Shown piece by piece: positions 1 through 64,000 of a DNA stretch of 64,000 bases. Origin of the DNA: Thermocatellispora tengchongensis. GTDB taxonomy: Bacteria > Actinomycetota > Actinomycetes > Streptosporangiales > Streptosporangiaceae. The notes below the pieces were generated by a model. It had not been told where the DNA came from. It did no database searches and worked only from the letters and a program-made list of their open reading frames with translations. Both the position numbers and the translations under genes were made by a program. The stretch is taken from positions 186,001 to 250,000 of the forward strand of contig NZ_JACHGN010000016.1 in assembly GCF_014202315.1 (NCBI RefSeq), in the 5' to 3' direction. The first letter of the stretch is position 1. Every line of letters begins with the position of its first letter.

Positions 1-327
1 GGCGATGCCGAGGCGGAGCATCCTGGCGACCGAGGACCACCGCAACAACTGGACGAAACGCCCGCAATACCGCACGACCGCTTCCGACGGTTGCGCGGAG
101 TACTCGGCAGGTGTGCGCATCCGGGCACCGAACAGGACGCGGATGCGCTCGACGACCGCGAGGAACAGCGCGTCCTTGGTCGGGAAATGCGCATACAGGG
201 AACGCTTCGACGTCTCCGCGCGCGCGGCGATCGCGTCCATGGAGGTCCGCTCGAAGCCGTCCTCCAGGAACGCGAGCTTCGCCGTGTCGAGGATGTGCTC
301 GCGCAACTCTTGCCCGCGTCGGGCCAT
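1..327 (-). CDS. TetR family transcriptional regulator, C-terminus cut by window edge
   Basis: The first 109 residues of a TetR repressor are visible. The start is the ATG at 327 (MARRGQELREHILDTAKLAF), followed by a typical TetR helix-turn-helix at about residues 10-55 (MDAIAARAETSKRSLYAHFPTKDALF). The ligand-binding domain runs out of the window at base 1. The gene is divergent from the NmrA-like gene at 399, and the short gap holds an inverted repeat (340-368). The protein is therefore likely an autoregulated local repressor of that reductase-like gene. The ligand cannot be read from the sequence. Confidence 0.9.
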   Translation of the reverse strand, partial: MARRGQELREHILDTAKLAFLEDGFERTSMDAIAARAETSKRSLYAHFPTKDALFLAVVERIRVLFGARMRTPAEYSAQPSEAVVRYCGRFVQLLRWSSVARMLRLGIA

Positions 328-339
328 GGCACTCACCTT

Positions 340-368
340 AAAGTATACGGTACAGTCGAGTTTACTTT
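340..368. promoter_or_regulatory. Candidate TetR operator in the divergent gap
   Basis: AAAGTATAC (340-348) and GTTTACTTT (360-368) form an inverted repeat with 8 of 9 bases matching and an 11-base spacer. The site is strikingly AT-rich for this genome. It sits between the divergent starts at 327 and 399, the usual place for a TetR operator controlling both genes. Confidence 0.55.
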
Positions 369-398
369 GGTCCACGTGCTGATCGGAGCCCATCATCC

Positions 399-1274
399 AT
401 GATTGTGATCACCGCCCCGACCGGGCAAATCGGCAGCAAGCTCGTCGCCTCGCTGCTCCAGCGGAGCGAGCCGGTCCGCCTCATCACCCGGGACCCCCGC
501 AAGCTGCCCGCCGAGGTACGGGAGCGAGCCGAGATCGTCGTCGGATCGCACCGCGATCGCGACGTCCTGGACCACGCGCTCCAAGGCGCCGACGCGCTGT
601 TCTGGCTCATGCCGGCGGCCGCGACCGCGAGCAGCCCGTACGAAGCGTACGTCACCGCCTCCGTCCCAGGCGCAGACGCGGTCGTGCGCCACGCGGTGCC
701 GCGCGTCGTGATCATCTCCGCGCTCGGGCGCGGATCGCAGATCTATGCCGGCCACGTCTCCGCATCGCACGCGATGGAGGACCTCTTCCGCAGCACCGGC
801 GCGCACGTGCGCGCTCTGGCTCTGCCCACCTTCATGGAGAACATCCTCCGGCAGACAGCCGCAATCAAGAACGGCGTCATCTCAGGCACCCTCCCAGCCG
901 ATCTCACGATGCCGTGGATCGCGACGAAGGACATCGCGGCGCTCGCCGCCGAATACCTTCTCGACCACACCTGGACCGGGCAGGACACGGTCGAGGTCCT
1001 CGGCGGTGAGGACCTCTCCTACCACGACATCGCCGAAATCCTGACCGACGTACTCGGCACTCCCGTCCGGTACCAGCCCGGAGACCGCGCTGCGGTCAAA
1101 CAGTTCCTCATCAGCCGTGGCTTCTCCGAGGCGATGGCCCAGTCCATGATGGACATGGACCTCGCCGGCGAACGCGGCATCAACAACGCCACGCCGCGCA
1201 CCGCCGCGCACACCACCCCCACCACCTTCCGCGAGTTCGCCGAAGAAACCATCAAGCCGGCGATGGCCAAATGA
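399..1274 (+). CDS. NmrA-like NAD(P)-binding protein (atypical SDR)
   Basis: The 291-residue protein starts with a Rossmann nucleotide-binding motif of the atypical SDR/NmrA type (MIVITAPTGQIGSKLVASLL; pattern TGxxGxxx). The rest resembles NmrA/QOR2-type NAD(P)H-dependent redox sensors or quinone reductases, with the conserved ALPTFMENIL region near the substrate pocket at about residues 145-155. It is cytoplasmic, with no signal peptide. Divergent pairing with a TetR regulator is common for this family and suggests induction by an electrophile or other small molecule. The substrate is unknown. Confidence 0.85.
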   Translation: MIVITAPTGQIGSKLVASLLQRSEPVRLITRDPRKLPAEVRERAEIVVGSHRDRDVLDHALQGADALFWLMPAAATASSPYEAYVTASVPGADAVVRHAVPRVVIISALGRGSQIYAGHVSASHAMEDLFRSTGAHVRALALPTFMENILRQTAAIKNGVISGTLPADLTMPWIATKDIAALAAEYLLDHTWTGQDTVEVLGGEDLSYHDIAEILTDVLGTPVRYQPGDRAAVKQFLISRGFSEAMAQSMMDMDLAGERGINNATPRTAAHTTPTTFREFAEETIKPAMAK

Positions 1275-1344
1275 TCGAGGCGAGATCCTGCACTCGCTCG
1301 CTCCGCTGCCCACGCGTACGGCCGCGACGGAGGCGTAGCCGCCC

Positions 1345-1455
1345 AACATCCCCGTGCACGACCCGGCCTTCGACCTCGTGCTCAACAGGCACGGCGCATT
1401 GGACGCGGCCGAGGCGGCCCGCGTTCCCGCGCCGAACGGCCGGCCACGCCACTGA
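1345..1455 (+). pseudogene. Fragment of a class I SAM-dependent methyltransferase
   Basis: Between the NmrA-like gene and the next coding region, one frame reads HDPAFDLVLNRHGALDAAEA followed by ARV and a stop. This matches the post-motif II segment (FDLVLNRH...DAxEVARVL) of a common actinobacterial methyltransferase family. Only about 37 codons survive, with no start and no SAM-binding GxGxG motif, so this is a gene remnant. The rest of the 260-base gap (1275-1534) shows nothing recognisable. Confidence 0.5.
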
Positions 1456-1534
1456 CGCACACCCACACCCACCGGCGCGCCGCCCGGCCGGCGTTTACAG
1501 CACCTTTCGATCACTCCTGCTCTAATCCCATCCC

Positions 1535-2092
1535 ATGATCGACGCAAACGGCACGCCGATTACCGATCGCCCCTCCGCCCAAAGCTCTCCCGCCGGTACT
1601 CGACGGACCCTGCTCGGGACCGCCCTCGGCGCCCTGGCGAGCACAACCGTCCTGGCCGTCCCGGCACACGCTGCGGCGAACCCCTCCGCACAAGACGCCA
1701 ACGGAGTGCGACGCGTGGCCGATCGGGCGATGGACCGCTTCGACCACGGCTGGCGTTCCGGCGACTGGGACCCGTTCCTGGCCCTGTTGACCCCTCGCTT
1801 CTCCTTCTGGTTCCCCGAAGGCCAATGGCGAGGGCGCCACGAAGGCGAGGCCGGGCGGCGCGCCATCGAAGAATGGGCACGCTTCCACGCCGACAACGGC
1901 AACCGCGTGCACGGCGAGCGGACAAACGTGAACACCATGGGCGATCGAGTCCTGTACGAGTACGACTCCCGCGGCGCCTCGCCCTCCACCGCCGGTTACC
2001 TGAACTGGGAAACGATCATCGTCAGAGTGAAAGGGGAGCGGATCAGCGCGCTGCACGAGTACTGGGGGAACATTCCGCCGACGGACGCGTGA
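1535..2092 (+). CDS. Exported NTF2-like (SnoaL/DUF4440-type) protein
   Basis: The 185-residue protein has a twin-arginine style leader: TRRTLLG at about residues 22-28, a hydrophobic stretch, then a VPAHA-AA cleavage region near residue 48. The mature part looks like an NTF2/SnoaL fold, a small cone-shaped domain, with DRFDHGWRSGDWDPFLALL and the conserved FWFPEG and ISALHEYW segments. Such domains act as small-molecule isomerases or hydratases, or simply bind ligands. No catalytic residues can be assigned. It stands alone, and the following gene is convergent. Confidence 0.7.
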   Translation: MIDANGTPITDRPSAQSSPAGTRRTLLGTALGALASTTVLAVPAHAAANPSAQDANGVRRVADRAMDRFDHGWRSGDWDPFLALLTPRFSFWFPEGQWRGRHEGEAGRRAIEEWARFHADNGNRVHGERTNVNTMGDRVLYEYDSRGASPSTAGYLNWETIIVRVKGERISALHEYWGNIPPTDA

Positions 2093-2156
2093 GACCCTCT
2101 CTCGGCCCGGTCGATCGCTACGGTCATTCCCGGCACCCCGGGTCCCTTGAGCGTTC

Positions 2157-2762
2157 TCACTCGGCTGGGCCATATCTCGGTGCGGCACGCACATGCGCGC
2201 GTTCGCCCTGTCTCCCGATGAGACTCAGGTACTCGACCGGGCCGGCACTGGTGGCCCCGAACCAGTGCGGGGTACGCGTGTCGAACTCCGCGGCCTCCCC
2301 CGGCTTGAGGATCAGGTCGTGTTCTCCGAGCACGAGACGCAGCCGTCCGTTGAGGACATAGACCCAGTCGTAACCCTCATGGGTGCGCAGATCGGGCTCG
2401 GCGTCGTCGCTCCCCGGCGGGAGGACGAACTTGTAGGCCTGGATCCCGCCGGGCCTGCGCGTCAGCGGCAGGATGACCGAGCCGTCGCTGCAGGCCAGGG
2501 GACGCAGATTGATGCGAGGGTCGCCGGTCGGCGGCGCATCGACGAGCTCGTCGATCGTGAGCCCGTACGCGCGCGCGAGCGGAAGCAACTGCTCCAGCGT
2601 GGGACGCCGCAGGCCCGCCTCCAGCCGCGACAAAGTGCTGACGGAGATGCCGGTCTGCTCCGCGAGCTCGGCGAGCGTGACCTCACGACGCAACCGGAGG
2701 CGCTTCAACCTCGGCCCGACAGCCTCAAGAGTACGCTCAACCGCTTCATCCACCCCACCCAT
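2157..2762 (-). CDS. XRE-family regulator with C-terminal cupin
   Basis: This 201-residue protein joins an N-terminal Cro/C1 helix-turn-helix (about residues 15-70, with LAELAEQTGISVSTLSRLEA) to a cupin_2 barrel (about 95-190, with the LKPGEAAEFDTRTPHWF segment). I chose the ATG at 2762 because it places the HTH at the usual distance from the N-terminus; longer in-frame versions only add low-complexity sequence. XRE-cupin proteins usually sense a small ligand through the barrel and control the adjacent gene. Here that is the divergent methyltransferase at 2847. Confidence 0.85.
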   Translation of the reverse strand: MGGVDEAVERTLEAVGPRLKRLRLRREVTLAELAEQTGISVSTLSRLEAGLRRPTLEQLLPLARAYGLTIDELVDAPPTGDPRINLRPLACSDGSVILPLTRRPGGIQAYKFVLPPGSDDAEPDLRTHEGYDWVYVLNGRLRLVLGEHDLILKPGEAAEFDTRTPHWFGATSAGPVEYLSLIGRQGERAHVRAAPRYGPAE

Positions 2763-2763
2763 T

Positions 2764-2777
2764 TTGCCATTCGGCAA
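2764..2777. promoter_or_regulatory. Small inverted repeat at the XRE-cupin start
   Basis: TTGCC-ATTC-GGCAA is a perfect 5-bp inverted repeat just upstream of the XRE-cupin start codon, in the 84-base divergent gap to the methyltransferase. Its position suits an autoregulatory operator, but the arms are short. Confidence 0.35.
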
Positions 2778-2846
2778 CAACGTTTGCACATCCACCCCCT
2801 CCGTCGGCACCGTGAACAACGCGGCCACGACCGAGGAGGACGACCC

Positions 2847-3488
2847 ATGACCCACGCATTCGACGAGGACTTCTGGCAACGGCACTGGAGCCACGAGCAG
2901 GCCGGCGGCCCCGGATCCATGGGCGGCAACCCGCCGAACCCCTACCTCGCTCCTGAGACCAGCGGCCTGACACCCGGCACGGCACTGGACGCGGGCTGCG
3001 GCGCCGGCGCCGAGGCGATCTGGCTCGCCTCCCGCGGCTGGCACGTCACCGCGATCGACATCTCCTCCCAGGCCCTCGCCCGCGCCGCCGAACGCGCCGC
3101 GACCAGCGGCGCCCCCGAGAACCTGCACTGGGTCCGCGCCGACCTGAGCACCTGGAGCCCGGACACGCCGTTCGACCTGGTCATGACCCACTACGCCCAC
3201 CCCGCGATGCCCCAACTGGACTTCTACGACCGCATCTCCGAATGGGTGGCCCCCGGCGGCACCCTGCTCATCGTGGGGCACCTGCACACCCAGGCCGCCA
3301 CCGGCCACGGCCACGGCCACCACCCTCCCGCCGAGGCCACGGCCACCCCCGCCGCCATCACCGCACGCCTGCACGCCCCCCAATGGGAGATCGTCACCGC
3401 CGAAGAACACCACCGCACCCTCACCGGCCACGACGGCCGACAGGTCCCCCTCCACGACGTCGTCGTGCGCGCCACCCGACGCCATTGA
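2847..3488 (+). CDS. Class I SAM-dependent methyltransferase
   Basis: The protein has 213 residues and the classic SAM-binding motif I (ALDAGCGAGAEAIWLA, about residues 49-64). It is followed by an acidic motif II ending (VTAIDIS) and a motif IV-like VMTHYAHP. The start at 2847 has a strong GAGGAGGA ribosome-binding site at 2833-2840. A His/Gly-rich loop (GHGHGHHPP) near residue 155 could be a metal-binding or flexible segment. TehB-like and thiopurine-like methyltransferases share this outline, but the acceptor substrate is not evident. It is probably controlled by the divergent XRE-cupin regulator. Confidence 0.85.
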   Translation: MTHAFDEDFWQRHWSHEQAGGPGSMGGNPPNPYLAPETSGLTPGTALDAGCGAGAEAIWLASRGWHVTAIDISSQALARAAERAATSGAPENLHWVRADLSTWSPDTPFDLVMTHYAHPAMPQLDFYDRISEWVAPGGTLLIVGHLHTQAATGHGHGHHPPAEATATPAAITARLHAPQWEIVTAEEHHRTLTGHDGRQVPLHDVVVRATRRH

Positions 3489-3520
3489 TCACGACCGGAC
3501 ACCCCCTCCCGGATAACGCA

Positions 3521-3550
3521 TTGCACGACCGGCCACAGCCTGCCTAGGCT
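3521..3550 (+). promoter_or_regulatory. Leaderless-type promoter of the phosphatase gene
   Basis: A -35 hexamer TTGCAC (3521-3526) and a -10 hexamer TAGGCT (3545-3550) lie 18 bases apart. The GTG start at 3558 follows the -10 by only 7 bases, so transcription would begin at or next to the start codon, giving an mRNA without a leader or Shine-Dalgarno site. Confidence 0.6.
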
Positions 3551-3557
3551 CGCCGGA

Positions 3558-4562
3558 GTGCGGCGTACCGTCATCATCGGCGACATCCACGGCTGCTTCG
3601 ACGAACTGCTCGAACTGCTCCGCGAAGTGGACCTCCACCCGGACGACCTGCTCGTCAGCGTCGGCGATCTCGTCGATCGCGGCCCATCACCCGGCGAAGT
3701 GGTCGACTTCTTCCGCCGGCGCCCCAACTCCGTGGTGGTCATGGGCAACCACGAGCGCAAGCACGTACGCGGCATCTTCTCCTACGCCCAGGAGATCACA
3801 CGCCTGCAACTCGGCGACCGCTACACCGAAATGGTCGACTGGATGCGCACACTGCCGTACCACTTCGAGAACGAGCATGTACGCGTCGTCCACGCCGCCA
3901 TGGTGCCCGGCGTGCCGCCCGCCGAGCAGAAACACGAGATCCTCTGCGGCTCGACCAGCGGCGAACGACAACTCGCCGCCCTGTTCCCGGACGGCCACTG
4001 GTACGACCACTACACCGACCCGAAACCGGTCGTGTTCGGCCATCACGTGACCGGGCGCCAGCCGATGATCCGCGACCAAAGAATCTTCGGCCTGGACACC
4101 GGCGCCTGCCACGGCTGGAACCTGACCGCACTGTGCGTACCGGGATTCACGATCCACTCGGTGAAAGCACACGCGGACCACTGGACGATCACCAAACGCC
4201 GCTGGCAGTTGCCCGTCCTGAAGACCAGGCCCTGGCGCGACCACACCTGGCCCGAACTCGCCGAGGCCGTCGCACGGTTCTCCACCTCACCCGATCCCGC
4301 CACCCGCGAGTGGCTGGAAACCGTCGCGAACTGGGCCGCCGAGCTACGCGCCTCGCTCCCGGCCCTGGCAGCGGCGGCCCATCGCCTCGCCGGCGACCTC
4401 ACCGCCGACGAGCTGCGCCACCACCCCGCCGCGCGATACCTGTTCCAGGCCCGCAACGGCCGGCTGGACCAGGCGAGCCTGGCCAGACGGTGCACCACCC
4501 CCGCCAGGACCCTCGACCTGTCGGCCGCACTGGGACTCACCCTGCCCGACCTGCCCCCGTAA
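3558..4562 (+). CDS. Metallophosphoesterase, PP2A/bis(5'-nucleosyl)-tetraphosphatase-like
   Basis: The 334-residue protein carries the PPP-family metal-binding signatures in order: GDIHG (residues 8-12), GDLVDRG (about 36-42) and GNHE (about 61-64), plus later histidines (VFGHHVTG). These residues build the two-metal site of calcineurin-like serine/threonine phosphatases and symmetrical Ap4A hydrolases. The C-terminal 120 residues are not part of the catalytic core. The GTG start fits the leaderless promoter directly upstream. The substrate could be phosphoprotein or dinucleoside polyphosphate. Confidence 0.85.
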   Translation: MRRTVIIGDIHGCFDELLELLREVDLHPDDLLVSVGDLVDRGPSPGEVVDFFRRRPNSVVVMGNHERKHVRGIFSYAQEITRLQLGDRYTEMVDWMRTLPYHFENEHVRVVHAAMVPGVPPAEQKHEILCGSTSGERQLAALFPDGHWYDHYTDPKPVVFGHHVTGRQPMIRDQRIFGLDTGACHGWNLTALCVPGFTIHSVKAHADHWTITKRRWQLPVLKTRPWRDHTWPELAEAVARFSTSPDPATREWLETVANWAAELRASLPALAAAAHRLAGDLTADELRHHPAARYLFQARNGRLDQASLARRCTTPARTLDLSAALGLTLPDLPP

Positions 4563-4586
4563 CCCCGACCCGGCCGAACGCGCGGC

Positions 4587-5840
4587 TCACACCGACACCG
4601 GCGGCCTCTCCCGGCCGGCCACCTCCCGCAGCAACCTCGCCGCCACCACCGCCCCATCGGTACGTATCCTGCCCGCCACGGCCCGCGCCCGCGCCCGCGT
4701 CTCGGGAGTCAGCGCCATCCCGAGCGCGGCCGACAAGGACTCCACCGTCGCGACCGGACCATCATGCGCCACGCCGATCCCCAACTCGGCCACCCGCCCG
4801 GCCCAGTACGGCTGATCCGCCACCTGAGGCACCACCACCTGAGGCACCCCGGCCCGAGCGGCCGTCGTCGTCGTACCCGCACCACCGTGGTGCACCACAG
4901 CGGCCACCCGGCCGAACAACGCCTGCTGGTTGACCTCCCCGACCACGAAACAGTCATCCCGGTCATCCAGCAACGCCAGACCGGCCCAGCCACGCCCCAG
5001 AAGCACCCGACGGCCCTGCGCCCGAACCGCCTCGATGGCCACCCCCGCGGCATCCTCCGACCCCCGCATCGGCATACTGCCGAACCCCACATACACCGGC
5101 GGTGCCCCTGCCTCCAAGAACGCCACCAACCCGGCCGGAAGCGGACGAACATCCGGCGAGATCCACGCCCCCGTCTGCACGACGTCGAGATCCGCCGTCT
5201 CCCGCCACGGGTCCAGGACCGGGTCCGTCGCCAGCCACGGCCGGACGCCGATCGCATAATCACGGACACCGTCCACCGGAGGCAGGCCGATCAACGCCCG
5301 GTTGCTGTTGACCGCCTCACCGAACAACGCGTCGATACTCTGAGCGTCCAACTCCCACAGCACCCGGTTGTCGCTCACCTCCGGCGGGAACGGCCGGCCC
5401 GGATACGCCAGCGGCCGACGATGCGGCGACGGCAAGGTGAGCTGCTGGAAGGTCGCGTGCACACACCGAATCCCCAGCTTCTCCGCCACCGACCGCGCAC
5501 CGGCCACGACCGGCATCATGCCGGTCGCCACCAGCACGTCACACCCCTCCGCCGCCGCGGTCACCGCCTCCAACTGATCGGCGATCAACTCGGCCGCACG
5601 CCGCGGCAGATCCCCCGCCGACGGCAGCCCCCCGGTCGTCAACGCCCGCGCCGACGGACCGAACGGCACCACCCGCGCCCCGGCACCGGCCAGCCGCCAC
5701 GCGAACTCCTCATCCGGCGGCGCACACACCCGCACCTCCGCCCCGAGCTCCCGCAACCGCACCGCCAGCCCCGCCAACGGCTCGACATCCCCGCGCGACC
5801 CATACGTCGACAAGCACACCCGCACGTCACAACCCCCCAT
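4587..5840 (-). CDS. GT1-family glycosyltransferase (GtfE/UGT-like, GT-B fold)
   Basis: The protein opens with RVCLSTYGSRGDVEPLAGLA, the hallmark start of glycopeptide-type and sterol-type GT1 enzymes. It carries the nucleotide-sugar donor motif VVHHGGAGTTTTAARAGVP at about residues 300-318, then PQVADQPYWAGRV. It would transfer a sugar from an NDP-sugar to a small-molecule or lipid acceptor in the cytoplasm. Three starts are possible: GTG 5879, ATG 5840 and GTG 5825. A perfect 19-bp palindrome at 5885-5903 disfavours 5879, and 5825 gives the usual family N-terminus. No biosynthetic cluster surrounds it, so it may tailor or detoxify a xenobiotic. Confidence 0.85.
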   Translation of the reverse strand: MGGCDVRVCLSTYGSRGDVEPLAGLAVRLRELGAEVRVCAPPDEEFAWRLAGAGARVVPFGPSARALTTGGLPSAGDLPRRAAELIADQLEAVTAAAEGCDVLVATGMMPVVAGARSVAEKLGIRCVHATFQQLTLPSPHRRPLAYPGRPFPPEVSDNRVLWELDAQSIDALFGEAVNSNRALIGLPPVDGVRDYAIGVRPWLATDPVLDPWRETADLDVVQTGAWISPDVRPLPAGLVAFLEAGAPPVYVGFGSMPMRGSEDAAGVAIEAVRAQGRRVLLGRGWAGLALLDDRDDCFVVGEVNQQALFGRVAAVVHHGGAGTTTTAARAGVPQVVVPQVADQPYWAGRVAELGIGVAHDGPVATVESLSAALGMALTPETRARARAVAGRIRTDGAVVAARLLREVAGRERPPVSV

Positions 5841-5884
5841 CTCCCCGGGTTCCGGCCACGGCCGACGATTCTGCGGCACGACCC

Positions 5885-5903
5885 GGGTCTTGCCGCAAGA
5901 CCC
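5885..5903. promoter_or_regulatory. Perfect 19-bp palindrome upstream of the glycosyltransferase
   Basis: GGGTCTTGC-C-GCAAGACCC is a perfect dyad with a single central base. It lies 45-63 bases upstream of the likely glycosyltransferase start on the minus strand. It looks like a dimer-binding operator; the regulator is not obvious. It could instead fold as a small hairpin. Confidence 0.45.
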
Positions 5904-6121
5904 CCCATGCGCTATAGGTTGAAAGTGGAAGGGAGTGGGCGTTCCTCCTTTCCGTTCATCCCGTACGCCGACACCAGCGGATGTAGCCGGCGATCACGCA
6001 ACTCTCCGGCGCCGCAGGGGCGTCGTACCGCGCAGCCGGCCCGGGAGCCGAGGAACATCGCCGCAAGCCCCCCAACCACGACGCGCCGCCGCGACCAGCG
6101 CCCGCTCACGGCCGCCCGCAC

Positions 6122-6152
6122 TTGACTTCAAGTACTTGAGGTCTGTTCTGCT
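6122..6152 (+). promoter_or_regulatory. MerR-type promoter with dyad between -35 and -10
   Basis: A -35 hexamer TTGACT (6122-6127) is followed by the dyad ACTTCAAG-TA-CTTGAGGT (6125-6142; 7 of 8 arm bases match). A weak -10-like TCTGCT sits 19 bases beyond the -35. A long spacer filled by a dyad is the signature of MerR-activated promoters. The ATG of the MerR gene at 6160 follows at once, suggesting autoregulation and a leaderless transcript. Confidence 0.6.
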
Positions 6153-6159
6153 GCTGGGC

Positions 6160-6606
6160 ATGACCACCTTCACCATCCAGGACGTGTCCCGGCACAGCGG
6201 GCTGAGCGAACCGACCCTGCGCTACTACGAGCAGGCCGGGCTGATCGGCCCGATCGACCGCGACGAGCACAGCGGGCATCGCCGGTACGACAGCGAAGAT
6301 CTCAACGCGATCGAGGCCCTGGCCTGCCTGCGCGCCGTCGGCGTGGGCATCCGGGACATGCGCACCTACCTGGCCAACCGGGCCCGCGGACACGCCGCGG
6401 CGGCCGAGCAGCGCGACCTGCTGCTGCGCCACGCCGAGCGCATCGAGGCCGAGATCACCGCACAGCAGGCACGACTGGGCTACCTGCGCGAGAAGGCGGC
6501 GCTGTGGGACGCCCGCCACCGAGGCGACACCGCCGCGGAGGCCGAGGCGATGCGGCGTGTCGCGGATGCCGTCGGCGGCCTGGGGATGCTGCGGACACCA
6601 CGATGA
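6160..6606 (+). CDS. MerR family transcriptional regulator
   Basis: The 148-residue protein begins with the MerR winged helix (TIQDVSRHSGLSEPTLRYYE, GLIGPIDRDEHSGHRRY). It is followed by a long coiled-coil dimerisation helix (about residues 75-125). It lacks the C-terminal cysteines of metal-sensing MerR proteins and has only a short effector tail, like AdhR/YfmP-type or aldehyde-responsive members. The start at ATG 6160 follows the MerR-type promoter dyad directly. No obvious target gene is adjacent apart from itself. Confidence 0.9.
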   Translation: MTTFTIQDVSRHSGLSEPTLRYYEQAGLIGPIDRDEHSGHRRYDSEDLNAIEALACLRAVGVGIRDMRTYLANRARGHAAAAEQRDLLLRHAERIEAEITAQQARLGYLREKAALWDARHRGDTAAEAEAMRRVADAVGGLGMLRTPR

Positions 6607-6618
6607 CGGTCACAGGGC

Positions 6619-6645
6619 GCCGTTGACCAACGTGTCACCAGCCGC
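6619..6645 (+). repeat. 27-bp inverted repeat, left copy
   Basis: Bases 6619-6645 (beginning GCCGTTGACCAACG, ending CACCAGCCGC) are exactly the reverse complement of 8827-8853. The pair flanks the serine hydrolase and the PadR fragment. There is no transposase between them, and no target-site duplication is obvious. Confidence 0.7.
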
Positions 6646-6720
6646 CAATCGGGTGCTTCCCCTGCCTGACGGCCGCGCGGTGGCCATGTCACGGCGCGGA
6701 TCGGAGCCGTCACCGGCACC

Positions 6721-6746
6721 GTGCCGACGGCCACTGCCGTCGGCAC
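6721..6746. terminator. Bidirectional hairpin between MerR and serine hydrolase genes
   Basis: GTGCCGACGGC-CACT-GCCGTCGGCAC is a perfect 11-bp stem with a 4-base loop. It sits in the gap between two convergent genes (ends at 6606 and 6754). There is no T-run, which is usual for actinomycete terminators. Confidence 0.7.
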
Positions 6747-6753
6747 GGCCTGG

Positions 6754-8160
6754 TCAGCTTGTGGCCTGCCCGCCGCAGAACGCCGCCTTGACGAGCCCGT
6801 CCAGCAGCTTCGGATAAGCGGCCAGGTCGAATGCGGCGTCACCGGCGGTCAGCGAGGCGGTCAGGGTCTTGCCACCGTCGGGCGAGCTGTACATCAACGC
6901 CGCATAGCCCGCCGGAGGGCTGCCATTGTGGTTGAGAACGGTGCCACAGGCCGGACCCAGGTCCTTCACGAACATCCCCAGGCCGTAGCGCCCGTAGAGC
7001 GGGTCGCTCTTCGAGTGCGGCTCACGCATCTCGGCCAGCAACTTGACCGGCAGAAGCCTGCCACCGTTCAGCGCCGAGAAGAACGTCTGCAGATCCCGGG
7101 TCGTCGAGATCATGTCACCGGCACCTGCCAGCAGGGAGAGGTTCTGGCGGGAGACATCGGCCACCTTCCACTGGCCGGCGTCCTGATAGCGGAAGTAGCC
7201 GTGGGCGTACGGGTTGGGCAGCCGCGTCCGATCGCCCGGCACCACCGTCCCCTTCAGCCCGAGCGGCCTCACGATCCGCCGCTTCAGCTCCGCGTCGAAC
7301 GAATGGCCGGTGACCTTCTCGACCAGCAGCCTGGCCAGCGTGTAGTTGGTGTTGGAGTAGCTCCAGTCCTCCCCCGGCGCGAACTTCACCGGCTTGGACA
7401 GCGCGAACCGCACCAGCTCCTGCGGCCGGTAGGAGTGAAACCGGTTGTCCAGCCACTCCTTGCCCGTCGCGGGCAGACCGGGCACCCATGTCCCGTCGGG
7501 GTCGAGGTCCCCGGTGTAGTTGAACAAGCCGCTGGTGTGCTGCAGCAGCATTCGCACAGTAATCCGCCGGTCCAGCCCGAACTCGGGCAGGTAACCGGCC
7601 ACCGGGGCATCCAGCCCGATCTCGCCCTCGGCCACCAGTTGCAGCACCACGGTCGCGACGAAGGTCTTGGTGACGCTGCCCACCCAGAAATGCCCGTTCG
7701 CCGGCGGCTTCGCGCTCGCGCCCAGCTTGCGCTGCCCGGCGTTGCCGGCCCACTCGCCCCGCTCATCGTGCACGCGCACCTGCACACCGAGGAAACCGGC
7801 ATCGACGAACGCCTGGACGGCCTTCTGCAACTCCGGGCGATCCTGCCCGGCAGCGTCCTTCGGCACGGCCGCGCTGCTGCCCGCGGAGGCCGTACCCGCC
7901 GTGGCCACCGCGGGTGCGATCGTCCCGGCCAACAGCCCGGCCGCCAGCACCGTGACCGCCACCGGCCGAAAGACCGCGCGCCGGCGCCTCGGCACGCCAC
8001 CATCACCGCGCATCGTCCCGATCGCTTCGGCGCGCGTCCGACCGCCCCGGCCGACCAGCGCGACCAGCCCGGGAATCCGCCCGGACCCGACATGCCGCGC
8101 CGGCACCTCGCGCAGTCCGCGCAGCCCTGCCGCGGAGAAGCCGCGGTTGCCTTGTCCCAT
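6754..8160 (-). CDS. Secreted serine hydrolase (class C beta-lactamase/DD-peptidase fold), apparently chimeric N-terminus
   Basis: Residues from about 50 onward form a complete exported PBP4*/EstB-type hydrolase. MRGDGG begins at 8013, then comes a hydrophobic signal segment (VTVLAAGLLAGTIAPAVATA), the nucleophile motif SVTK (in GHFWVGSVTKTF), a YSNTNY (YxN) motif and a late HNGSPPAGY (HxG-like) motif. The first 49 residues (GFSAAGLRGLREVPARHVGS, then GRIPGLVALV) match the N-terminus of a different cytosolic beta-lactamase-family protein and do not belong before a signal peptide. Translation from ATG 8160 has a good AAGGA site, while the functional exported protein could begin at 8013. This looks like an in-frame gene fusion by deletion. 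Confidence 0.75.
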   Translation of the reverse strand: MGQGNRGFSAAGLRGLREVPARHVGSGRIPGLVALVGRGGRTRAEAIGTMRGDGGVPRRRRAVFRPVAVTVLAAGLLAGTIAPAVATAGTASAGSSAAVPKDAAGQDRPELQKAVQAFVDAGFLGVQVRVHDERGEWAGNAGQRKLGASAKPPANGHFWVGSVTKTFVATVVLQLVAEGEIGLDAPVAGYLPEFGLDRRITVRMLLQHTSGLFNYTGDLDPDGTWVPGLPATGKEWLDNRFHSYRPQELVRFALSKPVKFAPGEDWSYSNTNYTLARLLVEKVTGHSFDAELKRRIVRPLGLKGTVVPGDRTRLPNPYAHGYFRYQDAGQWKVADVSRQNLSLLAGAGDMISTTRDLQTFFSALNGGRLLPVKLLAEMREPHSKSDPLYGRYGLGMFVKDLGPACGTVLNHNGSPPAGYAALMYSSPDGGKTLTASLTAGDAAFDLAAYPKLLDGLVKAAFCGGQATS

Positions 8161-8177
8161 TACGAATGTCCTTATCT

Positions 8178-8204
8178 ACAGTGCTCGATCGACAGTATTC
8201 GATC
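8178..8204. promoter_or_regulatory. Tandem 13-bp repeats before the serine hydrolase
   Basis: ACAGTGCTCGATC (8178-8190) and ACAGTATTCGATC (8192-8204) are direct repeats with 11 of 13 identical bases and a 14-base period, so they face the same side of the helix roughly every 1.3 turns. They lie just upstream of the ribosome-binding site for the ATG at 8160. They may be binding sites for the PadR-type regulator whose remnant lies next door. Confidence 0.4.
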
Positions 8205-8386
8205 TTGCAAGCCCGTCTCGGCGTGGCCCGGTTCGCAAGCCCCAAGGGCGTCATCGCCGAACCGTCCATGGCATCCACCATCGCCGGCCGCGCTGATATC
8301 AGACCGTCACCACCCTGACGCCGCCGCTGACACGCGGCGAGAAGGAGCCGGCCAGGCATGACCCGTGGCCGCTCACTGCGGACAGC

Positions 8387-8640
8387 CTCTGAAAGGAAGA
8401 TCCAGGACTTCCAGAACTCTTCGGGGTACGCCTGTCCCTGCGCGTTGAGGGAGTACACCTTGCGCGGCGGTCCCTTCTCGGAGGGAACCTTCTCCACGTC
8501 GACCAGGCCACGCTGCTCGATCCTGACCAGCAGCGCATAGATAGTGCCCTCGGCGATGTCGGAGAGGCCCAGGTCACGCAGCCAAGCGCTGATCTCGTAG
8601 CCATAGGCGGGCCGACCGGACAGGGCTGAAGCGCAAGCCG
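8387..8640 (-). pseudogene. PadR-family regulator remnant
   Basis: One frame reads GRPAYGYEISAWLRDLGLSD, then IAEGTIYALLVRIEQRGLVD and VEKVPSEKGPPRKVYSLNAQ, then EEFWKSWIFLSE. This is an almost intact PadR winged-helix core. It has no start codon at the expected place: the LALLS beginning is degraded to ACASALS. The C-terminal helix ends abruptly after FLSE, and the frame then runs into unrelated sequence and the neighbouring gene. It is best read as a decaying repressor of the adjacent hydrolase, although a read-through product from 8755 cannot be excluded. Confidence 0.6.
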
Positions 8641-8826
8641 GGACCGTCCGCGCGTGACGGCGGGCGGCCCGATCACCAAGAGCCCGCCGAGGGAGATCGC
8701 ACCGTCGTCCCGGCCTGCGCGACCGCCCGGTACCGGCTCGTTGGCCGGCCACCACATCATTGCCTGCGGCTACGCCTGCCCGGCCCCATCCCGTCCACTC
8801 ACGCGGCCCACCTCAAAGCGCGTTCC

Positions 8827-8853
8827 GCGGCTGGTGACACGTTGGTCAACGGC
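8827..8853 (-). repeat. 27-bp inverted repeat, right copy
   Basis: This is the exact reverse complement of 6619-6645. It closes a 2.2-kb interval containing the hydrolase and the PadR remnant. Similarity beyond the 27 bases is weak and patchy. The surrounding 8641-9044 has no convincing gene. Confidence 0.7.
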
Positions 8854-8922
8854 ACCCGGTCACCCGCACCGGATCGCCGGCCTCTGGAGATGGCAGGCCG
8901 CCCCAAAGCCGATGCTCCTGGC

Positions 8923-8993
8923 AGGAAGGCCAGGCCGCTTGGTCACCCTCGCCTCGCGGCTCGTTGCCGCCGATCAGCCGGCCTGGCCTTCCT
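8923..8993. repeat. Large stem-loop with 15-bp perfect arms
   Basis: AGGAAGGCCAGGCCG (8923-8937) is the exact reverse complement of 8979-8993, with a 41-base loop. It lies in gene-free sequence between the PadR remnant and the PPOX-like gene. It may be a structured RNA, an attenuator or a remnant of a mobile sequence. No coding frame supports it. Confidence 0.5.
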
Positions 8994-9044
8994 CGTCGGT
9001 GCTGATGTTTTGGTCAGTGCTCGGTGTTGATCACCAACCCGGCA

Positions 9045-9057
9045 CCTTTACAAAGTA
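9045..9057 (+). repeat. CCTTTAC-N3-GTA element, copy 1
   Basis: CCTTTACAAAGTA lies 5 bases beyond the stop codon of the minus-strand PPOX-like gene. It is one of four copies in the window of an AT-rich dyad that stands out in this GC-rich DNA. This copy continues with AGTTC instead of GATC. Confidence 0.55.
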
Positions 9058-9061
9058 AGTT

Positions 9062-9544
9062 CTACTTGCGGAAGACCGACTTCACCCCGCGTCCCTCGTG
9101 CCAACTGTCGATCACCAGCCCCTCCCGGGCCATGTCGACCCGTACGGTGACGGCCTCCGTCAGGTCCACCCGGAACAGGTGCGAGTCGGCGAACTCCGGG
9201 CCTGGCAGCAGCCTGGAGTGCACCTCCGGGTCGCGCACCTCCAGGGCGCGGCCCGCCACCTTCGCGTCCCCCGGCCAGGAGCCGGGGTCGGACTCGTCCG
9301 GGACGGCCGACCCGCTGTGCAGCGCCACCCGCGGGTCGCGCAGCAGGTCGCGGGCCTTGAGCGCCCCCGGCATCGAGCCGAGCCACAGCTCCCCCTCCGC
9401 GAAACGGACCTCGGTGCCGCTGATGCGCGGCGAGCCGTCCTTGCGCAGCGTCGCCATCGTCTTGTGCACGTGGGCGTCGAAGGCCGCCCGCACCCGGGCG
9501 GCGAGCTCCGGCGCCTGCTGCTCGAACTCCTGCCATGTCGCCAT
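9062..9544 (-). CDS. Pyridoxamine 5'-phosphate oxidase-like (PPOX/FDOR) protein
   Basis: The 160-residue protein starts MATWQEFEQQAPELAARVRA and contains the split beta-barrel flavin/F420 pattern (KTMATLRKDGSPRISGTEVR, then GELWLGSM and ARDLLRDPRVALH). Members bind FMN, F420 or heme and carry out redox or storage roles in the cytoplasm. I chose the ATG at 9544, 9 bases after a GGCAGG site; ATG 9553 is also possible. It appears monocistronic. The cofactor cannot be fixed from the sequence. Confidence 0.85.
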   Translation of the reverse strand: MATWQEFEQQAPELAARVRAAFDAHVHKTMATLRKDGSPRISGTEVRFAEGELWLGSMPGALKARDLLRDPRVALHSGSAVPDESDPGSWPGDAKVAGRALEVRDPEVHSRLLPGPEFADSHLFRVDLTEAVTVRVDMAREGLVIDSWHEGRGVKSVFRK

Positions 9545-9609
9545 GGCGCACATCCTGCCGCCCGCCACCGACAAAAACCCATCGGCAAAATCCCATGGCG
9601 GGCCCCTTC

Positions 9610-10473
9610 TCACCGGGCGGGCCGGGTGGAGGCCGTCACCACCTCCTGCAGCGCCGAGCCGGCCATGTCGAAGCCCGCCACATGCGCCAGGTACCCGCCC
9701 ACCGTGAACACCGAGCCCGACAGCGGCACGTACACACCGCCCGCCCGGGTCACCAGCAGGGAGCCCGCCGCGACGTCCCACGGGCTGGCTCCCAGCCCGA
9801 ACGCCGCGTCCGCCCAGCCCGCGGCCACGTGCGCCAGTTTCAGCGCGGCGCTGCCCGGACGGCGCAGCGCGGCGAAGGAGGTCACCAGACGGCCGAACCG
9901 CGTCAGCGCCTCCTCGCCCTCGGCCGCCAGATCCCGCGGCGTCGGGTAGCTGGTCAGCAGCATCGCCTCGCGGTCGCGGACGGCCCCGGCGCTGCGCATC
10001 GGCACGCCGTTGCAGTACGCCCCGGCCAGGCTGGCCGTGAACTCGTCCCCGCGCACCGGGTCCAGCACCACCCCGGCCACGACCTCCTCCCCGATCGCCG
10101 CCGCGATCGAGACGCAGAAGAACGGCACCCCGGCCGCGAAGTTGGCCGTCCCGTCGATCGGATCGACATACCAGCGCACCCGGCCCCGCGCCGGGCCGTC
10201 GCCCGCCGTGCGGGCGCCTTCCTCCTCACCGATCACCAGGCTTCCTGGGCTGCGCTCGGCCAGGACCTCCCGGATCGCGGCCTCCGCGGCCCGGTCGTGC
10301 TCAGTGACCGGATCGTGGAAGTCGCGCTTGGTCCGTACCTGCGGCCGCGACCGGAACGCGCTGCGCAGCGGGCCGCTCACCGCGCGGGCCGCCGCCAGCG
10401 CGATCTCGGCCAGTTCCTCGGAGTCCCTCACATCCACCCGGCGTCCCCCTGCGACGTCGTACAGCTGACCCAC
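9610..10473 (-). CDS. Inositol monophosphatase family protein
   Basis: This 287-residue cytoplasmic enzyme has the Li+-sensitive phosphatase signatures: a GEEEG metal ligand (GSLVIGEEEG, about residue 85), the WYVDPIDGTANF motif (about 100-112) and the second signature SPWDVAAGSLLVTRAGG (about 229-245). These bind Mg2+ and hydrolyse phosphomonoesters such as myo-inositol 1-phosphate or histidinol phosphate. The neighbouring gene is an IolE-like TIM barrel, and both precede a divergent GntR regulator. An inositol or sugar-phosphate role is plausible. Confidence 0.88.
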   Translation of the reverse strand: MGQLYDVAGGRRVDVRDSEELAEIALAAARAVSGPLRSAFRSRPQVRTKRDFHDPVTEHDRAAEAAIREVLAERSPGSLVIGEEEGARTAGDGPARGRVRWYVDPIDGTANFAAGVPFFCVSIAAAIGEEVVAGVVLDPVRGDEFTASLAGAYCNGVPMRSAGAVRDREAMLLTSYPTPRDLAAEGEEALTRFGRLVTSFAALRRPGSAALKLAHVAAGWADAAFGLGASPWDVAAGSLLVTRAGGVYVPLSGSVFTVGGYLAHVAGFDMAGSALQEVVTASTRPAR

Positions 10474-10532
10474 GGCGGACCACTCGATGCGTCACGCCCG
10501 GTTCAGCAATAGCACAGCAGGATGAACAACGA

Positions 10533-11375
10533 TCAACCGGGCAAGGCCCGCACGTACTCCAGCCCGGCCCGCGCATCCGCCACCGGGCCCGCTCCCGGCG
10601 GCGGCTCGGCGGGCAGGCGCACGTCCTGCTCCAGCACGTACCAGCCGGTGTAGCCCGCCTCCTCCAGAGCCGCCACCACGCCCGCCAGGTCCACCTCGCC
10701 CCGCCCCAGCGGCGGATACAGGCCCTCGGCGACCGCCTGCTCATAGCCGATCTCACCGGCGCGCATCCGGCGCAACGGCCCCGCCGCCACGTCCTTCAGG
10801 TGCACGTGCACGATCCGCTCGGGCACGTCCCGCGCCAGCTCCACCGGGTCGGCGCCGCCGATGTGCGCATGCCCGGTGTCCAGGCACAGCGGGATCAGCG
10901 TCTCGGCCAGCACCCGCCAGATCTCCTCCCGCCGCTCCACCACCGTGCCGGCGTGCGGATGCAGGCACGCCATCGCCCCGATCTCCTCCATCGCCGCCGC
11001 GATCCGGTCCAGGTTGTCCAGCAGCACCGACCACTCGCCGCCCGAGATCCGCCGCCCGCCGGCGCCGGGCTCGGCCCCGACCACCAGGAACGGCGCCCCC
11101 GCCGCCAGGAACTCCTCCGCGACCCGCACCGCCTCGGGCAGCGGATCGGCCGCCGCGTCGTGCAGCACCAGCGGCACGTACCCGCCCACCGGCCGCAGCC
11201 CGTGCCGCTCCAGCAGCGCCGCGCCCAGGTAACCCGGCGGGCCGAACTCCACCGCCCGCAGGCCCAGCGAGGCGAGCTCCGCGGCGACCCGCCCGGCCCC
11301 GAGCCGCACACCCCACCCCGGCACGTCGCACACACCCCAGGAGATGGGCGCCCCCGCGATCCGCTCGATCCGCAT
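10533..11375 (-). CDS. Sugar phosphate isomerase/epimerase, IolE-like TIM barrel
   Basis: The 280-residue protein belongs to the xylose-isomerase-like TIM-barrel superfamily. It starts with RIAGAPISWGVCDVPGWG, the beginning typical of inosose dehydratase and its relatives. Metal ligands appear as CLHPHAG, CLDTGHAHIG and VHVHLKDV, and a glutamate near the end (WYVLEQDVRL). It would isomerise, epimerise or dehydrate a cyclic or open-chain polyol. ATG 11375 gives the usual family N-terminus, but no clear ribosome-binding site precedes it. Its promoter faces the GntR gene. Confidence 0.82.
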   Translation of the reverse strand: MRIERIAGAPISWGVCDVPGWGVRLGAGRVAAELASLGLRAVEFGPPGYLGAALLERHGLRPVGGYVPLVLHDAAADPLPEAVRVAEEFLAAGAPFLVVGAEPGAGGRRISGGEWSVLLDNLDRIAAAMEEIGAMACLHPHAGTVVERREEIWRVLAETLIPLCLDTGHAHIGGADPVELARDVPERIVHVHLKDVAAGPLRRMRAGEIGYEQAVAEGLYPPLGRGEVDLAGVVAALEEAGYTGWYVLEQDVRLPAEPPPGAGPVADARAGLEYVRALPG

Positions 11376-11421
11376 GACCCGATGCAACAGCGCGCCGCCG
11401 CACCCGTCAAACACCCATTTT

Positions 11422-11451
11422 TTGTCAGGACATTCTGATGTCCGCTAGCCT
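11422..11451 (+). promoter_or_regulatory. GntR promoter with operator filling the spacer
   Basis: A -35 hexamer TTGTCA (11422-11427) and a -10 hexamer TAGCCT (11446-11451) are 18 bases apart. Sixteen of those bases are the perfect inverted repeat GGACAT-TCTG-ATGTCC (11428-11443). A bound regulator would block polymerase directly. The site also lies upstream of the divergent TIM-barrel gene, so one operator can serve both. Confidence 0.7.
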
Positions 11452-11493
11452 GATCACCAGCGGGTCCGCGGCCGAGCCACAGTGGAGGAGTGC

Positions 11494-12234
11494 ATGAGCG
11501 CCAGGCTCGACATCGTCCTGGACCGGTCCAGTCCGGTGCCCCTGTACTTCCAGGTGGCCGAGCAGATCGCCGAGGCCATCAGGAAGGGCGAGCTGCAGCC
11601 CGGCTCGCGCCTGGACAACGAGATCCTACTGGCCGACAGGCTCGGCCTGTCGCGGCCCACCATCCGCCAGGCCATCCAGTACCTCGTCGACAAGGGCCTG
11701 CTGGTACGCAAGCGCGGCGTCGGCACCCAGGTCGTGCACGGCCAGGTCAAACGCTCCGTCGAGCTGACCAGCCTGTACGACGACCTGCGCCGCGCCGGCC
11801 AGGACCCCGCCACCCGCGTGCTGAACCTGGAGCCCGCCCGCGCCGACGAGGAGGTCGCCCGCATCCTCGGCCTGCCCCCGGGCGCCGAGGTGCTGCGCAT
11901 GGAACGCCTGCGCTACGCCGGCGGCGAACCCCTGGCCGTGCTGCACAACTGGCTGCCCACCGGCCTGGCCCCCCTCACCGCCGAAGGACTGGAACAGCGC
12001 GGCCTGTACGAACTGCTGCGCGCCGCCGGCGTACGCATGCGCGTGGCCAACCAGCGCATCGGCGCCCGCTCCGCCACCGCCGCCGAGGCCAGGCTGCTCG
12101 ACGAACGGCGCGGCGCCCCCCTGCTCACCATGGTCCGCACCACCTACGACGACCAGGGCCGCGCCGTGGAACACGGCTCCCACGTCTACCGCGCCTCCCA
12201 CTACTCCCTGGAGGTCACCCTCATCGAGCGGTGA
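11494..12234 (+). CDS. GntR family regulator, HutC/UTRA type
   Basis: The 246-residue protein has an N-terminal winged helix (PLYFQVAEQIAEAIRKGELQ, then RLGLSRPTIRQAIQYLVDKG; about residues 15-75) and a C-terminal UTRA ligand-binding domain (about 95-240, ending YRASHYSLEVTL). The ATG at 11494 follows a GGAGGAG site. UTRA regulators usually sense sugars, sugar phosphates, polyols or amino-acid derivatives. With an inositol-phosphatase-like and an IolE-like gene across the divergent promoter, an inositol-related ligand is a reasonable inference. Confidence 0.9.
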   Translation: MSARLDIVLDRSSPVPLYFQVAEQIAEAIRKGELQPGSRLDNEILLADRLGLSRPTIRQAIQYLVDKGLLVRKRGVGTQVVHGQVKRSVELTSLYDDLRRAGQDPATRVLNLEPARADEEVARILGLPPGAEVLRMERLRYAGGEPLAVLHNWLPTGLAPLTAEGLEQRGLYELLRAAGVRMRVANQRIGARSATAAEARLLDERRGAPLLTMVRTTYDDQGRAVEHGSHVYRASHYSLEVTLIER

Positions 12235-12337
12235 ACAGCGGCGCGGCAGCCGCGCCACAGCCGCGTGAAAGCCACCTGGCAGCCGCGTGCCCGACCCTGT
12301 GGGCGACGAACGACCCCACAGCGGAAGGACTCACACC

Positions 12338-12838
12338 ATGCTCCACACCACCACCGCGCCCGCCCCCGCCGCCCCCGTCCGGCTGCGCCCGCTGCTGCCC
12401 GGGGAGACAGGACCGGTCCTGGAGGTCTTCGACGGCCTCTCGCCGCGCTCGCGCTACCTGAGGTTCCTGGCCCCCATGCCCCGCCTGCCCGGCCCGGTGC
12501 TGCGCGTGCTGACCGACGTGGACCACGACCGCCACGTCGCCTACGTCGCCCACGCCGGCGCACCCGGCCACGGCCCCGCGATCGGCATCGGACGCTACCA
12601 CGTGCTGCCCCGCGACCCCGCGACGGCCGACCTCTCCCTGGCCGTGATCGACCCCCACCAGCGCCGCGGCGTGGGCCGCATGCTGCTGCGCGCCCTGACC
12701 GACACCGCCCGCGCCCGCGGCCTGCACGCCCTGGAGGTGACCATGAGCCCGCAGAACCACGCCATCCTGCGCCTCATCCACCCCGTACGCCCGCGCCTGA
12801 GCGACGGGCTCTACCAGGCCCGCATCCCCCTCACCTGA
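12338..12838 (+). CDS. GNAT family N-acetyltransferase
   Basis: This 166-residue protein shows the acetyl-CoA pyrophosphate-binding motif A (VIDPHQRRGVGRMLLRAL, Q/RxxGxG/A, about residues 107-124), preceded by the LSLAV beta-strand. It begins with VRLRPLLPGE and SPRSRYLRFLAP, a pattern seen in actinobacterial GNATs related to protein lysine acetyltransferase catalytic domains. ATG 12338 has an AAGGA site 8 bases upstream. The substrate is unknown. It converges on menD, with a shared hairpin between them. Confidence 0.85.
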   Translation: MLHTTTAPAPAAPVRLRPLLPGETGPVLEVFDGLSPRSRYLRFLAPMPRLPGPVLRVLTDVDHDRHVAYVAHAGAPGHGPAIGIGRYHVLPRDPATADLSLAVIDPHQRRGVGRMLLRALTDTARARGLHALEVTMSPQNHAILRLIHPVRPRLSDGLYQARIPLT

Positions 12839-12860
12839 CCCGCCCCGGGCGCGGATCAGG
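12834..12860. terminator. Hairpin shared by the GNAT gene and menD
   Basis: CCTGACCCGC and GCGGATCAGG (12834-12843 and 12851-12860) pair with one mismatch around a 7-base loop. The stem contains the stop codons of both convergent genes, so it likely acts in both directions. Confidence 0.6.
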
Positions 12861-14520
12861 CCGGCGAGGAGGCGGCCAGGATCGCCGCCTGCGCCGCCTC
12901 ACGCATCGCCGCGTGCAACACCGCGTTCGACTCGCGCTCGGTGCGCGCCTCCACGATCCGCGGCCCCTCCCCGCGCAACGCCTTCGACAACTGCTGCGGC
13001 TCGGTCACCTGCGTGTACGGCGTGCCGGTCGCCGCCGCCACATACGCCAGATCCACCCCGTGCGGGGTGCCGAAGACCCGCTCGAACGGCTCGCGCAACG
13101 CCGCCTGCGGCAGCAGCGAGAAGATCCCGCCACCGTCGTTGTTCACCACCACCAGGCACAGATCCGCGCGCGGCTCACGCGGCCCGGCGATCAACCCGTT
13201 CTGGTCGTGCAGGAACGCCAGATCGCCCAGCAGCGCGTACGCCGGCCCGTTGTGCGCCAGCGCCGCCCCCATCGCCGTGGACACCGACCCGTCGATCCCC
13301 GACGCCCCCCGGTTGGCCAGCAGCCGCAACCCCCGCCGCGGCCGCATCGCCTGATCCAGGTCGCGGATCGGCATCGAGGACCCGCAGAACAGCAGCGACC
13401 CGTTGGGCAGCACGTCGGCCAGGTCACGCGCCAGACGCGGCTCACTCAGCCCCGACCCGTCCAAAACCTCGTCGATCGCCGCCCGCGCCGCCATGTCGGC
13501 CCGCCGCCACGAATGCAGCCAGGAGTCCTCACCGGAGGCCACCGGGATCTCCACCGCCTGCGCCACCTGCGTGGCCGAACGGGTCGGATCGGGCCACCGG
13601 GTCAGATCGGGCGCCACCACGATGTGCTCCTCGGCCCGCTTCAGCCACGACAGCAGCGGACGCGACAACCCCGGACGGCCCAGCGTCACCACCACGTCCG
13701 GACGGTGCGCGTCGGCGAACTCCGGCGTGCCGAGCAGGAAGTGGTAGGCCGAGATCGCATGATCGCCGTAACGCCCGCCGCCCTGCGGCTCGGAGATCAC
13801 CGGCCAGCCCGCCATGCCCGCCGCCGCGACGTAACGCCGCACATTCGCCGCACCGTCGCCGACCACCAGCACCCCGCGGCGCGTCGGCGGGATGTGCAGC
13901 GACACCGGCGGCGGCGCCACCCTGGCCCGCACCCACGCCCCGCCGGCGTCGCCGTCCAGCGGCTCACACCACCCGTCGTCACCGTCGGGCACCAGCGGCT
14001 CGCGGAAGGCCAGATTCAGGTGGACCGGCCCCGGATCGGCCGGGCCCAGCGCCCGCTGGTAGGCCCGGCAGGCCAGCGAACGCCAGTAGGCGACCTGCCC
14101 CGGCCGGTCCTCCGGCACCCCCACCTCGGCGAACCAGCGCACCGCCGCGCCGTACATCTTGACCTGGTCGATGGTCTGGTTCGCACCGGTGCCGCGCAGC
14201 TCCGGCGGCCGGTCGGCCGTCAGCACCAGCAACGGCACCCCCGACTCGTGCGCCTCCACCACCGCCGGGTGGAAGTTCGCCGCCGCCGTGCCCGAGGTGC
14301 ACACCAGCGCCACCGGCCGCTCCGAACGGCGCGCCAGACCCAGCGCCAAAAACGCCGCCGACCGCTCGTCGATGCGCACGTGCAGCCGCAGCCGCGACTC
14401 GGCGTGCGCCGCCAGCGCCAGCGGCGCCGAGCGCGAGCCCGGCGCCAGCACCACATCGCCCAACCCGCACCGCACCAGCTCATCGACCAGCACGGTCGCC
14501 AGCGCGGTGGCGGGGTTCAC
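12856..14520 (-). CDS. menD: MenD, SEPHCHC synthase (menaquinone biosynthesis)
   Basis: The 554-residue thiamin-diphosphate enzyme adds the succinic semialdehyde unit from 2-oxoglutarate to isochorismate. It starts MNPATALATVLVDELVRCGL with the APGSRSAPLALAA loop (about residues 26-38). It has the catalytic-face RIDERSAAFLALG (E52), the TSGTAAANFHPAVVEA loop, and the Mg/ThDP-binding NNDGGGIFSLLPQ region (about 440-452). The length is normal for actinobacterial MenD. The GTG at 14520 is the start. It lies near menB and menE, giving three menaquinone genes in one neighbourhood. Confidence 0.96.
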   Translation of the reverse strand: MNPATALATVLVDELVRCGLGDVVLAPGSRSAPLALAAHAESRLRLHVRIDERSAAFLALGLARRSERPVALVCTSGTAAANFHPAVVEAHESGVPLLVLTADRPPELRGTGANQTIDQVKMYGAAVRWFAEVGVPEDRPGQVAYWRSLACRAYQRALGPADPGPVHLNLAFREPLVPDGDDGWCEPLDGDAGGAWVRARVAPPPVSLHIPPTRRGVLVVGDGAANVRRYVAAAGMAGWPVISEPQGGGRYGDHAISAYHFLLGTPEFADAHRPDVVVTLGRPGLSRPLLSWLKRAEEHIVVAPDLTRWPDPTRSATQVAQAVEIPVASGEDSWLHSWRRADMAARAAIDEVLDGSGLSEPRLARDLADVLPNGSLLFCGSSMPIRDLDQAMRPRRGLRLLANRGASGIDGSVSTAMGAALAHNGPAYALLGDLAFLHDQNGLIAGPREPRADLCLVVVNNDGGGIFSLLPQAALREPFERVFGTPHGVDLAYVAAATGTPYTQVTEPQQLSKALRGEGPRIVEARTERESNAVLHAAMREAAQAAILAASSPA

Positions 14521-14565
14521 GGCGCCTCCTACGATTCAGCTTTGACGGGCCGGGGGACGGGACGG

Positions 14566-15387
14566 CTACGGGCGGCGCGGGAAGCGCGAGAAGTCGGGCT
14601 TGCGCTTGTCCTTGAACGCGTCGCGGCCCTCCTGCGCCTCCTCGCTCATGTAGTACAGCAGCGTCGCGTCACCGGCGAACTGCTGCATGCCCGCCGCGCC
14701 GTCGCTCACCGCGTTGATCGCGCCCTTGAGCATCCGCAGCGCCAGCGGCGACTTCTCCAGCAGCTCCCGGCACCACTGGACGGTCTCCTCCTCCAGCCGC
14801 TCCAGCGGGACCACCGCGTTCACCAGGCCCATCTCCAGCGCCTGCTTGGCGTCGTACTGCCGGCACAGGTACCAGATCTCGCGCGCCTTCTTCAGCCCCA
14901 CCGTCTCGGCCAGCAGCCACGCGCCGTAACCGCCGTCGAAGGACCCCACCTTCGGCCCGGTCTGACCGAAGACCGCGTTGTCGGCGGCGATGGTCAGATC
15001 GCAGCACACGTGCAGCACGTGCCCGCCGCCGATCGCGTAGCCCGCCACCATCGCGATCACCGGCTTGGGCAGCCGCCGGATCTGCACCTGAAGGTCCAGC
15101 ACGTTCAGCCGGCCCACCCCGTCGGAGCCGACATAACCGTCATCTCCGCGGATCTTCTGGTCACCGCCCGAACAGAACGCCTGGTCACCGGCGCCGGTCA
15201 GGATGATCGCGCCGATCTCGCCGTCCTCGCGCGCCCGGTTGAAGGCGTCCTGCAGCTCGAACAACGTCGTCGGCCGGAACGCGTTACGCCGCTCAGGCCG
15301 GTTGATCGTGATCTTGGCGATCCCCTCGGCGGTGTCGTAGAAGATGTCCTCGTACTCCCCCGACCGCTTCCAGTCGACCGTGCTCAC
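14566..15387 (-). CDS. menB: MenB, 1,4-dihydroxy-2-naphthoyl-CoA synthase
   Basis: This 273-residue crotonase-fold enzyme cyclises o-succinylbenzoyl-CoA. Visible hallmarks are [11 protein letters not shown], the oxyanion-hole segments [17 protein letters not shown] and [20 protein letters not shown], and [18 protein letters not shown], where the aspartate after SF is catalytic. The end [14 protein letters not shown] is typical of actinobacterial MenB. GTG 15387 has a GGAGGA site 8 bases upstream. It precedes menD on the same strand (gap 45 bases), so the two likely form an operon. Confidence 0.96.
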
Positions 15388-15533
15388 GATCACGCTCCTC
15401 CGCTCGCTCACCCCGCCGACCGAGGGACGCGGGGGGCCGGGGCCGCCCCCGGCGACAACCGTCTCACGACCGCCGCACACCACCGAGGTCCGCCCGCCCG
15501 GACTCCCCCGGCCATTGTCCGGCTTGTCGGCAC

Positions 15534-15539
15534 TAACCT
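15534..15539 (+). promoter_or_regulatory. -10 element of menE, leaderless start
   Basis: TAACCT ends 7 bases before the GTG start of menE at 15547, the spacing of a leaderless actinobacterial promoter. There is no Shine-Dalgarno sequence before the GTG. The -35 region is not clear. Confidence 0.5.
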
Positions 15540-15546
15540 TACGACC

Positions 15547-16755
15547 GTGCCAGAGACGTTCGTGCACGCGCACCGCCATTGCGCCCCCGGCGCCGCCGGC
15601 GACAGGCCCCTGCGCGCCCTGCTGCTGCCCCCCGGCCCGGCCCTCGCCGAACGCCTCCGCGCCGCCCTCGACGGCGCGGAGCACGCCGTGCTGCCGCTGC
15701 CGGCCACCCTGCCCGACGCCGCCCGCCACGCCGCTCTCGCCGCCCTGCGCCCCACCCACGTCGAGACCGCCGACGGCCTGCGCCCCCACCCCGGCGGCCT
15801 GCCCGTGCCCGCCGACGTCGCGGTCGTCGTGGCCACCAGCGGCTCCACCGGCGCCCCCAAGGGCGTGCAGCTCACCGCCGCCGCCCTGCGCGCCTCCGCC
15901 ACGGCCTCGCTGCGCAGGCTCGGCGCCCGGCCCGGCGCACGATGGCTGTGCTGCCTGCCCCTCGACCACGTCTCCGGGCTCCAGGTGCTGGTACGCGCCG
16001 CGCTGGGCGGCACCGAGCCGATCCTGCACGCCGCCTTCTCACCGCGGGCCGTGCTCGACTCCGGCGCCGACTACGTCTCCCTGGTGCCCACCCAGCTCCG
16101 CCGCCTGCTCGACGAGACCGGCGACCTGTCCGGCTGCCCGGCGATCGTCCTCGGCGGCGCCGCCGCCGCACCCGGGCTGCTGGCCGCGGCTCGCGAGGCG
16201 GGGGCGCGGCTGGTGACGACGTACGGGATGAGCGAGACCTGCGGCGGATGTGTGTACGACGGCCGGCCCCTTTACAATGTAGATCTAAAGATCGGGGACG
16301 ACGGCCGGATCAGGATCGCCGGGCCCATGCTCTTCTCCGGCTACCGGCTGCGCCCCGACCTGACCGCCGCCGCCACCGAAGGCGACTGGTTCGTCACCTC
16401 CGACCTGGGCGAGCTGAAGGACGGCCGGCTGCGCGTCCTGGGCCGCGCCGACGACGTCATCAACACCGGCGGCGAGAAGGTGGTCGCCGGCGTGGTCGCC
16501 GAGGTGCTGCGCGCGCACCCCGCGGTCGCCGACGTCGCCGTGGTCGGCCGCCCCGACCCCGAGTGGGGCGAGAAGGTCGTCGCGGTGGCCGTGCCCGCCG
16601 ACCCCGCCGCCCCGCCCACCCTGGAGACGCTGCGCGCGCTGGTCAAGGACCGCCTGCCCGCCCACGCCGCGCCCAAGGAACTGCTGGTGCTCCCCCGCCT
16701 CCCCCTGCTCCCCAACGGCAAACCCGACCTGCAGGCGCTGCGGCGGGCGCCGTGA
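15547..16755 (+). CDS. menE: MenE, o-succinylbenzoate-CoA ligase
   Basis: The 402-residue ANL-superfamily enzyme activates o-succinylbenzoate with ATP and CoA to make the MenB substrate. It has the P-loop [18 protein letters not shown] (about residues 96-113), the [11 protein letters not shown] adenylation motif, [12 protein letters not shown], and the hinge/lysine regions [14 protein letters not shown] and [13 protein letters not shown] (catalytic lysine). It is short, as usual for actinobacterial MenE. The segment [10 protein letters not shown] (from residue 241) is unlike the usual PLxGVxVRIG and is built from rare codons around a CCTTTAC-N3-GTA element. It is divergent from menB. Confidence 0.93.
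16269..16281 (+). repeat. CCTTTAC-N3-GTA element, copy 2, inside menE
   Basis: CCTTTACAATGTA, continuing GATCTAAAG, lies in frame within menE codons 241-248. The codons CTT, AAT, GTA and CTA are all rare in this genome. It shares its core and outer bases with the copies at 20356 and 58115. Confidence 0.55.
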
Positions 16756-16788
16756 CCGGGACGGCCACCAGGGCGGCGGCCGTCCCGG
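16756..16788. terminator. Perfect hairpin between menE and the CBM48 gene
   Basis: CCGGGACGGCC (16756-16766) pairs perfectly with GGCCGTCCCGG (16778-16788) across an 11-base loop. It immediately follows the menE stop and faces the convergent gene ending at 16796, so it is likely a bidirectional terminator. Confidence 0.75.
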
Positions 16789-16795
16789 CCCGCCG

Positions 16796-17071
16796 TCACA
16801 GGAAGATCTGGCTGCCGTGCTCGTCGATGTGGTCGGCCATCTCGTCGTCCAGCCAGAGCCCGCCGGTCGCGAGGTACCTGAACCGGTGGGCTCCCGAGGG
16901 CAGGATCACCGAGATCGTGCGTATGCCCCGGCGCCGGGGCAGCAGCTCGTGCCTGCCGGGCTCCCACCCGTTGAAGTCGCCCACCACGCTGACCACACCC
17001 GGAGGATGATCGAGGGGCAGCGAGAAGGTGACGCGGGTCTTGCTACCGAACAGCCGTGCACGTGTGAGCAT
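16796..17071 (-). CDS. Small glycan-recognition (CBM48/isoamylase N-terminal-like) protein
   Basis: The 91-residue protein is almost entirely one early-set beta-sandwich of the AMPK/isoamylase-N type. The glycogen-binding pattern VVGDFNGWEPGRHELLPRR is followed by the SVILPSGAHRFRYLATGGLW loop. No catalytic domain is attached. Stand-alone versions are widespread in actinomycetes and probably bind glycogen-like glucans or act as a regulatory subunit. ATG 17071 has a GGGAG site upstream. Confidence 0.85.
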   Translation of the reverse strand: MLTRARLFGSKTRVTFSLPLDHPPGVVSVVGDFNGWEPGRHELLPRRRGIRTISVILPSGAHRFRYLATGGLWLDDEMADHIDEHGSQIFL

Positions 17072-17269
17072 GAGGGGAGGCTCCCTTCGGGGTTGAGCCC
17101 TCCCACCCTCCCGCCCCCCGCGCGCGCACACGTGCGCGACACGCGGCGCGTAACAGCGAGTTCACCCCCATTTCACGCCCGCCACGGCCCCCCGCCCGGC
17201 GGCGGCTCGCCCGGCGCCTCGGCCGCCGGTCACCGGCCGCCGCGGCGGCGGGGCCGGAGGGCGTGACGG

Positions 17270-18649
17270 TCAATCCGCCCGCACGCGGCCGGTCAGGACC
17301 TCCGAGCGGGCCCGGCGCGCGGCGCGGATCAGGTGCTCCCGCAGCTCCGCCCCGCCGCCGGTCTGCTCGCACACCCAGTCCAGCTCGGCCGCCAGGGTGG
17401 TGCCGAAGATGCCGGGGTCGTCGGAGGAGACCACGACCGGCAGCCCGGCGGCCAGGAAACGGTGCACCGGATGGTGCGCCGGGTCGGCGATGCCGCCGAT
17501 GCGCCGGTTGGAGGTGGGGCACACCTCCACGACCGCACCGGTCGCGCGCACCCGGGACATGGCGTAGTCCTGGCGGTGGCGCACCTCGGCCAGGCGGTCG
17601 CGGTCGTAGGAGACGGTCACCACGGCGTCGCCGGGCAGCGCGGCCAGCCGCGCCCGCTCCTCCTCCAGGGCGGCCGGGTCCACCCGCACCCCCGCCGCCC
17701 GCAGGCCCTCGCGGTGACGCAGGTCGTAGCCGATCTGGTCCAGGCGCTCGGCGGCGGACTCGGTGCGGGTGTGCGGGCCGTACGCGCCGGGGTCCACGCC
17801 CAGGGCGATGGCGTGCCCCAGCCGGTGCGCGCCCAGCTCCGCGGCCTCCTGCACCCACCGCACCGCGCTCTCCAGGCTCTTGTCGCGGAAGCTCTCGCCG
17901 ACGTGGTACAGGATCGCCAGCGCCCGCTCCGGGTGGGCGTCGTTGAAGGCGCGCACCTCGGCGAAGAACTCCGCGACGTCCTTGGGCGGGTGCCCCTCCT
18001 CCACGTGGCAGAAGTCCACGCCGGTCAGCACCGCGCCGTGCGGGCCCAGCGCGATCTCCCGCACGCGGTCCCAGGCCGCCCACGGGTCGGCGCGGTGCAG
18101 CGACAGCGCCAGCCGCTCCGCAGGCCCGGCCGGCCCGGCCCCGTCGCGGTCGTAGGCGGCCAGCAGCGTGTCCAGCACCGCCCGCTCGCCCGGGGAGTCC
18201 AGCCCCCGCCCGAGCATGATCCGATGCTCGGCGTAGCCGACACCGTGGCGCACGTGGTCGGCCCGGACGCCGGCGGCGAACCCCGCCACCTCCGCCCGGA
18301 TCGCCTCCGGCGGCCCGTGCCGGTCACCCAGCGCCGAGGCCACCACCAGCAGCCGGAACTTGGCCTGGAACCGCCCGAAGTCGCCCGCGTCGGCGTCGCC
18401 GAAGACGAACAGGCCCGCGAACTCCGCGGCGGCGGCCGCATCGCCCTGGCGGTACCGCTCGACGATCTCGCGCACCGGCGGGACCTCGCCGTACGCCGCC
18501 GCCATGGCCTCCTCGTACTCCTGCCAGCGGACCTTCTCACAGCCCGCCAGATGGCGCAGCAGGGCCTCGGGCCGGATGCAGCCGTACAGATGCAGGTGCA
18601 GCTCGCTCAGCACACGATCGAGGGTCACACACCCGCGGGCATACCTCAA
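17270..18649 (-). CDS. Adenosine deaminase-like metal-dependent deaminase
   Basis: The 459-residue amidohydrolase-fold protein has the zinc-ligand HxH near the N-terminus (ELHLHLYGCI), a catalytic histidine/glutamate segment (LYHVGESF), HRLGHAIALG and the final SSDDPGIFGTTLAAELDW aspartate motif. These place it with adenosine/AMP deaminases, and the long insertions (about 100 residues more than a typical bacterial ADA) resemble ADGF/CECR1-like or related COG1816 enzymes. It would hydrolytically deaminate a purine nucleoside or a related compound in the cytoplasm. The start is uncertain between TTG 18649 and GTG 18628. Confidence 0.85.
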   Translation of the reverse strand: MRYARGCVTLDRVLSELHLHLYGCIRPEALLRHLAGCEKVRWQEYEEAMAAAYGEVPPVREIVERYRQGDAAAAAEFAGLFVFGDADAGDFGRFQAKFRLLVVASALGDRHGPPEAIRAEVAGFAAGVRADHVRHGVGYAEHRIMLGRGLDSPGERAVLDTLLAAYDRDGAGPAGPAERLALSLHRADPWAAWDRVREIALGPHGAVLTGVDFCHVEEGHPPKDVAEFFAEVRAFNDAHPERALAILYHVGESFRDKSLESAVRWVQEAAELGAHRLGHAIALGVDPGAYGPHTRTESAAERLDQIGYDLRHREGLRAAGVRVDPAALEEERARLAALPGDAVVTVSYDRDRLAEVRHRQDYAMSRVRATGAVVEVCPTSNRRIGGIADPAHHPVHRFLAAGLPVVVSSDDPGIFGTTLAAELDWVCEQTGGGAELREHLIRAARRARSEVLTGRVRAD

Positions 18650-18710
18650 CGCGATAAGCCGCGGGCGCCGGGGGGCGCGTGCGCCATCCCCGGCGCCCGG
18701 CGGCGGGGCG

Positions 18711-19907
18711 TCAGCGGTAGACGCCGGGGTGGGCGCGCAGCCGGTCGGGCAGGCGCACCGTGATGAACTCGTTGTCGTCCGGCTTGCCGGGCGTGCGGCC
18801 GTTGGAGAAGGGGAAGTTGTTGTCGTCCAGGACGCCGATCGTGCGGTCGTCCAGGATCACCACGTCCTCGATGGTCTGGAACGGGAAGCGGAAGGTCTCC
18901 CCGAACCCGCCCAGGCGCTTGGGGTTGGCCAGGTCGAGCAGGTCGGCGGCGAGCTTCTTGTCCAGATGGCCGTCACGGTCGCGGTCGCGCTTGTCGGCCA
19001 GGTAGATCCGCTTGACCCTCGCCGCGTCGCCCTGGTTGTTGTCGCGCTCGATGATCAGGAACCGGTGCTCGTCCACCGCGACGGCGTCGCCGATCGCGTG
19101 CGCCGGGTCGTCCAGCTTGTACGTCCACCGCTTGCCGGTGTAGGCGCGCTTGCGCGGGTCGAACTCGTACATCCGCAGTGTGCCCGGCTCGTCGCCGCTG
19201 ACGGTGCCCTCCAGCAGCGGGTACAGCCACCGGCCGTCCACCGAGCGGGCCATGCCCTCAAAGCCCTTGCTGCCGCCCAGGTTGGGCTGGGAGCCGTTCA
19301 GGTGCGGGTTCTCCGGTGCCTTGACGCCGGGCAGCGCGACCGGGGCGTCCAGCAGCACGCCGGTGGCGGAGAAGTGCAGCAGGAACGGGCCGAACTCATC
19401 GCCGATCCAGTACGTGCCGTCGCTCACGCGCACGATCGACTCCACGTCGAAGTCGGCGCCGGTGAGCACCCGGTCGGAGCGGGTCAGCGGCCAGGGCACC
19501 TTGCCGTCGGGGTCGGACAGGTTGAACCCGCCCAGCAGCTTGATCTGGCCGGTGCGGAAGTCGGGCTTGATGCGGTGCACGCGCAGCAGGAAGTCGGCGC
19601 TGTTGGCCTTGCCGCCGTACCCGTTGTCCGACAGCACGTCGAAGGTGCCGTCGTGGCGGCGCACGATGCCGCTGAACCCCTGCACGGGCTGGCCGGTGAA
19701 CGGCGGGGTCACGCCGTTGATCGGCGCGGTGCCGATCAGGGAGCCGGAGGGCTCGCTGCCGGGGACGAAGGTCAGCGCGGGCAGCGCGGCGAAGCCGGTC
19801 AGCGTGGCCCGGCCGGAGCCCGCGGCCTGGGCCGTGGCCGGCACGGCCGCGGCGGCGAGCAGCCCGGCCAGCACCGCGGCGCCGGCCGCAAGGGAGATGC
19901 GTTTCAT
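18711..19907 (-). CDS. Exported phytase-like esterase (PF13449-type beta-propeller)
   Basis: The 398-residue protein has a Sec signal peptide (MKRISLAAGAAVLAGLLAAA, cleavage near AQAAG) and the features of the esterase-like/phytase-like family: GFSGIVRRHDGTFDVLSDNG, a Ca-site-like DFDVESIVR, YWIGDEFGPFLLHF, KGFEGMARS, IERDNNQGD and GVLDDNNFPFSNGR near the end. It is probably a secreted hydrolase of phosphate or ester bonds. ATG 19907 gives the best signal peptide. Family function is poorly characterised, so the substrate is not assigned. Confidence 0.85.
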   Translation of the reverse strand: MKRISLAAGAAVLAGLLAAAAVPATAQAAGSGRATLTGFAALPALTFVPGSEPSGSLIGTAPINGVTPPFTGQPVQGFSGIVRRHDGTFDVLSDNGYGGKANSADFLLRVHRIKPDFRTGQIKLLGGFNLSDPDGKVPWPLTRSDRVLTGADFDVESIVRVSDGTYWIGDEFGPFLLHFSATGVLLDAPVALPGVKAPENPHLNGSQPNLGGSKGFEGMARSVDGRWLYPLLEGTVSGDEPGTLRMYEFDPRKRAYTGKRWTYKLDDPAHAIGDAVAVDEHRFLIIERDNNQGDAARVKRIYLADKRDRDRDGHLDKKLAADLLDLANPKRLGGFGETFRFPFQTIEDVVILDDRTIGVLDDNNFPFSNGRTPGKPDDNEFITVRLPDRLRAHPGVYR

Positions 19908-20147
19908 GCCCCGCACGCTACGGGCGTCACATTAATCACATTCGAACGCCGGGCAACGGGAGCGGGCCGCCGCGGGCCACGCCGCGCCGGACGCCCGGCG
20001 AGGAGCGGCGGAATCGCGCCCCGGCGCCGGAGATCACGCGGCGGGAACGGGACGGCAAGCCTGCGGTCAGCGGACTGCAAGTCTTCATTCAGCGGACGGG
20101 CGCATCCTGAGGGTGCGAATCAGAGCTTCGCCGAAGAGGGTGCCATC

Positions 20148-20339
20148 ATGTGCCAGCATCAGCCCGCCTGCCCCAGCGCCTACGCCCCCGACCGTGAGGC
20201 CGCGCACGTGGTCGCCAGCCACCCCGACCAGGGGTGGAGCCTGCTGTGCAACGGGATCGTGTACTTCGAGGACACCGGCCTGCTGCTGCCCGACGGCACG
20301 GTCGTGACCCCGCACCGGGTGCTCGCCCCAGCCGCCTGA
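20148..20339 (+). CDS. Small DUF5999-family protein
   Basis: This 63-residue protein reads MCQHQPACPSAYAPDREAAH and later QGWSLLCNGIVYFEDTGLLL, then PDGTVVTPHR. This is the full pattern of DUF5999, a short conserved actinobacterial protein of unknown role. The paired cysteines C2, C8 and C34 with H4 hint at metal binding, but this is not shown. A GAGGG site precedes ATG 20148. Confidence 0.8.
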   Translation: MCQHQPACPSAYAPDREAAHVVASHPDQGWSLLCNGIVYFEDTGLLLPDGTVVTPHRVLAPAA

Positions 20340-20355
20340 ATCATCCGGCCGAGCG

Positions 20356-20368
20356 CCTTTACTTTGTA
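20356..20368 (+). repeat. CCTTTAC-N3-GTA element, copy 3
   Basis: CCTTTACTTTGTA followed by GATT lies 17 bases after the DUF5999 stop codon. It is preceded by GCG, as in copy 4 (GCGCCTTTAC in both). Confidence 0.55.
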
Positions 20369-20629
20369 GATTCCGTTCCTGCCCGGAGCGGCGCCGCCGC
20401 CTCGGGCCCCGGGCCGGGAAGAGGGCGCACAGGTTGCGCACGGCCGGACGGGAGCCGGTCCTGCGCCAGGCCGGGTCGAGCGTGATCGACGGGCCGGAAG
20501 GCCATCTCGCGGCGCAGCCGCGCCTCGGTGCCGGGCCGGTGCGGCGCTGCTGACGCAGGCGCTGCCGCCGGTGGCGCTCATTTGCCCCTGCGACGCCGCC
20601 GCCTGGTCGAGGAGGTGACGGCCGAGCGG

Positions 20630-20755
20630 GACGAGGGACACGCCGATCCCCGCGGCCACGAGCCCTATGATGACGCGCATCCGCGCCGCCTCCGGCACCA
20701 CACGCGGCTCGAACCCGGCTCGGCGGTCACCCGGCTGATCACGTCGTGGGAGACC
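20630..20755 (-). pseudogene. LysR-family regulator fragment
   Basis: One minus-strand frame reads AGFEPRVVPEAARMRVIIGL followed by VAAGIGVSLVP. This is a near-perfect copy of the effector-domain segment of LysR regulators (RRAGFxPRVVQEAxxMxTIxGLVAAGxGVSLVP). It is preceded by a shortened LPRRDQPGD and followed by unrelated sequence. No HTH domain is present, so this is a relic. The remaining 20369-20989 holds no other recognisable gene. Confidence 0.6.
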
Positions 20756-20989
20756 GGACCGGCTTCACCGTCGCCTGCCGTCCGGGGTCCCGCTGTTCGC
20801 CGCCGGCGCCGCGTTCCCGCCGAAGCTCGCGCTGATCGCGGTGGCGCAACGTGGCCGTCTTCCATCTCGGCGTGTTCCCCGGCGTGGCGGCCTGGGCCGG
20901 CGACCGGCCGCCCCCGCCCGCCGCCGGGGCGGCGGCGTGCGGGCGGCCGATCGTCTGCACCTGACGCCACGCGGGCGAGGCGGCGGTGC

Positions 20990-21820
20990 TCACCCCTTCA
21001 GGCCGGTGTGCGCCAGGCCCTCGATGAACTGGCGCTGGGCCAGCACGAACACCACCAGGATCGGCAGCGCGGTCATCGTCGCCGCCGCGAGCTGCACGTT
21101 CCACATCGGCCCGCCGTACAGGTCCACGAACTGCGTCAGCGCCTGCGGCAGCGTGAACAGCTCCGGCGAGGACAGGTACACGATCGGCTCCAGGTACAGG
21201 TTCCAGGAGTGCAGGAAGGTGAAGATGGCGACCGCGCCCAGCGCCGGGCGGGCCAGCGGCAGCGCCACCCGGTAGAAGGTGCCGAAGCGGCCCAGCCCGT
21301 CCACCCGCGCGGCCTCCTCCAGCTCGCCGGGCAGGCTGATGAAGAACTGGCGCATGATGAACGTGGCCAGCACGCTGGGCGCGCCCAGGATCGGCACCAC
21401 GATCAGCGGCCAGTGCGTGTTGGTCAGCCCCAGCGTGTGGAACATCTGGAACAGCGGCACGATGGTGACCTCGCTGGGGATCAGCAGCCCGGTGAGCACC
21501 ACCACGAACAGCACGTTCTGCCCCGGGAAGCGGATGCGGGCGAAGGCGTACCCGGCCAGGGCCGCGACCGCCATGGTGCCGGCGGTCACCACGGCGGCGA
21601 TGTAGAGGCTGTTGAAGTACTGCTGGGCGAAGGGCTGGATCTCGAAGACCTGGCGGTAGCTGGAGAAGTCCCAGGTCTGCGGCAGCAGCTTGGGCGGGAA
21701 GGCCAGGATCTCGCTCATCGGCTTGACCGAGGAGGTGACCATCCACCAGGTCGGGAACACGAACGGCACGCACAGCACGCACAGCAGCGCGTACAGCGCG
21801 AGCTTCACCCTATGCCTCAT
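20990..21820 (-). CDS. Carbohydrate ABC transporter permease, MalG/UgpE type
   Basis: The 276-residue inner-membrane protein has six predicted helices and the MalG-type EAA loop EEAARVDGLGRFGTFYRVALPLARP at about residues 185-209. It forms the channel with the second permease, whose gene overlaps it by 11 bases. No ATPase gene is nearby; CUT1 importers in actinomycetes commonly share a distant MsiK-type ATPase. The operon with the binding protein and the FAD oxidoreductase links it to uptake of an unidentified sugar. Confidence 0.92.
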   Translation of the reverse strand: MRHRVKLALYALLCVLCVPFVFPTWWMVTSSVKPMSEILAFPPKLLPQTWDFSSYRQVFEIQPFAQQYFNSLYIAAVVTAGTMAVAALAGYAFARIRFPGQNVLFVVVLTGLLIPSEVTIVPLFQMFHTLGLTNTHWPLIVVPILGAPSVLATFIMRQFFISLPGELEEAARVDGLGRFGTFYRVALPLARPALGAVAIFTFLHSWNLYLEPIVYLSSPELFTLPQALTQFVDLYGGPMWNVQLAAATMTALPILVVFVLAQRQFIEGLAHTGLKG

Positions 21821-22751
21821 TGAAGACCCACTTCCGGCGCAGGCGCCACTGCAGCAGCGTGAGCGCCGCGACGATGAGGAACAGCAGGACCGAGATCGTG
21901 GCGCCGTAGCCGAAGTGATGGAACTGGAACGCCTGCTGGTACAGGTAGTAGATCAGCACGGTGGTGGAGGTGCCGGGACCGCCCTGGGTGAGCACCGCGA
22001 TCTGGGCGAAGACCTGCAGCGACCCGACGACCGTGATGATCGAGGTGAGCAGGATGGTGGGGCTGATCAGCGGGACGGTGATGCGGCGGAACCTGGTCCA
22101 GGCGCCCGCGCCGTCCATCTTGGCGGCCTCGTAGAGCTGGGCGGGCACGCCCTGGAGCGCGGCCAGGAACAGCACCATGTTCAGGCCCACGTTCTTGATC
22201 ACCTGGACCACGATCACCGAGAGCATGGCCGTGGCCTCGCCGCGCAGCCAGTTCGGGCCGTCGATCCCGGCCGCGCCGAGCACGCCGTTGATGCCGCCCT
22301 CGGCCTGCAGCAGGAACTTCCACACGATCGTCCAGGCCACCAGCGAGACCAGCACCGGGGAGAAGAACAGCGTGCGGAACAGCGTCGTGCCGCGCAGGCG
22401 CTGGTTGAGCAGGATCGCCAGTAGCAGCGCCAGGGTCAGGTTCAGCGCCACCAGGCCGGCGGAGAAGATCCCGGTGGCCGCCAGCACGGAGCGCAGGTTG
22501 GCGTCGGCGGCCAGCTTGGCGTAGTTCTCGGCGCCGGTGAACTCGAACGTGCCCGCCAGCACGTTCCACTCCTGCATGCTGTACCAGCCGACCAGGACCA
22601 GCGGCAGCAGCACGAACACCACGCTGCCGGCGAGCTGCGGCGTGATGAACAGGTAGCCCACCAGGTAGTCGCGGCGGCGGATGGTCCAGAAGGGCCGCCG
22701 GGCGGCGGCGCGCTCGGCCACCGCCCGGGTCTCGGCCTCGGTCACGACCAT
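21810..22751 (-). CDS. Carbohydrate ABC transporter permease, MalF/UgpA type
   Basis: This 313-residue membrane protein has an N-terminal cytoplasmic segment, six helices and the EAA loop YEAAKMDGAGAWTRFRRITVPLISP (about residues 215-239). It pairs with the MalG-type permease downstream. It starts at ATG 22751, one base before the end of the binding-protein gene region (22753), so the genes are tightly coupled. Confidence 0.92.
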   Translation of the reverse strand: MVVTEAETRAVAERAAARRPFWTIRRRDYLVGYLFITPQLAGSVVFVLLPLVLVGWYSMQEWNVLAGTFEFTGAENYAKLAADANLRSVLAATGIFSAGLVALNLTLALLLAILLNQRLRGTTLFRTLFFSPVLVSLVAWTIVWKFLLQAEGGINGVLGAAGIDGPNWLRGEATAMLSVIVVQVIKNVGLNMVLFLAALQGVPAQLYEAAKMDGAGAWTRFRRITVPLISPTILLTSIITVVGSLQVFAQIAVLTQGGPGTSTTVLIYYLYQQAFQFHHFGYGATISVLLFLIVAALTLLQWRLRRKWVFNEA

Positions 22752-22752
22752 C

Positions 22753-24018
22753 TCACGCGCCCAGCATCGGCTGGATCTTCGCGCACACGCCGTCCAGGAC
22801 CGCCTTGACGTCGGCGCCCGGCTTCCACAGCGGGTCCAGCGCGGTGCGCACGGTCTGCAGCAGCTCCTCCTGGCCGGTGTGGGTCGGCTTGACCACGCCC
22901 TTGCCGATGCCCTCGATCACGACCTGCTGCAACTGCTCCTGCTTGAGCAGCGGGTTGCTCTTGGCCAGCGTCTCGGCGGTGAGCAGCGACTGGCGCGGCG
23001 GCGGGAAGAACTGGGCGAGCTTGGCGGAGTTGGCCTGGTTGGTGAAGAAGGCCAGGAAGTCGGTGGCCAGCTCGGCGTTGGGCGACCTCTTCAGCACGCC
23101 CACCCCGGCCTGGCCGATCACCGCGTACTCGCCCTTGGGGCCCTTGGGCAGCGGCACCAGGTCCCAGCCGAAGCCGGCCTCCTTCAGGGTGCCGGCGCGG
23201 GAGATCTGCGAGACCGCCATGGCCGCGTCGCCGGCGGTGAAGTCCACGGTGGTGCCGGGGCCGGGCACCGCCTTGTCGGTGAAGACCGACTTGTGGAAGA
23301 ACGTCATGGCCTCGACCATCTCGGGGCTGTTGAAGGTGCAGGTCTTGCCGTCGGCGCTCCAGGCGGAGGCGCCCCAGCCGCCCCAGATCGTGGACAGGTT
23401 CGTCCAGTTCTTGTAGTCGTCGAAGTCCGGGATGACCAGGCCGGCCTTGCCCTTCTTCGCCACGGCCGCGCTCATGGCCATGGCCTTCTCCCAGGTCCAC
23501 TCCCCCGACTTCACCAGGTCGGCCGGGTCGTCCTGGCCGGCGTCCTCGAGCAGGTCGGTGTTGACGAACATGCCGAACGGGGAGGTGGAGAACGGGTAGG
23601 CGTACAGCTCGCCGTCCTTCTCCCACAGCTTGGTCACGCTGGGGATGAGGTCGGCGGCGTTGTCCAGCTTGGCCTTGATCGGGGCCAGCGCGCCGGAGGC
23701 GACGAAGTCGGGGGCCGAGCCCTCCAGGATCCACGCCAGGTCGGGCGGGTTGCCGCCGGCGATCTGGGTGGTGAGCGTGGTGGTGTACGTCTCGGCCGGG
23801 ATCGACTCGAACTTGATCTCGGCGACCTCTGGGTGGGTCTTCTTGTACTCGGCGGCGATCTCGTTCAGCAGCGTCAGGTGCGGCTCGCTGGCGGTCCACA
23901 CCGTCATGCGCAGCGTCTTCGGGCCGGCGGACTGCGCGGGCGTGCCGCCGCCGCCGCACGCGGAGACGGCGAGCACGGACAGGGCCGCGACGGCGGCGAG
24001 CTTCCCGAGTGGTCTCAT
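22753..24018 (-). CDS. Extracellular sugar-binding lipoprotein (CUT1 ABC transporter)
   Basis: The 421-residue protein starts at ATG 24018 with a lipoprotein signal (LAVSACGGG; cysteine at about residue 21). It has the layout of family 1 solute-binding proteins: TLRMTVWTASEPHLTLLNEI, a GGNPPDLAWILEG hinge-side motif, and YAYPFSTSPFGMFVNTDLLE. It would deliver a mono- or oligosaccharide to the two permeases encoded next. The ligand cannot be named. It is likely controlled by the LacI protein at 25727. Confidence 0.92.
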   Translation of the reverse strand: MRPLGKLAAVAALSVLAVSACGGGGTPAQSAGPKTLRMTVWTASEPHLTLLNEIAAEYKKTHPEVAEIKFESIPAETYTTTLTTQIAGGNPPDLAWILEGSAPDFVASGALAPIKAKLDNAADLIPSVTKLWEKDGELYAYPFSTSPFGMFVNTDLLEDAGQDDPADLVKSGEWTWEKAMAMSAAVAKKGKAGLVIPDFDDYKNWTNLSTIWGGWGASAWSADGKTCTFNSPEMVEAMTFFHKSVFTDKAVPGPGTTVDFTAGDAAMAVSQISRAGTLKEAGFGWDLVPLPKGPKGEYAVIGQAGVGVLKRSPNAELATDFLAFFTNQANSAKLAQFFPPPRQSLLTAETLAKSNPLLKQEQLQQVVIEGIGKGVVKPTHTGQEELLQTVRTALDPLWKPGADVKAVLDGVCAKIQPMLGA

Positions 24019-24077
24019 CAGGGTGGTTCTCCTTCTCGGTGGGTCCCCCGAGTGGTGATCTTGGGTCGGTAGCCGGT

Positions 24078-25682
24078 TCAGTAGCCGGTCACGTCCGGCC
24101 AGCGCAGCTCGACCCCGTCGTCGGTCAGGCGCCGCTGGTAGTCCGCCAGGAGCCCGGCCCGCTCCCGTACGGCGTGCGGCGGCACGCCGTTGTCCAGGCA
24201 GAAGGCGGCGAGCGCCCCGGCGGCCTCGCCGATGTTCCACTCCACCGGGTGCAGCCGGTACGCCCCGTTGGTGATGTGGGTGGTGCCGATGTTCTTGCCG
24301 GCGGGCAGCAGGTTCGTCATCCGCTGCGGCAACAGCGCCCCGAGGGGGATCTGGAACGGCGAGCAGCCCACGTCGATGTAGTTGTCGCCGCCGGTGGAGG
24401 GGTGCAGGTCGATGCGGTACATGCCGACCCCGACCGAGTCGGGGTAGGCGACCGCGCCCTTGTCGCCGCGCACCTCCAGCGACAGGTCCTGCTCCACCAC
24501 CGTGTACAGGGCGCGGATGCGGCGCGACTCGCGGATGTAGGGGGCCTGGGCCAGGCCGTCGGCGCCCCCGGTGACGTCGCCGCGCAGCCGCAGGCCGGGA
24601 TAGCCGGTGCCGCCGTCGGGGCGCGGGGCCTCGGTCTGCAGCCAGTACAGCACGCACTTGGACAGCTCGCGGGCGCCGGCCAGGTGCTCGGCGGCGTCGG
24701 GCACGTCGAAGACCGGGCCCTCCAGGTAGTCGATCATCGGCCAGTTCACCAGCGTGATGTCGCTGGCGTACGCGCCGGGGACGAAGTTGCGCCGTGCGGC
24801 GATCCTGCGGAAGGTCCACAGGTCGCCGTCGCCGGGGTTGACCCGCTGGTCGGCGCGGACGGCGAGGGTGTCGTCGTCGGGGTTGGGGGTGAAGGTGCGC
24901 TCGGTGATCTCCAGGGTGCGCGGGCTGGGGCAGCGCCACGACAGCAGCCGGTCGCCCCAGAACGGCGGCTGGTACTCCCGCCAGAAGCCGTAGGAGGCGG
25001 GCCGGTCGATGGTGTGGTCGCCGTCCACGTGGTCCACGGCGAAGCACACCGACACGGCCTGCATGTTCAGCGGCTGCGCCTCCGGCGGGGCGCTGGGCTC
25101 GCCGGTCTCGGCCTGGGACTCGAAGCCGGTGACGTACTCGGTGCCGGTCAGCGGCAGCAGCTCGCCGGTCTCGGTGGCGTCCAGCACGAAGGGGGCGTGC
25201 GCGGTCAGCTCCCCGCCGCCGTCGCGGTGCGCCAGGCGTACGCACGTGACCCGGTCGCCGTCCACCTCGGCCGAGACCGGCCGGTACGGCTGGAGCACCC
25301 GCAGCCGGCCCGAGCCCCGGTAGGGGGCGAGCATGGCCTCGATCACCGCCACGGCCACGCGCGGCTCGTGGCACAGCCGGCTCACGTGCCCCGACCCGGG
25401 GTTGAGCTCGCGCCAGGCGCGGGCGCCCTCGGTCAGCGGGTAGTGGTCACGGTAGTAGCGGCGGATGCCCTCGCGCAGCGCGCGGTAACTGGCGGTGATC
25501 CCGAACCGCTCCACCCAGGAGTGCTCGTCGGGGGGCACGGCCTGGCTGGTGAGCTGGCCGCCCAGCCAGTCGTACTCCTCGGTGAGGACCACCGTGCGGC
25601 CCGCCCGCAGCAGGGCCAGCGCGGCGGCCACGCCGCCCAGCCCGCCGCCGACGACGACCGCGTCCGCCGAAATCTCACGCAC
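24078..25682 (-). CDS. FAD-dependent oxidoreductase (PF12831 FAD_oxidored type)
   Basis: The 534-residue protein begins with a Rossmann FAD-binding motif (DAVVVGGGLGGVAAALALLR, residues 8-27) and a glutamate-ended strand (VVLTEEYDWLGGQLTSQ). It contains APFVLDATETGELLPL and ends with MTNLLPAGKNIGTTHITNGA, a second FAD-contact region. It lacks cysteine disulfide motifs. This family is common in sugar and polysaccharide loci but its reactions are mostly unknown; oxidation of a sugar hydroxyl is plausible. GTG 25682 has a GAAAGG site. It lies directly between the LacI gene and the binding-protein gene. Confidence 0.85.
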   Translation of the reverse strand: MREISADAVVVGGGLGGVAAALALLRAGRTVVLTEEYDWLGGQLTSQAVPPDEHSWVERFGITASYRALREGIRRYYRDHYPLTEGARAWRELNPGSGHVSRLCHEPRVAVAVIEAMLAPYRGSGRLRVLQPYRPVSAEVDGDRVTCVRLAHRDGGGELTAHAPFVLDATETGELLPLTGTEYVTGFESQAETGEPSAPPEAQPLNMQAVSVCFAVDHVDGDHTIDRPASYGFWREYQPPFWGDRLLSWRCPSPRTLEITERTFTPNPDDDTLAVRADQRVNPGDGDLWTFRRIAARRNFVPGAYASDITLVNWPMIDYLEGPVFDVPDAAEHLAGARELSKCVLYWLQTEAPRPDGGTGYPGLRLRGDVTGGADGLAQAPYIRESRRIRALYTVVEQDLSLEVRGDKGAVAYPDSVGVGMYRIDLHPSTGGDNYIDVGCSPFQIPLGALLPQRMTNLLPAGKNIGTTHITNGAYRLHPVEWNIGEAAGALAAFCLDNGVPPHAVRERAGLLADYQRRLTDDGVELRWPDVTGY

Positions 25683-25726
25683 GTGAAAGGCACCTTTCTG
25701 GGTTGTCGGCCGCGCTCGTGGCGCGG

Positions 25727-26737
25727 TCACCGTGTCGCGCCGGACGGCGCGGCCAGCGTCGAGCCCTCCACCGGCTCGCAGGCCAGCAGCTCCTGGGGGG
25801 TGCCGCCGCGTTCGAGCACCTGGGTCAGCAGCTCGACGGCGCGGTGGCCCATCTCCCGGCGCGGGATGCGGAAGCCGGAGAAGTCGATGTCGATGTGGAC
25901 GGGCCGGGTCAGCGCGCCGAGGGCGAGCACCGACAGGTCGGCCGGGACGCTCATGCCGCGCTCCCTGGCCGCCTGCACCAGCGTCACGCCGTCGGCCGAC
26001 TCCTCCACGAACACCGCGGTCACGCCCGCGGCCAGCACGTCCTCCAGGCGGGGCTCGCGCAGGTGGACGCCTTCCACGCCGAGCGCGGCCGTCGCCTCGC
26101 GGAAGCCGCGCATGCGGTCGGCGTAGGACTCCGCGCCCTCGCCCGCGCCCACGTACGCCAGGCGCCGGTGCCCGCGGGCGACCACCCGCTCGGCCAGCTC
26201 GCGGACCGCGGGCGGGTAGTCGGCGCCGACGTACGGCACCGGCCCGCCGGCGTCGTCGCGGCGGCCCACCGACACGAACGGGATGCGCTCGGCGATCAGG
26301 CGGGCCAGGTCGTCGCGGTCGATGGTGCGGCCCAGCAGCACGCACCCGTCGGCCAGGCGCACCCGGCTGTCCTCGCTGAAGATCCGCCGCCGGCCGCCGT
26401 GCGCCTTGCCGCTGGTGAACAGCAGCAGGTCGCACCCGGCCTCCTCGGCGCACTCCTCGATGCCGACCAGGAACGGGTGGTAGAAGTCGGCGCTCGCGGC
26501 CGGGAAGACGGCCTCGTAGGTGAACACGCCGAGTATCCGGTTGCGCCGGTCGGCGAGCCGCCGCGCGACCGGGTCGGCGACGTAGCCGGTCTCGCGGATC
26601 ACCCGCAGGACCCGCTCGCGGGTCTCGGGCGCGATCCGCACCTCGGAGTCGGCCCGGTTGTTGAGCACCAGGGACACCGTCGTCTGGCTCACCCCGGCCA
26701 TGCGGGCGATGTCCTGCTGCGTCAGGCGTCGTATCAC
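25727..26737 (-). CDS. LacI family repressor of the 21-28 kb sugar locus
   Basis: The 336-residue protein starts IRRLTQQDIARMAGVSQTTV with the LacI helix-turn-helix and hinge (about residues 5-60). A periplasmic-binding-like domain follows (FYHPFLVGIEECAEEAGCDL). Two palindromes at 26764 and 26838 in the divergent gap to the PfkB kinase match typical LacI operators with a central CG, so it probably represses both its own operon and the kinase. The inducer is likely the transported sugar or its phosphate. Confidence 0.9.
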   Translation of the reverse strand: MIRRLTQQDIARMAGVSQTTVSLVLNNRADSEVRIAPETRERVLRVIRETGYVADPVARRLADRRNRILGVFTYEAVFPAASADFYHPFLVGIEECAEEAGCDLLLFTSGKAHGGRRRIFSEDSRVRLADGCVLLGRTIDRDDLARLIAERIPFVSVGRRDDAGGPVPYVGADYPPAVRELAERVVARGHRRLAYVGAGEGAESYADRMRGFREATAALGVEGVHLREPRLEDVLAAGVTAVFVEESADGVTLVQAARERGMSVPADLSVLALGALTRPVHIDIDFSGFRIPRREMGHRAVELLTQVLERGGTPQELLACEPVEGSTLAAPSGATR

Positions 26738-26763
26738 GGTGCGTTACATCCCGTCGAAGCTGA

Positions 26764-26775
26764 TAATGCGCATTA
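26764..26775. promoter_or_regulatory. LacI operator 1 (TAATGCGCATTA)
   Basis: This perfect 12-bp palindrome lies 27 bases upstream of the LacI start codon. Its half-site (TAATGCG) is shared with the palindrome at 26838, which supports one regulator. Confidence 0.7.
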
Positions 26776-26837
26776 GTAGCGCGGTGAGGCATCATTCTGA
26801 AACACGCCCCGCACTCCGTCAAGAGCCGGTTTTTCCT

Positions 26838-26857
26838 GGGCTAATTCGCATTAGCCC
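26838..26857. promoter_or_regulatory. LacI operator 2 (GGGCTAAT-TCGC-ATTAGCCC)
   Basis: Perfect 8-bp arms surround TCGC. The core CTAATTCGCATTAG closely matches operator 1. It sits upstream of the PfkB gene in the divergent region, suiting control of both directions or looping between the two sites. Confidence 0.7.
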
Positions 26858-26977
26858 CTTGACGTCGGGCCCCGGTGTGGCGGATGGTTGCCTCGGCCGC
26901 ACCACGACGGACGGTGAACGTGATCCGCCGCAGGGGGTCCTCGCGCCCGCCGCCGGGCCCGGTGGGAGGATGCCGGG

Positions 26978-27886
26978 GTGACGTTCCTGGTGGTGGGTGA
27001 GAGCATCGTCGACCTGATCGGCGCCCCGGGCACCTGGCGGTTCACCGCCGTGGCCGGGGGCAGCCCGATGAACGTGGCGGTGGCGCTGGCGGCGCTGGGG
27101 CGGCCGGTGCGCTTCGCCGGCGAGGCGGGCGCCGACTTCTTCGGCGACCTGCTGCGCGGGCACCTGGAGGCGTACGGGGTGGGCTCCGGCGAGCTGGCCG
27201 AGGCGCCCGCGACCAGCCTGGCCTTCGCCCGGATCGGCGAGGACGGCTCGGCGTCCTACGACTTCCGCTTCCAGTGGCGCCTGCGGGCGCCCATTCCCCT
27301 GGAGGGGGTCTCATGCCTGCACACCGGCTCGCTGGCCGCGCTGGTCGCGCCGGGCGGGGAGCACGTGCGGGCCCTGATGCGGGCCGCGAGCGAGGCCGGG
27401 ATCACGGTGTCCTACGACCCGAACGTACGCCCGTCGCTGCTGGGCGATCACGCCGAGGCGGTGGCGCTGGTGGAGGAGTGCGTGCGGGCCTGCGACCTGG
27501 TCAAGGTGAGCGCCGAGGATCTGGCCTGGCTGTACCCGGGCGAGCCCGGCCTGCGGGTCGCGCGCCGCTGGGCGGATTGGCGCGGGGGGCGGCCGGTGGT
27601 GGTGACCCGGGGCGCGGAGGGGGCCGCGGCGGTCGCGGGCGACGCGTTGATCACCTGTCCGGCGCCGCGGGTGCGGGTGGCCGACACGGTGGGCGCGGGC
27701 GACACCTTCACCGCGGCGTACCTGTCGGTGCTGGCCGGGGCCGAGCCCACGCCCGAGCGCGTCGCGGAGGCCCTGCGGTACGGCTGCGCCGCCGCGGGGG
27801 TGGCCTGCACCCGCGCCGGGGCGGTGCCCCCGGCGCCCGGGGAGATCGCCGAGCTGCTGCCCTCGCTCGCCGCGACCGTGGCGTGA
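26978..27886 (+). CDS. PfkB/ribokinase-family sugar kinase (fructokinase-like)
   Basis: The 302-residue kinase has the PfkB signatures: AGGSPMNVAVALAALGRPVR (residues 27-46) and the C-terminal DTVGAGDTFTAAYL with the catalytic Asp in GAGD (about residues 229-242). It would phosphorylate a ketose, ribose-like or other sugar with ATP in the cytoplasm. The GTG start follows a GGGAGG site. Its divergent position across the LacI operators ties it to the transporter and FAD oxidoreductase, so its substrate may be the oxidised or imported sugar. Confidence 0.9.
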   Translation: MTFLVVGESIVDLIGAPGTWRFTAVAGGSPMNVAVALAALGRPVRFAGEAGADFFGDLLRGHLEAYGVGSGELAEAPATSLAFARIGEDGSASYDFRFQWRLRAPIPLEGVSCLHTGSLAALVAPGGEHVRALMRAASEAGITVSYDPNVRPSLLGDHAEAVALVEECVRACDLVKVSAEDLAWLYPGEPGLRVARRWADWRGGRPVVVTRGAEGAAAVAGDALITCPAPRVRVADTVGAGDTFTAAYLSVLAGAEPTPERVAEALRYGCAAAGVACTRAGAVPPAPGEIAELLPSLAATVA

Positions 27887-27892
27887 GCGGGA

Positions 27893-28675
27893 TCACTCCA
27901 GGACGGCGTTGTCCAGCCAGAAGTCCAGGATCTCCTTCTCGCCGATGATCTGCGCCCGCGCGGTGGTGGGCGGCAGCCGGCGGTAGAGGATGAGCAGCAG
28001 GTCGGCGAGGGGGGCGCGGAGCGCGACGCCGGCCTTGGCGTGCGCGCGGCGCCAGGCGAAGCCCTCGGGCTCCAGCTCGATCAGCCATTCGGCGGTCAGC
28101 TCGGGCGGGGTGTCGGTGGCGTGCAGGTGGATGCTGCGGTTCCGGCCGCGCAGCCCGGCCAGGCGGGGCACCGAGTCGCGCAGGTCCTGAAACAGCTCCA
28201 GCAGCTCGTCCACGGCGTCGGCGGCCAGGTCCTGGGCCAGGGTGTAGCCCTGGCCGAGCGCGAAGGCGGCGTCGGCGCGGTGCACGGCCGCGTCGTGGGC
28301 GGCCCGGCGGGCCCAGGCTCCGGAGAGCTGCTCCAGCCCCCACACGCTCACCTCGACGTCGGCCCCGGCCTTGCGCAGGGACGCGGCGCAGCGGGTGGCG
28401 CCGTCGGCGAGCCAGGCGTCCAGGACGCCCGGCTTCTCGGCGTCCCTGCCGGTGTCGGCGGGCACCGGCGTGTCGGGGGCGTCGGCGCTCCCGTTGCGCA
28501 CGGCGGCGTCGAGCGTGTGCAGGTTGCCCGCGACGTGACGCACGAGGGTGGCCAGGGACCACCCGGGGCAGGTGGGCACCGGCGTGGACAAATCGGCGTC
28601 GGCGAGCAACCGCCGGATCATGCCGGTCTGCTCGGCGATCTCGCGGCAGTAGCGTTCGTGTCCCAGCAGCGTCAT
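27893..28675 (-). CDS. Maleylpyruvate isomerase/DinB-like (TIGR03083-type) protein
   Basis: The 260-residue protein shows the N-terminal MDMPI four-helix domain with its metal-binding histidine pattern (PTCPGWSLATLVRHVAGNLH, then RRAAHDAAVHRADAAFALGQ). These histidines bind Zn in mycothiol-dependent maleylpyruvate isomerase. A C-terminal domain follows (about residues 170-260). Many paralogues exist in actinomycetes; most probably perform mycothiol-dependent transfers. It converges closely with the PfkB gene, with a gap of six bases. Confidence 0.85.
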   Translation of the reverse strand: MTLLGHERYCREIAEQTGMIRRLLADADLSTPVPTCPGWSLATLVRHVAGNLHTLDAAVRNGSADAPDTPVPADTGRDAEKPGVLDAWLADGATRCAASLRKAGADVEVSVWGLEQLSGAWARRAAHDAAVHRADAAFALGQGYTLAQDLAADAVDELLELFQDLRDSVPRLAGLRGRNRSIHLHATDTPPELTAEWLIELEPEGFAWRRAHAKAGVALRAPLADLLLILYRRLPPTTARAQIIGEKEILDFWLDNAVLE

Positions 28676-28794
28676 CTCGTCCCCCCGCCGGCGTCTCCCG
28701 ATCGGCCCGTTCCGCTACCCATTTTGACCGGCGTTACCGGCGTTTGGGGCCCCGGCCGTCGATGCGCCCGAGCCCGTGCGCGCCGGCGGGGCGA

Positions 28795-28807
28795 GTTAGC
28801 GCTGACA
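28795..28807. promoter_or_regulatory. Arabinose-regulon LacI operator (upstream copy before chvE)
   Basis: GTTAGCGCTGACA differs from the palindrome GTTAGCGCTAAC at one arm base. It lies about 110 bases upstream of the second operator in the 346-base gap before the ChvE gene (28676-29021), an arrangement suited to looping repression. Confidence 0.6.
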
Positions 28808-28890
28808 ACGGTGAGTCGCCGATCGGATGCGCCGCCGTTCCTCGGGCGACGCGCGTAAAGGTTCTGTTTCACAGACGTTATCCCGGATCG

Positions 28891-28918
28891 TTGACATCCG
28901 ATTTGTTAGCGATAACAC
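28891..28918 (+). promoter_or_regulatory. Promoter of the chvE-mmsAB operon
   Basis: A consensus -35 TTGACA (28891-28896) and TAACAC as -10 (28913-28918) are spaced by 16 bases. The LacI operator overlaps the -10. The rest of the gap before chvE holds only the upstream operator and the ribosome-binding region. Confidence 0.65.
28904..28917. promoter_or_regulatory. Arabinose-regulon LacI operator overlapping the chvE -10
   Basis: TGTTA-GCGA-TAACA has perfect 5-bp arms and belongs to the same class as the operators at 38008, 42724, 43821 and 43977. A repressor bound here would cover the -10. Confidence 0.75.
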
Positions 28919-29021
28919 TCGGGGCCCAAGGCAGGAGTGACACCTGGCCGCCAGCGCGGAGAGACCGACCGGCCGGTCGCCGGTCCTTTCGCGTACCACC
29001 CCCTGCGCGAGGAGACACATC

Positions 29022-30149
29022 ATGAGGTTCGGACGGATCGCGACGGTCGCATCGGCGATCGCGCTCGCCGCCACGATGACGGCCTGCGGGTCGAGCGAGA
29101 AGACCGTGGACGTCGAGGCCAGGTCCGGCGACAACAGCGGCGCCCTGGTGGGGGTCACGATGCCCACCAAGTCGTCCGAGCGCTGGATCAGCGACGGCGA
29201 GAACGTCAAGGCCGGGCTGGAGAAGCTGGGCTACAAGGTGGACCTGCAGTACGCCGAGAACGACATCCCCACGCAGGTCAACCAGATCGAGAACCAGATC
29301 ACCAAGGGCGCCAAGCTGCTGATCGTGGCCTCGATCGACGGCACCGCGCTGACCACCCAGCTCCAGCAGGCCGCCGACAACAAGATCCCGGTCATCGCCT
29401 ACGACCGGCTGATCCGCAACAGCCCGAACGTCGACTACTACACCACCTTCGACAACTTCAAGGTCGGCGTGCAGCAGGCCACCTCGCTGCTGGTGGGGCT
29501 GAAGGTGAAGAACGCCGACGGGTCGGAGGGCTCGGCCAAGGGGCCGTTCAACATCGAGCTGTTCGCCGGCTCACCCGACGACAACAACGCCACGTTCTTC
29601 TTCAACGGCGCGATGTCGGTGCTCCAGCCGTACATCGACAAGGGCGTGCTGACGGTCAAGAGCGGCCAGACCGACTTCAAGACGGTGGCGATCCTGCGCT
29701 GGGACCCGGCCACGGCGCAAAAGCGCATGGAGGACATCCTCACCAAGACCTACACCGGTGACGCGAAGGTGGACGGCGTGCTCTCGCCGTACGACGGCCT
29801 GTCGATCGGCATCCTGTCGGCGCTGAAGAGCAACGGGTACGGCACCTCCGGCCAGCCCTACCCGGTCGTGACCGGCCAGGACGCCGAGCTGGCCTCGGTG
29901 AAGTCGATCATCGCCGGCGAGCAGTACTCCACGATCTTCAAGGACACCCGCGAGCTGGCCAAGGTGACGGTCACCATGGCCGACACCGTGCTCAAGGGCG
30001 GCAAGCCCGAGGTGAACAACACGGCCGACTACAACAACGGCGTGAAGGTCGTCCCGTCGTACCTGCTGGATCCGGTGATCGTGGACAAGACCAACTACGA
30101 GAAGATCCTCGTCGGCAGCGGCTACTACACCGCCGACAAGCTGGGCTGA
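29022..30149 (+). CDS. chvE: ChvE-type sugar-binding lipoprotein (multiple monosaccharide ABC transporter)
   Basis: The 375-residue protein has a lipoprotein signal ([11 protein letters not shown]; cysteine about residue 22). Its family 4 periplasmic-binding fold shows [39 protein letters not shown] and [20 protein letters not shown]. These segments are characteristic of ChvE, which binds L-arabinose, D-xylose, galactose and related aldoses. It is first in an operon with the MmsA-type ATPase and MmsB-type permease. LacI operators at 28795 and 28904 control the promoter. Confidence 0.92.
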
Positions 30150-30214
30150 GAGCACCTGCGGCATCGGGGGCGGGCGCCGCGCGTCCCGCCCCCGCCTGAG
30201 AGGGCCTGGAGACA

Positions 30215-31741
30215 GTGAGCGACCACATCCTGCTGATGCGCGGGATAACCAAGACCTTCCCCGGCGTGACCGCGCTGCAGGACGTCAACCTCTCGGTGCG
30301 GCGCGGTGAGATCCACGCGATCTGCGGCGAGAACGGCGCGGGGAAGTCCACGCTGATGAAGGTGCTGTCGGGGGTGTACCCGCACGGCTCGTACGAGGGC
30401 GAGATCGTCTTCGACGGCGAGCCGTGCCGCTTCGGCGGCATCCGCGACAGCGAGCACGCCGGGATCGTGATCATCCACCAGGAGCTGGCGCTGTGCCCGC
30501 AACTGTCGATCGCGGAGAACATCTTCCTCGGCAACGAGCGGGCCTCGCGCTGGCTGATCGACTGGAACCGCACCAACCACGAGGCCGCGCGGCTGATGGA
30601 GCGGGTGGGCCTGCGCGAGAGCCCGGTGACCCAGGTCGCCGACATCGGCGTGGGCAAGCAGCAGCTCGTGGAGATCGCCAAGGCGTTGTCGAAGGAGGTG
30701 AAGCTGCTCATCCTGGACGAGCCGACGGCGGCGCTGAACGACGAGGACTCCGCGCACCTGCTGGACCTGCTGCGCGGGCTGCGCGACACCGGCATCACCT
30801 GCGTGATCATCTCGCACAAGCTGAACGAGATCATCGAGATCGCCGACTCGATCACCATCCTGCGCGACGGGCGCACGGTGGACACCCTGGACCGGGCCGA
30901 CGGGGTCACCGAGGAGCGGATCATCGCCGGCATGGTGGGGCGCGACCTGGAGCACCGCTTCCCGCCGCACGAGCCGCGCATCGGCGCGGAGGTGCTGCGG
31001 GTGGAGGACTGGACCGTGCACAGCCCCACCCAGCCGGGCCGCAAGGTGGTGGACGGCGCGTCGCTGACGCTGCGGGCCGGCGAGATCGTGGGGCTGGCCG
31101 GGCTGATGGGCGCGGGCCGCACCGAGCTGGCGATGAGCGTGTTCGGCCGGGCGTACGGGGTGAACATCTCCGGGCGGCTGTACAAGGACGGCAGGCGCAT
31201 CGAGCTGCGCAGCGTGCGCGACGCGATCGACCACGGCATCGCGTACGCCACCGAGGACCGCAAGCGCTACGGGCTGAACCTGATCGAGGACATCAAGCGG
31301 AACATCTCCGCCGCCGGGCTGCCCGGCCTGGCCCGGCACGGCTGGGTGAACGAGATGGAGGAGTACCGGGTCGCCGAGGGGTTCCGCCGGAGCATGAACA
31401 TCAAGGCGCCCGGCGTGACCAGCACCGTGGGCAAGCTCAGCGGCGGCAACCAGCAGAAGGTCGTGCTGTCGAAGTGGATCCACACCGACCCGGACGTGCT
31501 GATCCTGGACGAGCCGACCCGCGGCATCGACGTGGGCGCCAAGTACGAGATCTACACGATCATCAACCGGCTGGCCGACGAGGGGAAGGCGATCTTGGTG
31601 ATCTCCTCGGAGCTGCCGGAGCTGCTGGGCCTGTGCGACCGGATCTACACCCTGTCGCAGGGCCGGATCACCGGCGAGGTCCCGCGCGAGGAGGCGACCC
31701 AGGAACGCCTCATGTACCACATGACGATCGGACAGGAGTAG
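30215..31741 (+). CDS. mmsA: MmsA/GguA, sugar ABC transporter ATP-binding protein
   Basis: The 508-residue CUT2 ATPase has two tandem nucleotide-binding halves. The first has Walker [10 protein letters not shown] (about residues 39-47) and Walker [14 protein letters not shown]. The second has a degenerate Walker A ([11 protein letters not shown]) but retains the signature [14 protein letters not shown] and [14 protein letters not shown]. One weak site is normal for the RbsA/MglA/MmsA type. It powers sugar import with the ChvE-type binding protein and the MmsB-type permease encoded on either side. Confidence 0.94.
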
Positions 31742-31746
31742 CCCCG

Positions 31747-33018
31747 ATGAGCAGCATCTCGCCCGCCGGCGTCGAGGCCGGGCCGAAGGACGGCAAGGAA
31801 GGCGGCTCGGGCCCGCCGCGCCGGCCCGGCCGCGTGGCGCTGGGCAGTCTGTCGATCAACGTGCGGCAGAGCGGCATCTACATCGCCTTCGCGCTGATCG
31901 TCGTGCTGTTCACCGTGCTGACCGACGGCGCCATGCTCCAGCCGCAGAACATCTCCAACATCATCGTGCAGAACTCCTACATCCTGATCCTCGCGGTCGG
32001 GATGATCCTGATCATCATCGCCGGGCACATCGACCTGTCGGTGGGATCGGTGGTGGCGGTCACCGGCGCGGTGGCGGCGGTGCTCATGGTCGACTTCGGC
32101 GTGCCGTGGCCGCTCGCGCTGCTCATCACGCTGGTCGTGGGCGGCCTGATCGGGGCCTGGCAGGGGTTCTGGATCGCCTACTTCGGCATCCCGTCGTTCA
32201 TCGTCACCCTGGCCGGCATGCTGCTGTTCCGCGCGCTGACGCTGACGGTGCTGGGCAACCAGGGCATCGGCCCCTTCCCCGACGCGGTGCGCACGCTGTC
32301 CAACGGGTTCACCGACGGCTACCTCGGCAACATCGGCCTGGGCGTGCTGGGCGGGGCCGACCTGTTCAGCCTGCTGGTGGGCCTGATGGCGGTGGCGGGC
32401 ATGGTCGCGGCGCAGTGGCGGACCCGCACCGCCCGCGCCGGCTACGGCCAGGGCGTGGACCCGCTGCCGGTGTTCGTGCTGAAGACGGCCGCGGGCGCGG
32501 CGCTGATCATGGCGGTGGTCGTGCAGCTCGCCCGGTTCAAGAACCTGCCGTGGGTGCTGGTGCTGCTGGCGGTGCTGGTGCTGGGCTACTCGCTGCTGGC
32601 CAACCGCTCGGTGTTCGGCCGGCGCATCTACGCCGTGGGCGGCAACCTCCAGGCGGCGGTGCTGTCGGGCATCAAGGTCAAGTCGGTGGTGTTCTGGATC
32701 TTCGTGAACATGGGCGTGCTGGCGGCCATGGCCGGGATCATCTTCGCCGGCCGGCTGAACCAGGCGGGCCCCACCGCGGGCAACTCCTTCGAGCTGGACG
32801 CCATCGCGGCGGCGTTCATCGGCGGCGCGGCGGTGCAGGGCGGCGTCGGCAAGGTCGTGGGCGCGATCACCGGCGGCCTGATCATGGGCGTGATCAACAA
32901 CGGCATGTCGCTGATCGGCTCCCCCAGCGAGCGGGTCATGCTGGTCAAGGGCATCGTCCTGCTCGCCGCGGTCGCCTTCGACGTGTGGACCAAGCGCCGC
33001 GCCGGCGCGGCCCGCTGA
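31747..33018 (+). CDS. mmsB: MmsB/GguB, sugar ABC transporter permease
   Basis: The 423-residue integral membrane protein has about 10 hydrophobic helices and the CUT2 permease signature (IIAGHIDLSVGSVVAVTGAV, about residues 94-113), plus ELDAIAAAFIGGAAVQGGVG near the C-terminus. It has a charged 35-residue cytoplasmic N-terminus and the central insertion typical of GguB compared with RbsC. The start at 31747 is five bases after the mmsA stop. Confidence 0.94.
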   Translation: MSSISPAGVEAGPKDGKEGGSGPPRRPGRVALGSLSINVRQSGIYIAFALIVVLFTVLTDGAMLQPQNISNIIVQNSYILILAVGMILIIIAGHIDLSVGSVVAVTGAVAAVLMVDFGVPWPLALLITLVVGGLIGAWQGFWIAYFGIPSFIVTLAGMLLFRALTLTVLGNQGIGPFPDAVRTLSNGFTDGYLGNIGLGVLGGADLFSLLVGLMAVAGMVAAQWRTRTARAGYGQGVDPLPVFVLKTAAGAALIMAVVVQLARFKNLPWVLVLLAVLVLGYSLLANRSVFGRRIYAVGGNLQAAVLSGIKVKSVVFWIFVNMGVLAAMAGIIFAGRLNQAGPTAGNSFELDAIAAAFIGGAAVQGGVGKVVGAITGGLIMGVINNGMSLIGSPSERVMLVKGIVLLAAVAFDVWTKRRAGAAR

Positions 33019-33037
33019 CCGCCCGTCAGGCGGGCGG
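33019..33037. terminator. Hairpin between mmsB and the convergent lacI gene
   Basis: CCGCCCG-TCAGG-CGGGCGG forms a perfect 7-bp stem. It follows the mmsB stop directly and contains the lacI stop codon, so it likely terminates both operons. Confidence 0.65.
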
Positions 33038-34042
33038 CGGCGCGACGCTGGAGCGCGAGATGAGCGCCGGGGCGATGGTGCGGCGCTCGGTGACGGCCCG
33101 GCCGGAGTCGATCTGGCTCAGCAGCAGGCTCAGCCCGGCCTGGGCCACGGCGCCGAAGTCGGGGCGGATCGTGGTCAGCGGCGGGATGAGGTAGGCCGCC
33201 TCGGGCACGTCGTCGAAGCCGACCACGCTGACCTCCTCGGGCACGCGCCGGCCGCGTTCGTGCATGGCGCGCAGGATGCCCAGGGCGAGGTGGTCGTTGG
33301 CGGCGAAGACCGCGGTGACCTCGGGCATGCGCGAGAGCATCTGCCCGGCGCGGTACCCGGCCTCGGCGGTCCAGTCGGCCGGCACCAGCGGCGGCACCTC
33401 GGCGCCCGCCTCGCGCAGGGTGCGCTGCCAGCCCTCGATGCGGCCCGCGCTGTCGAACCAGTCGCGCGGGCCGGAGACGTGCCAGACGGTCCGGTGGCCG
33501 GCCTCCAGCAGGTGCCGGGTGGCCATGGCGGCGCCGGCCCGCTGGTCCACGGTCACCAGCGCGCCGGGCCGCTCGGGGTCGCCGTCGATGGTGACCAGCG
33601 GCACGTCGATGGTCAGGTGCTCCAGGGCCTCACCGGCCGACACCACCGGAGCTATCACCACGATCCCGGCCACCCGCTGGTCGAGGTGGCGCTCGACCGC
33701 GCCGGCGATCGAGCGCCGGTCGAGCCTGCGCACGCTGCCCACGCTCACCGCGAACCCGGCGTCGGCCGCCGCCTGCCCGAAGGCGGACAGCAGCGACGCC
33801 GGGCCGTACAGCGTGGAGTTCTGGGTGACCACGCCGAGCAGGCGGGAGCGGCCGGTGGCCAGCGCCCGCGCCGCCTGGTTGGGGCGGTAGCCCAGCTCGG
33901 CGATGGCCGCCCGCACCCTGATCCTGGTCTGCTCGCGGACGTTGGGGTGGTCGTTGAGCACCCGCGAGACCGTCTGGTGCGACACCCCCGCCAGGCGGGC
34001 GACATCGGTCATCGCCGGCCCGCGAACGCTCTTTTTCTCCAC
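33026..34042 (-). CDS. LacI family regulator, arabinose regulon (paralogue 1)
   Basis: The 338-residue repressor has HTH and hinge residues DVARLAGVSHQTVSRVLNDH, followed by PNVREQTRIRVRAAI. These are nearly identical to those of the second LacI (42769), including the recognition helix. The effector domain includes GIVVIAPVVSAGEAL, AVFAANDHLALGILRAMHER and VVGFDDVPEAAYLIPPLTTI. It lies between mmsB and araA and is preceded by a half-operator at 34134. It probably senses L-arabinose or a pathway intermediate and binds the GTTAGCGCTAAC class of sites. GTG 34042 is the likely start. Confidence 0.9.
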   Translation of the reverse strand: MEKKSVRGPAMTDVARLAGVSHQTVSRVLNDHPNVREQTRIRVRAAIAELGYRPNQAARALATGRSRLLGVVTQNSTLYGPASLLSAFGQAAADAGFAVSVGSVRRLDRRSIAGAVERHLDQRVAGIVVIAPVVSAGEALEHLTIDVPLVTIDGDPERPGALVTVDQRAGAAMATRHLLEAGHRTVWHVSGPRDWFDSAGRIEGWQRTLREAGAEVPPLVPADWTAEAGYRAGQMLSRMPEVTAVFAANDHLALGILRAMHERGRRVPEEVSVVGFDDVPEAAYLIPPLTTIRPDFGAVAQAGLSLLLSQIDSGRAVTERRTIAPALISRSSVAPPPA

Positions 34043-34133
34043 CCCGGAACCTCATTCACACAGATGCCAGAAATCCACCGCCTCCATTTTGGACCGTGGA
34101 AGGCACCGGTGTGTCACCGGGCGGCGCTTATTT

Positions 34134-34145
34134 TCGGCGCTAACA
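34134..34145. promoter_or_regulatory. Half-palindromic arabinose-regulon operator before lacI paralogue 1
   Basis: TCGGCGCTAACA keeps one perfect half (GCGCTAACA) of the operator class. It is in the 124-base gap between araA and the downstream lacI gene. It suggests separate, weaker autoregulation of this lacI. Confidence 0.45.
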
Positions 34146-34166
34146 ATCCGAAACCCGGATTAACGC

Positions 34167-35651
34167 CTACAGGCCCTGGGCCAGGCGATAGTACGCCTGG
34201 TTCCAGCGCAGCTCGTTGGCGAAGCCCCGCGGGGTGGTGGCGGAGTCGATGACCAGCAGCTCCACCTCCAGCATGGTGGCCAGGTCGCTCAGCTCCTCGG
34301 TGCCGACCGCCGCCGACAGCACGGTGTGGTGCGGAGCGCCCGCCATCAGCCACGACTCGGCCGAGGTGCGCAGGTCGGGCCGGGGCCGCCACACCGCGCG
34401 CGCCACCGGCAGCTTCGGCAGCGGCTCCAGCGGCGGCACCACGTCGATCTCGTTGGCCACCAGGCGGAACCGGTCGCCCATGTCGGCCAGGCCCGCGACC
34501 ACGGCCGGGCCGGGGGCGGCGTCGAAGACCAGGCGCACCGGGTCCTCCCGGTTGCCGATGCCCAGCGGGTGGATCTCGCAGGAGGGGGTGTCCGCGGCGA
34601 TGGAGGGGCACACCTCCAGCATGTGCGCGCCCAGGATCAGCTCCTCCCCCGGCGCCAGGTGGTAGGTGTAGTCCTCCATGAACGAGGTGCCGCCGGACAG
34701 CCCGGCCGACATGACCTTCAGCGTGCGCAGCAGCACCGAGGTCTTCCAGTCGCCCTCGCCGCCGAAGCCGTAGCCGTCGGCCATCAGCCGCTGCACCGCC
34801 AGCCCGGGGAGCTGCCGCAGCCCGCCCAGGTCCTCGAAGTTGGTGGTGAACGCGCGGAACCCGCCCGCCTCCAGGAAGGCGCGCAGCCCCAGCTCGATCC
34901 GGGCGGCGTAGCGCAGCGAGTCGTGCCGCTCGCCGTCGGCGCGCAGCTCGGGCGCGACGCGGTAGAGGTCCTCGTACTCCTTGACCAGGGCGGTGACGTC
35001 GGCGTCGGCGACGGCGTCCACCACCTCCACCAGGTCGTTGACGCCGTAGGTGTTCACCGAGACGCCGAAGCGGAGCTGGGCCTCGACCTTGTCGCCCTCG
35101 GTGACGGCCACGTCGCGCATGTTGTCGCCGAAGCGGGCCAGCTTCAGCGTGGCCAGCTCGGCCCGGCCGGCCGCGGCCCGCGCCCAGGCGCCGATCCGCG
35201 CGGCCACGGCCGGGTCGCTGACGTGCCCGGCGACGGTCTTGCGGGGCACGCCCAGGCGCGACTGGATGTAACCGAACTCGCGGTCGCCGTGCGCGGCCTG
35301 GTTGAGGTTCATGAAGTCCATGTCGATGGACGACCACGGCAGGTCGCGGTTGGCCTGGGTGTGCAGGTGCAGCAGCGGCTTGCGCAGCGCGTCCAGGCCG
35401 GCGATCCACATCTTGGCCGGGGAGAAGGTGTGCATCCACGCGATCAGGCCGAGGCAGGCGGGGTCGGCGTTGGCCTCCAGGCAGGCCGTGCGGATGGCGG
35501 CGGCGTCGGTGAGGACCGGCCGCCACACCACCTCCACCCCCGGCAGCGCCGCGTCCAGGGCGGCGGCGATCTCCCGTGACTGCTCGGCGACCTGGGCCAG
35601 CGTGGCCTCGCCGTACAGGCCCTGGCTGCCGGTCAGGAACCACACCTTCAC
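34167..35651 (-). CDS. araA: AraA, L-arabinose isomerase
   Basis: The 494-residue enzyme converts L-arabinose to L-ribulose using Mn2+. It starts [17 protein letters not shown], has [17 protein letters not shown], the [18 protein letters not shown] segment and [20 protein letters not shown], which contains one of the metal-binding glutamates (GGEGDWK). The others are supplied by [10 protein letters not shown] and [11 protein letters not shown] 35651 has a GAGGAG site and overlaps the araD stop by 4 bases, so translation of the two is coupled. The length is typical (about 500). Confidence 0.97.
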
Positions 35652-36307
35652 TTCGCGCTCCTCTGGCCGTAGACGTTCTGATAGCGGTCGAACAGGCTGT
35701 CGATGTGGTGAGGCTCGATCGGCACCGGCCGGCCGAGCTGGCGGCTGATGTGCACGGTGCGGGCGACGTCCTCGCACATCACGGCGGCCTTGACCGCCGC
35801 CTTGGGCGACTCGCCGATGGTGAACACGCCGTGGTTCTGCATCAGCACGGCGCGCGAGCGGTGCCCGGCCAGCGTCTTGACGATGCCCCGGCCGATGTCG
35901 TCGCCGCCGATCAGCGCGAACGGGCCGACCGGGATCGGGCCGCCGAACTCGTCGGCCATCGCGGTCAGCACGCACGGGATCGGCTCGCCGCGGGCGGCCC
36001 AGGCGGTGGCGTAGGTGGAGTGGGTGTGCACCACCCCGCCGACCTCGGGCATGTGCCGGTAGACGTAGGCGTGCGCCTCGGTGTCGCTGGAGGGGGCGTG
36101 GTCACCCTCCACGAGCTTGCCGTCCAGGTCGCACACCACCATGGACTCGGGGGTCAGCTCGTCGTAGGACACGCCGCTGGGTTTGATCACGAACAGGTCC
36201 TCGCCCGGCACCCGGCCGGACACGTTGCCCGCCGTCCAGGCCACCAGGTCGTAGCGGACCAGTTCGGCGTGCAGGCGGCAGACCTCCCTGCGGGTCTCCG
36301 TTATCAC
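35648..36307 (-). CDS. araD: AraD, L-ribulose-5-phosphate 4-epimerase
   Basis: The 219-residue class II aldolase-fold enzyme produces D-xylulose 5-phosphate. Its zinc ligands are visible as [13 protein letters not shown] (HxH) and [13 protein letters not shown] (H), and it has the TAGNVSGR and [11 protein letters not shown] phosphate-binding segments. GTG 36307 is preceded by AAGGAG. It sits between araB and araA in an araB-araD-araA operon. Confidence 0.96.
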
Positions 36308-36321
36308 TTGCTCTCCTTGTT

Positions 36322-38019
36322 TCAGATGGCGGTGTCGTCTGAGACGGCGGTGTCGTCTGAGATGGCGGTGTCCGCGGTGGCGGCGTTGCGGATGGCGCGA
36401 AGGCGGTGCAGCATCGCGCCGTCGGCGAAGTGGTCGTGCAGCCGGCGGTACTCGGCGTACAGCCGGTCGTAGACGTCGGCGCGGGCGGCGTCGGGCAGGT
36501 ACGCGGCCGGGGTGCGCTTGCCCATCGCGGCCGAGGCGGCGGTGATGTCCGGGTACGCCCCGGCGGCGACGGCGGCGTGGATCGCCGAGCCGAGCGCCGG
36601 GCCCTGGTCGGAGGCGATCACCGACAGCGGGCGGCGCAGCACGTCGGCGTACACCTGCATCAGGAAGCGGTTCTTCAGCAGGCCGCCCGCGGCGATGAAC
36701 TCCTCCACCGGCACCCCGGAGTCCTCGAAGGTCTCCACGATGACGCGGGTGCCGAAGGCGGTGGCCTCGATCAGGGCGCGGTAGACGTCCTCGGGGCGGG
36801 TGGCGAGGGTCTGGCCGACGATGACGCCGGAGAGGTTGTGGTCCACCAGCACCGAACGGTTGCCGTTGTGCCAGTCCAGCGCGACCAGGCCGTGGGCGCC
36901 CACGGGCTGGCGCTCGGCCAGGGAGGTGAGGTGCTCGTGGATCGTCTCCCCGCGCGCGGCGGCCCGCTCGGCGTAGGAGGCGGGCACGCCGGTGCGGGCG
37001 AACCAGGCGAAGATGTCGCCCACGCCCGACTGGCCCGCCTCGTACCCCCACAGGCCCGGCACGATGCCGTCGCGCACCACGCCGCACATGCCCGGCACCT
37101 CGGCGAGCCGGTCGGCGGGCATGACGTGGCAGGTGGAGGTGCCCATGATGGCGACCATCTGGCCGGGGCGCACCGCGTCGGCGGCGGCGGAGGTGACGTG
37201 GGCGTCCACGTTGCCCACCGCGACCGCGATGCCCTCGGGCAGGCGGGTCCACTCCGCCGCCTGCGCGGTCAGCCGCCCGGCCAGGCCGCCGAGCGGGGCG
37301 ACCTCGCGGGCGAGCTTGGCGGTGAAGCCGGCGAAGGCGGGGTTCAGCGCGGCCAGGAAGTCCGCGGAGGGGTAGGCGCCGTCCTGGTAGATGCCCTTGT
37401 ACCCGGCGGTGCAGATGTTGCGGGTCTCCACGCCGGTGAGCTGCCAGATGATCCAGTCGGCCGCCTCGATCCACCGCTCGGCTCGGGCGTAGAGCTCCGG
37501 GTCCTCCTCCAGCACCTGAAGGCCCTTGGCGAACTCCCACTCCGAGGAGATCTTGCCGCCGTAGCGGCGCAGCCAGGGCTCCCCGCGGCTCTCGGCCAGC
37601 TCGTTGATCCGGTCGGCGTGCGGCTGGGCGGCATGGTGCTTCCACAGCTTGGGCCAGGCGTGCGGCCGGTCGGGAAACAGCTCGCAGAGCGGGGTGCCGC
37701 CGGCGGTGGCCGGCAGCACCGTGCAGGCGGTGAAGTCGGTGCCCACGCCGATCACCTTCGAGGCCGGCACCCCGGCCACGGCCAGCGCCTTGGGCACGGC
37801 GGTGCGCAGCACGTCGCGCCAGTCCTCGGGCGACTGCAACGCCCAGTCGGGGCCGAGGCGGACCCCGGAGCCCGGCAGCTCCTCCTCGATCACCCCGTGG
37901 GCGTACTCGTGGACGGCGCTGCCCAGCTCCGCCCCGTCCGAGACGCGCACCACGACGGCGCGCCCGGACAAGGTGCCGAAATCGATCCCGACGACGTACG
38001 AGTCAGCGTTAGCGCTCAC
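36322..38019 (-). CDS. araB: AraB, L-ribulokinase
   Basis: The 565-residue FGGY kinase phosphorylates L-ribulose. It has YVVGIDFGTLSGRAVVVRVS (residues 8-27), GVGTDFTACTVLP, AGYKGIYQDG, the FGGY-N core and EEFIAAGGLLKNRFLMQVYA near the C-terminus, as in AraB. The start codon GTG 38019 is itself part of a LacI operator (38008-38020). The last 16 residues are two and a half copies of a hexapeptide (DTA-I/V-SD) encoded by an 18-bp tandem repeat. This tail looks like a recent slippage extension beyond the family end. Confidence 0.96.
   Translation of the reverse strand: MSANADSYVVGIDFGTLSGRAVVVRVSDGAELGSAVHEYAHGVIEEELPGSGVRLGPDWALQSPEDWRDVLRTAVPKALAVAGVPASKVIGVGTDFTACTVLPATAGGTPLCELFPDRPHAWPKLWKHHAAQPHADRINELAESRGEPWLRRYGGKISSEWEFAKGLQVLEEDPELYARAERWIEAADWIIWQLTGVETRNICTAGYKGIYQDGAYPSADFLAALNPAFAGFTAKLAREVAPLGGLAGRLTAQAAEWTRLPEGIAVAVGNVDAHVTSAAADAVRPGQMVAIMGTSTCHVMPADRLAEVPGMCGVVRDGIVPGLWGYEAGQSGVGDIFAWFARTGVPASYAERAAARGETIHEHLTSLAERQPVGAHGLVALDWHNGNRSVLVDHNLSGVIVGQTLATRPEDVYRALIEATAFGTRVIVETFEDSGVPVEEFIAAGGLLKNRFLMQVYADVLRRPLSVIASDQGPALGSAIHAAVAAGAYPDITAASAAMGKRTPAAYLPDAARADVYDRLYAEYRRLHDHFADGAMLHRLRAIRNAATADTAISDDTAVSDDTAI
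36325..36370. repeat. 18-bp tandem repeat at the araB 3' end
   Basis: Copies GATGGCGGTGTCGTCTGA and GACGGCGGTGTCGTCTGA are followed by a partial GATGGCGGTGTC. The unit is in frame and encodes the DTAISD/DTAVSD tail of AraB, ending at the stop codon. Confidence 0.85.
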
Positions 38020-38020
38020 A
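38008..38020. promoter_or_regulatory. Arabinose-regulon LacI operator overlapping the araB start codon
   Basis: On the minus strand the 13 bases TGTGAGCGCTAAC include the araB GTG start codon and the codons for its first residues (MSAN). The identical 13-mer lies upstream of the YtfQ-like gene at 42724. A bound repressor would block elongation or initiation right at the start codon. Confidence 0.75.
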
Positions 38021-38041
38021 AAACGCTCCCCCCAAAACAGG

Positions 38042-39037
38042 TCATTTGCTCCGCCCGGAAATCAGGCGCTGGAGCAGGATGAAGGCGAACAACAGCAGTC
38101 CGATGAAGATCTTGGTCCACCACGAGCTCAGCGTGCCCTCGAAGCTGATGATCGTCTGGATCAGCCCGAGCACCAGCACGCCGAGCACGGTCCCGAGCAG
38201 GTATCCCGAGCCCCCGGTCAGCAGGGTGCCGCCGATGACGACGGCGGCGATCGCGTCCAGCTCCATGCCGACCGCGTGCAGCCCGTAGCCCGAGAGCATG
38301 TAGAACGACAGCAGCAGGCCGCCGAGCGCGGAGCAGAACCCGCTGATCCCGTACACGGCGATCTTGGTGCGGGCCACGGGCAGGCCCATGAGCAGGGCCG
38401 ACTGCTCGCCGCCGCCCACGGCGTACACGTTGCGGCCCAGGCGCGTGTAGTGCAGCACGTACGCCGCCGCCAGCACCACCACCAGCCCGATCAGCACGCT
38501 GGGCGAGATCCACATCTCGGCGAACAGGTCGATCCTGGTCTGCGCGAGCGCGGTGAAAGTGGGGTCGGTGATGGAGATCGACTCGGTGCCGATCGTGTAG
38601 CACAGGCCGCGGGCCAGGAACATGCCGGCCAGCGTGACGATGAACGGCTGGATCTCGAAGTAGTGGATGATCGCGCCCATGGCCAGGCCGAGCACCGTGC
38701 CGATCGCCAGGACCAGGACCATGACGGCGGGCGCGGGCCAGGAGCCCCCGGCGAGCAGGCTCGCGGAGATCATCGTGGACAGCGCGACCACCGAGCCGAC
38801 CGACAGGTCGATGCCGCCGGTGAGGATCACGAAGGTCATGCCGACGGCGACGACGAGCAGGAAGGCGTTGTCGATGAAGACGTTCAGCACGACCTGGCCG
38901 GTGACGAAGCCCTCGTAGCGCACCCCGCCGGCGGCGAACATCGCGGCGAACAGGCACGCGGTGACCAGCACGGGGACGTACTTGCGCGGGACCGCCGCGC
39001 GGCGGGCCAGGACCGCCGGGGAGAACGCGGCCATCAT
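38042..39037 (-). CDS. yjfF: YjfF-type sugar ABC transporter permease
   Basis: The 331-residue membrane protein has the CUT2 signature VILTGGIDLSVGSVVALSTM (about residues 68-87). Its C-terminus (FEGTLSSWWTKIFIGLLLFA) closely matches E. coli YjfF, a galactofuranose permease. ATG 39037 follows a GGAGG site and overlaps the upstream permease stop. With the genes at 39034, 40098 and 41719 it forms a complete YtfQRT-YjfF importer. The arabinose context argues for pentofuranose transport. Confidence 0.92.
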   Translation of the reverse strand: MMAAFSPAVLARRAAVPRKYVPVLVTACLFAAMFAAGGVRYEGFVTGQVVLNVFIDNAFLLVVAVGMTFVILTGGIDLSVGSVVALSTMISASLLAGGSWPAPAVMVLVLAIGTVLGLAMGAIIHYFEIQPFIVTLAGMFLARGLCYTIGTESISITDPTFTALAQTRIDLFAEMWISPSVLIGLVVVLAAAYVLHYTRLGRNVYAVGGGEQSALLMGLPVARTKIAVYGISGFCSALGGLLLSFYMLSGYGLHAVGMELDAIAAVVIGGTLLTGGSGYLLGTVLGVLVLGLIQTIISFEGTLSSWWTKIFIGLLLFAFILLQRLISGRSK

Positions 39038-40101
39038 GCCCTCACCTCCACCTTCTCGTCCGCCGGGGCGGGGGTCGCGGCCGGGCGTCTGCGCCGGTGG
39101 AACGCCCTGGCGCGGAAGGCCGGCGACTGCAGCAGGCAGACCACGGTCACCACCAGCGCCTTGAACAGCAGCGTGGTCTCCGGCGGGACGCCGATGGTGT
39201 AGATCGTGGTGGTCAGCGTCTGGATGATCAGCGCGCCGAGGATCGTGCCGCCGAGGGAGAACCTGCCGCCGGTCAGCGCGGTGCCGCCGATGACGACGGC
39301 GAGGATCGCGTCCAGCTCGATCCACAGCCCGGCGTTGTTGCCGTCGGCGCTGGAGACGTTGGAGCTGATCATCAGCCCGGCGATGCCGGCGCACAGCGCG
39401 CAGAAGGCGTAGACCGTGATCAGCAGGCCGCGGGCGTTCACCCCCGACAGCCGGCCGGCCTCGGCGTTGCCGCCGACCGCCTCGATCAGCAGGCCCAGCG
39501 CCAGCCGCCGGGTGAGGAAGGCGGTCAGCGCGAGCAGCAGCGCCGCGATCAGGACGCCGAACGGCAGCGTCAGCCAGTAGCCGCCGCCGATCAGCTTGTA
39601 CGGCGCGCTGTTGATCGTGATGATCTGCCCGTCGGTGATGAGCTGGGCCAGGCCGCGCCCGGCGACCATGAGGATCAGCGTGGCCACGATCGGCTGGATG
39701 CCGGCCACCGCGACCAGCATCCCGTTCCAGGCGCCCAGGACCAGCGCCAGGCCCAGGGCCAGGCCGACGGCGGTGAGCACCCCGGTGACGGAGTTCTGGT
39801 CCTCCAGGCCGCTGATGCTCAGGCAGGCCAGCGCGCCGGAGATGGCCACCACCGAGCCGACCGACAGGTCGATGCCGCCGGTGGCGATGACCAGGGTCAT
39901 GCCCAGCGCGACCAGGATCAGCGGCGCGCCGAAGCGGGCGATGTCCACCAGGCTGCCGTACAGGTGGCCGTCCTTGATCTCCACCGAGAAGAAGCCGTCG
40001 GTCAGGGCCAGGTTGAGCAGCAGCAGCCCGGCCAGCACCACGGCCGGCCAGAACAGCCGGTGGCCGGTGATCCGGCGGGCCAGGGGGACGGTCCCGGTCA
40101 T
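39034..40101 (-). CDS. ytfT: YtfT-type sugar ABC transporter permease
   Basis: The 355-residue membrane protein carries the CUT2 motif VIATGGIDLSVGSVVAISGA (about residues 71-90) and WIELDAILAVVIGGTALTGG near the end. It is the second permease of the YtfQRT-YjfF importer. Its ATG 40101 overlaps the ATPase stop by 4 bases, and its own stop overlaps the next start. The C-terminal 25 residues are charged and cytoplasmic (RRRRPAATPAPADEKVEVRA). Confidence 0.92.
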   Translation of the reverse strand: MTGTVPLARRITGHRLFWPAVVLAGLLLLNLALTDGFFSVEIKDGHLYGSLVDIARFGAPLILVALGMTLVIATGGIDLSVGSVVAISGALACLSISGLEDQNSVTGVLTAVGLALGLALVLGAWNGMLVAVAGIQPIVATLILMVAGRGLAQLITDGQIITINSAPYKLIGGGYWLTLPFGVLIAALLLALTAFLTRRLALGLLIEAVGGNAEAGRLSGVNARGLLITVYAFCALCAGIAGLMISSNVSSADGNNAGLWIELDAILAVVIGGTALTGGRFSLGGTILGALIIQTLTTTIYTIGVPPETTLLFKALVVTVVCLLQSPAFRARAFHRRRRPAATPAPADEKVEVRA

Positions 40102-41609
40102 GCCCGGCCCCCGCTCGCGATCGTCTCCATCAGCGCCTCGGTGGTGAGTTCGTCGTCGTTGTCCAGCGCGGCGACGAGCCTGCGGTCGCGCAGCACGCCG
40201 ACGCGGTGGCTGAGCCGCAGCACCTCCTCCAGCTCGGCGGAGATGAACAGCACCGCCATGCCGTCGTCGGACAGCTCGGCGACCAGGCGCTGGATCTCCG
40301 CCTTGGCGCCCACGTCGATGCCGCGGGTGGGCTCGTCCAGGATGAGCAGCCGGGGCTGGAGGATCAGCCAGCGGGCCAGCATCACCTTCTGCTGGTTGCC
40401 GCCGCTGAGGTTCTCGATGAGCTGGTCGGGGTCGGCCGGGCGGATGTTGAGCGCCGCGACGTACCTGCCGACCAGTTCCTCCTGCCTGCGCCGCGACAGC
40501 GGCCTGGTCCAGCCGCGGGCGGCCTGCAGCGCCAGGATCAGGTTCTCGCGCACGGTCAGGCCGGGGATCAGGCCCTCGGCGCGCCGGTTCTCCGAGCAAA
40601 AGGCGATCTTGTGCCGTACGGCGGCGCGCGGGGTGCGCAGCGCGACCTGCCGGCCGTCCACGGTGAGCGTGCCGGTGCCGGCGCGGTCGGCGCCGAACAG
40701 CAGCCGGGCGGCCTCGGTGCGGCCCGAGCCGAGCAGGCCGGCCAGCCCGACGACCTCGCCCCGGCGGATGGTGAGCGTGAACGGCTCGATCGCGCCGGCC
40801 CGGCCCAGCTCCCTGGCCTCCAGCAGGGGCGCGCCCTCGCGGGCGGGCGGGCGCTCCTCAAGGCGCTCCAGGTCGGCCAGCTCGCGGCCGATCATCTTGG
40901 CGACCAGCTCGACCTGGGGCAGCTCGGCGGTGCGGTACTCCCCCACCAGCCTGCCGTTGCGCAGCACGGTCATGCGGTCGGCGATCTCGTAGACCTGGTC
41001 CAGGAAGTGCGAGACGAACAGGATCGCGATGCCCTCGCCCTTCAGCCGCCGCATGATCCGGAACAACTGGGCCACCTCGCCGGCGTCCAGGCTGGAGGTC
41101 GGCTCGTCCAGGATGAGCACCTTGGCGTCCACGTCCACCGCCCGCGCGATGGCCACCATCTGCTGCACCGCCAGCGAGTACGACGACAGCGGCGCGGTGA
41201 CGTCCACGTCGATCTCCAGGCGGGCCATCAGCGCCGCGGCGCGGCGGCGCATCTCCCGCCAGCGGATGCGGCCCAGGCGGCGCGGCTCGCGGCCGATGAA
41301 CACGTTCTCGGCCACCGAGAGGTTCGTGCAGAGGTTGACCTCCTGGTAGACGGTGCTGATCCCGGCCCGCTGGGCCTCCAGCGGCCCGGAGAAGGCGACC
41401 GGCCGGCCCTCCAGCTCGATCGACCCGGCGTCGATGCCGTACACGCCGGTGAGCACCTTGATCAGGGTGGACTTGCCGGCGCCGTTCTCCCCCATCAGCG
41501 CGTGGACCTCGCCGGGCAGCAGCCGGAAGTCCACGCCGTCCAGGGCGACGACGCCAGGGAACTGCTTGCCGATCCCGCGCATCCGCACGATCGGCGCTGG
41601 TTGGGCCAT
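40098..41609 (-). CDS. ytfR: YtfR-type sugar ABC transporter ATP-binding protein
   Basis: The 503-residue CUT2 ATPase has two halves. The first has Walker [13 protein letters not shown] (about residues 40-51), signature LAVQQMVAIARA and Walker [13 protein letters not shown]. The second has the degenerate GLLGSGRTEAARLLFG, signature [14 protein letters not shown] and [14 protein letters not shown]. It energises the YtfT/YjfF-type permeases. ATG 41609 is the start; the 109-base gap upstream separates it from the binding-protein gene of the same operon. Confidence 0.94.
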   Translation of the reverse strand: MAQPAPIVRMRGIGKQFPGVVALDGVDFRLLPGEVHALMGENGAGKSTLIKVLTGVYGIDAGSIELEGRPVAFSGPLEAQRAGISTVYQEVNLCTNLSVAENVFIGREPRRLGRIRWREMRRRAAALMARLEIDVDVTAPLSSYSLAVQQMVAIARAVDVDAKVLILDEPTSSLDAGEVAQLFRIMRRLKGEGIAILFVSHFLDQVYEIADRMTVLRNGRLVGEYRTAELPQVELVAKMIGRELADLERLEERPPAREGAPLLEARELGRAGAIEPFTLTIRRGEVVGLAGLLGSGRTEAARLLFGADRAGTGTLTVDGRQVALRTPRAAVRHKIAFCSENRRAEGLIPGLTVRENLILALQAARGWTRPLSRRRQEELVGRYVAALNIRPADPDQLIENLSGGNQQKVMLARWLILQPRLLILDEPTRGIDVGAKAEIQRLVAELSDDGMAVLFISAELEEVLRLSHRVGVLRDRRLVAALDNDDELTTEALMETIASGGRA

Positions 41610-41718
41610 GGGGCGCCCGCTCCTTCTCCGCTGGCGGGCCGCCGCGCGCGGGCGGCCCGGTCGGGGGGTCTGCGGGCCCGCTGCCCCGCGCGTGCGCCCG
41701 GGGCGGCGGGCCGGATCG

Positions 41719-42705
41719 TCAGTACTGGCGGGTGGACAGGACCTGCTTGGCCTGCTCCTGGGTGAAGGTGGTCTCCTCGGTCACCACCCGGTCCGGGACC
41801 TGCTGCCCCGCCACGACCTTCTTGGCCAGGTCCATCAACTGGGGGCCGAGCAGCGGGCTGCACTCCACGATGAAGTTGATCTTGCCGTCGGCCAGGGCCT
41901 GCATGCCGTCCTTGACCGCGTCGATCGTGATGATCGTGATGTCCTTGCCCGGCACCTTGCCCGCGCCCTCGATGGCCTCGATCGCGCCCAGGCCCATGTC
42001 GTCGTTGTGCGCGAACAGCACGTCGATGTCGGGGTGGGCCTTCAGGAACGCCTCCATGACCTCCTTGCCCTTGGCCCGGGTGAAGTCGCCGGTCTGCGAG
42101 GCGATGATCTTGAACTTGGGATCGGCGCCGATCACCTCGGCGAAGCCCGCCTTGCGGTCGTTGGCCGGGGCCGAGCCGGTGGTGCCCTGGAGTTCGACGA
42201 TGTTGATGGTGCCGGTCTCGTCCTTCTTGTTCTCCACCAGCCATCGGCCGGCCTTGCGGCCCTCCTCCACGAAGTCGGAGCCGAGGAAGGTCTTGTAGAG
42301 GGTCTTGTCGGCCGAGTCCACAGCCCGGTCGGTCAGGATGACCGGGATGCCGGCGTTCTTGGCCTCCTTCAGCACGGTGTCCCAGCCCGACTCCACCACC
42401 GGCGAGAAGGCGATGACGTCCACCTTCTGCTGGATGAAGGAGCGGATGGCCTTGATCTGGTTCTCCTGCTTCTGCTGGGCGTCGGAGAACTTCAGCGTGA
42501 TGCCGGCGTTCTTGGCCGCGTCCTGGACGGACTTGGTGTTAGCGGTTCGCCAGCCGCTTTCCGCGCCCACCTGGGAGAAGCCCATCGTGATCGAGCCGTC
42601 GTTCCCGGAGCCGCCGGAGCCGCCCGATCCTCCGCCGCTTCCGCATCCGGCCAGCGCGACCGCGGCCGCGGCGGCCAGCAGCAGTGAGGAGATTTTCTTG
42701 AACAT
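41719..42705 (-). CDS. ytfQ: YtfQ-type sugar-binding lipoprotein
   Basis: The 328-residue protein has a lipoprotein signal (AAVALAGCGS; cysteine about residue 21) followed by a Gly/Ser linker. Its family 4 binding fold matches YtfQ: TMGFSQVGAESGWRTANTKS, DVIAFSPVVESGWDTVLKEA, FAHNDDMGLGAIEAIEG. E. coli YtfQ binds galactofuranose. L-arabinofuranose has the same ring type, so arabinofuranose is a plausible ligand here. The promoter region holds an operator at 42724. Confidence 0.92.
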   Translation of the reverse strand: MFKKISSLLLAAAAAVALAGCGSGGGSGGSGGSGNDGSITMGFSQVGAESGWRTANTKSVQDAAKNAGITLKFSDAQQKQENQIKAIRSFIQQKVDVIAFSPVVESGWDTVLKEAKNAGIPVILTDRAVDSADKTLYKTFLGSDFVEEGRKAGRWLVENKKDETGTINIVELQGTTGSAPANDRKAGFAEVIGADPKFKIIASQTGDFTRAKGKEVMEAFLKAHPDIDVLFAHNDDMGLGAIEAIEGAGKVPGKDITIITIDAVKDGMQALADGKINFIVECSPLLGPQLMDLAKKVVAGQQVPDRVVTEETTFTQEQAKQVLSTRQY

Positions 42706-42723
42706 CGTGGCTGTCCTTCCTCG

Positions 42724-42736
42724 TGTGAGCGCTAAC
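42724..42736. promoter_or_regulatory. Arabinose-regulon LacI operator upstream of ytfQ
   Basis: TGTGAGCGCTAAC is identical to the araB-start operator. It lies 19 bases upstream of the ytfQ start codon on the same minus-strand operon. Confidence 0.78.
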
Positions 42737-42768
42737 CAAGCGCGCACGCGAATATTGGGGGGTGGATG

Positions 42769-43788
42769 CTACGGCGGGGGCGCGGTGCTCGCCCGTACGA
42801 CGAAGCTCGGCGGCACGACCAGGCGCTCGCCGGCGGTCTGCCCGGGCGCCTCGATCATCCGCAGCAGGAGCCGGATCCCGTTCCTGCCCACGGCCGCGAA
42901 GTCCTGCCTCACCGTGGTGAGCGGCGGGGAGAAGTAGGCCGCCTCCGGGATGTCGTCGAAGCCGACCAGGCTGATGCGGCCCGGCACCCGCACGCCCTCC
43001 TCGGTGAAGGCGCGCAGCACGCCCAGCGCCATCTGGTCGTTGGCGACGAAGACCGCGCTGACCCCGGGCGTGCGGGCCAGGGAGCGGCCCGCCTCGTAGC
43101 CCGAGCGCGGGCTCCAGTCGCCGACCAGCGGCTCGGGCGCCGGGCGGCCGGCCTCGGCGAGCGCGGCGCGCCAGCCCTCGACCCGGCCCTCGGCCTCCAG
43201 CCAGTCGGCCGGCCCGCTGACGTGCCAGACGGTCTCATGGCCCAGGGCCAGCAGGTGCGCGGTGGCCTGGCGGGCGCCCGCCACCTGGTCCACGCTGACC
43301 ACCGGCACGTCCCCCTCGTGGCCGCCCTCCACGGCCACGGCGGGGATGCCGGCGGGCAGGTCGGCCAGCGCGCTGGCCGCCGAGCGCTGCGGGGCGACCA
43401 CGACCACCCCGTCCACGCTCTGACCGGCCAGATAGTCGATCGCGTCGCGCACGCCCTCTCTGTCGATGGTGCGCAGGCTGACGATGCTGACGAAGTAGCC
43501 GGCCTCGCGGGCGGCCTGCTCGATGCCGTAGACCGTGCCGGCCGGGCCGTACAGGGCGGTGTCGAAGCTGACCACGCCGAGGGTGCGCGAGTGGCGGGTG
43601 GCCAGCGCGCGGGCGAGGAGGTTGCGGCGGTAGCCGAGCCGCTCGATCGCGGCCAGCACCCGGGTGCGGGTCTCGGGCCGGACGTTGGGATGGTCGTTGA
43701 GCACCCGCGAGACCGTCTGGTGCGACACTCCCGCCGCCCTGGCCACGTCGGCCATGACCGGAGGGTGACGTGCCGGGGTCGCTCCCAC
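42769..43788 (-). CDS. LacI family regulator, arabinose regulon (paralogue 2)
   Basis: The 339-residue repressor has HTH DVARAAGVSHQTVSRVLNDH followed by PNVRPETRTRVLAAI, nearly the same as the paralogue at 33026. Its effector domain is homologous along its whole length (VFVANDQMALGVLRAFTEEG, LVGFDDIPEAAYFSPPLTTV). I chose GTG 43788 because GGAGAGGAG lies 6 bases upstream; a longer ATG start at 43848 would place the operators inside the gene. It faces the arabinofuranosidase across the operators at 43821-43845 and 43977, so it likely controls both. Confidence 0.9.
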   Translation of the reverse strand: MGATPARHPPVMADVARAAGVSHQTVSRVLNDHPNVRPETRTRVLAAIERLGYRRNLLARALATRHSRTLGVVSFDTALYGPAGTVYGIEQAAREAGYFVSIVSLRTIDREGVRDAIDYLAGQSVDGVVVVAPQRSAASALADLPAGIPAVAVEGGHEGDVPVVSVDQVAGARQATAHLLALGHETVWHVSGPADWLEAEGRVEGWRAALAEAGRPAPEPLVGDWSPRSGYEAGRSLARTPGVSAVFVANDQMALGVLRAFTEEGVRVPGRISLVGFDDIPEAAYFSPPLTTVRQDFAAVGRNGIRLLLRMIEAPGQTAGERLVVPPSFVVRASTAPPP

Positions 43789-43820
43789 GCGCTGCTCCTC
43801 TCCGTCGACTTGAGCAAGAC

Positions 43821-43834
43821 TGTGAACGCTAACA
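43821..43834. promoter_or_regulatory. Arabinose-regulon LacI operator before lacI paralogue 2
   Basis: TGTGAACGCTAACA is one base away from the 42724 and 38008 operators over the shared 13 bases. It lies 33 bases upstream of the lacI start and implies autoregulation. Confidence 0.75.
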
Positions 43835-43845
43835 ACGCTTAGCGT
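43835..43845. promoter_or_regulatory. Second palindrome next to the lacI operator
   Basis: ACGCT-T-AGCGT is a perfect 11-bp dyad abutting the operator at 43821. It may extend the binding region or be a degenerate second site. Confidence 0.4.
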
Positions 43846-43976
43846 CAAGGGGCCCGCGGATTACGGTCGCATCACACCGAAACATCTCCTTAACCGGCTA
43901 TTGACGGATTCCCCTTTCCCCCCTTAACTGGTGCGCGATCCCGGCACCACATGTCCGCGTCAACCTCGCACGGGCT

Positions 43977-43990
43977 TGTTAACGTTAACA
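43977..43990. promoter_or_regulatory. Arabinose-regulon LacI operator before the arabinofuranosidase
   Basis: TGTTAACGTTAACA is a perfect 14-bp palindrome ending 22 bases before the GTG start at 44013. It is the most symmetric site of the class. Confidence 0.78.
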
Positions 43991-44012
43991 GGATGGGTGG
44001 AGGGATGCGATC

Positions 44013-47000
44013 GTGGCCACGAGGGCCTGGTCCGCGGCACTGGGCGCGGTCATGCTGGCCGGCAGCCTGCTCGGCGTGATCCCGGCGCAAGCGGCCGCGG
44101 GCGGCGGCCCGCCCGTGAAGGCCGCCGCCGACGCGCCGATCCCCGAGGGGGCGGTCGTGCACGGCTTCGACGCCGCCGGTCTCGGCCCCGACTGGGAGGT
44201 GCTGGCCCCCGACCCCTCGCGCTGGTCGCTCACCGAGCAGCCGGGCACGCTGCGGGTGCGCTCGCTCACCGGCGACACCCACCAGGGCACCAACACCGCG
44301 CGGAACCTGTTCCTGCTGGACGTCCCCGACGGCGACTTCGAGGTGGTCGCCAAGGTCGCCGGGACCGTCTCGCTGGACTACCAGAACATGGGCGTGCTGG
44401 CCTGGCAGGACTGGGACAACTACATCCGCGCCGGGCTGGCCCACGTCGGTTTCGCCGGCGGGCCGGTCATCGAGACCGCCGCCGAGGTGGGCGCCGCCTA
44501 CACCTCCGGCTTCGCCGCCCGGCCCGGCTCGACCGGCGAGACGATCCGGCTGGTGCGCTCCGGCGACCGGTTCACCTCCTCCTACTGGGACGGCGCCGCC
44601 TGGGTCACCGCCTCCACCTTCACCGCCCGGATCAAGGTCGGCCAGGTGGGGCTGTTCGCGCTGTCGGCGCAGAACGGCACCCCCGTCACCGCCGACTTCG
44701 ACTACTTCGCGGTCAAGGCCGCCGAGGGCGCGCCGGTGGTGCCGCGGCGCGCCTTCACGCTGCGGGCGTCCGGCGGCACGCCGTACCTGTCGGCGGGCGA
44801 CGGAGGCGTACGGGCGCACGCCGCCCCGCCGCGCACCGGCCTGGCCGTCACCGCCGAGAAGGCCGACGAGGCGAGCGGCGAGGACGGCGAGAACGGCGAG
44901 AACGGCGAGAACGGCGAGAACACGGTCGTGCTGAAGGACGTGGCCGGCGGCGGCCATCTTCGCGTGGACTCCCGCGGCCGGGTCACGCTCGGCTCCGGCG
45001 AGCCGGCCGCGTTCCTGATCCGCGACGCCGGCGGCGGCAAGGTCACGGTGCGCACCGGCGAGCGCTACCTGGCGGTCTCCGGCGGCCGGCTGGTCACCGC
45101 CGCCGAACCGGCCAAGTTCCGCATCGAGGAGTACGCCACCGGCGGCGGCCCGCTCACCGTGGACACCGCCGCCGAGGGCACCAAGGTCTCCGACCGCCTG
45201 TACGGGGTCTTCTACGAGGACATCAACCACGCCGCCGACGGCGGCCTGTACGCCGAACTGGTGCAGAACCGCTCCTTCGAGTACAACGCCACCGACGAGC
45301 CCTCCTACACCGGGCTGACCGCCTGGAGCGAGGTCGAGCGCGGCGGCGGCTCGGTCGCCCTCAGCGTGGCCTCCGAGCGTCCGCTGAACGACAACAACCG
45401 CAACTACCTGCGCCTGGACATCGCCGCACCGGGCGAGGGCGTCGGGGTGCGCAACGCCGGCTACAACCGCGGCATCCCGCTGCGGAAGGGCCACGAGTAC
45501 GACCTGTCGCTGTACGCCCGGCGCCCCGCCCCCGGCCCGATCACCGTCACGCTGGAGAGCGCCGACGGCGCCACCGTCTACGGCCGCGCCCGCCTCCAGG
45601 CCCGCTCGGCGGAGTGGAAGAAGTACCGCGCGACCCTGACCGCGCGCGGCACGACCGACGCCGCCCGGCTCGTCGTCCTGGCCGAGGGCGCCGGGCCGGT
45701 GGACCTGGACATGATCTCGCTGTTCCCGCGCGAGACGTACAAGGGCCGCGAGAACGGCATGCGCGAGGACATCGCCGAGATGATCGCGGCGCTCAAGCCC
45801 CGCTTCCTGCGCTTCCCCGGCGGATGCGTGACCAACGTCGGCACCTACGACCCCTATTCGGTGCGCCAGGACCGGCGGCGCATCTACCAGTGGAAGGAGA
45901 CGATCGGCCCGGTCGAGGAGCGGCCGACGAACTTCAACTTCTGGGGCTACAACCAGTCCTACGGCATCGGCTACTACGAGTACTTCCAGTTCGCCGAGGA
46001 CATCGGCGCCGAACCGCTGCCGGTGCTGTCGGTGGGCGTCAACGGGTGCGGCGAGAACCGGCCGCTGACCGATGAGACGGCGCTGGCCCGCTACGTGCAG
46101 GACACCCTGGACCTGATCGAGTTCGCCAACGGCCCGGTCACCTCCCCGTGGGGCAAGAAGCGCGCCGAACTCGGGCATCCCAAGCCGTTCGGGCTGGAGT
46201 ACATCGGCCTGGGCAACGAGGAGATCTATCCGGAGTTCTTCGCCAACTATCCCAAGTTCGCCCAGGCCATCCGGGCCAAGCATCCGGACATCAAAATCAT
46301 CTCCAACTCGGGGCAGACCTCGCAGGGCGCCTGGTTCGACCGGATGTGGAGCTTCGCCCGCGAGCAGGGCGCCGACCTGGTGGACGAGCACTACTACAAC
46401 AGCCCGAGCTGGTTCCTGGCCAACAACCGCCGCTACGACTCCTACGACCGCACCGGGCCCAAGGTGTTCGTCGGCGAGTACGCCTCGCAGGGCAACACCT
46501 TCGGCAACGCGCTGGCCGAGGCGTCGTACCTGACCGGGATCGAGCGCAACTCCGACGTGGTCGAACTGGCCGCCTACGCGCCGCTGCTGGCCAACGTCGA
46601 CTACGTGGACTGGACGCCGGACCTGATCTGGTTCGACAACGACCAGGTGTACGGCTCGCCCAGCTACCACGTGCAGCGCCTGTTCTCCCGCAACGTGGGC
46701 GAGAGGATCCTGCCCAGCGCCTACACCGGCGAGCCGCTGCCGCAGACGCCCATCCGGGGCGCGATCGGCCTGGGCGCCTGGAACACCCAGGTGCGCTACG
46801 ACGACGTCAAGGTGACCGGCGCCGGCGGCGAGGTGCTGCTGGCCGAGGACTTCTCCGCCGGGGCGGGCGCCTGGACGCCCGGGGCCGGCGCCTGGGCGGT
46901 ACGCGACGGCGGCTACGAGCAGACGGCCACCGTGGAGGACGCCAGGTCCACCGCCGGATCAGCGGACTGGTCGGACTACACGCTGGAGGTGACCGCGCGC

Positions 47001-47549
47001 AAGACCGGCGGCGCGGAGGGCTTCCTGATCATGTTCGGGGTCCGCGACACCGGAAACTTCTACTGGTGGAACCTCGGCGGCTGGAACAACACCCAGTCGG
47101 CCATCGAGAAGGGCGTCAACGGCGCCAAGTCCTCGATCGCCACCTCCGCCACCACGATCGAGACCGGCCGCGACTACCGGATCAAGATCCAGGTGTCCGG
47201 GCGGAAGATCACCACCTGGCTCGACGGGCAGAAGATCAACGAATTCACCGACAGCGGCGTCGTCGAACCGCTCTACCAGGTCGTCTCGCGCGACGCGCGC
47301 GGCGACATCGTGGTCAAGGTCGTCAACGCGCAGGACGCCGCCGTACGCACGCGGGTGGACCTGGGCCGGGCCGAGATCGGCGGCAGGGCACGGGTCACCA
47401 CGCTGATCGGCCGCCCCGCCGACGTCAACTCCCTCGCCGAGCCCGACCGGATCGCGCCGCTGGAACGCCCCCAAACCGGCTTCGGCGCCTCCTTCGGCTA
47501 CGACTTCCCGGCCCACTCGGTGACGTTCATCCGCCTGTCCACACGCTGA
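44013..47549 (+). CDS. Secreted GH51 alpha-L-arabinofuranosidase, multidomain
   Basis: This 1178-residue exported enzyme starts at GTG 44013 (GGAGGG site) with a signal peptide ending near IPAQA-AA. An N-terminal beta-sandwich resembling DUF1349 (about residues 45-240) and a fascin-like segment (about 245-370) precede the catalytic domain. The catalytic part begins at YGVFYEDINHAADGGLYAEL; the acid/base is E736 in GLGNEE and the nucleophile E822 in VFVGEYA. A laminin-G/DUF1080-like sandwich (about 935-1090) is inserted before the end of the C-terminal domain. It would remove L-arabinofuranosyl side chains from arabinan or arabinoxylan outside the cell. Confidence 0.93.
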   Translation: MATRAWSAALGAVMLAGSLLGVIPAQAAAGGGPPVKAAADAPIPEGAVVHGFDAAGLGPDWEVLAPDPSRWSLTEQPGTLRVRSLTGDTHQGTNTARNLFLLDVPDGDFEVVAKVAGTVSLDYQNMGVLAWQDWDNYIRAGLAHVGFAGGPVIETAAEVGAAYTSGFAARPGSTGETIRLVRSGDRFTSSYWDGAAWVTASTFTARIKVGQVGLFALSAQNGTPVTADFDYFAVKAAEGAPVVPRRAFTLRASGGTPYLSAGDGGVRAHAAPPRTGLAVTAEKADEASGEDGENGENGENGENTVVLKDVAGGGHLRVDSRGRVTLGSGEPAAFLIRDAGGGKVTVRTGERYLAVSGGRLVTAAEPAKFRIEEYATGGGPLTVDTAAEGTKVSDRLYGVFYEDINHAADGGLYAELVQNRSFEYNATDEPSYTGLTAWSEVERGGGSVALSVASERPLNDNNRNYLRLDIAAPGEGVGVRNAGYNRGIPLRKGHEYDLSLYARRPAPGPITVTLESADGATVYGRARLQARSAEWKKYRATLTARGTTDAARLVVLAEGAGPVDLDMISLFPRETYKGRENGMREDIAEMIAALKPRFLRFPGGCVTNVGTYDPYSVRQDRRRIYQWKETIGPVEERPTNFNFWGYNQSYGIGYYEYFQFAEDIGAEPLPVLSVGVNGCGENRPLTDETALARYVQDTLDLIEFANGPVTSPWGKKRAELGHPKPFGLEYIGLGNEEIYPEFFANYPKFAQAIRAKHPDIKIISNSGQTSQGAWFDRMWSFAREQGADLVDEHYYNSPSWFLANNRRYDSYDRTGPKVFVGEYASQGNTFGNALAEASYLTGIERNSDVVELAAYAPLLANVDYVDWTPDLIWFDNDQVYGSPSYHVQRLFSRNVGERILPSAYTGEPLPQTPIRGAIGLGAWNTQVRYDDVKVTGAGGEVLLAEDFSAGAGAWTPGAGAWAVRDGGYEQTATVEDARSTAGSADWSDYTLEVTARKTGGAEGFLIMFGVRDTGNFYWWNLGGWNNTQSAIEKGVNGAKSSIATSATTIETGRDYRIKIQVSGRKITTWLDGQKINEFTDSGVVEPLYQVVSRDARGDIVVKVVNAQDAAVRTRVDLGRAEIGGRARVTTLIGRPADVNSLAEPDRIAPLERPQTGFGASFGYDFPAHSVTFIRLSTR
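44886..44921 (+). repeat. Four tandem GGCGAGAAC repeats in the arabinofuranosidase
   Basis: The 9-bp unit GGCGAGAAC occurs four times in a row, giving the peptide GENGENGENGEN in the fascin-like region. Because the unit is a multiple of three, copy number can change without breaking the frame. Confidence 0.9.
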
Positions 47550-47569
47550 GGACGCGACCGGCGGTCCTC
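47548..47569. terminator. Hairpin between the arabinofuranosidase and the convergent lacI gene
   Basis: GAGGAC and GTCCTC pair across a 10-base loop at the shared gene ends. The segment GAGGACGCGACCGGCGG is repeated with one change at 47575, which looks like a local duplication. Confidence 0.45.
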
Positions 47570-48662
47570 ACGCCGAGGACGGGACCGGCGGGCGAACCGA
47601 GTCGCGGGTGACCAGGCGCGTGGGCAGCGTCACCCGCGGCTCGCCGTCGGCGCGGGCCAGCGCCAGCCGTACGGCGGCCCGGCCCAGCTCGTGGTACGGC
47701 AGCCGGACCGTGGTCAGGCCCAGCTCGGCGGCGGGCGGCACGTCGTCGTACCCGGCCACCGAGACGTCCTCGGGGACGCGCAGCCCGTGCTCGCGCAGCG
47801 CCTGGAGCGCCCCGGCCGCCGCCAGGTCCGTGCCCGCGACGACCGCGGTGAACGCCGGCCCGCCCGCCTCGAGGCGCCGCCTCAGCGCCCGGTAGCCCTC
47901 GCTCCGGCCGGGACCGGCCGGGATCTCCAGCTCCGGATCGGGCGCCAGGCCGTGCTCGGCCAGCGCCCGCCGGTACCCCGCCACCCGCCCCTCGGCGGTG
48001 GAGTGTCCCGGCGCCGCGCCGAGGAAGGCGATGCGCCGGTGGCCCGCGCCGAGCAGATGCTCGGTCACCGCCCGCGCCCCGCCCGCGTTGTCGTAGTCGA
48101 CCACCGGCGCCGGCACGCCCTCGCCGAGCCCCGGCCGCCCGCACAGCACCAGCCGCGACCCGGCCTCGGCCAGCGCGTACGCCTGACGGCGGGTGCGCGC
48201 CAGATACTCCTCATCGGCCACGACGCCGCCGACCAGGATCACCGCCTCGGCCCCCTGCTCCCGCGTCATCTGCAGGATCGACACCTCCCGCGCCGCGTCC
48301 CCGCCCGTCGTGCAGATCAGTGACAGCCGCCCTCGCCTGGCCGCCTCCTCCTGCGCGGCCTGCGCGACGTACGCGTGATGCGGCACCGCAACCGTGCGCA
48401 CCACCACCGCGATCGACCCGCCCCCGGCGTCACCCCCGCACTCCGCCAGGCTGCGCGCGTGCGCGTTCGGCACGTACCCCAGCTCCCTCGCCGCCCGCTC
48501 CACCCGCCGCCGGGTCTCGGCCAGCACCGGATACCCCCCGGCGAGCACGCGGGACACCGTGGCCACCGACACCCCCGCCCGCGCCGCGACGTCGCGCACC
48601 GTCGCCCTCTTCCGCCGACCGTCCACCAGGCTCCCCGCCACGGCCGCCCCGGGCCGCTTCAT
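47568..48662 (-). CDS. LacI family regulator (third type)
   Basis: The 364-residue protein has a LacI HTH (TVRDVAARAGVSVATVSRVL) distinct from the two arabinose LacI proteins and an effector domain with AVVAGTDLAAAGALQALREH and VAGYDDVPPAAELGLTTVRL. ATG 48662 is chosen because it gives a short lead before the HTH; GTG starts further in are possible. The region upstream includes AT-rich sequence GCGGTAACTTTCGG. It probably controls a carbohydrate function, but its target is unclear because the neighbouring gene encodes a P-type ATPase. Confidence 0.88.
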   Translation of the reverse strand: MKRPGAAVAGSLVDGRRKRATVRDVAARAGVSVATVSRVLAGGYPVLAETRRRVERAARELGYVPNAHARSLAECGGDAGGGSIAVVVRTVAVPHHAYVAQAAQEEAARRGRLSLICTTGGDAAREVSILQMTREQGAEAVILVGGVVADEEYLARTRRQAYALAEAGSRLVLCGRPGLGEGVPAPVVDYDNAGGARAVTEHLLGAGHRRIAFLGAAPGHSTAEGRVAGYRRALAEHGLAPDPELEIPAGPGRSEGYRALRRRLEAGGPAFTAVVAGTDLAAAGALQALREHGLRVPEDVSVAGYDDVPPAAELGLTTVRLPYHELGRAAVRLALARADGEPRVTLPTRLVTRDSVRPPVPSSA

Positions 48663-48997
48663 GTCCGCCGCGTTGCCGAAAGTTACCGCAAAATGTCCAC
48701 CCGATGTCGCGCACGCGACACTAACAAACAACCGCGCGCACTTCACCTCGTCACCGCCCCACCCCGCGCAGGGCGGTGGCAGCGGCGGCGATCGGGGCCG
48801 GGATGGGGGTCACGGCGCGCCCGCGTGCGGGCACCGCCGGGCCCACCTGGGGCGGTGGGCCGGGCAGAGCCGGGGGAGCAGGACGGGTCACGGTGCACCG
48901 GCGTGCGGGCGCGGTCGGGCGGGGGCACGGGTCCTGCCGGCGGGGGGCAGGGCATGTACTTCAGTCACGCTCCTCTTGTGTGTGCGCTTCTCACCGG

Positions 48998-53530
<4,533 letters not shown>

Positions 53531-53670
53531 CCCCAGGCAATACCCCCACCACGCCGGGTACGCCCCGGGCGAGGTGAACTTGCGGTAAACAGCTTTCCGG
53601 AGGCTCCGGCGGTGTCGATTCCGGCGCCGGCCGTTCGTGTAGGAGGCGGAAGGACCCGACAGGAGGAACC

Positions 53671-54024
53671 ATGACCCAGTACCTGCTCAGCATCTACCAG
53701 CCCGACGGTCCCCCTCCCCCGCCCGAGATCCTCGACCCGATCATGAAGGACCTCGCCGTCCTGGAGCGCGAGATGCGGGAGGCCGGCGCGTGGGTGTTCT
53801 CCGGCGGGCTGCATCCGCCGGAGACCGCCACCGTGCTGCGGGTGCGCGACGGCGACACCCTCGTCACCGACGGGCCGTACCTGGAGGGCAAGGAGCACAT
53901 CGGCGGGTTCACCGTCGTCGAGGCGCCGGATCTGGACGCCGCCATGGAGTGGGGGCGCAGGCTCGCCGCCGCGACCACCCTGCCGGTGGAGGTGCGCCCG
54001 TTCCACGGCCCGGACGCGGGCTGA
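53671..54024 (+). CDS. YCII-related (DGPF) protein paired with the ECF sigma factor
   Basis: The 117-residue protein is a single YCII domain starting [20 protein letters not shown], with the signature [20 protein letters not shown] (DGPY/DGPF loop). The AGGAGG site at 53660 precedes ATG 53671. Its stop overlaps the ECF gene start, a gene pairing typical of ECF42 systems, in which DGPF proteins are co-encoded. Its biochemical activity is unknown. Confidence 0.9.
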
Positions 54025-55277
54025 TGCCGGACGTGCCGGTCCCGGCCGCGGACGTCGAGCGGGTGTTCCGCGAGGAGTACGCCCGCTCGGTGGCGGTCCT
54101 GGTGCGCGCCTTCGGCGACATCGACATCGCCGAGGAGGCGGTCCAGGAGGCGTTCGCCGTGGCGGTGCGCAAGTGGCCGGCCGAGGGGCCGCCGCCGAGC
54201 CCGGCCGGGTGGATCATCACCACCGCCCGCAACCGGGCCATCGACCGCCTGCGCCGCGAGTCCTCGCGCCAGGACCGGCACGCCCAGGCCTCGCTGCTGC
54301 GGTCGGCCGCCGAACCGATCGAGGAGGGTGCCGTGCCCGACGACCGGCTACGCCTGATCTTCACCTGCTGCCATCCCGCGCTGGGCGCCCCCGCCCGGGT
54401 CGCCCTCACGCTGCGCCTGCTGGGCGGGCTCACCACCGCCGAGATCGCCCGCGCCTTCCTGGTGCCCGAGCCGACCATGGCCCAGCGCCTCGTCCGCGCC
54501 AAGAACAAGATCCGGGCCGCGCGCATCCCCTACCGGGTGCCGGACGAGGCCGACCTGCCCGCCCGGCTGCACGCCGTGCTGGCCGTGATCTATCTGATCT
54601 TCAACGAGGGGTACGCGGCCAGCGAGGGCGAGCGGCTGGTCCGCGAGGACCTGTGCGCCGAGGCCGTACGGCTGGGCCGGCTGCTGGCCGGCCTGATGCC
54701 CGACGAGCCGGAGGTGCTGGGCCTGCTGGCGCTCATGCTGCTCACCCAGGCCCGCCGGCCCGCCCGCACCACGCCCGGCGGCGACCTGGTGGTGCTGGCC
54801 GAGCAGGACCGGGGCCTGTGGGACCGGGCGCTGATCGCCGAGGGCCACGACCTGGTCCGCGCCTGCCTGCGGCGCGGACGGCCGGGGCCGTACCAGATCC
54901 AGGCGGCCATCAACGCGGTGCACACCGACGCGGCGAGCGCGGCCGAGACCGACTGGCGGCAGATCCTGACGCTGTACGACCAGCTCCTGGCCGTCGCGCC
55001 GGGGCCGGTGGCCGAGCTGAACCGGGCGGTGGCGGTCGCCGAGGTCCACGGCCCGCAGGCCGGGCTGGACCTGGTGGAGCGGCTGGACCTGGGCGGGTAC
55101 CACGTGTTCCACGCCATACGCGCCGACCTGCTGCGCCGGCTGGGGCGGCGCGCGGAGGCCGCGGCGGCGTACGAGGAGGCGATGGCGCGCACGCGCAACG
55201 AGGCCGAGCGGGCCTTCCTGCGCCGCAGACGGGAGGAGCTGGACCGCAGGCGGGAGGAGCTGGACCGCGACCGCTGA
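54024..55277 (+). CDS. ECF42-type RNA polymerase sigma factor with long C-terminal domain
   Basis: The 417-residue protein has sigma region 2 ([39 protein letters not shown]) and region 4 ([37 protein letters not shown]). About 230 further residues of TPR-like helices follow, including [20 protein letters not shown] and [17 protein letters not shown]. The long C-terminal extension and the coupled DGPF gene define the ECF42 group, which lacks an anti-sigma factor; the extension is thought to control activity. It ends in repeated RREELDR. Confidence 0.92.
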
Positions 55278-55291
55278 GCCCCGGCCCGCCC

Positions 55292-55337
55292 CGGCCGGTG
55301 TTCGGCCGGTGTGCTCGGCCGGTGTGCTCAGCCGGTG
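55292..55337. repeat. Tandem 13-bp repeat between the sigma-factor and DUF6098 genes
   Basis: CGGCCGGTGTGCT is repeated exactly at 55303-55315 and 55316-55328, with partial copies on both sides. It lies between convergent genes and contains the DUF6098 stop codon. It is probably replication slippage. Confidence 0.7.
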
Positions 55338-55747
55338 GAGTCGCGGCCGGCGTCGAAGTGCTTCTCGTAGTGCTCCCTGGCCTCCTCCACCACGGCCTTG
55401 TCGATCCAGGCCACCGGCCGCACGTCCACCAGCAGCGGCTCGTGGTCGGGCCCCCGGGCCACGACCCGGCCCGTCAGCAGCCACGGGCGCCGCTCGTCGT
55501 CCTTCTCGGCCAGGTCGGCGTACTTGCACATCTGCCGGGCCAGCCAGTCCTTCAGCGGCCGGGTCCACCAGCACTCGGCGTCCATCACCGTGGCCGACAG
55601 GCCGGGCAGCGACAGCCCGCTCTCGTAGTCCACACTCGAACGCTCCGCGTCGCGCTCGGGCCCCAGCGAATAGCGCAGGTACAGCCCCGGATGAGCGGCC
55701 ACCACGGATTCCAGCCGGTCCAGGCTCTCGATGACCGGTAGCTCCAT
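55328..55747 (-). CDS. DUF6098-family protein
   Basis: This 139-residue cytoplasmic protein reads MELPVIESLDRLESVVAAHP, LYLRYSLGPERD, LSLPGLSATVMDAECWWTRP and GRVVARGPDHEPLLVDVRPV. This matches the actinobacterial DUF6098 family, which has no assigned function. ATG 55747 is preferred over ATG 55750. It lies 9 bases downstream of the PL8 lyase gene on the same strand, so the two may be co-transcribed. Confidence 0.7.
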   Translation of the reverse strand: MELPVIESLDRLESVVAAHPGLYLRYSLGPERDAERSSVDYESGLSLPGLSATVMDAECWWTRPLKDWLARQMCKYADLAEKDDERRPWLLTGRVVARGPDHEPLLVDVRPVAWIDKAVVEEAREHYEKHFDAGRDSTG

Positions 55748-55756
55748 CACCGCCCG

Positions 55757-58069
55757 CTACCCGCCGGCAGGGTGCCTAACCCGGACGTCGCCACCCGGAC
55801 GCCGCCGCCGCGAGCCGAGCCGGACGGTGACCGTGTGCGACGCCCCTGCGGTGCCGGCCAGCGGCCCGAACCGCAACGTCAACCGGGCCCCCGTACCCGC
55901 CCCTGCCAGCACCCCGGGCGCGTCCAGCACCGCCGCCACCGGCCGCCGCCACACCACCCGCAACTCATCCAGATCCCGCCGCGGATCGGCCACCGTCACC
56001 GTCGCCGTGCCGTCGCCCCGCTCCCGCACCAGCACCGCGCACGGCCCCGACGCCGCCAGCGGCCCCGCCCGGCCCGCCCGCCAGAAGTTCACCGCCGTGA
56101 TCCCCAGCGACGGCACCGCCACCCCCTGCCGCCGCGTGTCGTTGGCCAGCACCCGCACCCACCCCGCATCCCCCGCCCGCTCCCGCGTGGCCGCCAGGCT
56201 CGCCCCCGGCAGCAGCAGATACACATAACCCGCCGCCACCGGATCGACCCCGTGATCCAGCCACAACGTCACATACCCCCGCCGCCCCCGCCCCGCGCCC
56301 CGCTCCTCCCGCACCGTCCGCAACGGCGGGCAGGCCGGCAGCACGTACCCGCCGTGCCCCTCCAGATGCGCCCACCCGCCACGCCCGTCCACCGTCAGCC
56401 GCGCCCGGGTGCGCCGGTTGTCCACCACCGTCTCCACCCGCACCCCGTCGGACGCGCTGATCCCCGCCCCCAGGCACACCACCGCGTCATCGGCGAACAG
56501 CCACGACTTGAACGCCTCCAGGCTGCTGCCCAGCCCGTACAGGTGCTGCCCCACCATGCCGTGGCGGCCGTCGCCCGCCCCGCCGACCCACCGCGCCGGC
56601 GGGCAGGTCTCCCCCCACTCCCCGCCCGCCCCATCGGGCAGCGGCAGCGCCGCGACGGTGGTGCCCGGCAGCCGGTAGGGGTCCACCGTGGACCAGAAGG
56701 AGTCGGAGTAGTGGTCGTTGTGCGCCGGATCGGCCCACCAGTACAGCATCCCCGACCCGGTGTGCCAGCCGCGCAGGTTCTCCCCGTTGCCGTGCTCGTA
56801 GTGCCCCACCCACGCCGAGGCCATGCTCAGCGCCGCGCACCACCCCGGCCGCCGATGCACCGCCCGCGCGCTCTCCGGCAGGAGCCGGTGCCCCACCGGC
56901 TCCGCCGCCGCCGGCACGGACGCGTCGTCCAGCACCGCGGCCAGACGGGCGTGGAAGGCCAGGTCGGTGCTCTCGGCCTCGCGCAGCATCGGCCGCACCC
57001 GCTGCCGCGCCGCCCACCCCTTGACCATGGCCCGCCAGCGGGCCCGCTCGGCGGGCGCGGCCGACTCGGCCAGCAGCAGCACCGCCGCCGCGATCGCCCG
57101 GCCGCGCCGGTGGTCGCCGAACGGCCCGCGATCGATCGCGCGCCCGCTGACCAGGTCCATGCAGAACCCGTCGCGCACGAACGGCGCGACGGAACGCTCC
57201 ACCATGTCGAAGACGACCTGCCGGTCGGGGTCGGTGACCTCCCACGGCGAGCCGCGCAGCACCGCCAGCAGCGTGGCGACCCCCGACAGCAGCACCGCGC
57301 CGTAGGTGCCCTGGTACGGGATGGTGGTGTGCTGGAGGAAGGAGCCGTCACGGTGGAACCCGTCGCCCTCGGTGACGTACGGGAAGACCGGCGACAGCCC
57401 TCTGACGGCCAGCGCGGCCTTGGCCGGGTCGCGCCCCACCAGGGCGCGCAGCAGCGTCACCGTGCATAAGTCCACCCGGTTCGCCCCGGTGCTGGTGCCC
57501 TCGTAGGCCGTCAGCCGGCTCTCCGGCACGAAGTGGTCCACCGCCTCGCACAGCGCCGCCGCGCGCCCGGGGTCCAGGTGCGGGCCGATCAGCACCGCGG
57601 CGTCCAGCAGCGGCTTGGGGGTGCCGATCTCCCAGTTCCACCAGTTCCCCTCGGGCTCGGCGCCGGCGGCGTAGACCCGCTGCCGGTAGTGGTCGATCCC
57701 CGTGGCGACCGCCGCCGCCAGGGCCGGATCGCCGGTCAGGCCCGTGCCCGGCAGGGCGTACGCGCGCGCCATCGTGTGCAGGCGCCCCGGGGTGCCGTCG
57801 AAGGACGGGAACGGCAGGTCCGGCCAGAGCGAGGCGTCGGCGAGCGCCATCGTGGCGCGGAGGCGGGCCGCCGTCGCGCCGAGACGCGCCAGCCGCGAGC
57901 GGTACGGCTCGGCCCGCGCGTCCAGGCCCGCACCGGCCGTCACCTCCGCCCACCGCCGCCGTACCGTCGCCAAGGCGTCGTCGCCGCCGAGGTGGGGCGG
58001 GCCGATCAGCGCGCCCGTCGCGGCGACCCCGCCGAGCCGCAGGAAAGACCGCCTGGAGTATCCGTCCAC
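55757..58069 (-). CDS. Tat-exported polysaccharide lyase family 8 (hyaluronate/chondroitin/xanthan lyase type)
   Basis: The 770-residue enzyme has a clear twin-arginine signal (YSRRSFLRLGG, residues 4-14). The alpha/alpha-toroid carries aromatic NWWNWEIG (142-149) and the catalytic set N197 (TGANR), H247 (FLQHTTIPY) and Y256 (YQGTYG). The 50- and 9-residue spacings equal those of Asn, His and Tyr in characterised PL8 lyases, and R310/R314 (SGRAIDR) fit the helper arginines. A C-terminal beta-sandwich follows. It would cleave a uronic-acid polysaccharide by beta-elimination outside the cell. No dedicated uronate pathway is nearby, so the polymer is undetermined. Confidence 0.92.
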   Translation of the reverse strand: MDGYSRRSFLRLGGVAATGALIGPPHLGGDDALATVRRRWAEVTAGAGLDARAEPYRSRLARLGATAARLRATMALADASLWPDLPFPSFDGTPGRLHTMARAYALPGTGLTGDPALAAAVATGIDHYRQRVYAAGAEPEGNWWNWEIGTPKPLLDAAVLIGPHLDPGRAAALCEAVDHFVPESRLTAYEGTSTGANRVDLCTVTLLRALVGRDPAKAALAVRGLSPVFPYVTEGDGFHRDGSFLQHTTIPYQGTYGAVLLSGVATLLAVLRGSPWEVTDPDRQVVFDMVERSVAPFVRDGFCMDLVSGRAIDRGPFGDHRRGRAIAAAVLLLAESAAPAERARWRAMVKGWAARQRVRPMLREAESTDLAFHARLAAVLDDASVPAAAEPVGHRLLPESARAVHRRPGWCAALSMASAWVGHYEHGNGENLRGWHTGSGMLYWWADPAHNDHYSDSFWSTVDPYRLPGTTVAALPLPDGAGGEWGETCPPARWVGGAGDGRHGMVGQHLYGLGSSLEAFKSWLFADDAVVCLGAGISASDGVRVETVVDNRRTRARLTVDGRGGWAHLEGHGGYVLPACPPLRTVREERGAGRGRRGYVTLWLDHGVDPVAAGYVYLLLPGASLAATRERAGDAGWVRVLANDTRRQGVAVPSLGITAVNFWRAGRAGPLAASGPCAVLVRERGDGTATVTVADPRRDLDELRVVWRRPVAAVLDAPGVLAGAGTGARLTLRFGPLAGTAGASHTVTVRLGSRRRRPGGDVRVRHPAGG

Positions 58070-58114
58070 GGATGGATTATCACGTGGGAGATCATGGCGA
58101 GCGGCGACCCGGCG

Positions 58115-58127
58115 CCTTTACAAAGTA
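58115..58127 (+). repeat. CCTTTAC-N3-GTA element, copy 4
   Basis: CCTTTACAAAGTA followed by GATCACC lies 24 bases beyond the stop of the glycosyltransferase gene and 46 bases upstream of the lyase start. It shares the extended form GCGCCTTTAC-N3-GTAGAT with copy 3. Confidence 0.55.
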
Positions 58128-58150
58128 GATCACCGATCTCGCCCGGTGGA

Positions 58151-58954
58151 TCACTCGTCTTCGATGACCCGGTCGTAGCACTCCACCTCGCGATCCGGGA
58201 CCGTCGTGGGCAGCTCCAGGTGGTAGGCGCGGCTGGGCAGCAGCCCCGCGCCGCCGTAGCGCTCCATCACCCGCACCTGGGCCACCACGTCCTCCCCGGC
58301 GTGGACGGGCGGCACCCGGGTCCAGAAGTCGAACCCGCCGCAGTCGAGCAGCCGCTTGCGGTGGAACAACACGCAGCCGCCGATCCAGGCCACCTTGTAC
58401 GCCCGCCACGCCCGCCCGTCCCGGGCGTGCCGCTGGGCCAGGTGCAGCGGGTTGGCCGCGTTGTGCAGGATGTGCCGGCGCCACTCCCCCGTGCCGCGGC
58501 GCACCCGCTCGGGCTCCACCGGCCCCGCCCACTCCTCGTACGGCTCCAGCTCGTGCGGGCGCACGTCGTCGCGGTAGGACAGCCCCTGCACCGCGAAGCC
58601 GACGAACCCGCAGTCCAGCCGCTCGGCGGCGTCGAGCAGGACCCGCACCGCGTCCGGCTCCAGCCACACGTCGTCGTCCAGGCACAGCGCGTACCGCCCC
58701 TCGGCGCGGCCGAGCAGGAAGGCCCGCTGCTCGGCCATGCCGCGCGGCGGGACGTGCCTGAGCACCTCCACCGGGTGGCCCCGGTGCCGCAGGACGCGCA
58801 CGGCCGAGGCCACCAGCGGGTCCTCCTCAGCCGGTGCGGCCGACTGGTCGGAGACGACGACGCGGAAGCCCTCCTCGCTCTGCGCGGCGAGGCCGGTGAG
58901 GGTCACCGCGAGCGCACCGGGCCGGTCCTTGGTCGGTATCAGCACGTCCAGCAC
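58151..58954 (-). CDS. Family 2 glycosyltransferase
   Basis: The 267-residue GT-A enzyme starts MLDVLIPTKDRPGALAVTLT, with the nucleotide-sugar-binding RVVVSDQS strand and the metal-binding DxD-type CLDDDVWLEPDAV at about residues 90-102. It has AWIGGCVLFHRKRLLDCGGF and AGEDVVAQVRVMERYG (the ED catalytic-base region). It has no membrane helices. It would transfer a sugar to a polymer or small acceptor. The GTG at 58954 is the start. Confidence 0.88.
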   Translation of the reverse strand: MLDVLIPTKDRPGALAVTLTGLAAQSEEGFRVVVSDQSAAPAEEDPLVASAVRVLRHRGHPVEVLRHVPPRGMAEQRAFLLGRAEGRYALCLDDDVWLEPDAVRVLLDAAERLDCGFVGFAVQGLSYRDDVRPHELEPYEEWAGPVEPERVRRGTGEWRRHILHNAANPLHLAQRHARDGRAWRAYKVAWIGGCVLFHRKRLLDCGGFDFWTRVPPVHAGEDVVAQVRVMERYGGAGLLPSRAYHLELPTTVPDREVECYDRVIEDE

Positions 58955-59070
58955 GGGCCCTCGATACCCCGGGCTCCCTCTGGATAACGCCCGCCGCCGG
59001 GCAAGAGGTCGCCCGGACCTCCGCGCCGCCCCGCGCACCCGGCCGGGCCCGGTTTGCTAGCGTCGCCAGT

Positions 59071-60009
59071 GTGATCGCCCCGCTTCGTTCCCGGCTGCAC
59101 GCCCGGCGCCACGAGCGGCGCTACGCGGTCCTGGACGCGCCGTCGAACCTCGGCCTGCGCCCGCCCGCGCCCGGCGCGGTCCCCGGCTGCCACAAGGCGC
59201 CGTGGGCGCTGCGCGATGCCGGCCTGGTGGCGCGGCTCGGGGCGACCGACGCGGGCGCGGTGGTGCCGCCGCGCTACGTGGCCGACTGGGAGCCCGGCGA
59301 CGGCGTGCGCAACGGCCCGGCCGTCGCCGAGTACGCCGGGAGGCTGTCCCGCCGTGTGGCGGCGCTGCTCGACTCGGGCCGGTTCCCGGTCCTGCTGGGC
59401 GGCGACTGCTCGATCCTGCTCGGCCCGGCGCTCGCGCTGCGCCGCTCGGGCCGGTTCGGCCTGGCCTACCTGGACGCCCACGCCGACTTCCGGCACCCGG
59501 GCAACTCCCCGTACGTCTCCTCGGCGGCCGGCGAGGACGTCGCGCTGGTGACCGGCCGGGGCGAGGCGTACCTGACCGACATCGACGGGCTGCGGCCGTA
59601 CATGCGCGATGAGGACGTGATCCTGCTCGGCGTGCGCGACGAGGAGGACCTCGGCCACATCGCCGGCAGCGGCATCGCGGCCGTGACCAGCGCCGAGATC
59701 ATCTCCGGCGGCGTCGCCCCCGCGCTCGACGCGGCCAGGAAGGTGCTCACCCGGGGCGAGCTGGACGGCTTCTGGATCCACGCCGACGCCGACGTGCTCG
59801 ACCCGTCGCTACTGCCGGCCGTCGACTCGCCGGTGCCCGGCGGGCTGGACGCCGGGCAGTTCACCGAGCTGCTGCGCTCGCTGGCCGCGCTGCCGGGCGC
59901 GGCCGGGGTGGAGATCACGATCCTCGACCCCGACCTCGACCCGGACGGCGCGCAGGCCGCCCTCCTGGTGGATCTGATCACCACCGCCCTGGCCCCCGGT
60001 CGGGCTTAA
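59071..60009 (+). CDS. Arginase/agmatinase-fold (ureohydrolase) family protein
   Basis: The 312-residue protein has the ureohydrolase core: LLGGDCSILLG (about residues 108-118), AYLDAHADFR (about 132-141), WIHADADVLDPSLLPAVDSP (about 236-255) and late GVEITILDPDLD. In classical arginases the first motif is GGDHS; here the manganese-ligand histidine is Cys113. The other aspartates are kept. The substitution suggests altered metal binding or a different ureido/guanidino substrate. TAGCGT lies 7 bases before the GTG start, consistent with a leaderless transcript. Confidence 0.85.
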   Translation: MIAPLRSRLHARRHERRYAVLDAPSNLGLRPPAPGAVPGCHKAPWALRDAGLVARLGATDAGAVVPPRYVADWEPGDGVRNGPAVAEYAGRLSRRVAALLDSGRFPVLLGGDCSILLGPALALRRSGRFGLAYLDAHADFRHPGNSPYVSSAAGEDVALVTGRGEAYLTDIDGLRPYMRDEDVILLGVRDEEDLGHIAGSGIAAVTSAEIISGGVAPALDAARKVLTRGELDGFWIHADADVLDPSLLPAVDSPVPGGLDAGQFTELLRSLAALPGAAGVEITILDPDLDPDGAQAALLVDLITTALAPGRA

Positions 60010-60064
60010 CCGGCGGGCGTGGCAGACTCGGCCCGGACCAGCCCGCGACCGTTTGGAGGACACG

Positions 60065-60850
60065 TTGCGCCGCGCCGAACCTTCCGTACGCCTGATCGCC
60101 CGCCCGCGCCTGGACTACGACGAGGTGGCGGCCTACCTCGCCGAGGTCGGCGGCGAGAGCTGGCTGGAGCGCGTGGACCGCGGCGAGCTGGACGACGCGC
60201 AGAACCTGGCCGAGTTCGCGGGCCGCATCTGCTACCGCTCCTGGGAGCCCGGCCTGAACCCGAACGTCACCCGCATCCGCACCGACCAGGAGGAGTACCT
60301 GCGCAACATCCTGGCCAGCGCGCACGGCTCGGTGCTCGAACACGTGAGCTTCAGCTTCGTGCTGCACGACGTGAGCCGGGTGACCACGCACGAGCTGGTG
60401 CGGCACCGGGCCGGCACGGCGGTGTCGCAGGAGTCGCTGCGGTTCGTGCGCCTGGACGACCTGCCGTTCTGGTTCCCGGGGTGGGCGCTGGAGGACCCGG
60501 AGCTCATGGAGCGCGCCACCGCCCTGCTGGAGCGGATGGAGGAGTTCCAGACGTGGATGGCCGGCCACTTCGGGCTGGACGAGCCCGGGGTGCCCTTCGC
60601 GGAGAAGAAGGCGAAGACGTCCTTCATGCGGCGCTTCGCCCCGGAAGGGCTGGCCACCGGGCTGGTGTGGACCGCGAACGTGCGCACCCTGCGGCACGTG
60701 ATCGAGAGCCGTACGGCGCCGGGGGCCGAGGAGGAGATCCGGCTCGTCTTCGGCAAGGTCGGCGAGCTGATGGCCAAGGAGGCCCCGGCCCTGTTCGGCG
60801 ACTACACCGTGGAGGACGGCGCCTGGATCCCGGGCTGGCGCAAGGTCTGA
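60065..60850 (+). CDS. thyX: ThyX, flavin-dependent thymidylate synthase
   Basis: The 261-residue enzyme methylates dUMP using FAD, NADPH and methylenetetrahydrofolate. The ThyX motif reads RHRAGTAVSQESLRF (residues 113-127); it contains eight residues between RHR and the serine instead of the seven of the standard RHRx7S. Flanking LEHVSFSFVLHDVSRVTTHE and RTLRHVIESRTAPGAEEEIR are typical. I chose TTG 60065 because GGAGG lies 5 bases upstream. Its last 49 bases overlap the 3' end of the convergent IclR gene. Confidence 0.93.
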   Translation: MRRAEPSVRLIARPRLDYDEVAAYLAEVGGESWLERVDRGELDDAQNLAEFAGRICYRSWEPGLNPNVTRIRTDQEEYLRNILASAHGSVLEHVSFSFVLHDVSRVTTHELVRHRAGTAVSQESLRFVRLDDLPFWFPGWALEDPELMERATALLERMEEFQTWMAGHFGLDEPGVPFAEKKAKTSFMRRFAPEGLATGLVWTANVRTLRHVIESRTAPGAEEEIRLVFGKVGELMAKEAPALFGDYTVEDGAWIPGWRKV

Positions 60851-61602
60851 GCCGGCCCGCGGTAGCCGAGCGTGCGCGAGAGCGCCAGCGCGGCGGTGTG
60901 CACGGCCGGGGCCACCCGGGCCAGGCGCACGCGGTTGACCCAGCCCGAGACCGACAGCGCGCCCAGCACCTCGCCGTCGCGGCCGTGCACCGGGCTGGCC
61001 GCGCACACGATGCCGCGCCCCGACTCCTCGTTGTCGTAGGCCACGCCGTCGCGGCGGATGCGGGCCAGTTCCCTGGCCAGCAGGCCGGGGGCGACGAGGC
61101 TGCGCTCGCTGACCCGGGCCAGCTCGCCGTCCAGCACCGCCCGGGTCACCTCGGGCGGGGAGAAGGCCAGGATCGCCTTGCCCACGCCGGTGGCGTGGGC
61201 GGGCAGCCTGCCGCCGACGCGCGAGGGCAGCGCGGGACCGCCCGGCGTGCCGAGGATCTCGACGTAGACGACCTCGCGGCCCTCCAGCACGGCGAGGTGG
61301 ACGGTCTGCCGGGTCGCCTCGCGCAGGTCGGCCATGTACGGCAGCGCCGCGTCGCGCAGCACCCGCTGCCGGGGCACCCGCTGCCCGATCTCGAACAGGC
61401 GCAGGCCCAGACGGACCTCCGTCCCGCACCGCTCCAGCAGGCCCTCCTCGATCAGGCCGAGCGTGATCCGGTGCACGGTCGAGCGGGGCAGCCCGGTCCG
61501 CCGCGCCAGCTCGGCGGCTCCCACGGCGTCGTCCTCAGCCCGGAACGCGCCCAGGACGCGGGACACCCGGTGCAGGTACGACTCGTCGGACTTGGGCGGC
61601 AT
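60802..61602 (-). CDS. IclR family transcriptional regulator
   Basis: The 266-residue protein has an N-terminal winged helix ([20 protein letters not shown], about residues 27-46) and the IclR effector domain ([35 protein letters not shown]). It lies directly upstream of, and divergent from, the hydratase-dehydrogenase-aldolase operon at 61728, as many IclR activators of aromatic or steroid catabolism do. Start ATG 61602 is preferred over GTG 61611. The end overlaps thyX. Confidence 0.9.
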
Positions 61603-61727
61603 ACCCGTCACTGTACGGCCCTCGTCCCGTCACGCGGGACACGCCCGTTGGCCGGGGCGTGCCGGGCGGACCAGTATTCACCTGGGAGGACGAGCCTCGC
61701 CCTGGGAGCACGACGAGAGGAACGACT

Positions 61728-62525
61728 ATGGACCCGGGTTCCGCGGACAAGGCCGCCGCAGAGCTGCTGGCGGCGTACGCCAGTGGCAATCCGATCCAGC
61801 CACTTACCACCACATATCCAGATCTGTCGGTCGAGGACGCCTACGCCATCCAGCGCGCCCAGATCGAGGTCTTCCTGGAGCGCGGCGCCCGGATCAAGGG
61901 GCACAAGGTCGGGCTGACCTCGGCCGCGATGCAGCGCCAGCTCGGCGTGGACCAGCCCGACTACGGCCACCTGCTGGACACCATGTTCCACCTGGACGGC
62001 GCGCCCATCGACACCGGCCGCTTCATCCAGCCCAGGATCGAGCCGGAGATCGCCTTCGTGCTGCGCCGCCCCCTGGCCGGCCCCGGCGTGACCGCGGCCG
62101 ACGCGGTCGCCGCGGTCGACTTCGTGCTGCCCGCGCTGGAGATCATCGACTCCCGGATCGCCGACTGGCGGATCACCCTGGCCGACACGATCGCCGACAA
62201 CGCCTCCAGCGGCGGCGTGGTGCTCGGCAACCGCCCGGTCCGCCTGGACGCCGTGGACCTGGTCCTGGCCGGGTGCCTGCTGCACCGCAACGGCGCCCTG
62301 ATCGACACCGGGGCGGGCGGCGCGGTGCTCGGCTCCCCGCTCAACGCCCTGGTCTGGCTGGCCAACGTGCTCGGCGAGCAGGGCGTGACCCTGGAGGCCG
62401 GGCACGTCGTCCTGCCCGGCTCGATCACCGCCGCGATCCCGGTGGCGCCGGGCGACGTCGTCACCGCCACCCTGGCCGGAATCGGCACCGTCACCGCCCG
62501 CTTCGCGGCAGAGGAGGCCAGGTGA
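61728..62525 (+). CDS. 2-keto-4-pentenoate (2-hydroxypenta-2,4-dienoate) hydratase
   Basis: The 265-residue protein is a full FAH-superfamily hydratase (MhpD/HsaE/BphH): [31 protein letters not shown] with the metal-ligand glutamates, [11 protein letters not shown] and GQ-type lid residues. It adds water to the dienoate made by meta-cleavage hydrolases, giving 4-hydroxy-2-oxo acids for the aldolase. A GAGAGGA site precedes ATG 61728. It is first in a three-gene overlapping operon. Confidence 0.93.
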
Positions 62526-63418
62526 GCACGCTGACCGCGGCCATCGTCGGCCCGGGGAACATCGGCACCGACCTGCTGGTCAAGCTGCTGCGCGGCGGGG
62601 CCGTGCAGGTCCACTCCATGGTGGGCGTCGATCCGGCCTCCGACGGCCTGGCCCGCGCCCGCGCGCTGGGCGTGGAGGCGTCGGCCGGCGGCGTGGACTG
62701 GCTGCTGGCCCAGGACACGCTGCCGGACCTGGTCTTCGAGGCGACCTCCGCCAAGGCGCACCTGGCCAACGCGCCCCGCTACGCCGAGGCGGGCATCAAG
62801 GCGATCGACCTCACCCCCGCCGCCGCCGGCCCGTTCGTGTGCCCGCCGGTGAACCTGGACGGCCTGGCCGACGCGCCGAACCTGAACATGATCACCTGCG
62901 GCGGGCAGGCCACCATCCCGATCGTGCACGCGGTCTCCTCGGTCGTTCCCGTCGCGTACGCCGAGATCGTCGCCTCGATCGCCTCGCGCTCGGCCGGGCC
63001 GGGCACCCGGGCCAACATCGACGAGTTCACCCAGACCACCGCGCGCGCGATCGAGAGCGTCGGCGGCGCGGGCAGGGGCAAGGCGATCATCATCCTGAAC
63101 CCGGTGGACCCGCCGATGATCATGCGGGACACCGTGTTCTGCGCGATCCCCGCCGACGCCGACACCGACGCCGTCGCCGAGTCGATCCACGCGATGGTGG
63201 CCGAGGTCGCGGCGTACGTGCCCGGCTACACGCTGCGCGCCGACCCGCAGTTCGACGCCCCGCGCGAGGAGTGGTACGGCCACGCCCGCGTGGCCGTGTT
63301 CCTGGAGGTGCGCGGCAACGGCGACTACCTGCCGCCGTGGGCCGGGAACCTGGACATCATGACCGCCGCCGCCGCCCGCGTGGGCGAGCGCCTCGCCCTC
63401 GGGAAGGTGACCACGTGA
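62522..63418 (+). CDS. Acetaldehyde dehydrogenase (acylating)
   Basis: The 298-residue enzyme (MhpF/HsaG/BphJ family) has the NAD motif [20 protein letters not shown] (residues 6-25) and the catalytic cysteine in [17 protein letters not shown] (about residue 126). It oxidises acetaldehyde or propionaldehyde to the acyl-CoA while bound to the aldolase, which channels the aldehyde. GTG 62522 overlaps the hydratase stop by 4 bases. Its end overlaps the aldolase start. Confidence 0.95.
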
Positions 63419-64000
63419 GCGAGAACACCACCGCGGCCCCCGCGAAGATCAGGATCACCGACTCGACGCTGCGCGACGGCAGCCACGCCATGGCCCACCG
63501 CTTCACCGAGGAGCAGGTGCGCGGCGTGGTGCACGCCCTGGACCGCGCCGGGGTGGAGGTCATCGAGGTGACCCACGGCGACGGGCTCGGCGGCTCGTCG
63601 TTCAACTACGGGTTCTCGCTGGAAGACGACATCAAGCTGGTGGCCGCCGCGGTGGACGAGGCGACCTCCGCCAGGATCGCCGTGCTGCTGCTGCCCGGCC
63701 TGGGCACGGTGGAGGACCTGAAGCGGGCGCACGGCGCGGGCGCGTCGGTGGCCAGGATCGCCACCCACTGCACCGAGGCCGACGTGTCGCTGCAGCACTT
63801 CGCCGCGGCCCGCGAGCTGGGCATGGAGACCGTGGGCTTCCTGATGCTCTCGCACCGCATCGGCCCGGCCGAGCTGGCCCGCCAGGCGCGGATCATGGTG
63901 GACGGCGGCGCCCAGTGCGTCTACGTGGTCGACTCCGCCGGCGCGCTGGTGCTGGGCGAGGCGCAGGCGCGGATCAGCGCCCTGGTCGCCGAGATCGGGC
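63415..64000 (+). CDS. 4-hydroxy-2-oxovalerate aldolase, cut by window edge
   Basis: The first 195 codons are present. The HMGL/DmpG-like barrel begins [20 protein letters not shown], with the metal/catalytic residues in TLRDG and H26 (SHAMAHRF), then [20 protein letters not shown]. It splits 4-hydroxy-2-oxo acids into pyruvate plus an aldehyde handed to the dehydrogenase encoded just upstream. GTG 63415 overlaps the previous stop by 4 bases. The C-terminal communication domain lies beyond base 64000. Confidence 0.94.

Follow-up and report, generated by a model that had tools for sequence, protein, structure and literature searches.

What does an FAD-dependent oxidoreductase do inside a sugar-import operon, and on which sugar does it act? 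This question is raised by one gene block in the stretch of 64,000 nucleotides of Thermocatellispora tengchongensis DNA analysed here, which is referred to as the window. The kind of locus is already known, and the flavoenzyme is without an assigned reaction.

Organization of the locus

The block on the minus strand consists of the genes for a LacI-family repressor and a PF12831 flavoenzyme, together with those for the binding protein and the two permeases of a CUT1 importer. A PfkB kinase gene is aligned divergently, and two CG-centred palindromes lie between LacI and the kinase.

20990-21820, minus strand: CUT1 permease B (PermB), BPD_transp_1 match, kept in related loci
21810-22751, minus strand: CUT1 permease A (PermA), BPD_transp_1 match, kept in related loci
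22753-24018, minus strand: CUT1 solute-binding protein (SBP), SBP_bac_8 and SBP_bac_1 matches
24078-25682, minus strand: FAD_oxidored (PF12831) flavoenzyme, 534 aa, from profile, alignment of 46 and AlphaFold2 model
25727-26737, minus strand: LacI-family repressor, first in the block, PF00356 and Peripla_BP_3 (PF13377)
26764-26775: predicted operator 1, the perfect palindrome TAATGCGCATTA with a CG centre, upstream of LacI at 27 bp from its start
26841-26854: predicted operator 2, CTAATTCGCATTAG, CG centre with one unpaired position, exact match, about 105 bp upstream of LacI
26978-27886, plus strand: divergent PfkB sugar kinase, fructokinase-like, PF00294, 134.2 bits

The profile search identified a CUT1 importer, with a binding protein and two BPD_transp_1 permeases, and a LacI protein carrying both the helix-turn-helix (PF00356) and the periplasmic-binding-like domain (PF13377). 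For the flavoenzyme an alternative in-frame start is possible at 25730, giving 550 aa. No ATPase gene was found among the gene calls within the block. Of the proteobacterial loci, 19 of 20 have an ATPase gene close to the module, versus 2 of 60 actinobacterial loci, and the low actinobacterial count is consistent with a shared ATPase for the window importer. Gene calls and profiles agree with the gene set of the initial annotation, namely a CUT1 importer without ATPase, a flavoenzyme, LacI and a divergent kinase.

Conservation of the module

The gene neighbourhood proposed in the initial annotation as a check was compared over 80 related loci, 60 actinobacterial and 20 proteobacterial as assigned by title, using codon-scored gene calls (L119 was counted by tblastn). 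The order LacI-FAD-SBP-PermA-PermB was kept in 74 of them, with the flavoenzyme as the conserved enzyme of the importer-repressor block. The flavoenzyme is a genuine member of this block, as its placement within the operon had been described. Among the six exceptions, L060 and L094 reach contig ends, while the other four carry the FAD gene without transporter, two with LacI (L046 and L062) and two without it (L051 and L074). The module of importer and flavoenzyme is present across Actinomycetota, Pseudomonadota and Deinococcota; in Bacillota and Bacteroidota, enzymes related to the flavoenzyme occupy sugar loci. Within the order, the family was detected in 85 of 297 genomes (E<=1e-40, paralogues included).

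The flavoenzyme

The flavoenzyme matched PF12831 at full length (profile positions 1-414 of 416) with 344.9 bits against a cut-off of 27, and its AlphaFold2 model gave a mean pLDDT of 95.1. No signal peptide was evident. Sequence search of the PDB returned mainly short N-terminal FAD-binding matches, and neither a solved relative extending beyond the FAD part nor a ligand-bound relative was found. Foldseek and VIA-align on the model gave many tied, partial flavoprotein families, from which no reaction could be deduced. The Pfam entry name of PF12831 assigns no reaction, and we know of none for the family. Relatives at 40-70% identity were located in quite different loci, with DHDPS aldolase, Hydantoinase_A, GH3 or GH38 genes, indicating that the PF12831 family is not bound to a single substrate; Gfo/Idh/MocA genes lie near the FAD relatives in Mesobacillus and Deinococcus. 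The search for a standard pathway containing the flavoenzyme found none, as the initial annotation had stated.

Operator sites and the predicted regulon

Both operators expected from the initial annotation were found, and "near-identical" proved too strong a word for two sites that are merely similar (TAATGCGCATTA versus TAATTCGCATTA). The operator 1 region, ATAATGCGCATTAG at 26763-26776, has one mismatch to the searched pattern. In the window the operator pattern gave 4 strand-matches, compared with 0.11 on average over 100 shuffles. As judged by sequence, with a CG-centred palindrome near the promoter of its own gene, the operator is that of the LacI protein.

The same assignment is indicated by the related loci. 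The pattern TAATNCGNATTA was present in the LacI-upstream windows of 70 of 76 loci (L119, L051, L074 and L094 being left out, the last three without LacI beside FAD). Counted over all 80 loci (1.62 Mb), 100 of 109 sites fell inside these LacI-upstream windows, where 200 base-shuffled sets gave none, and 6 of the remaining 9 were located just beyond, between LacI (301-346 bp) and a divergent gene of a secreted protein family, c6 (120-277 bp). The exact motif occurred in just 6 of 20 same-class loci and 3 of 10 plasmid loci; the partner links in L244, L245, L252 and L254 are therefore links of adjacency alone.

In the whole genome carrying the window, TAATNCGNATTA was detected at 6 places and the reversed control pattern at 0. 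Two of the 6 sites are in the window and four elsewhere, 75-194 bp before the genes for a GH43-like secreted protein of family c6 (L185), a lyase-fold candidate, c7 (L186), a 1293-aa GH2 protein (L183) and a second LacI (67%, L184). The best PDB matches of this GH2 are beta-mannosidases. For c7, Foldseek ranks 1-36 were all polysaccharide lyases, but the TM-scores (query) were 0.27-0.45 and the model was poor, its mean pLDDT being 58.6. In relatives, off-locus sites likewise precede c6 (G238) and a LacI-c7 pair (G206). The module, its gene order, the operator and the genes behind the operator copies were all established computationally.

The genes elsewhere in the genome that encode secreted polysaccharide-degrading enzymes and bear the same operator had been missed in the initial annotation. 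As for other relatives, one site (G165 C2) precedes a CBM6-containing protein of 1176 aa, in which no catalytic family was found, and another (G224 C56), by coordinates, falls within a FAD paralogue locus, between its LacI and its binding-protein gene. No sugar gene was recognised beside the sites G112 C23, G224 C44 and G194 C2.

Partner genes and the substrate

Within 8 kb of the module, c6 was found in 24, c7 in 15, NanE in 12 and ROK in 10 of the 80 loci; most of the 80 carry none of the listed mannose/ManNAc genes. In the more divergent L244 (FAD 55%), GH2 and ROK genes follow the permeases. A sialic acid/ManNAc pathway, to which the NanE and ROK genes point, was rejected as the general function, since searches of the window genome found neither NanE nor DUF4127 and most loci are without NanE and ROK. 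No literature on DUF4127 with an oxidoreductase was found.

In another genome, G349, the module lies beside a xanthan-lyase-like PL8 (locus L242), the best match of which is xanthan lyase with 442 bits versus 346 for the next PL8 kind. TAATNCGNATTA occurs just twice in G349, both times in L242, once between LacI (about 90-100 bp) and the divergent PL8 (about 235 bp) and once immediately before the FAD gene, and the block terminates with an AXE1 esterase. In the window genome no xanthan lyase was found in the locus or regulon: none of the 6 operator sites is at either PL8 match, and the window PL8, which has no operator, is nearest to 2wco and chondroitin AC lyase, that is, the hyaluronan/chondroitin kind.

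In the xanthan region described for a plasmid of Paenarthrobacter ilicis (GenBank CP173686), genes for two permeases, a binding protein, an FAD-dependent oxidoreductase and LacI adjoin one another, and the region also holds PL8, N-acetylglucosamine kinase and manA (PMC12772297). With xanthan, a significant overabundance of the binding protein (003842) is reported there as early as OD 0.6 (PMC12772297). Literature on Microbacterium with an FAD-dependent oxidoreductase gave nothing beyond PMC12772297, and a 2026 paper on Paenibacillus taichungensis contains no instance of the word oxidoreductase.

Because the partners that vary from locus to locus are xanthan lyase, a GH2 of beta-mannosidase type, NanE with ROK, and the published manA, the substrate is probably manno-configured, either mannose, pyruvylated mannose or a ManNAc-type sugar. 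With middling confidence, we propose that the module forms the centre of a widespread LacI regulon, which serves the use of a sugar that is cut from extracellular polysaccharides, imported, and oxidised by the flavoenzyme. The secreted operator-bearing enzymes (GH43-like, lyase-fold candidate and beta-mannosidase-like GH2, elsewhere the xanthan-lyase-like PL8) would free the sugar, and the CUT1 importer would take it into the cell. The FAD_oxidored enzyme would then be the single conserved intracellular step, most likely oxidising a ring hydroxyl or the anomeric carbon, and either the sugar or its product would relieve LacI. The co-regulation of the operator-bearing genes, the substrate, the oxidation and the order of steps are what we infer.

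Alternative roles of the flavoenzyme

The lyase-type partners bear on a different role, which we consider unlikely: the flavoenzyme would remove or otherwise process the unsaturated uronic acid left by lyases on oligosaccharides, thereby replacing GH88, in that an elimination following oxidation at the allylic C3 hydroxyl would break the glycosidic bond. Such partners include the PL8 of L242, a pectate-lyase-like beta-helix protein in L252 and L254, and c7 with its lyase matches to a poor model. G349, which has both PL8 and the module, gave no GH88-family match, and the P. ilicis region is likewise described as being without GH88, its authors expecting that a novel activity, or a secondary one of an enzyme of the region, very likely removes glucuronic acid (PMC12772297). 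However, Microbacterium XT11 is also without GH88, and the XT11 genes listed in the same report include no FAD oxidoreductase (PMC12772297). Moreover, a GH88-family match was present in 7 of 10 flavoenzyme genomes, the window genome among them, and both G349 operators are in L242, where no backbone-cutting enzyme was recognised, so that this regulon may never yield an oligosaccharide. A bolder and equally doubtful version would make the PF12831 enzyme an oxidative unmasker of lyase products, by which either the bond of the unsaturated uronic acid is broken without GH88 or the pyruvylated mannose is opened. We know of no enzyme assigned to such a step.

Quite improbable is an oxidative aldonate route, in which C1 oxidation of an imported aldose would be followed, in an Entner-Doudoroff-like manner, by a dehydratase of the enolase superfamily and an aldolase of DHDPS type. 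An MR_MLE protein in L242, enolase-like proteins recognised by eye in L134 and L140, DHDPS-type genes accompanying FAD relatives at L128-L131, L135 and L257 (family membership confirmed in L129 alone) and an annotated mannonate dehydratase located about 9 kb away from the Agrobacterium salinitolerans FAD gene are in line with it, but no such gene was recognised by eye among the clusters common to at least 4 of the 80 loci, and the route leaves the NanE, ROK and manA partners unneeded.

The initial annotation counted the kinase as part of the sugar locus, and the comparison did not support this. Under an E<=1e-5 threshold and within 10 kb on each side, the PfkB kinase was found in none of the 80 related loci, and close homologues occurred in 2 of 60 relatives, the window genome itself being counted among the two; none of the other genomes compared belonged to the window's genus. 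A second copy in the window genome (68%) lies beside a different CUT1 set, and the copy in G090 has no sugar operon around it, as judged by eye. The top NCBIfam match was Fructokinase NF006957, with 115.2 bits, below the equivalog cut-off of 450. The PfkB kinase is probably a chance neighbour outside the module. A pathway of sugar import and oxidation with subsequent phosphorylation of the product by this kinase, under the same operators, is very unlikely: its start is about 124 bp past operator 2 and other kinases occur elsewhere (ROK instead in some relatives, N-acetylglucosamine kinase in P. ilicis; PMC12772297), but the kinase is fructokinase-like, its copy belongs to another sugar locus and the 80 loci are without it. 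Given the ROK genes, a phosphorylation may follow the oxidation.

Returning to the proposed regulon for a polysaccharide-derived sugar, the PF12831 family is now linked to a regulon whose operator has been mapped and whose partner enzymes are secreted. Assignment of regulon and substrate would aid annotation of a family this common in the order.

Comparison with known systems

In the ycj-type pathway of E. coli and in 3-keto-glycoside pathways, an importer and a sugar oxidoreductase are under the control of a LacI regulator, as here; the oxidoreductases of those pathways are NAD-dependent Gfo/Idh/MocA or zinc dehydrogenases, in contrast to the PF12831 flavoenzyme. The local regulons described for the LacI family share with the window locus an autoregulated LacI and a palindromic operator beside a sugar operon (PMC4052901). 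The main text of that work contains no word starting with oxidoreductase or FAD, whereas the window locus carries the flavoenzyme (PMC4052901).

A step is missing in the published xanthan degradation of actinobacteria without GH88, and one such locus lists an FAD oxidoreductase beside the same importer (PMC12772297). In this region of P. ilicis 6C, the genes are set amid PL8, GH38, GH3, GH9, manA and a kinase, none of which adjoins the window module (PMC12772297). The two permeases, SBP, FAD-dependent oxidoreductase and LacI are, in contrast, shared in the same order, and proteins of the region are overabundant on xanthan (PMC12772297); judged by gene order and names, the P. ilicis region may be the counterpart of the window module.

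Conservation of the module and its operator

All the elements listed in the initial annotation were found, confirming its observation of a sugar locus in the window:

20990-27886: five closely packed minus-strand genes, encoding LacI, a PF12831 (FAD_oxidored) flavoenzyme, a CUT1 solute-binding protein (SBP) and two CUT1 permeases (PermA, PermB), and a divergent PfkB kinase gene
LacI/PfkB kinase intergenic region: two CG-centred palindromes (operators 1 and 2)

A scan of bacterial genomes for the flavoenzyme gave 583 confirmed loci, of which the best 80 were kept (60 actinobacterial and 20 proteobacterial, as assigned by title). The order LacI-FAD-SBP-PermA-PermB, referred to here as the module, was observed on one strand in 74 of these best 80 of 583 loci, and this gene-neighbourhood comparison upheld the placement of the flavoenzyme inside the operon. 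Among the six exceptions, two end at a contig edge and four carry no transporter beside the flavoenzyme gene.

The operator TAATNCGNATTA was detected upstream of LacI (within 300 bp, or up to 60 bp inside LacI) in 70 of the 76 examinable loci among the best 80 of 583, ranging from Nonomuraea to Agrobacterium and Variovorax, and was not found in 200 base-shuffled sets of these windows, the shuffle preserving base content only. The best 80 of 583 loci carry 109 sites, 100 of which lie inside the LacI-upstream windows and six just outside, 301-346 bp upstream of LacI and 120-277 bp upstream of c6, a divergent gene for a secreted protein; of the last three, one has no gene start nearby and the other two belong to a locus without gene calls (L119). 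Using a slightly longer pattern, a site was detected in 19 of 20 relatives and the control pattern in none. The exact motif is often missing from more divergent relatives (present in 6/20 same-class loci and 3/10 plasmid loci). We regard the module and its operator as almost certain.

The PfkB kinase

The initial annotation had also proposed that the imported sugar is oxidised and then phosphorylated by the PfkB kinase under the same operators. The kinase as a pathway member was left unsupported, being detected (E<=1e-5) within 10 kb on either side in none of the best 80 of 583 loci. A close homologue (E<=1e-60) is present in 2 of 60 relatives, one of them the window's genome, which has two copies. 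As judged by eye, the second of these adjoins a different CUT1 set, and no sugar operon was seen around the copy in genome G090. Given this absence, this rarity and these other contexts, the kinase most likely stands next to the module by chance. Since the matches included no second genome from the window's genus, it may instead have been recruited recently.

Other gene sets in the window are as follows:

29022-33018, plus strand: ChvE-type multiple-monosaccharide ABC importer, starting about 1.1 kb past the kinase, with its binding protein above the NCBIfam cut-off; then a LacI-like gene (by eye)
34167-41609, minus strand: L-arabinose isomerase-, ribulose-5-phosphate epimerase- and ribulokinase-like genes and a CUT2 importer, flanked by LacI-like genes (by eye)
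55757-58069, minus strand: PL8 polysaccharide lyase, some 30 kb away from the module, without operator
61728-63999, plus strand, window end: apparent start of a meta-cleavage pathway (hydratase, acetaldehyde dehydrogenase, aldolase) with an adjoining IclR-like gene (by eye)

Predicted operator targets outside the module

In the 11.65 Mb of the window's genome, the operator pattern occurs at six places and the reversed control at none. Two sites are in the window, and four are located elsewhere, 75-194 bp before genes.

Predicted operator targets elsewhere in the window's genome
c6: GH43-like, apparent signal peptide; 70% to its relatives
c7 homologue (lyase-fold candidate): 61%
GH2 protein: 1293 aa, apparently secreted; best PDB matches are beta-mannosidases
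Second LacI: 67%

The label GH43-like is a loose one, since c6 matches Glyco_hydro_43 below the cut-off only. No Pfam family was above cut-off for c7, and its low-confidence model (mean pLDDT 58.6) gave polysaccharide lyases at all of Foldseek ranks 1-36. In relatives, sites away from the FAD locus were found before c6 (G238) and before a LacI-c7 pair (G206), and three further ones adjoin no sugar gene. This putative secreted arm of the regulon is added to the initial picture.

Within 8 kb, the best 80 of 583 loci include c6 in 24, c7 in 15, NanE in 12, ROK in 10, DUF4127 in 9, a Devosia TIM-like protein in 6 and a UgpC/MsmX-kind ATPase in 21 (19 of them proteobacterial). Among same-class loci, L242 has a xanthan-lyase-like PL8 and an AXE1 esterase beside the module, and in L252 and L254 its neighbour is a pectate-lyase-like beta-helix protein; GH2 and ROK genes adjoin it in the more divergent L244 (FAD 55%, LacI 35%). 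In two Nonomuraea loci (L054, 14570-14830; L056, 14629-14886), the module is followed by a small gene that by eye resembles TusA. L204 (8298-10676), L205 (8279-10687) and L241 (5858-8236) encode, divergently from LacI, a protein of roughly 800 aa that is apparently secreted and has no Pfam family. Furthermore, c6 accompanies two different import systems, being found also in L132, L133, L136, L258 and L259 together with a DctM-like permease, a Hydantoinase_A gene (tested against Pfam in L132 only) and a FAD relative at 62-64% identity.

The flavoenzyme family

The flavoenzyme is a PF12831 protein over its full length, modelled confidently by AlphaFold2 (mean pLDDT 95.1, pTM 0.94); solved structures gave partial matches only, with many flavoprotein families tied. 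Alignment of 46 sequences revealed 73 invariant positions, 32 of which are Arg, Asp, Glu, His or Trp. Two more close paralogues in the window's genome (57 and 58%) have a GH38-type and a GH3 gene in their loci. More distant relatives neighbour DHDPS, BNR, MGH1-like, GH92, Hydantoinase_A or NanE genes; they stand with an importer and LacI on Deinococcota plasmids and downstream of SusC/SusD genes in Parabacteroides, and in Mesobacillus they are accompanied by NanE, ROK and Gfo/Idh/MocA genes. Because these neighbourhoods are so varied, the family is a recurrent catabolic flavoenzyme not bound to one sugar. In L124 (7178-12055), three adjacent PF12831 genes accompany a GH38-type gene and another importer.

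Proposed pathway and comparison with known systems

Secreted enzymes would cut a sugar off an acidic polysaccharide, the importer would take it up and the flavoenzyme would oxidise it, the subsequent steps varying from host to host. For this reading as a whole, with a probably manno-configured sugar, we see the balance as even. The manno configuration itself is a tentative assignment, somewhat short of even. In its favour, terminal beta-mannose is freed both by xanthan lyase and by beta-mannosidase-type enzymes, and manno sugars are substrates of ManA, NanE and some ROK kinases.

The genome that contains L242, G349, has just two copies of the operator, both of them within L242: one is in the common region between LacI and the divergent PL8, the other directly before the FAD gene; PL8 and module are thus placed under one motif found nowhere else in G349. 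This PL8 scored 442 bits against xanthan lyase versus 346 against the next PL8 kind, and carries arginine at the position aligned to the xanthan lyase residue that we take to be Arg612, where the window's PL8 has a gap. The title of PDB entry 2e24 names an R612A mutant. The window's PL8 is closest to 2wco, a 'putative secreted lyase' (752 bits), and to chondroitin AC lyase. The sole small product that the L242 PL8 would release in G349 is terminal mannose, often pyruvylated; pyruvylated mannose is freed by a Paenibacillus xanthan lyase, according to the accessible part of PMC12827396.

This type of locus is already known. In the accessible part of PMC12772297, a plasmid-borne xanthan region of Paenarthrobacter ilicis is listed as PL8, N-acetylglucosamine kinase, manA, LacI, two permeases, binding protein, FAD-dependent oxidoreductase and LacI, continuing with GH38, GH3, a second importer and GH9; in gene order and gene names it resembles the module. 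In Table 2 of that source, the kinase, manA, the FAD oxidoreductase, the first binding protein and both LacI genes have no XT11 counterpart, and one of the two permeases has one, at 34.7% only. Its authors state that GH88 is absent and that glucuronic acid is very likely removed by a novel or secondary activity, and they report binding protein 003842 as significantly overabundant on xanthan at OD 0.6 (PMC12772297).
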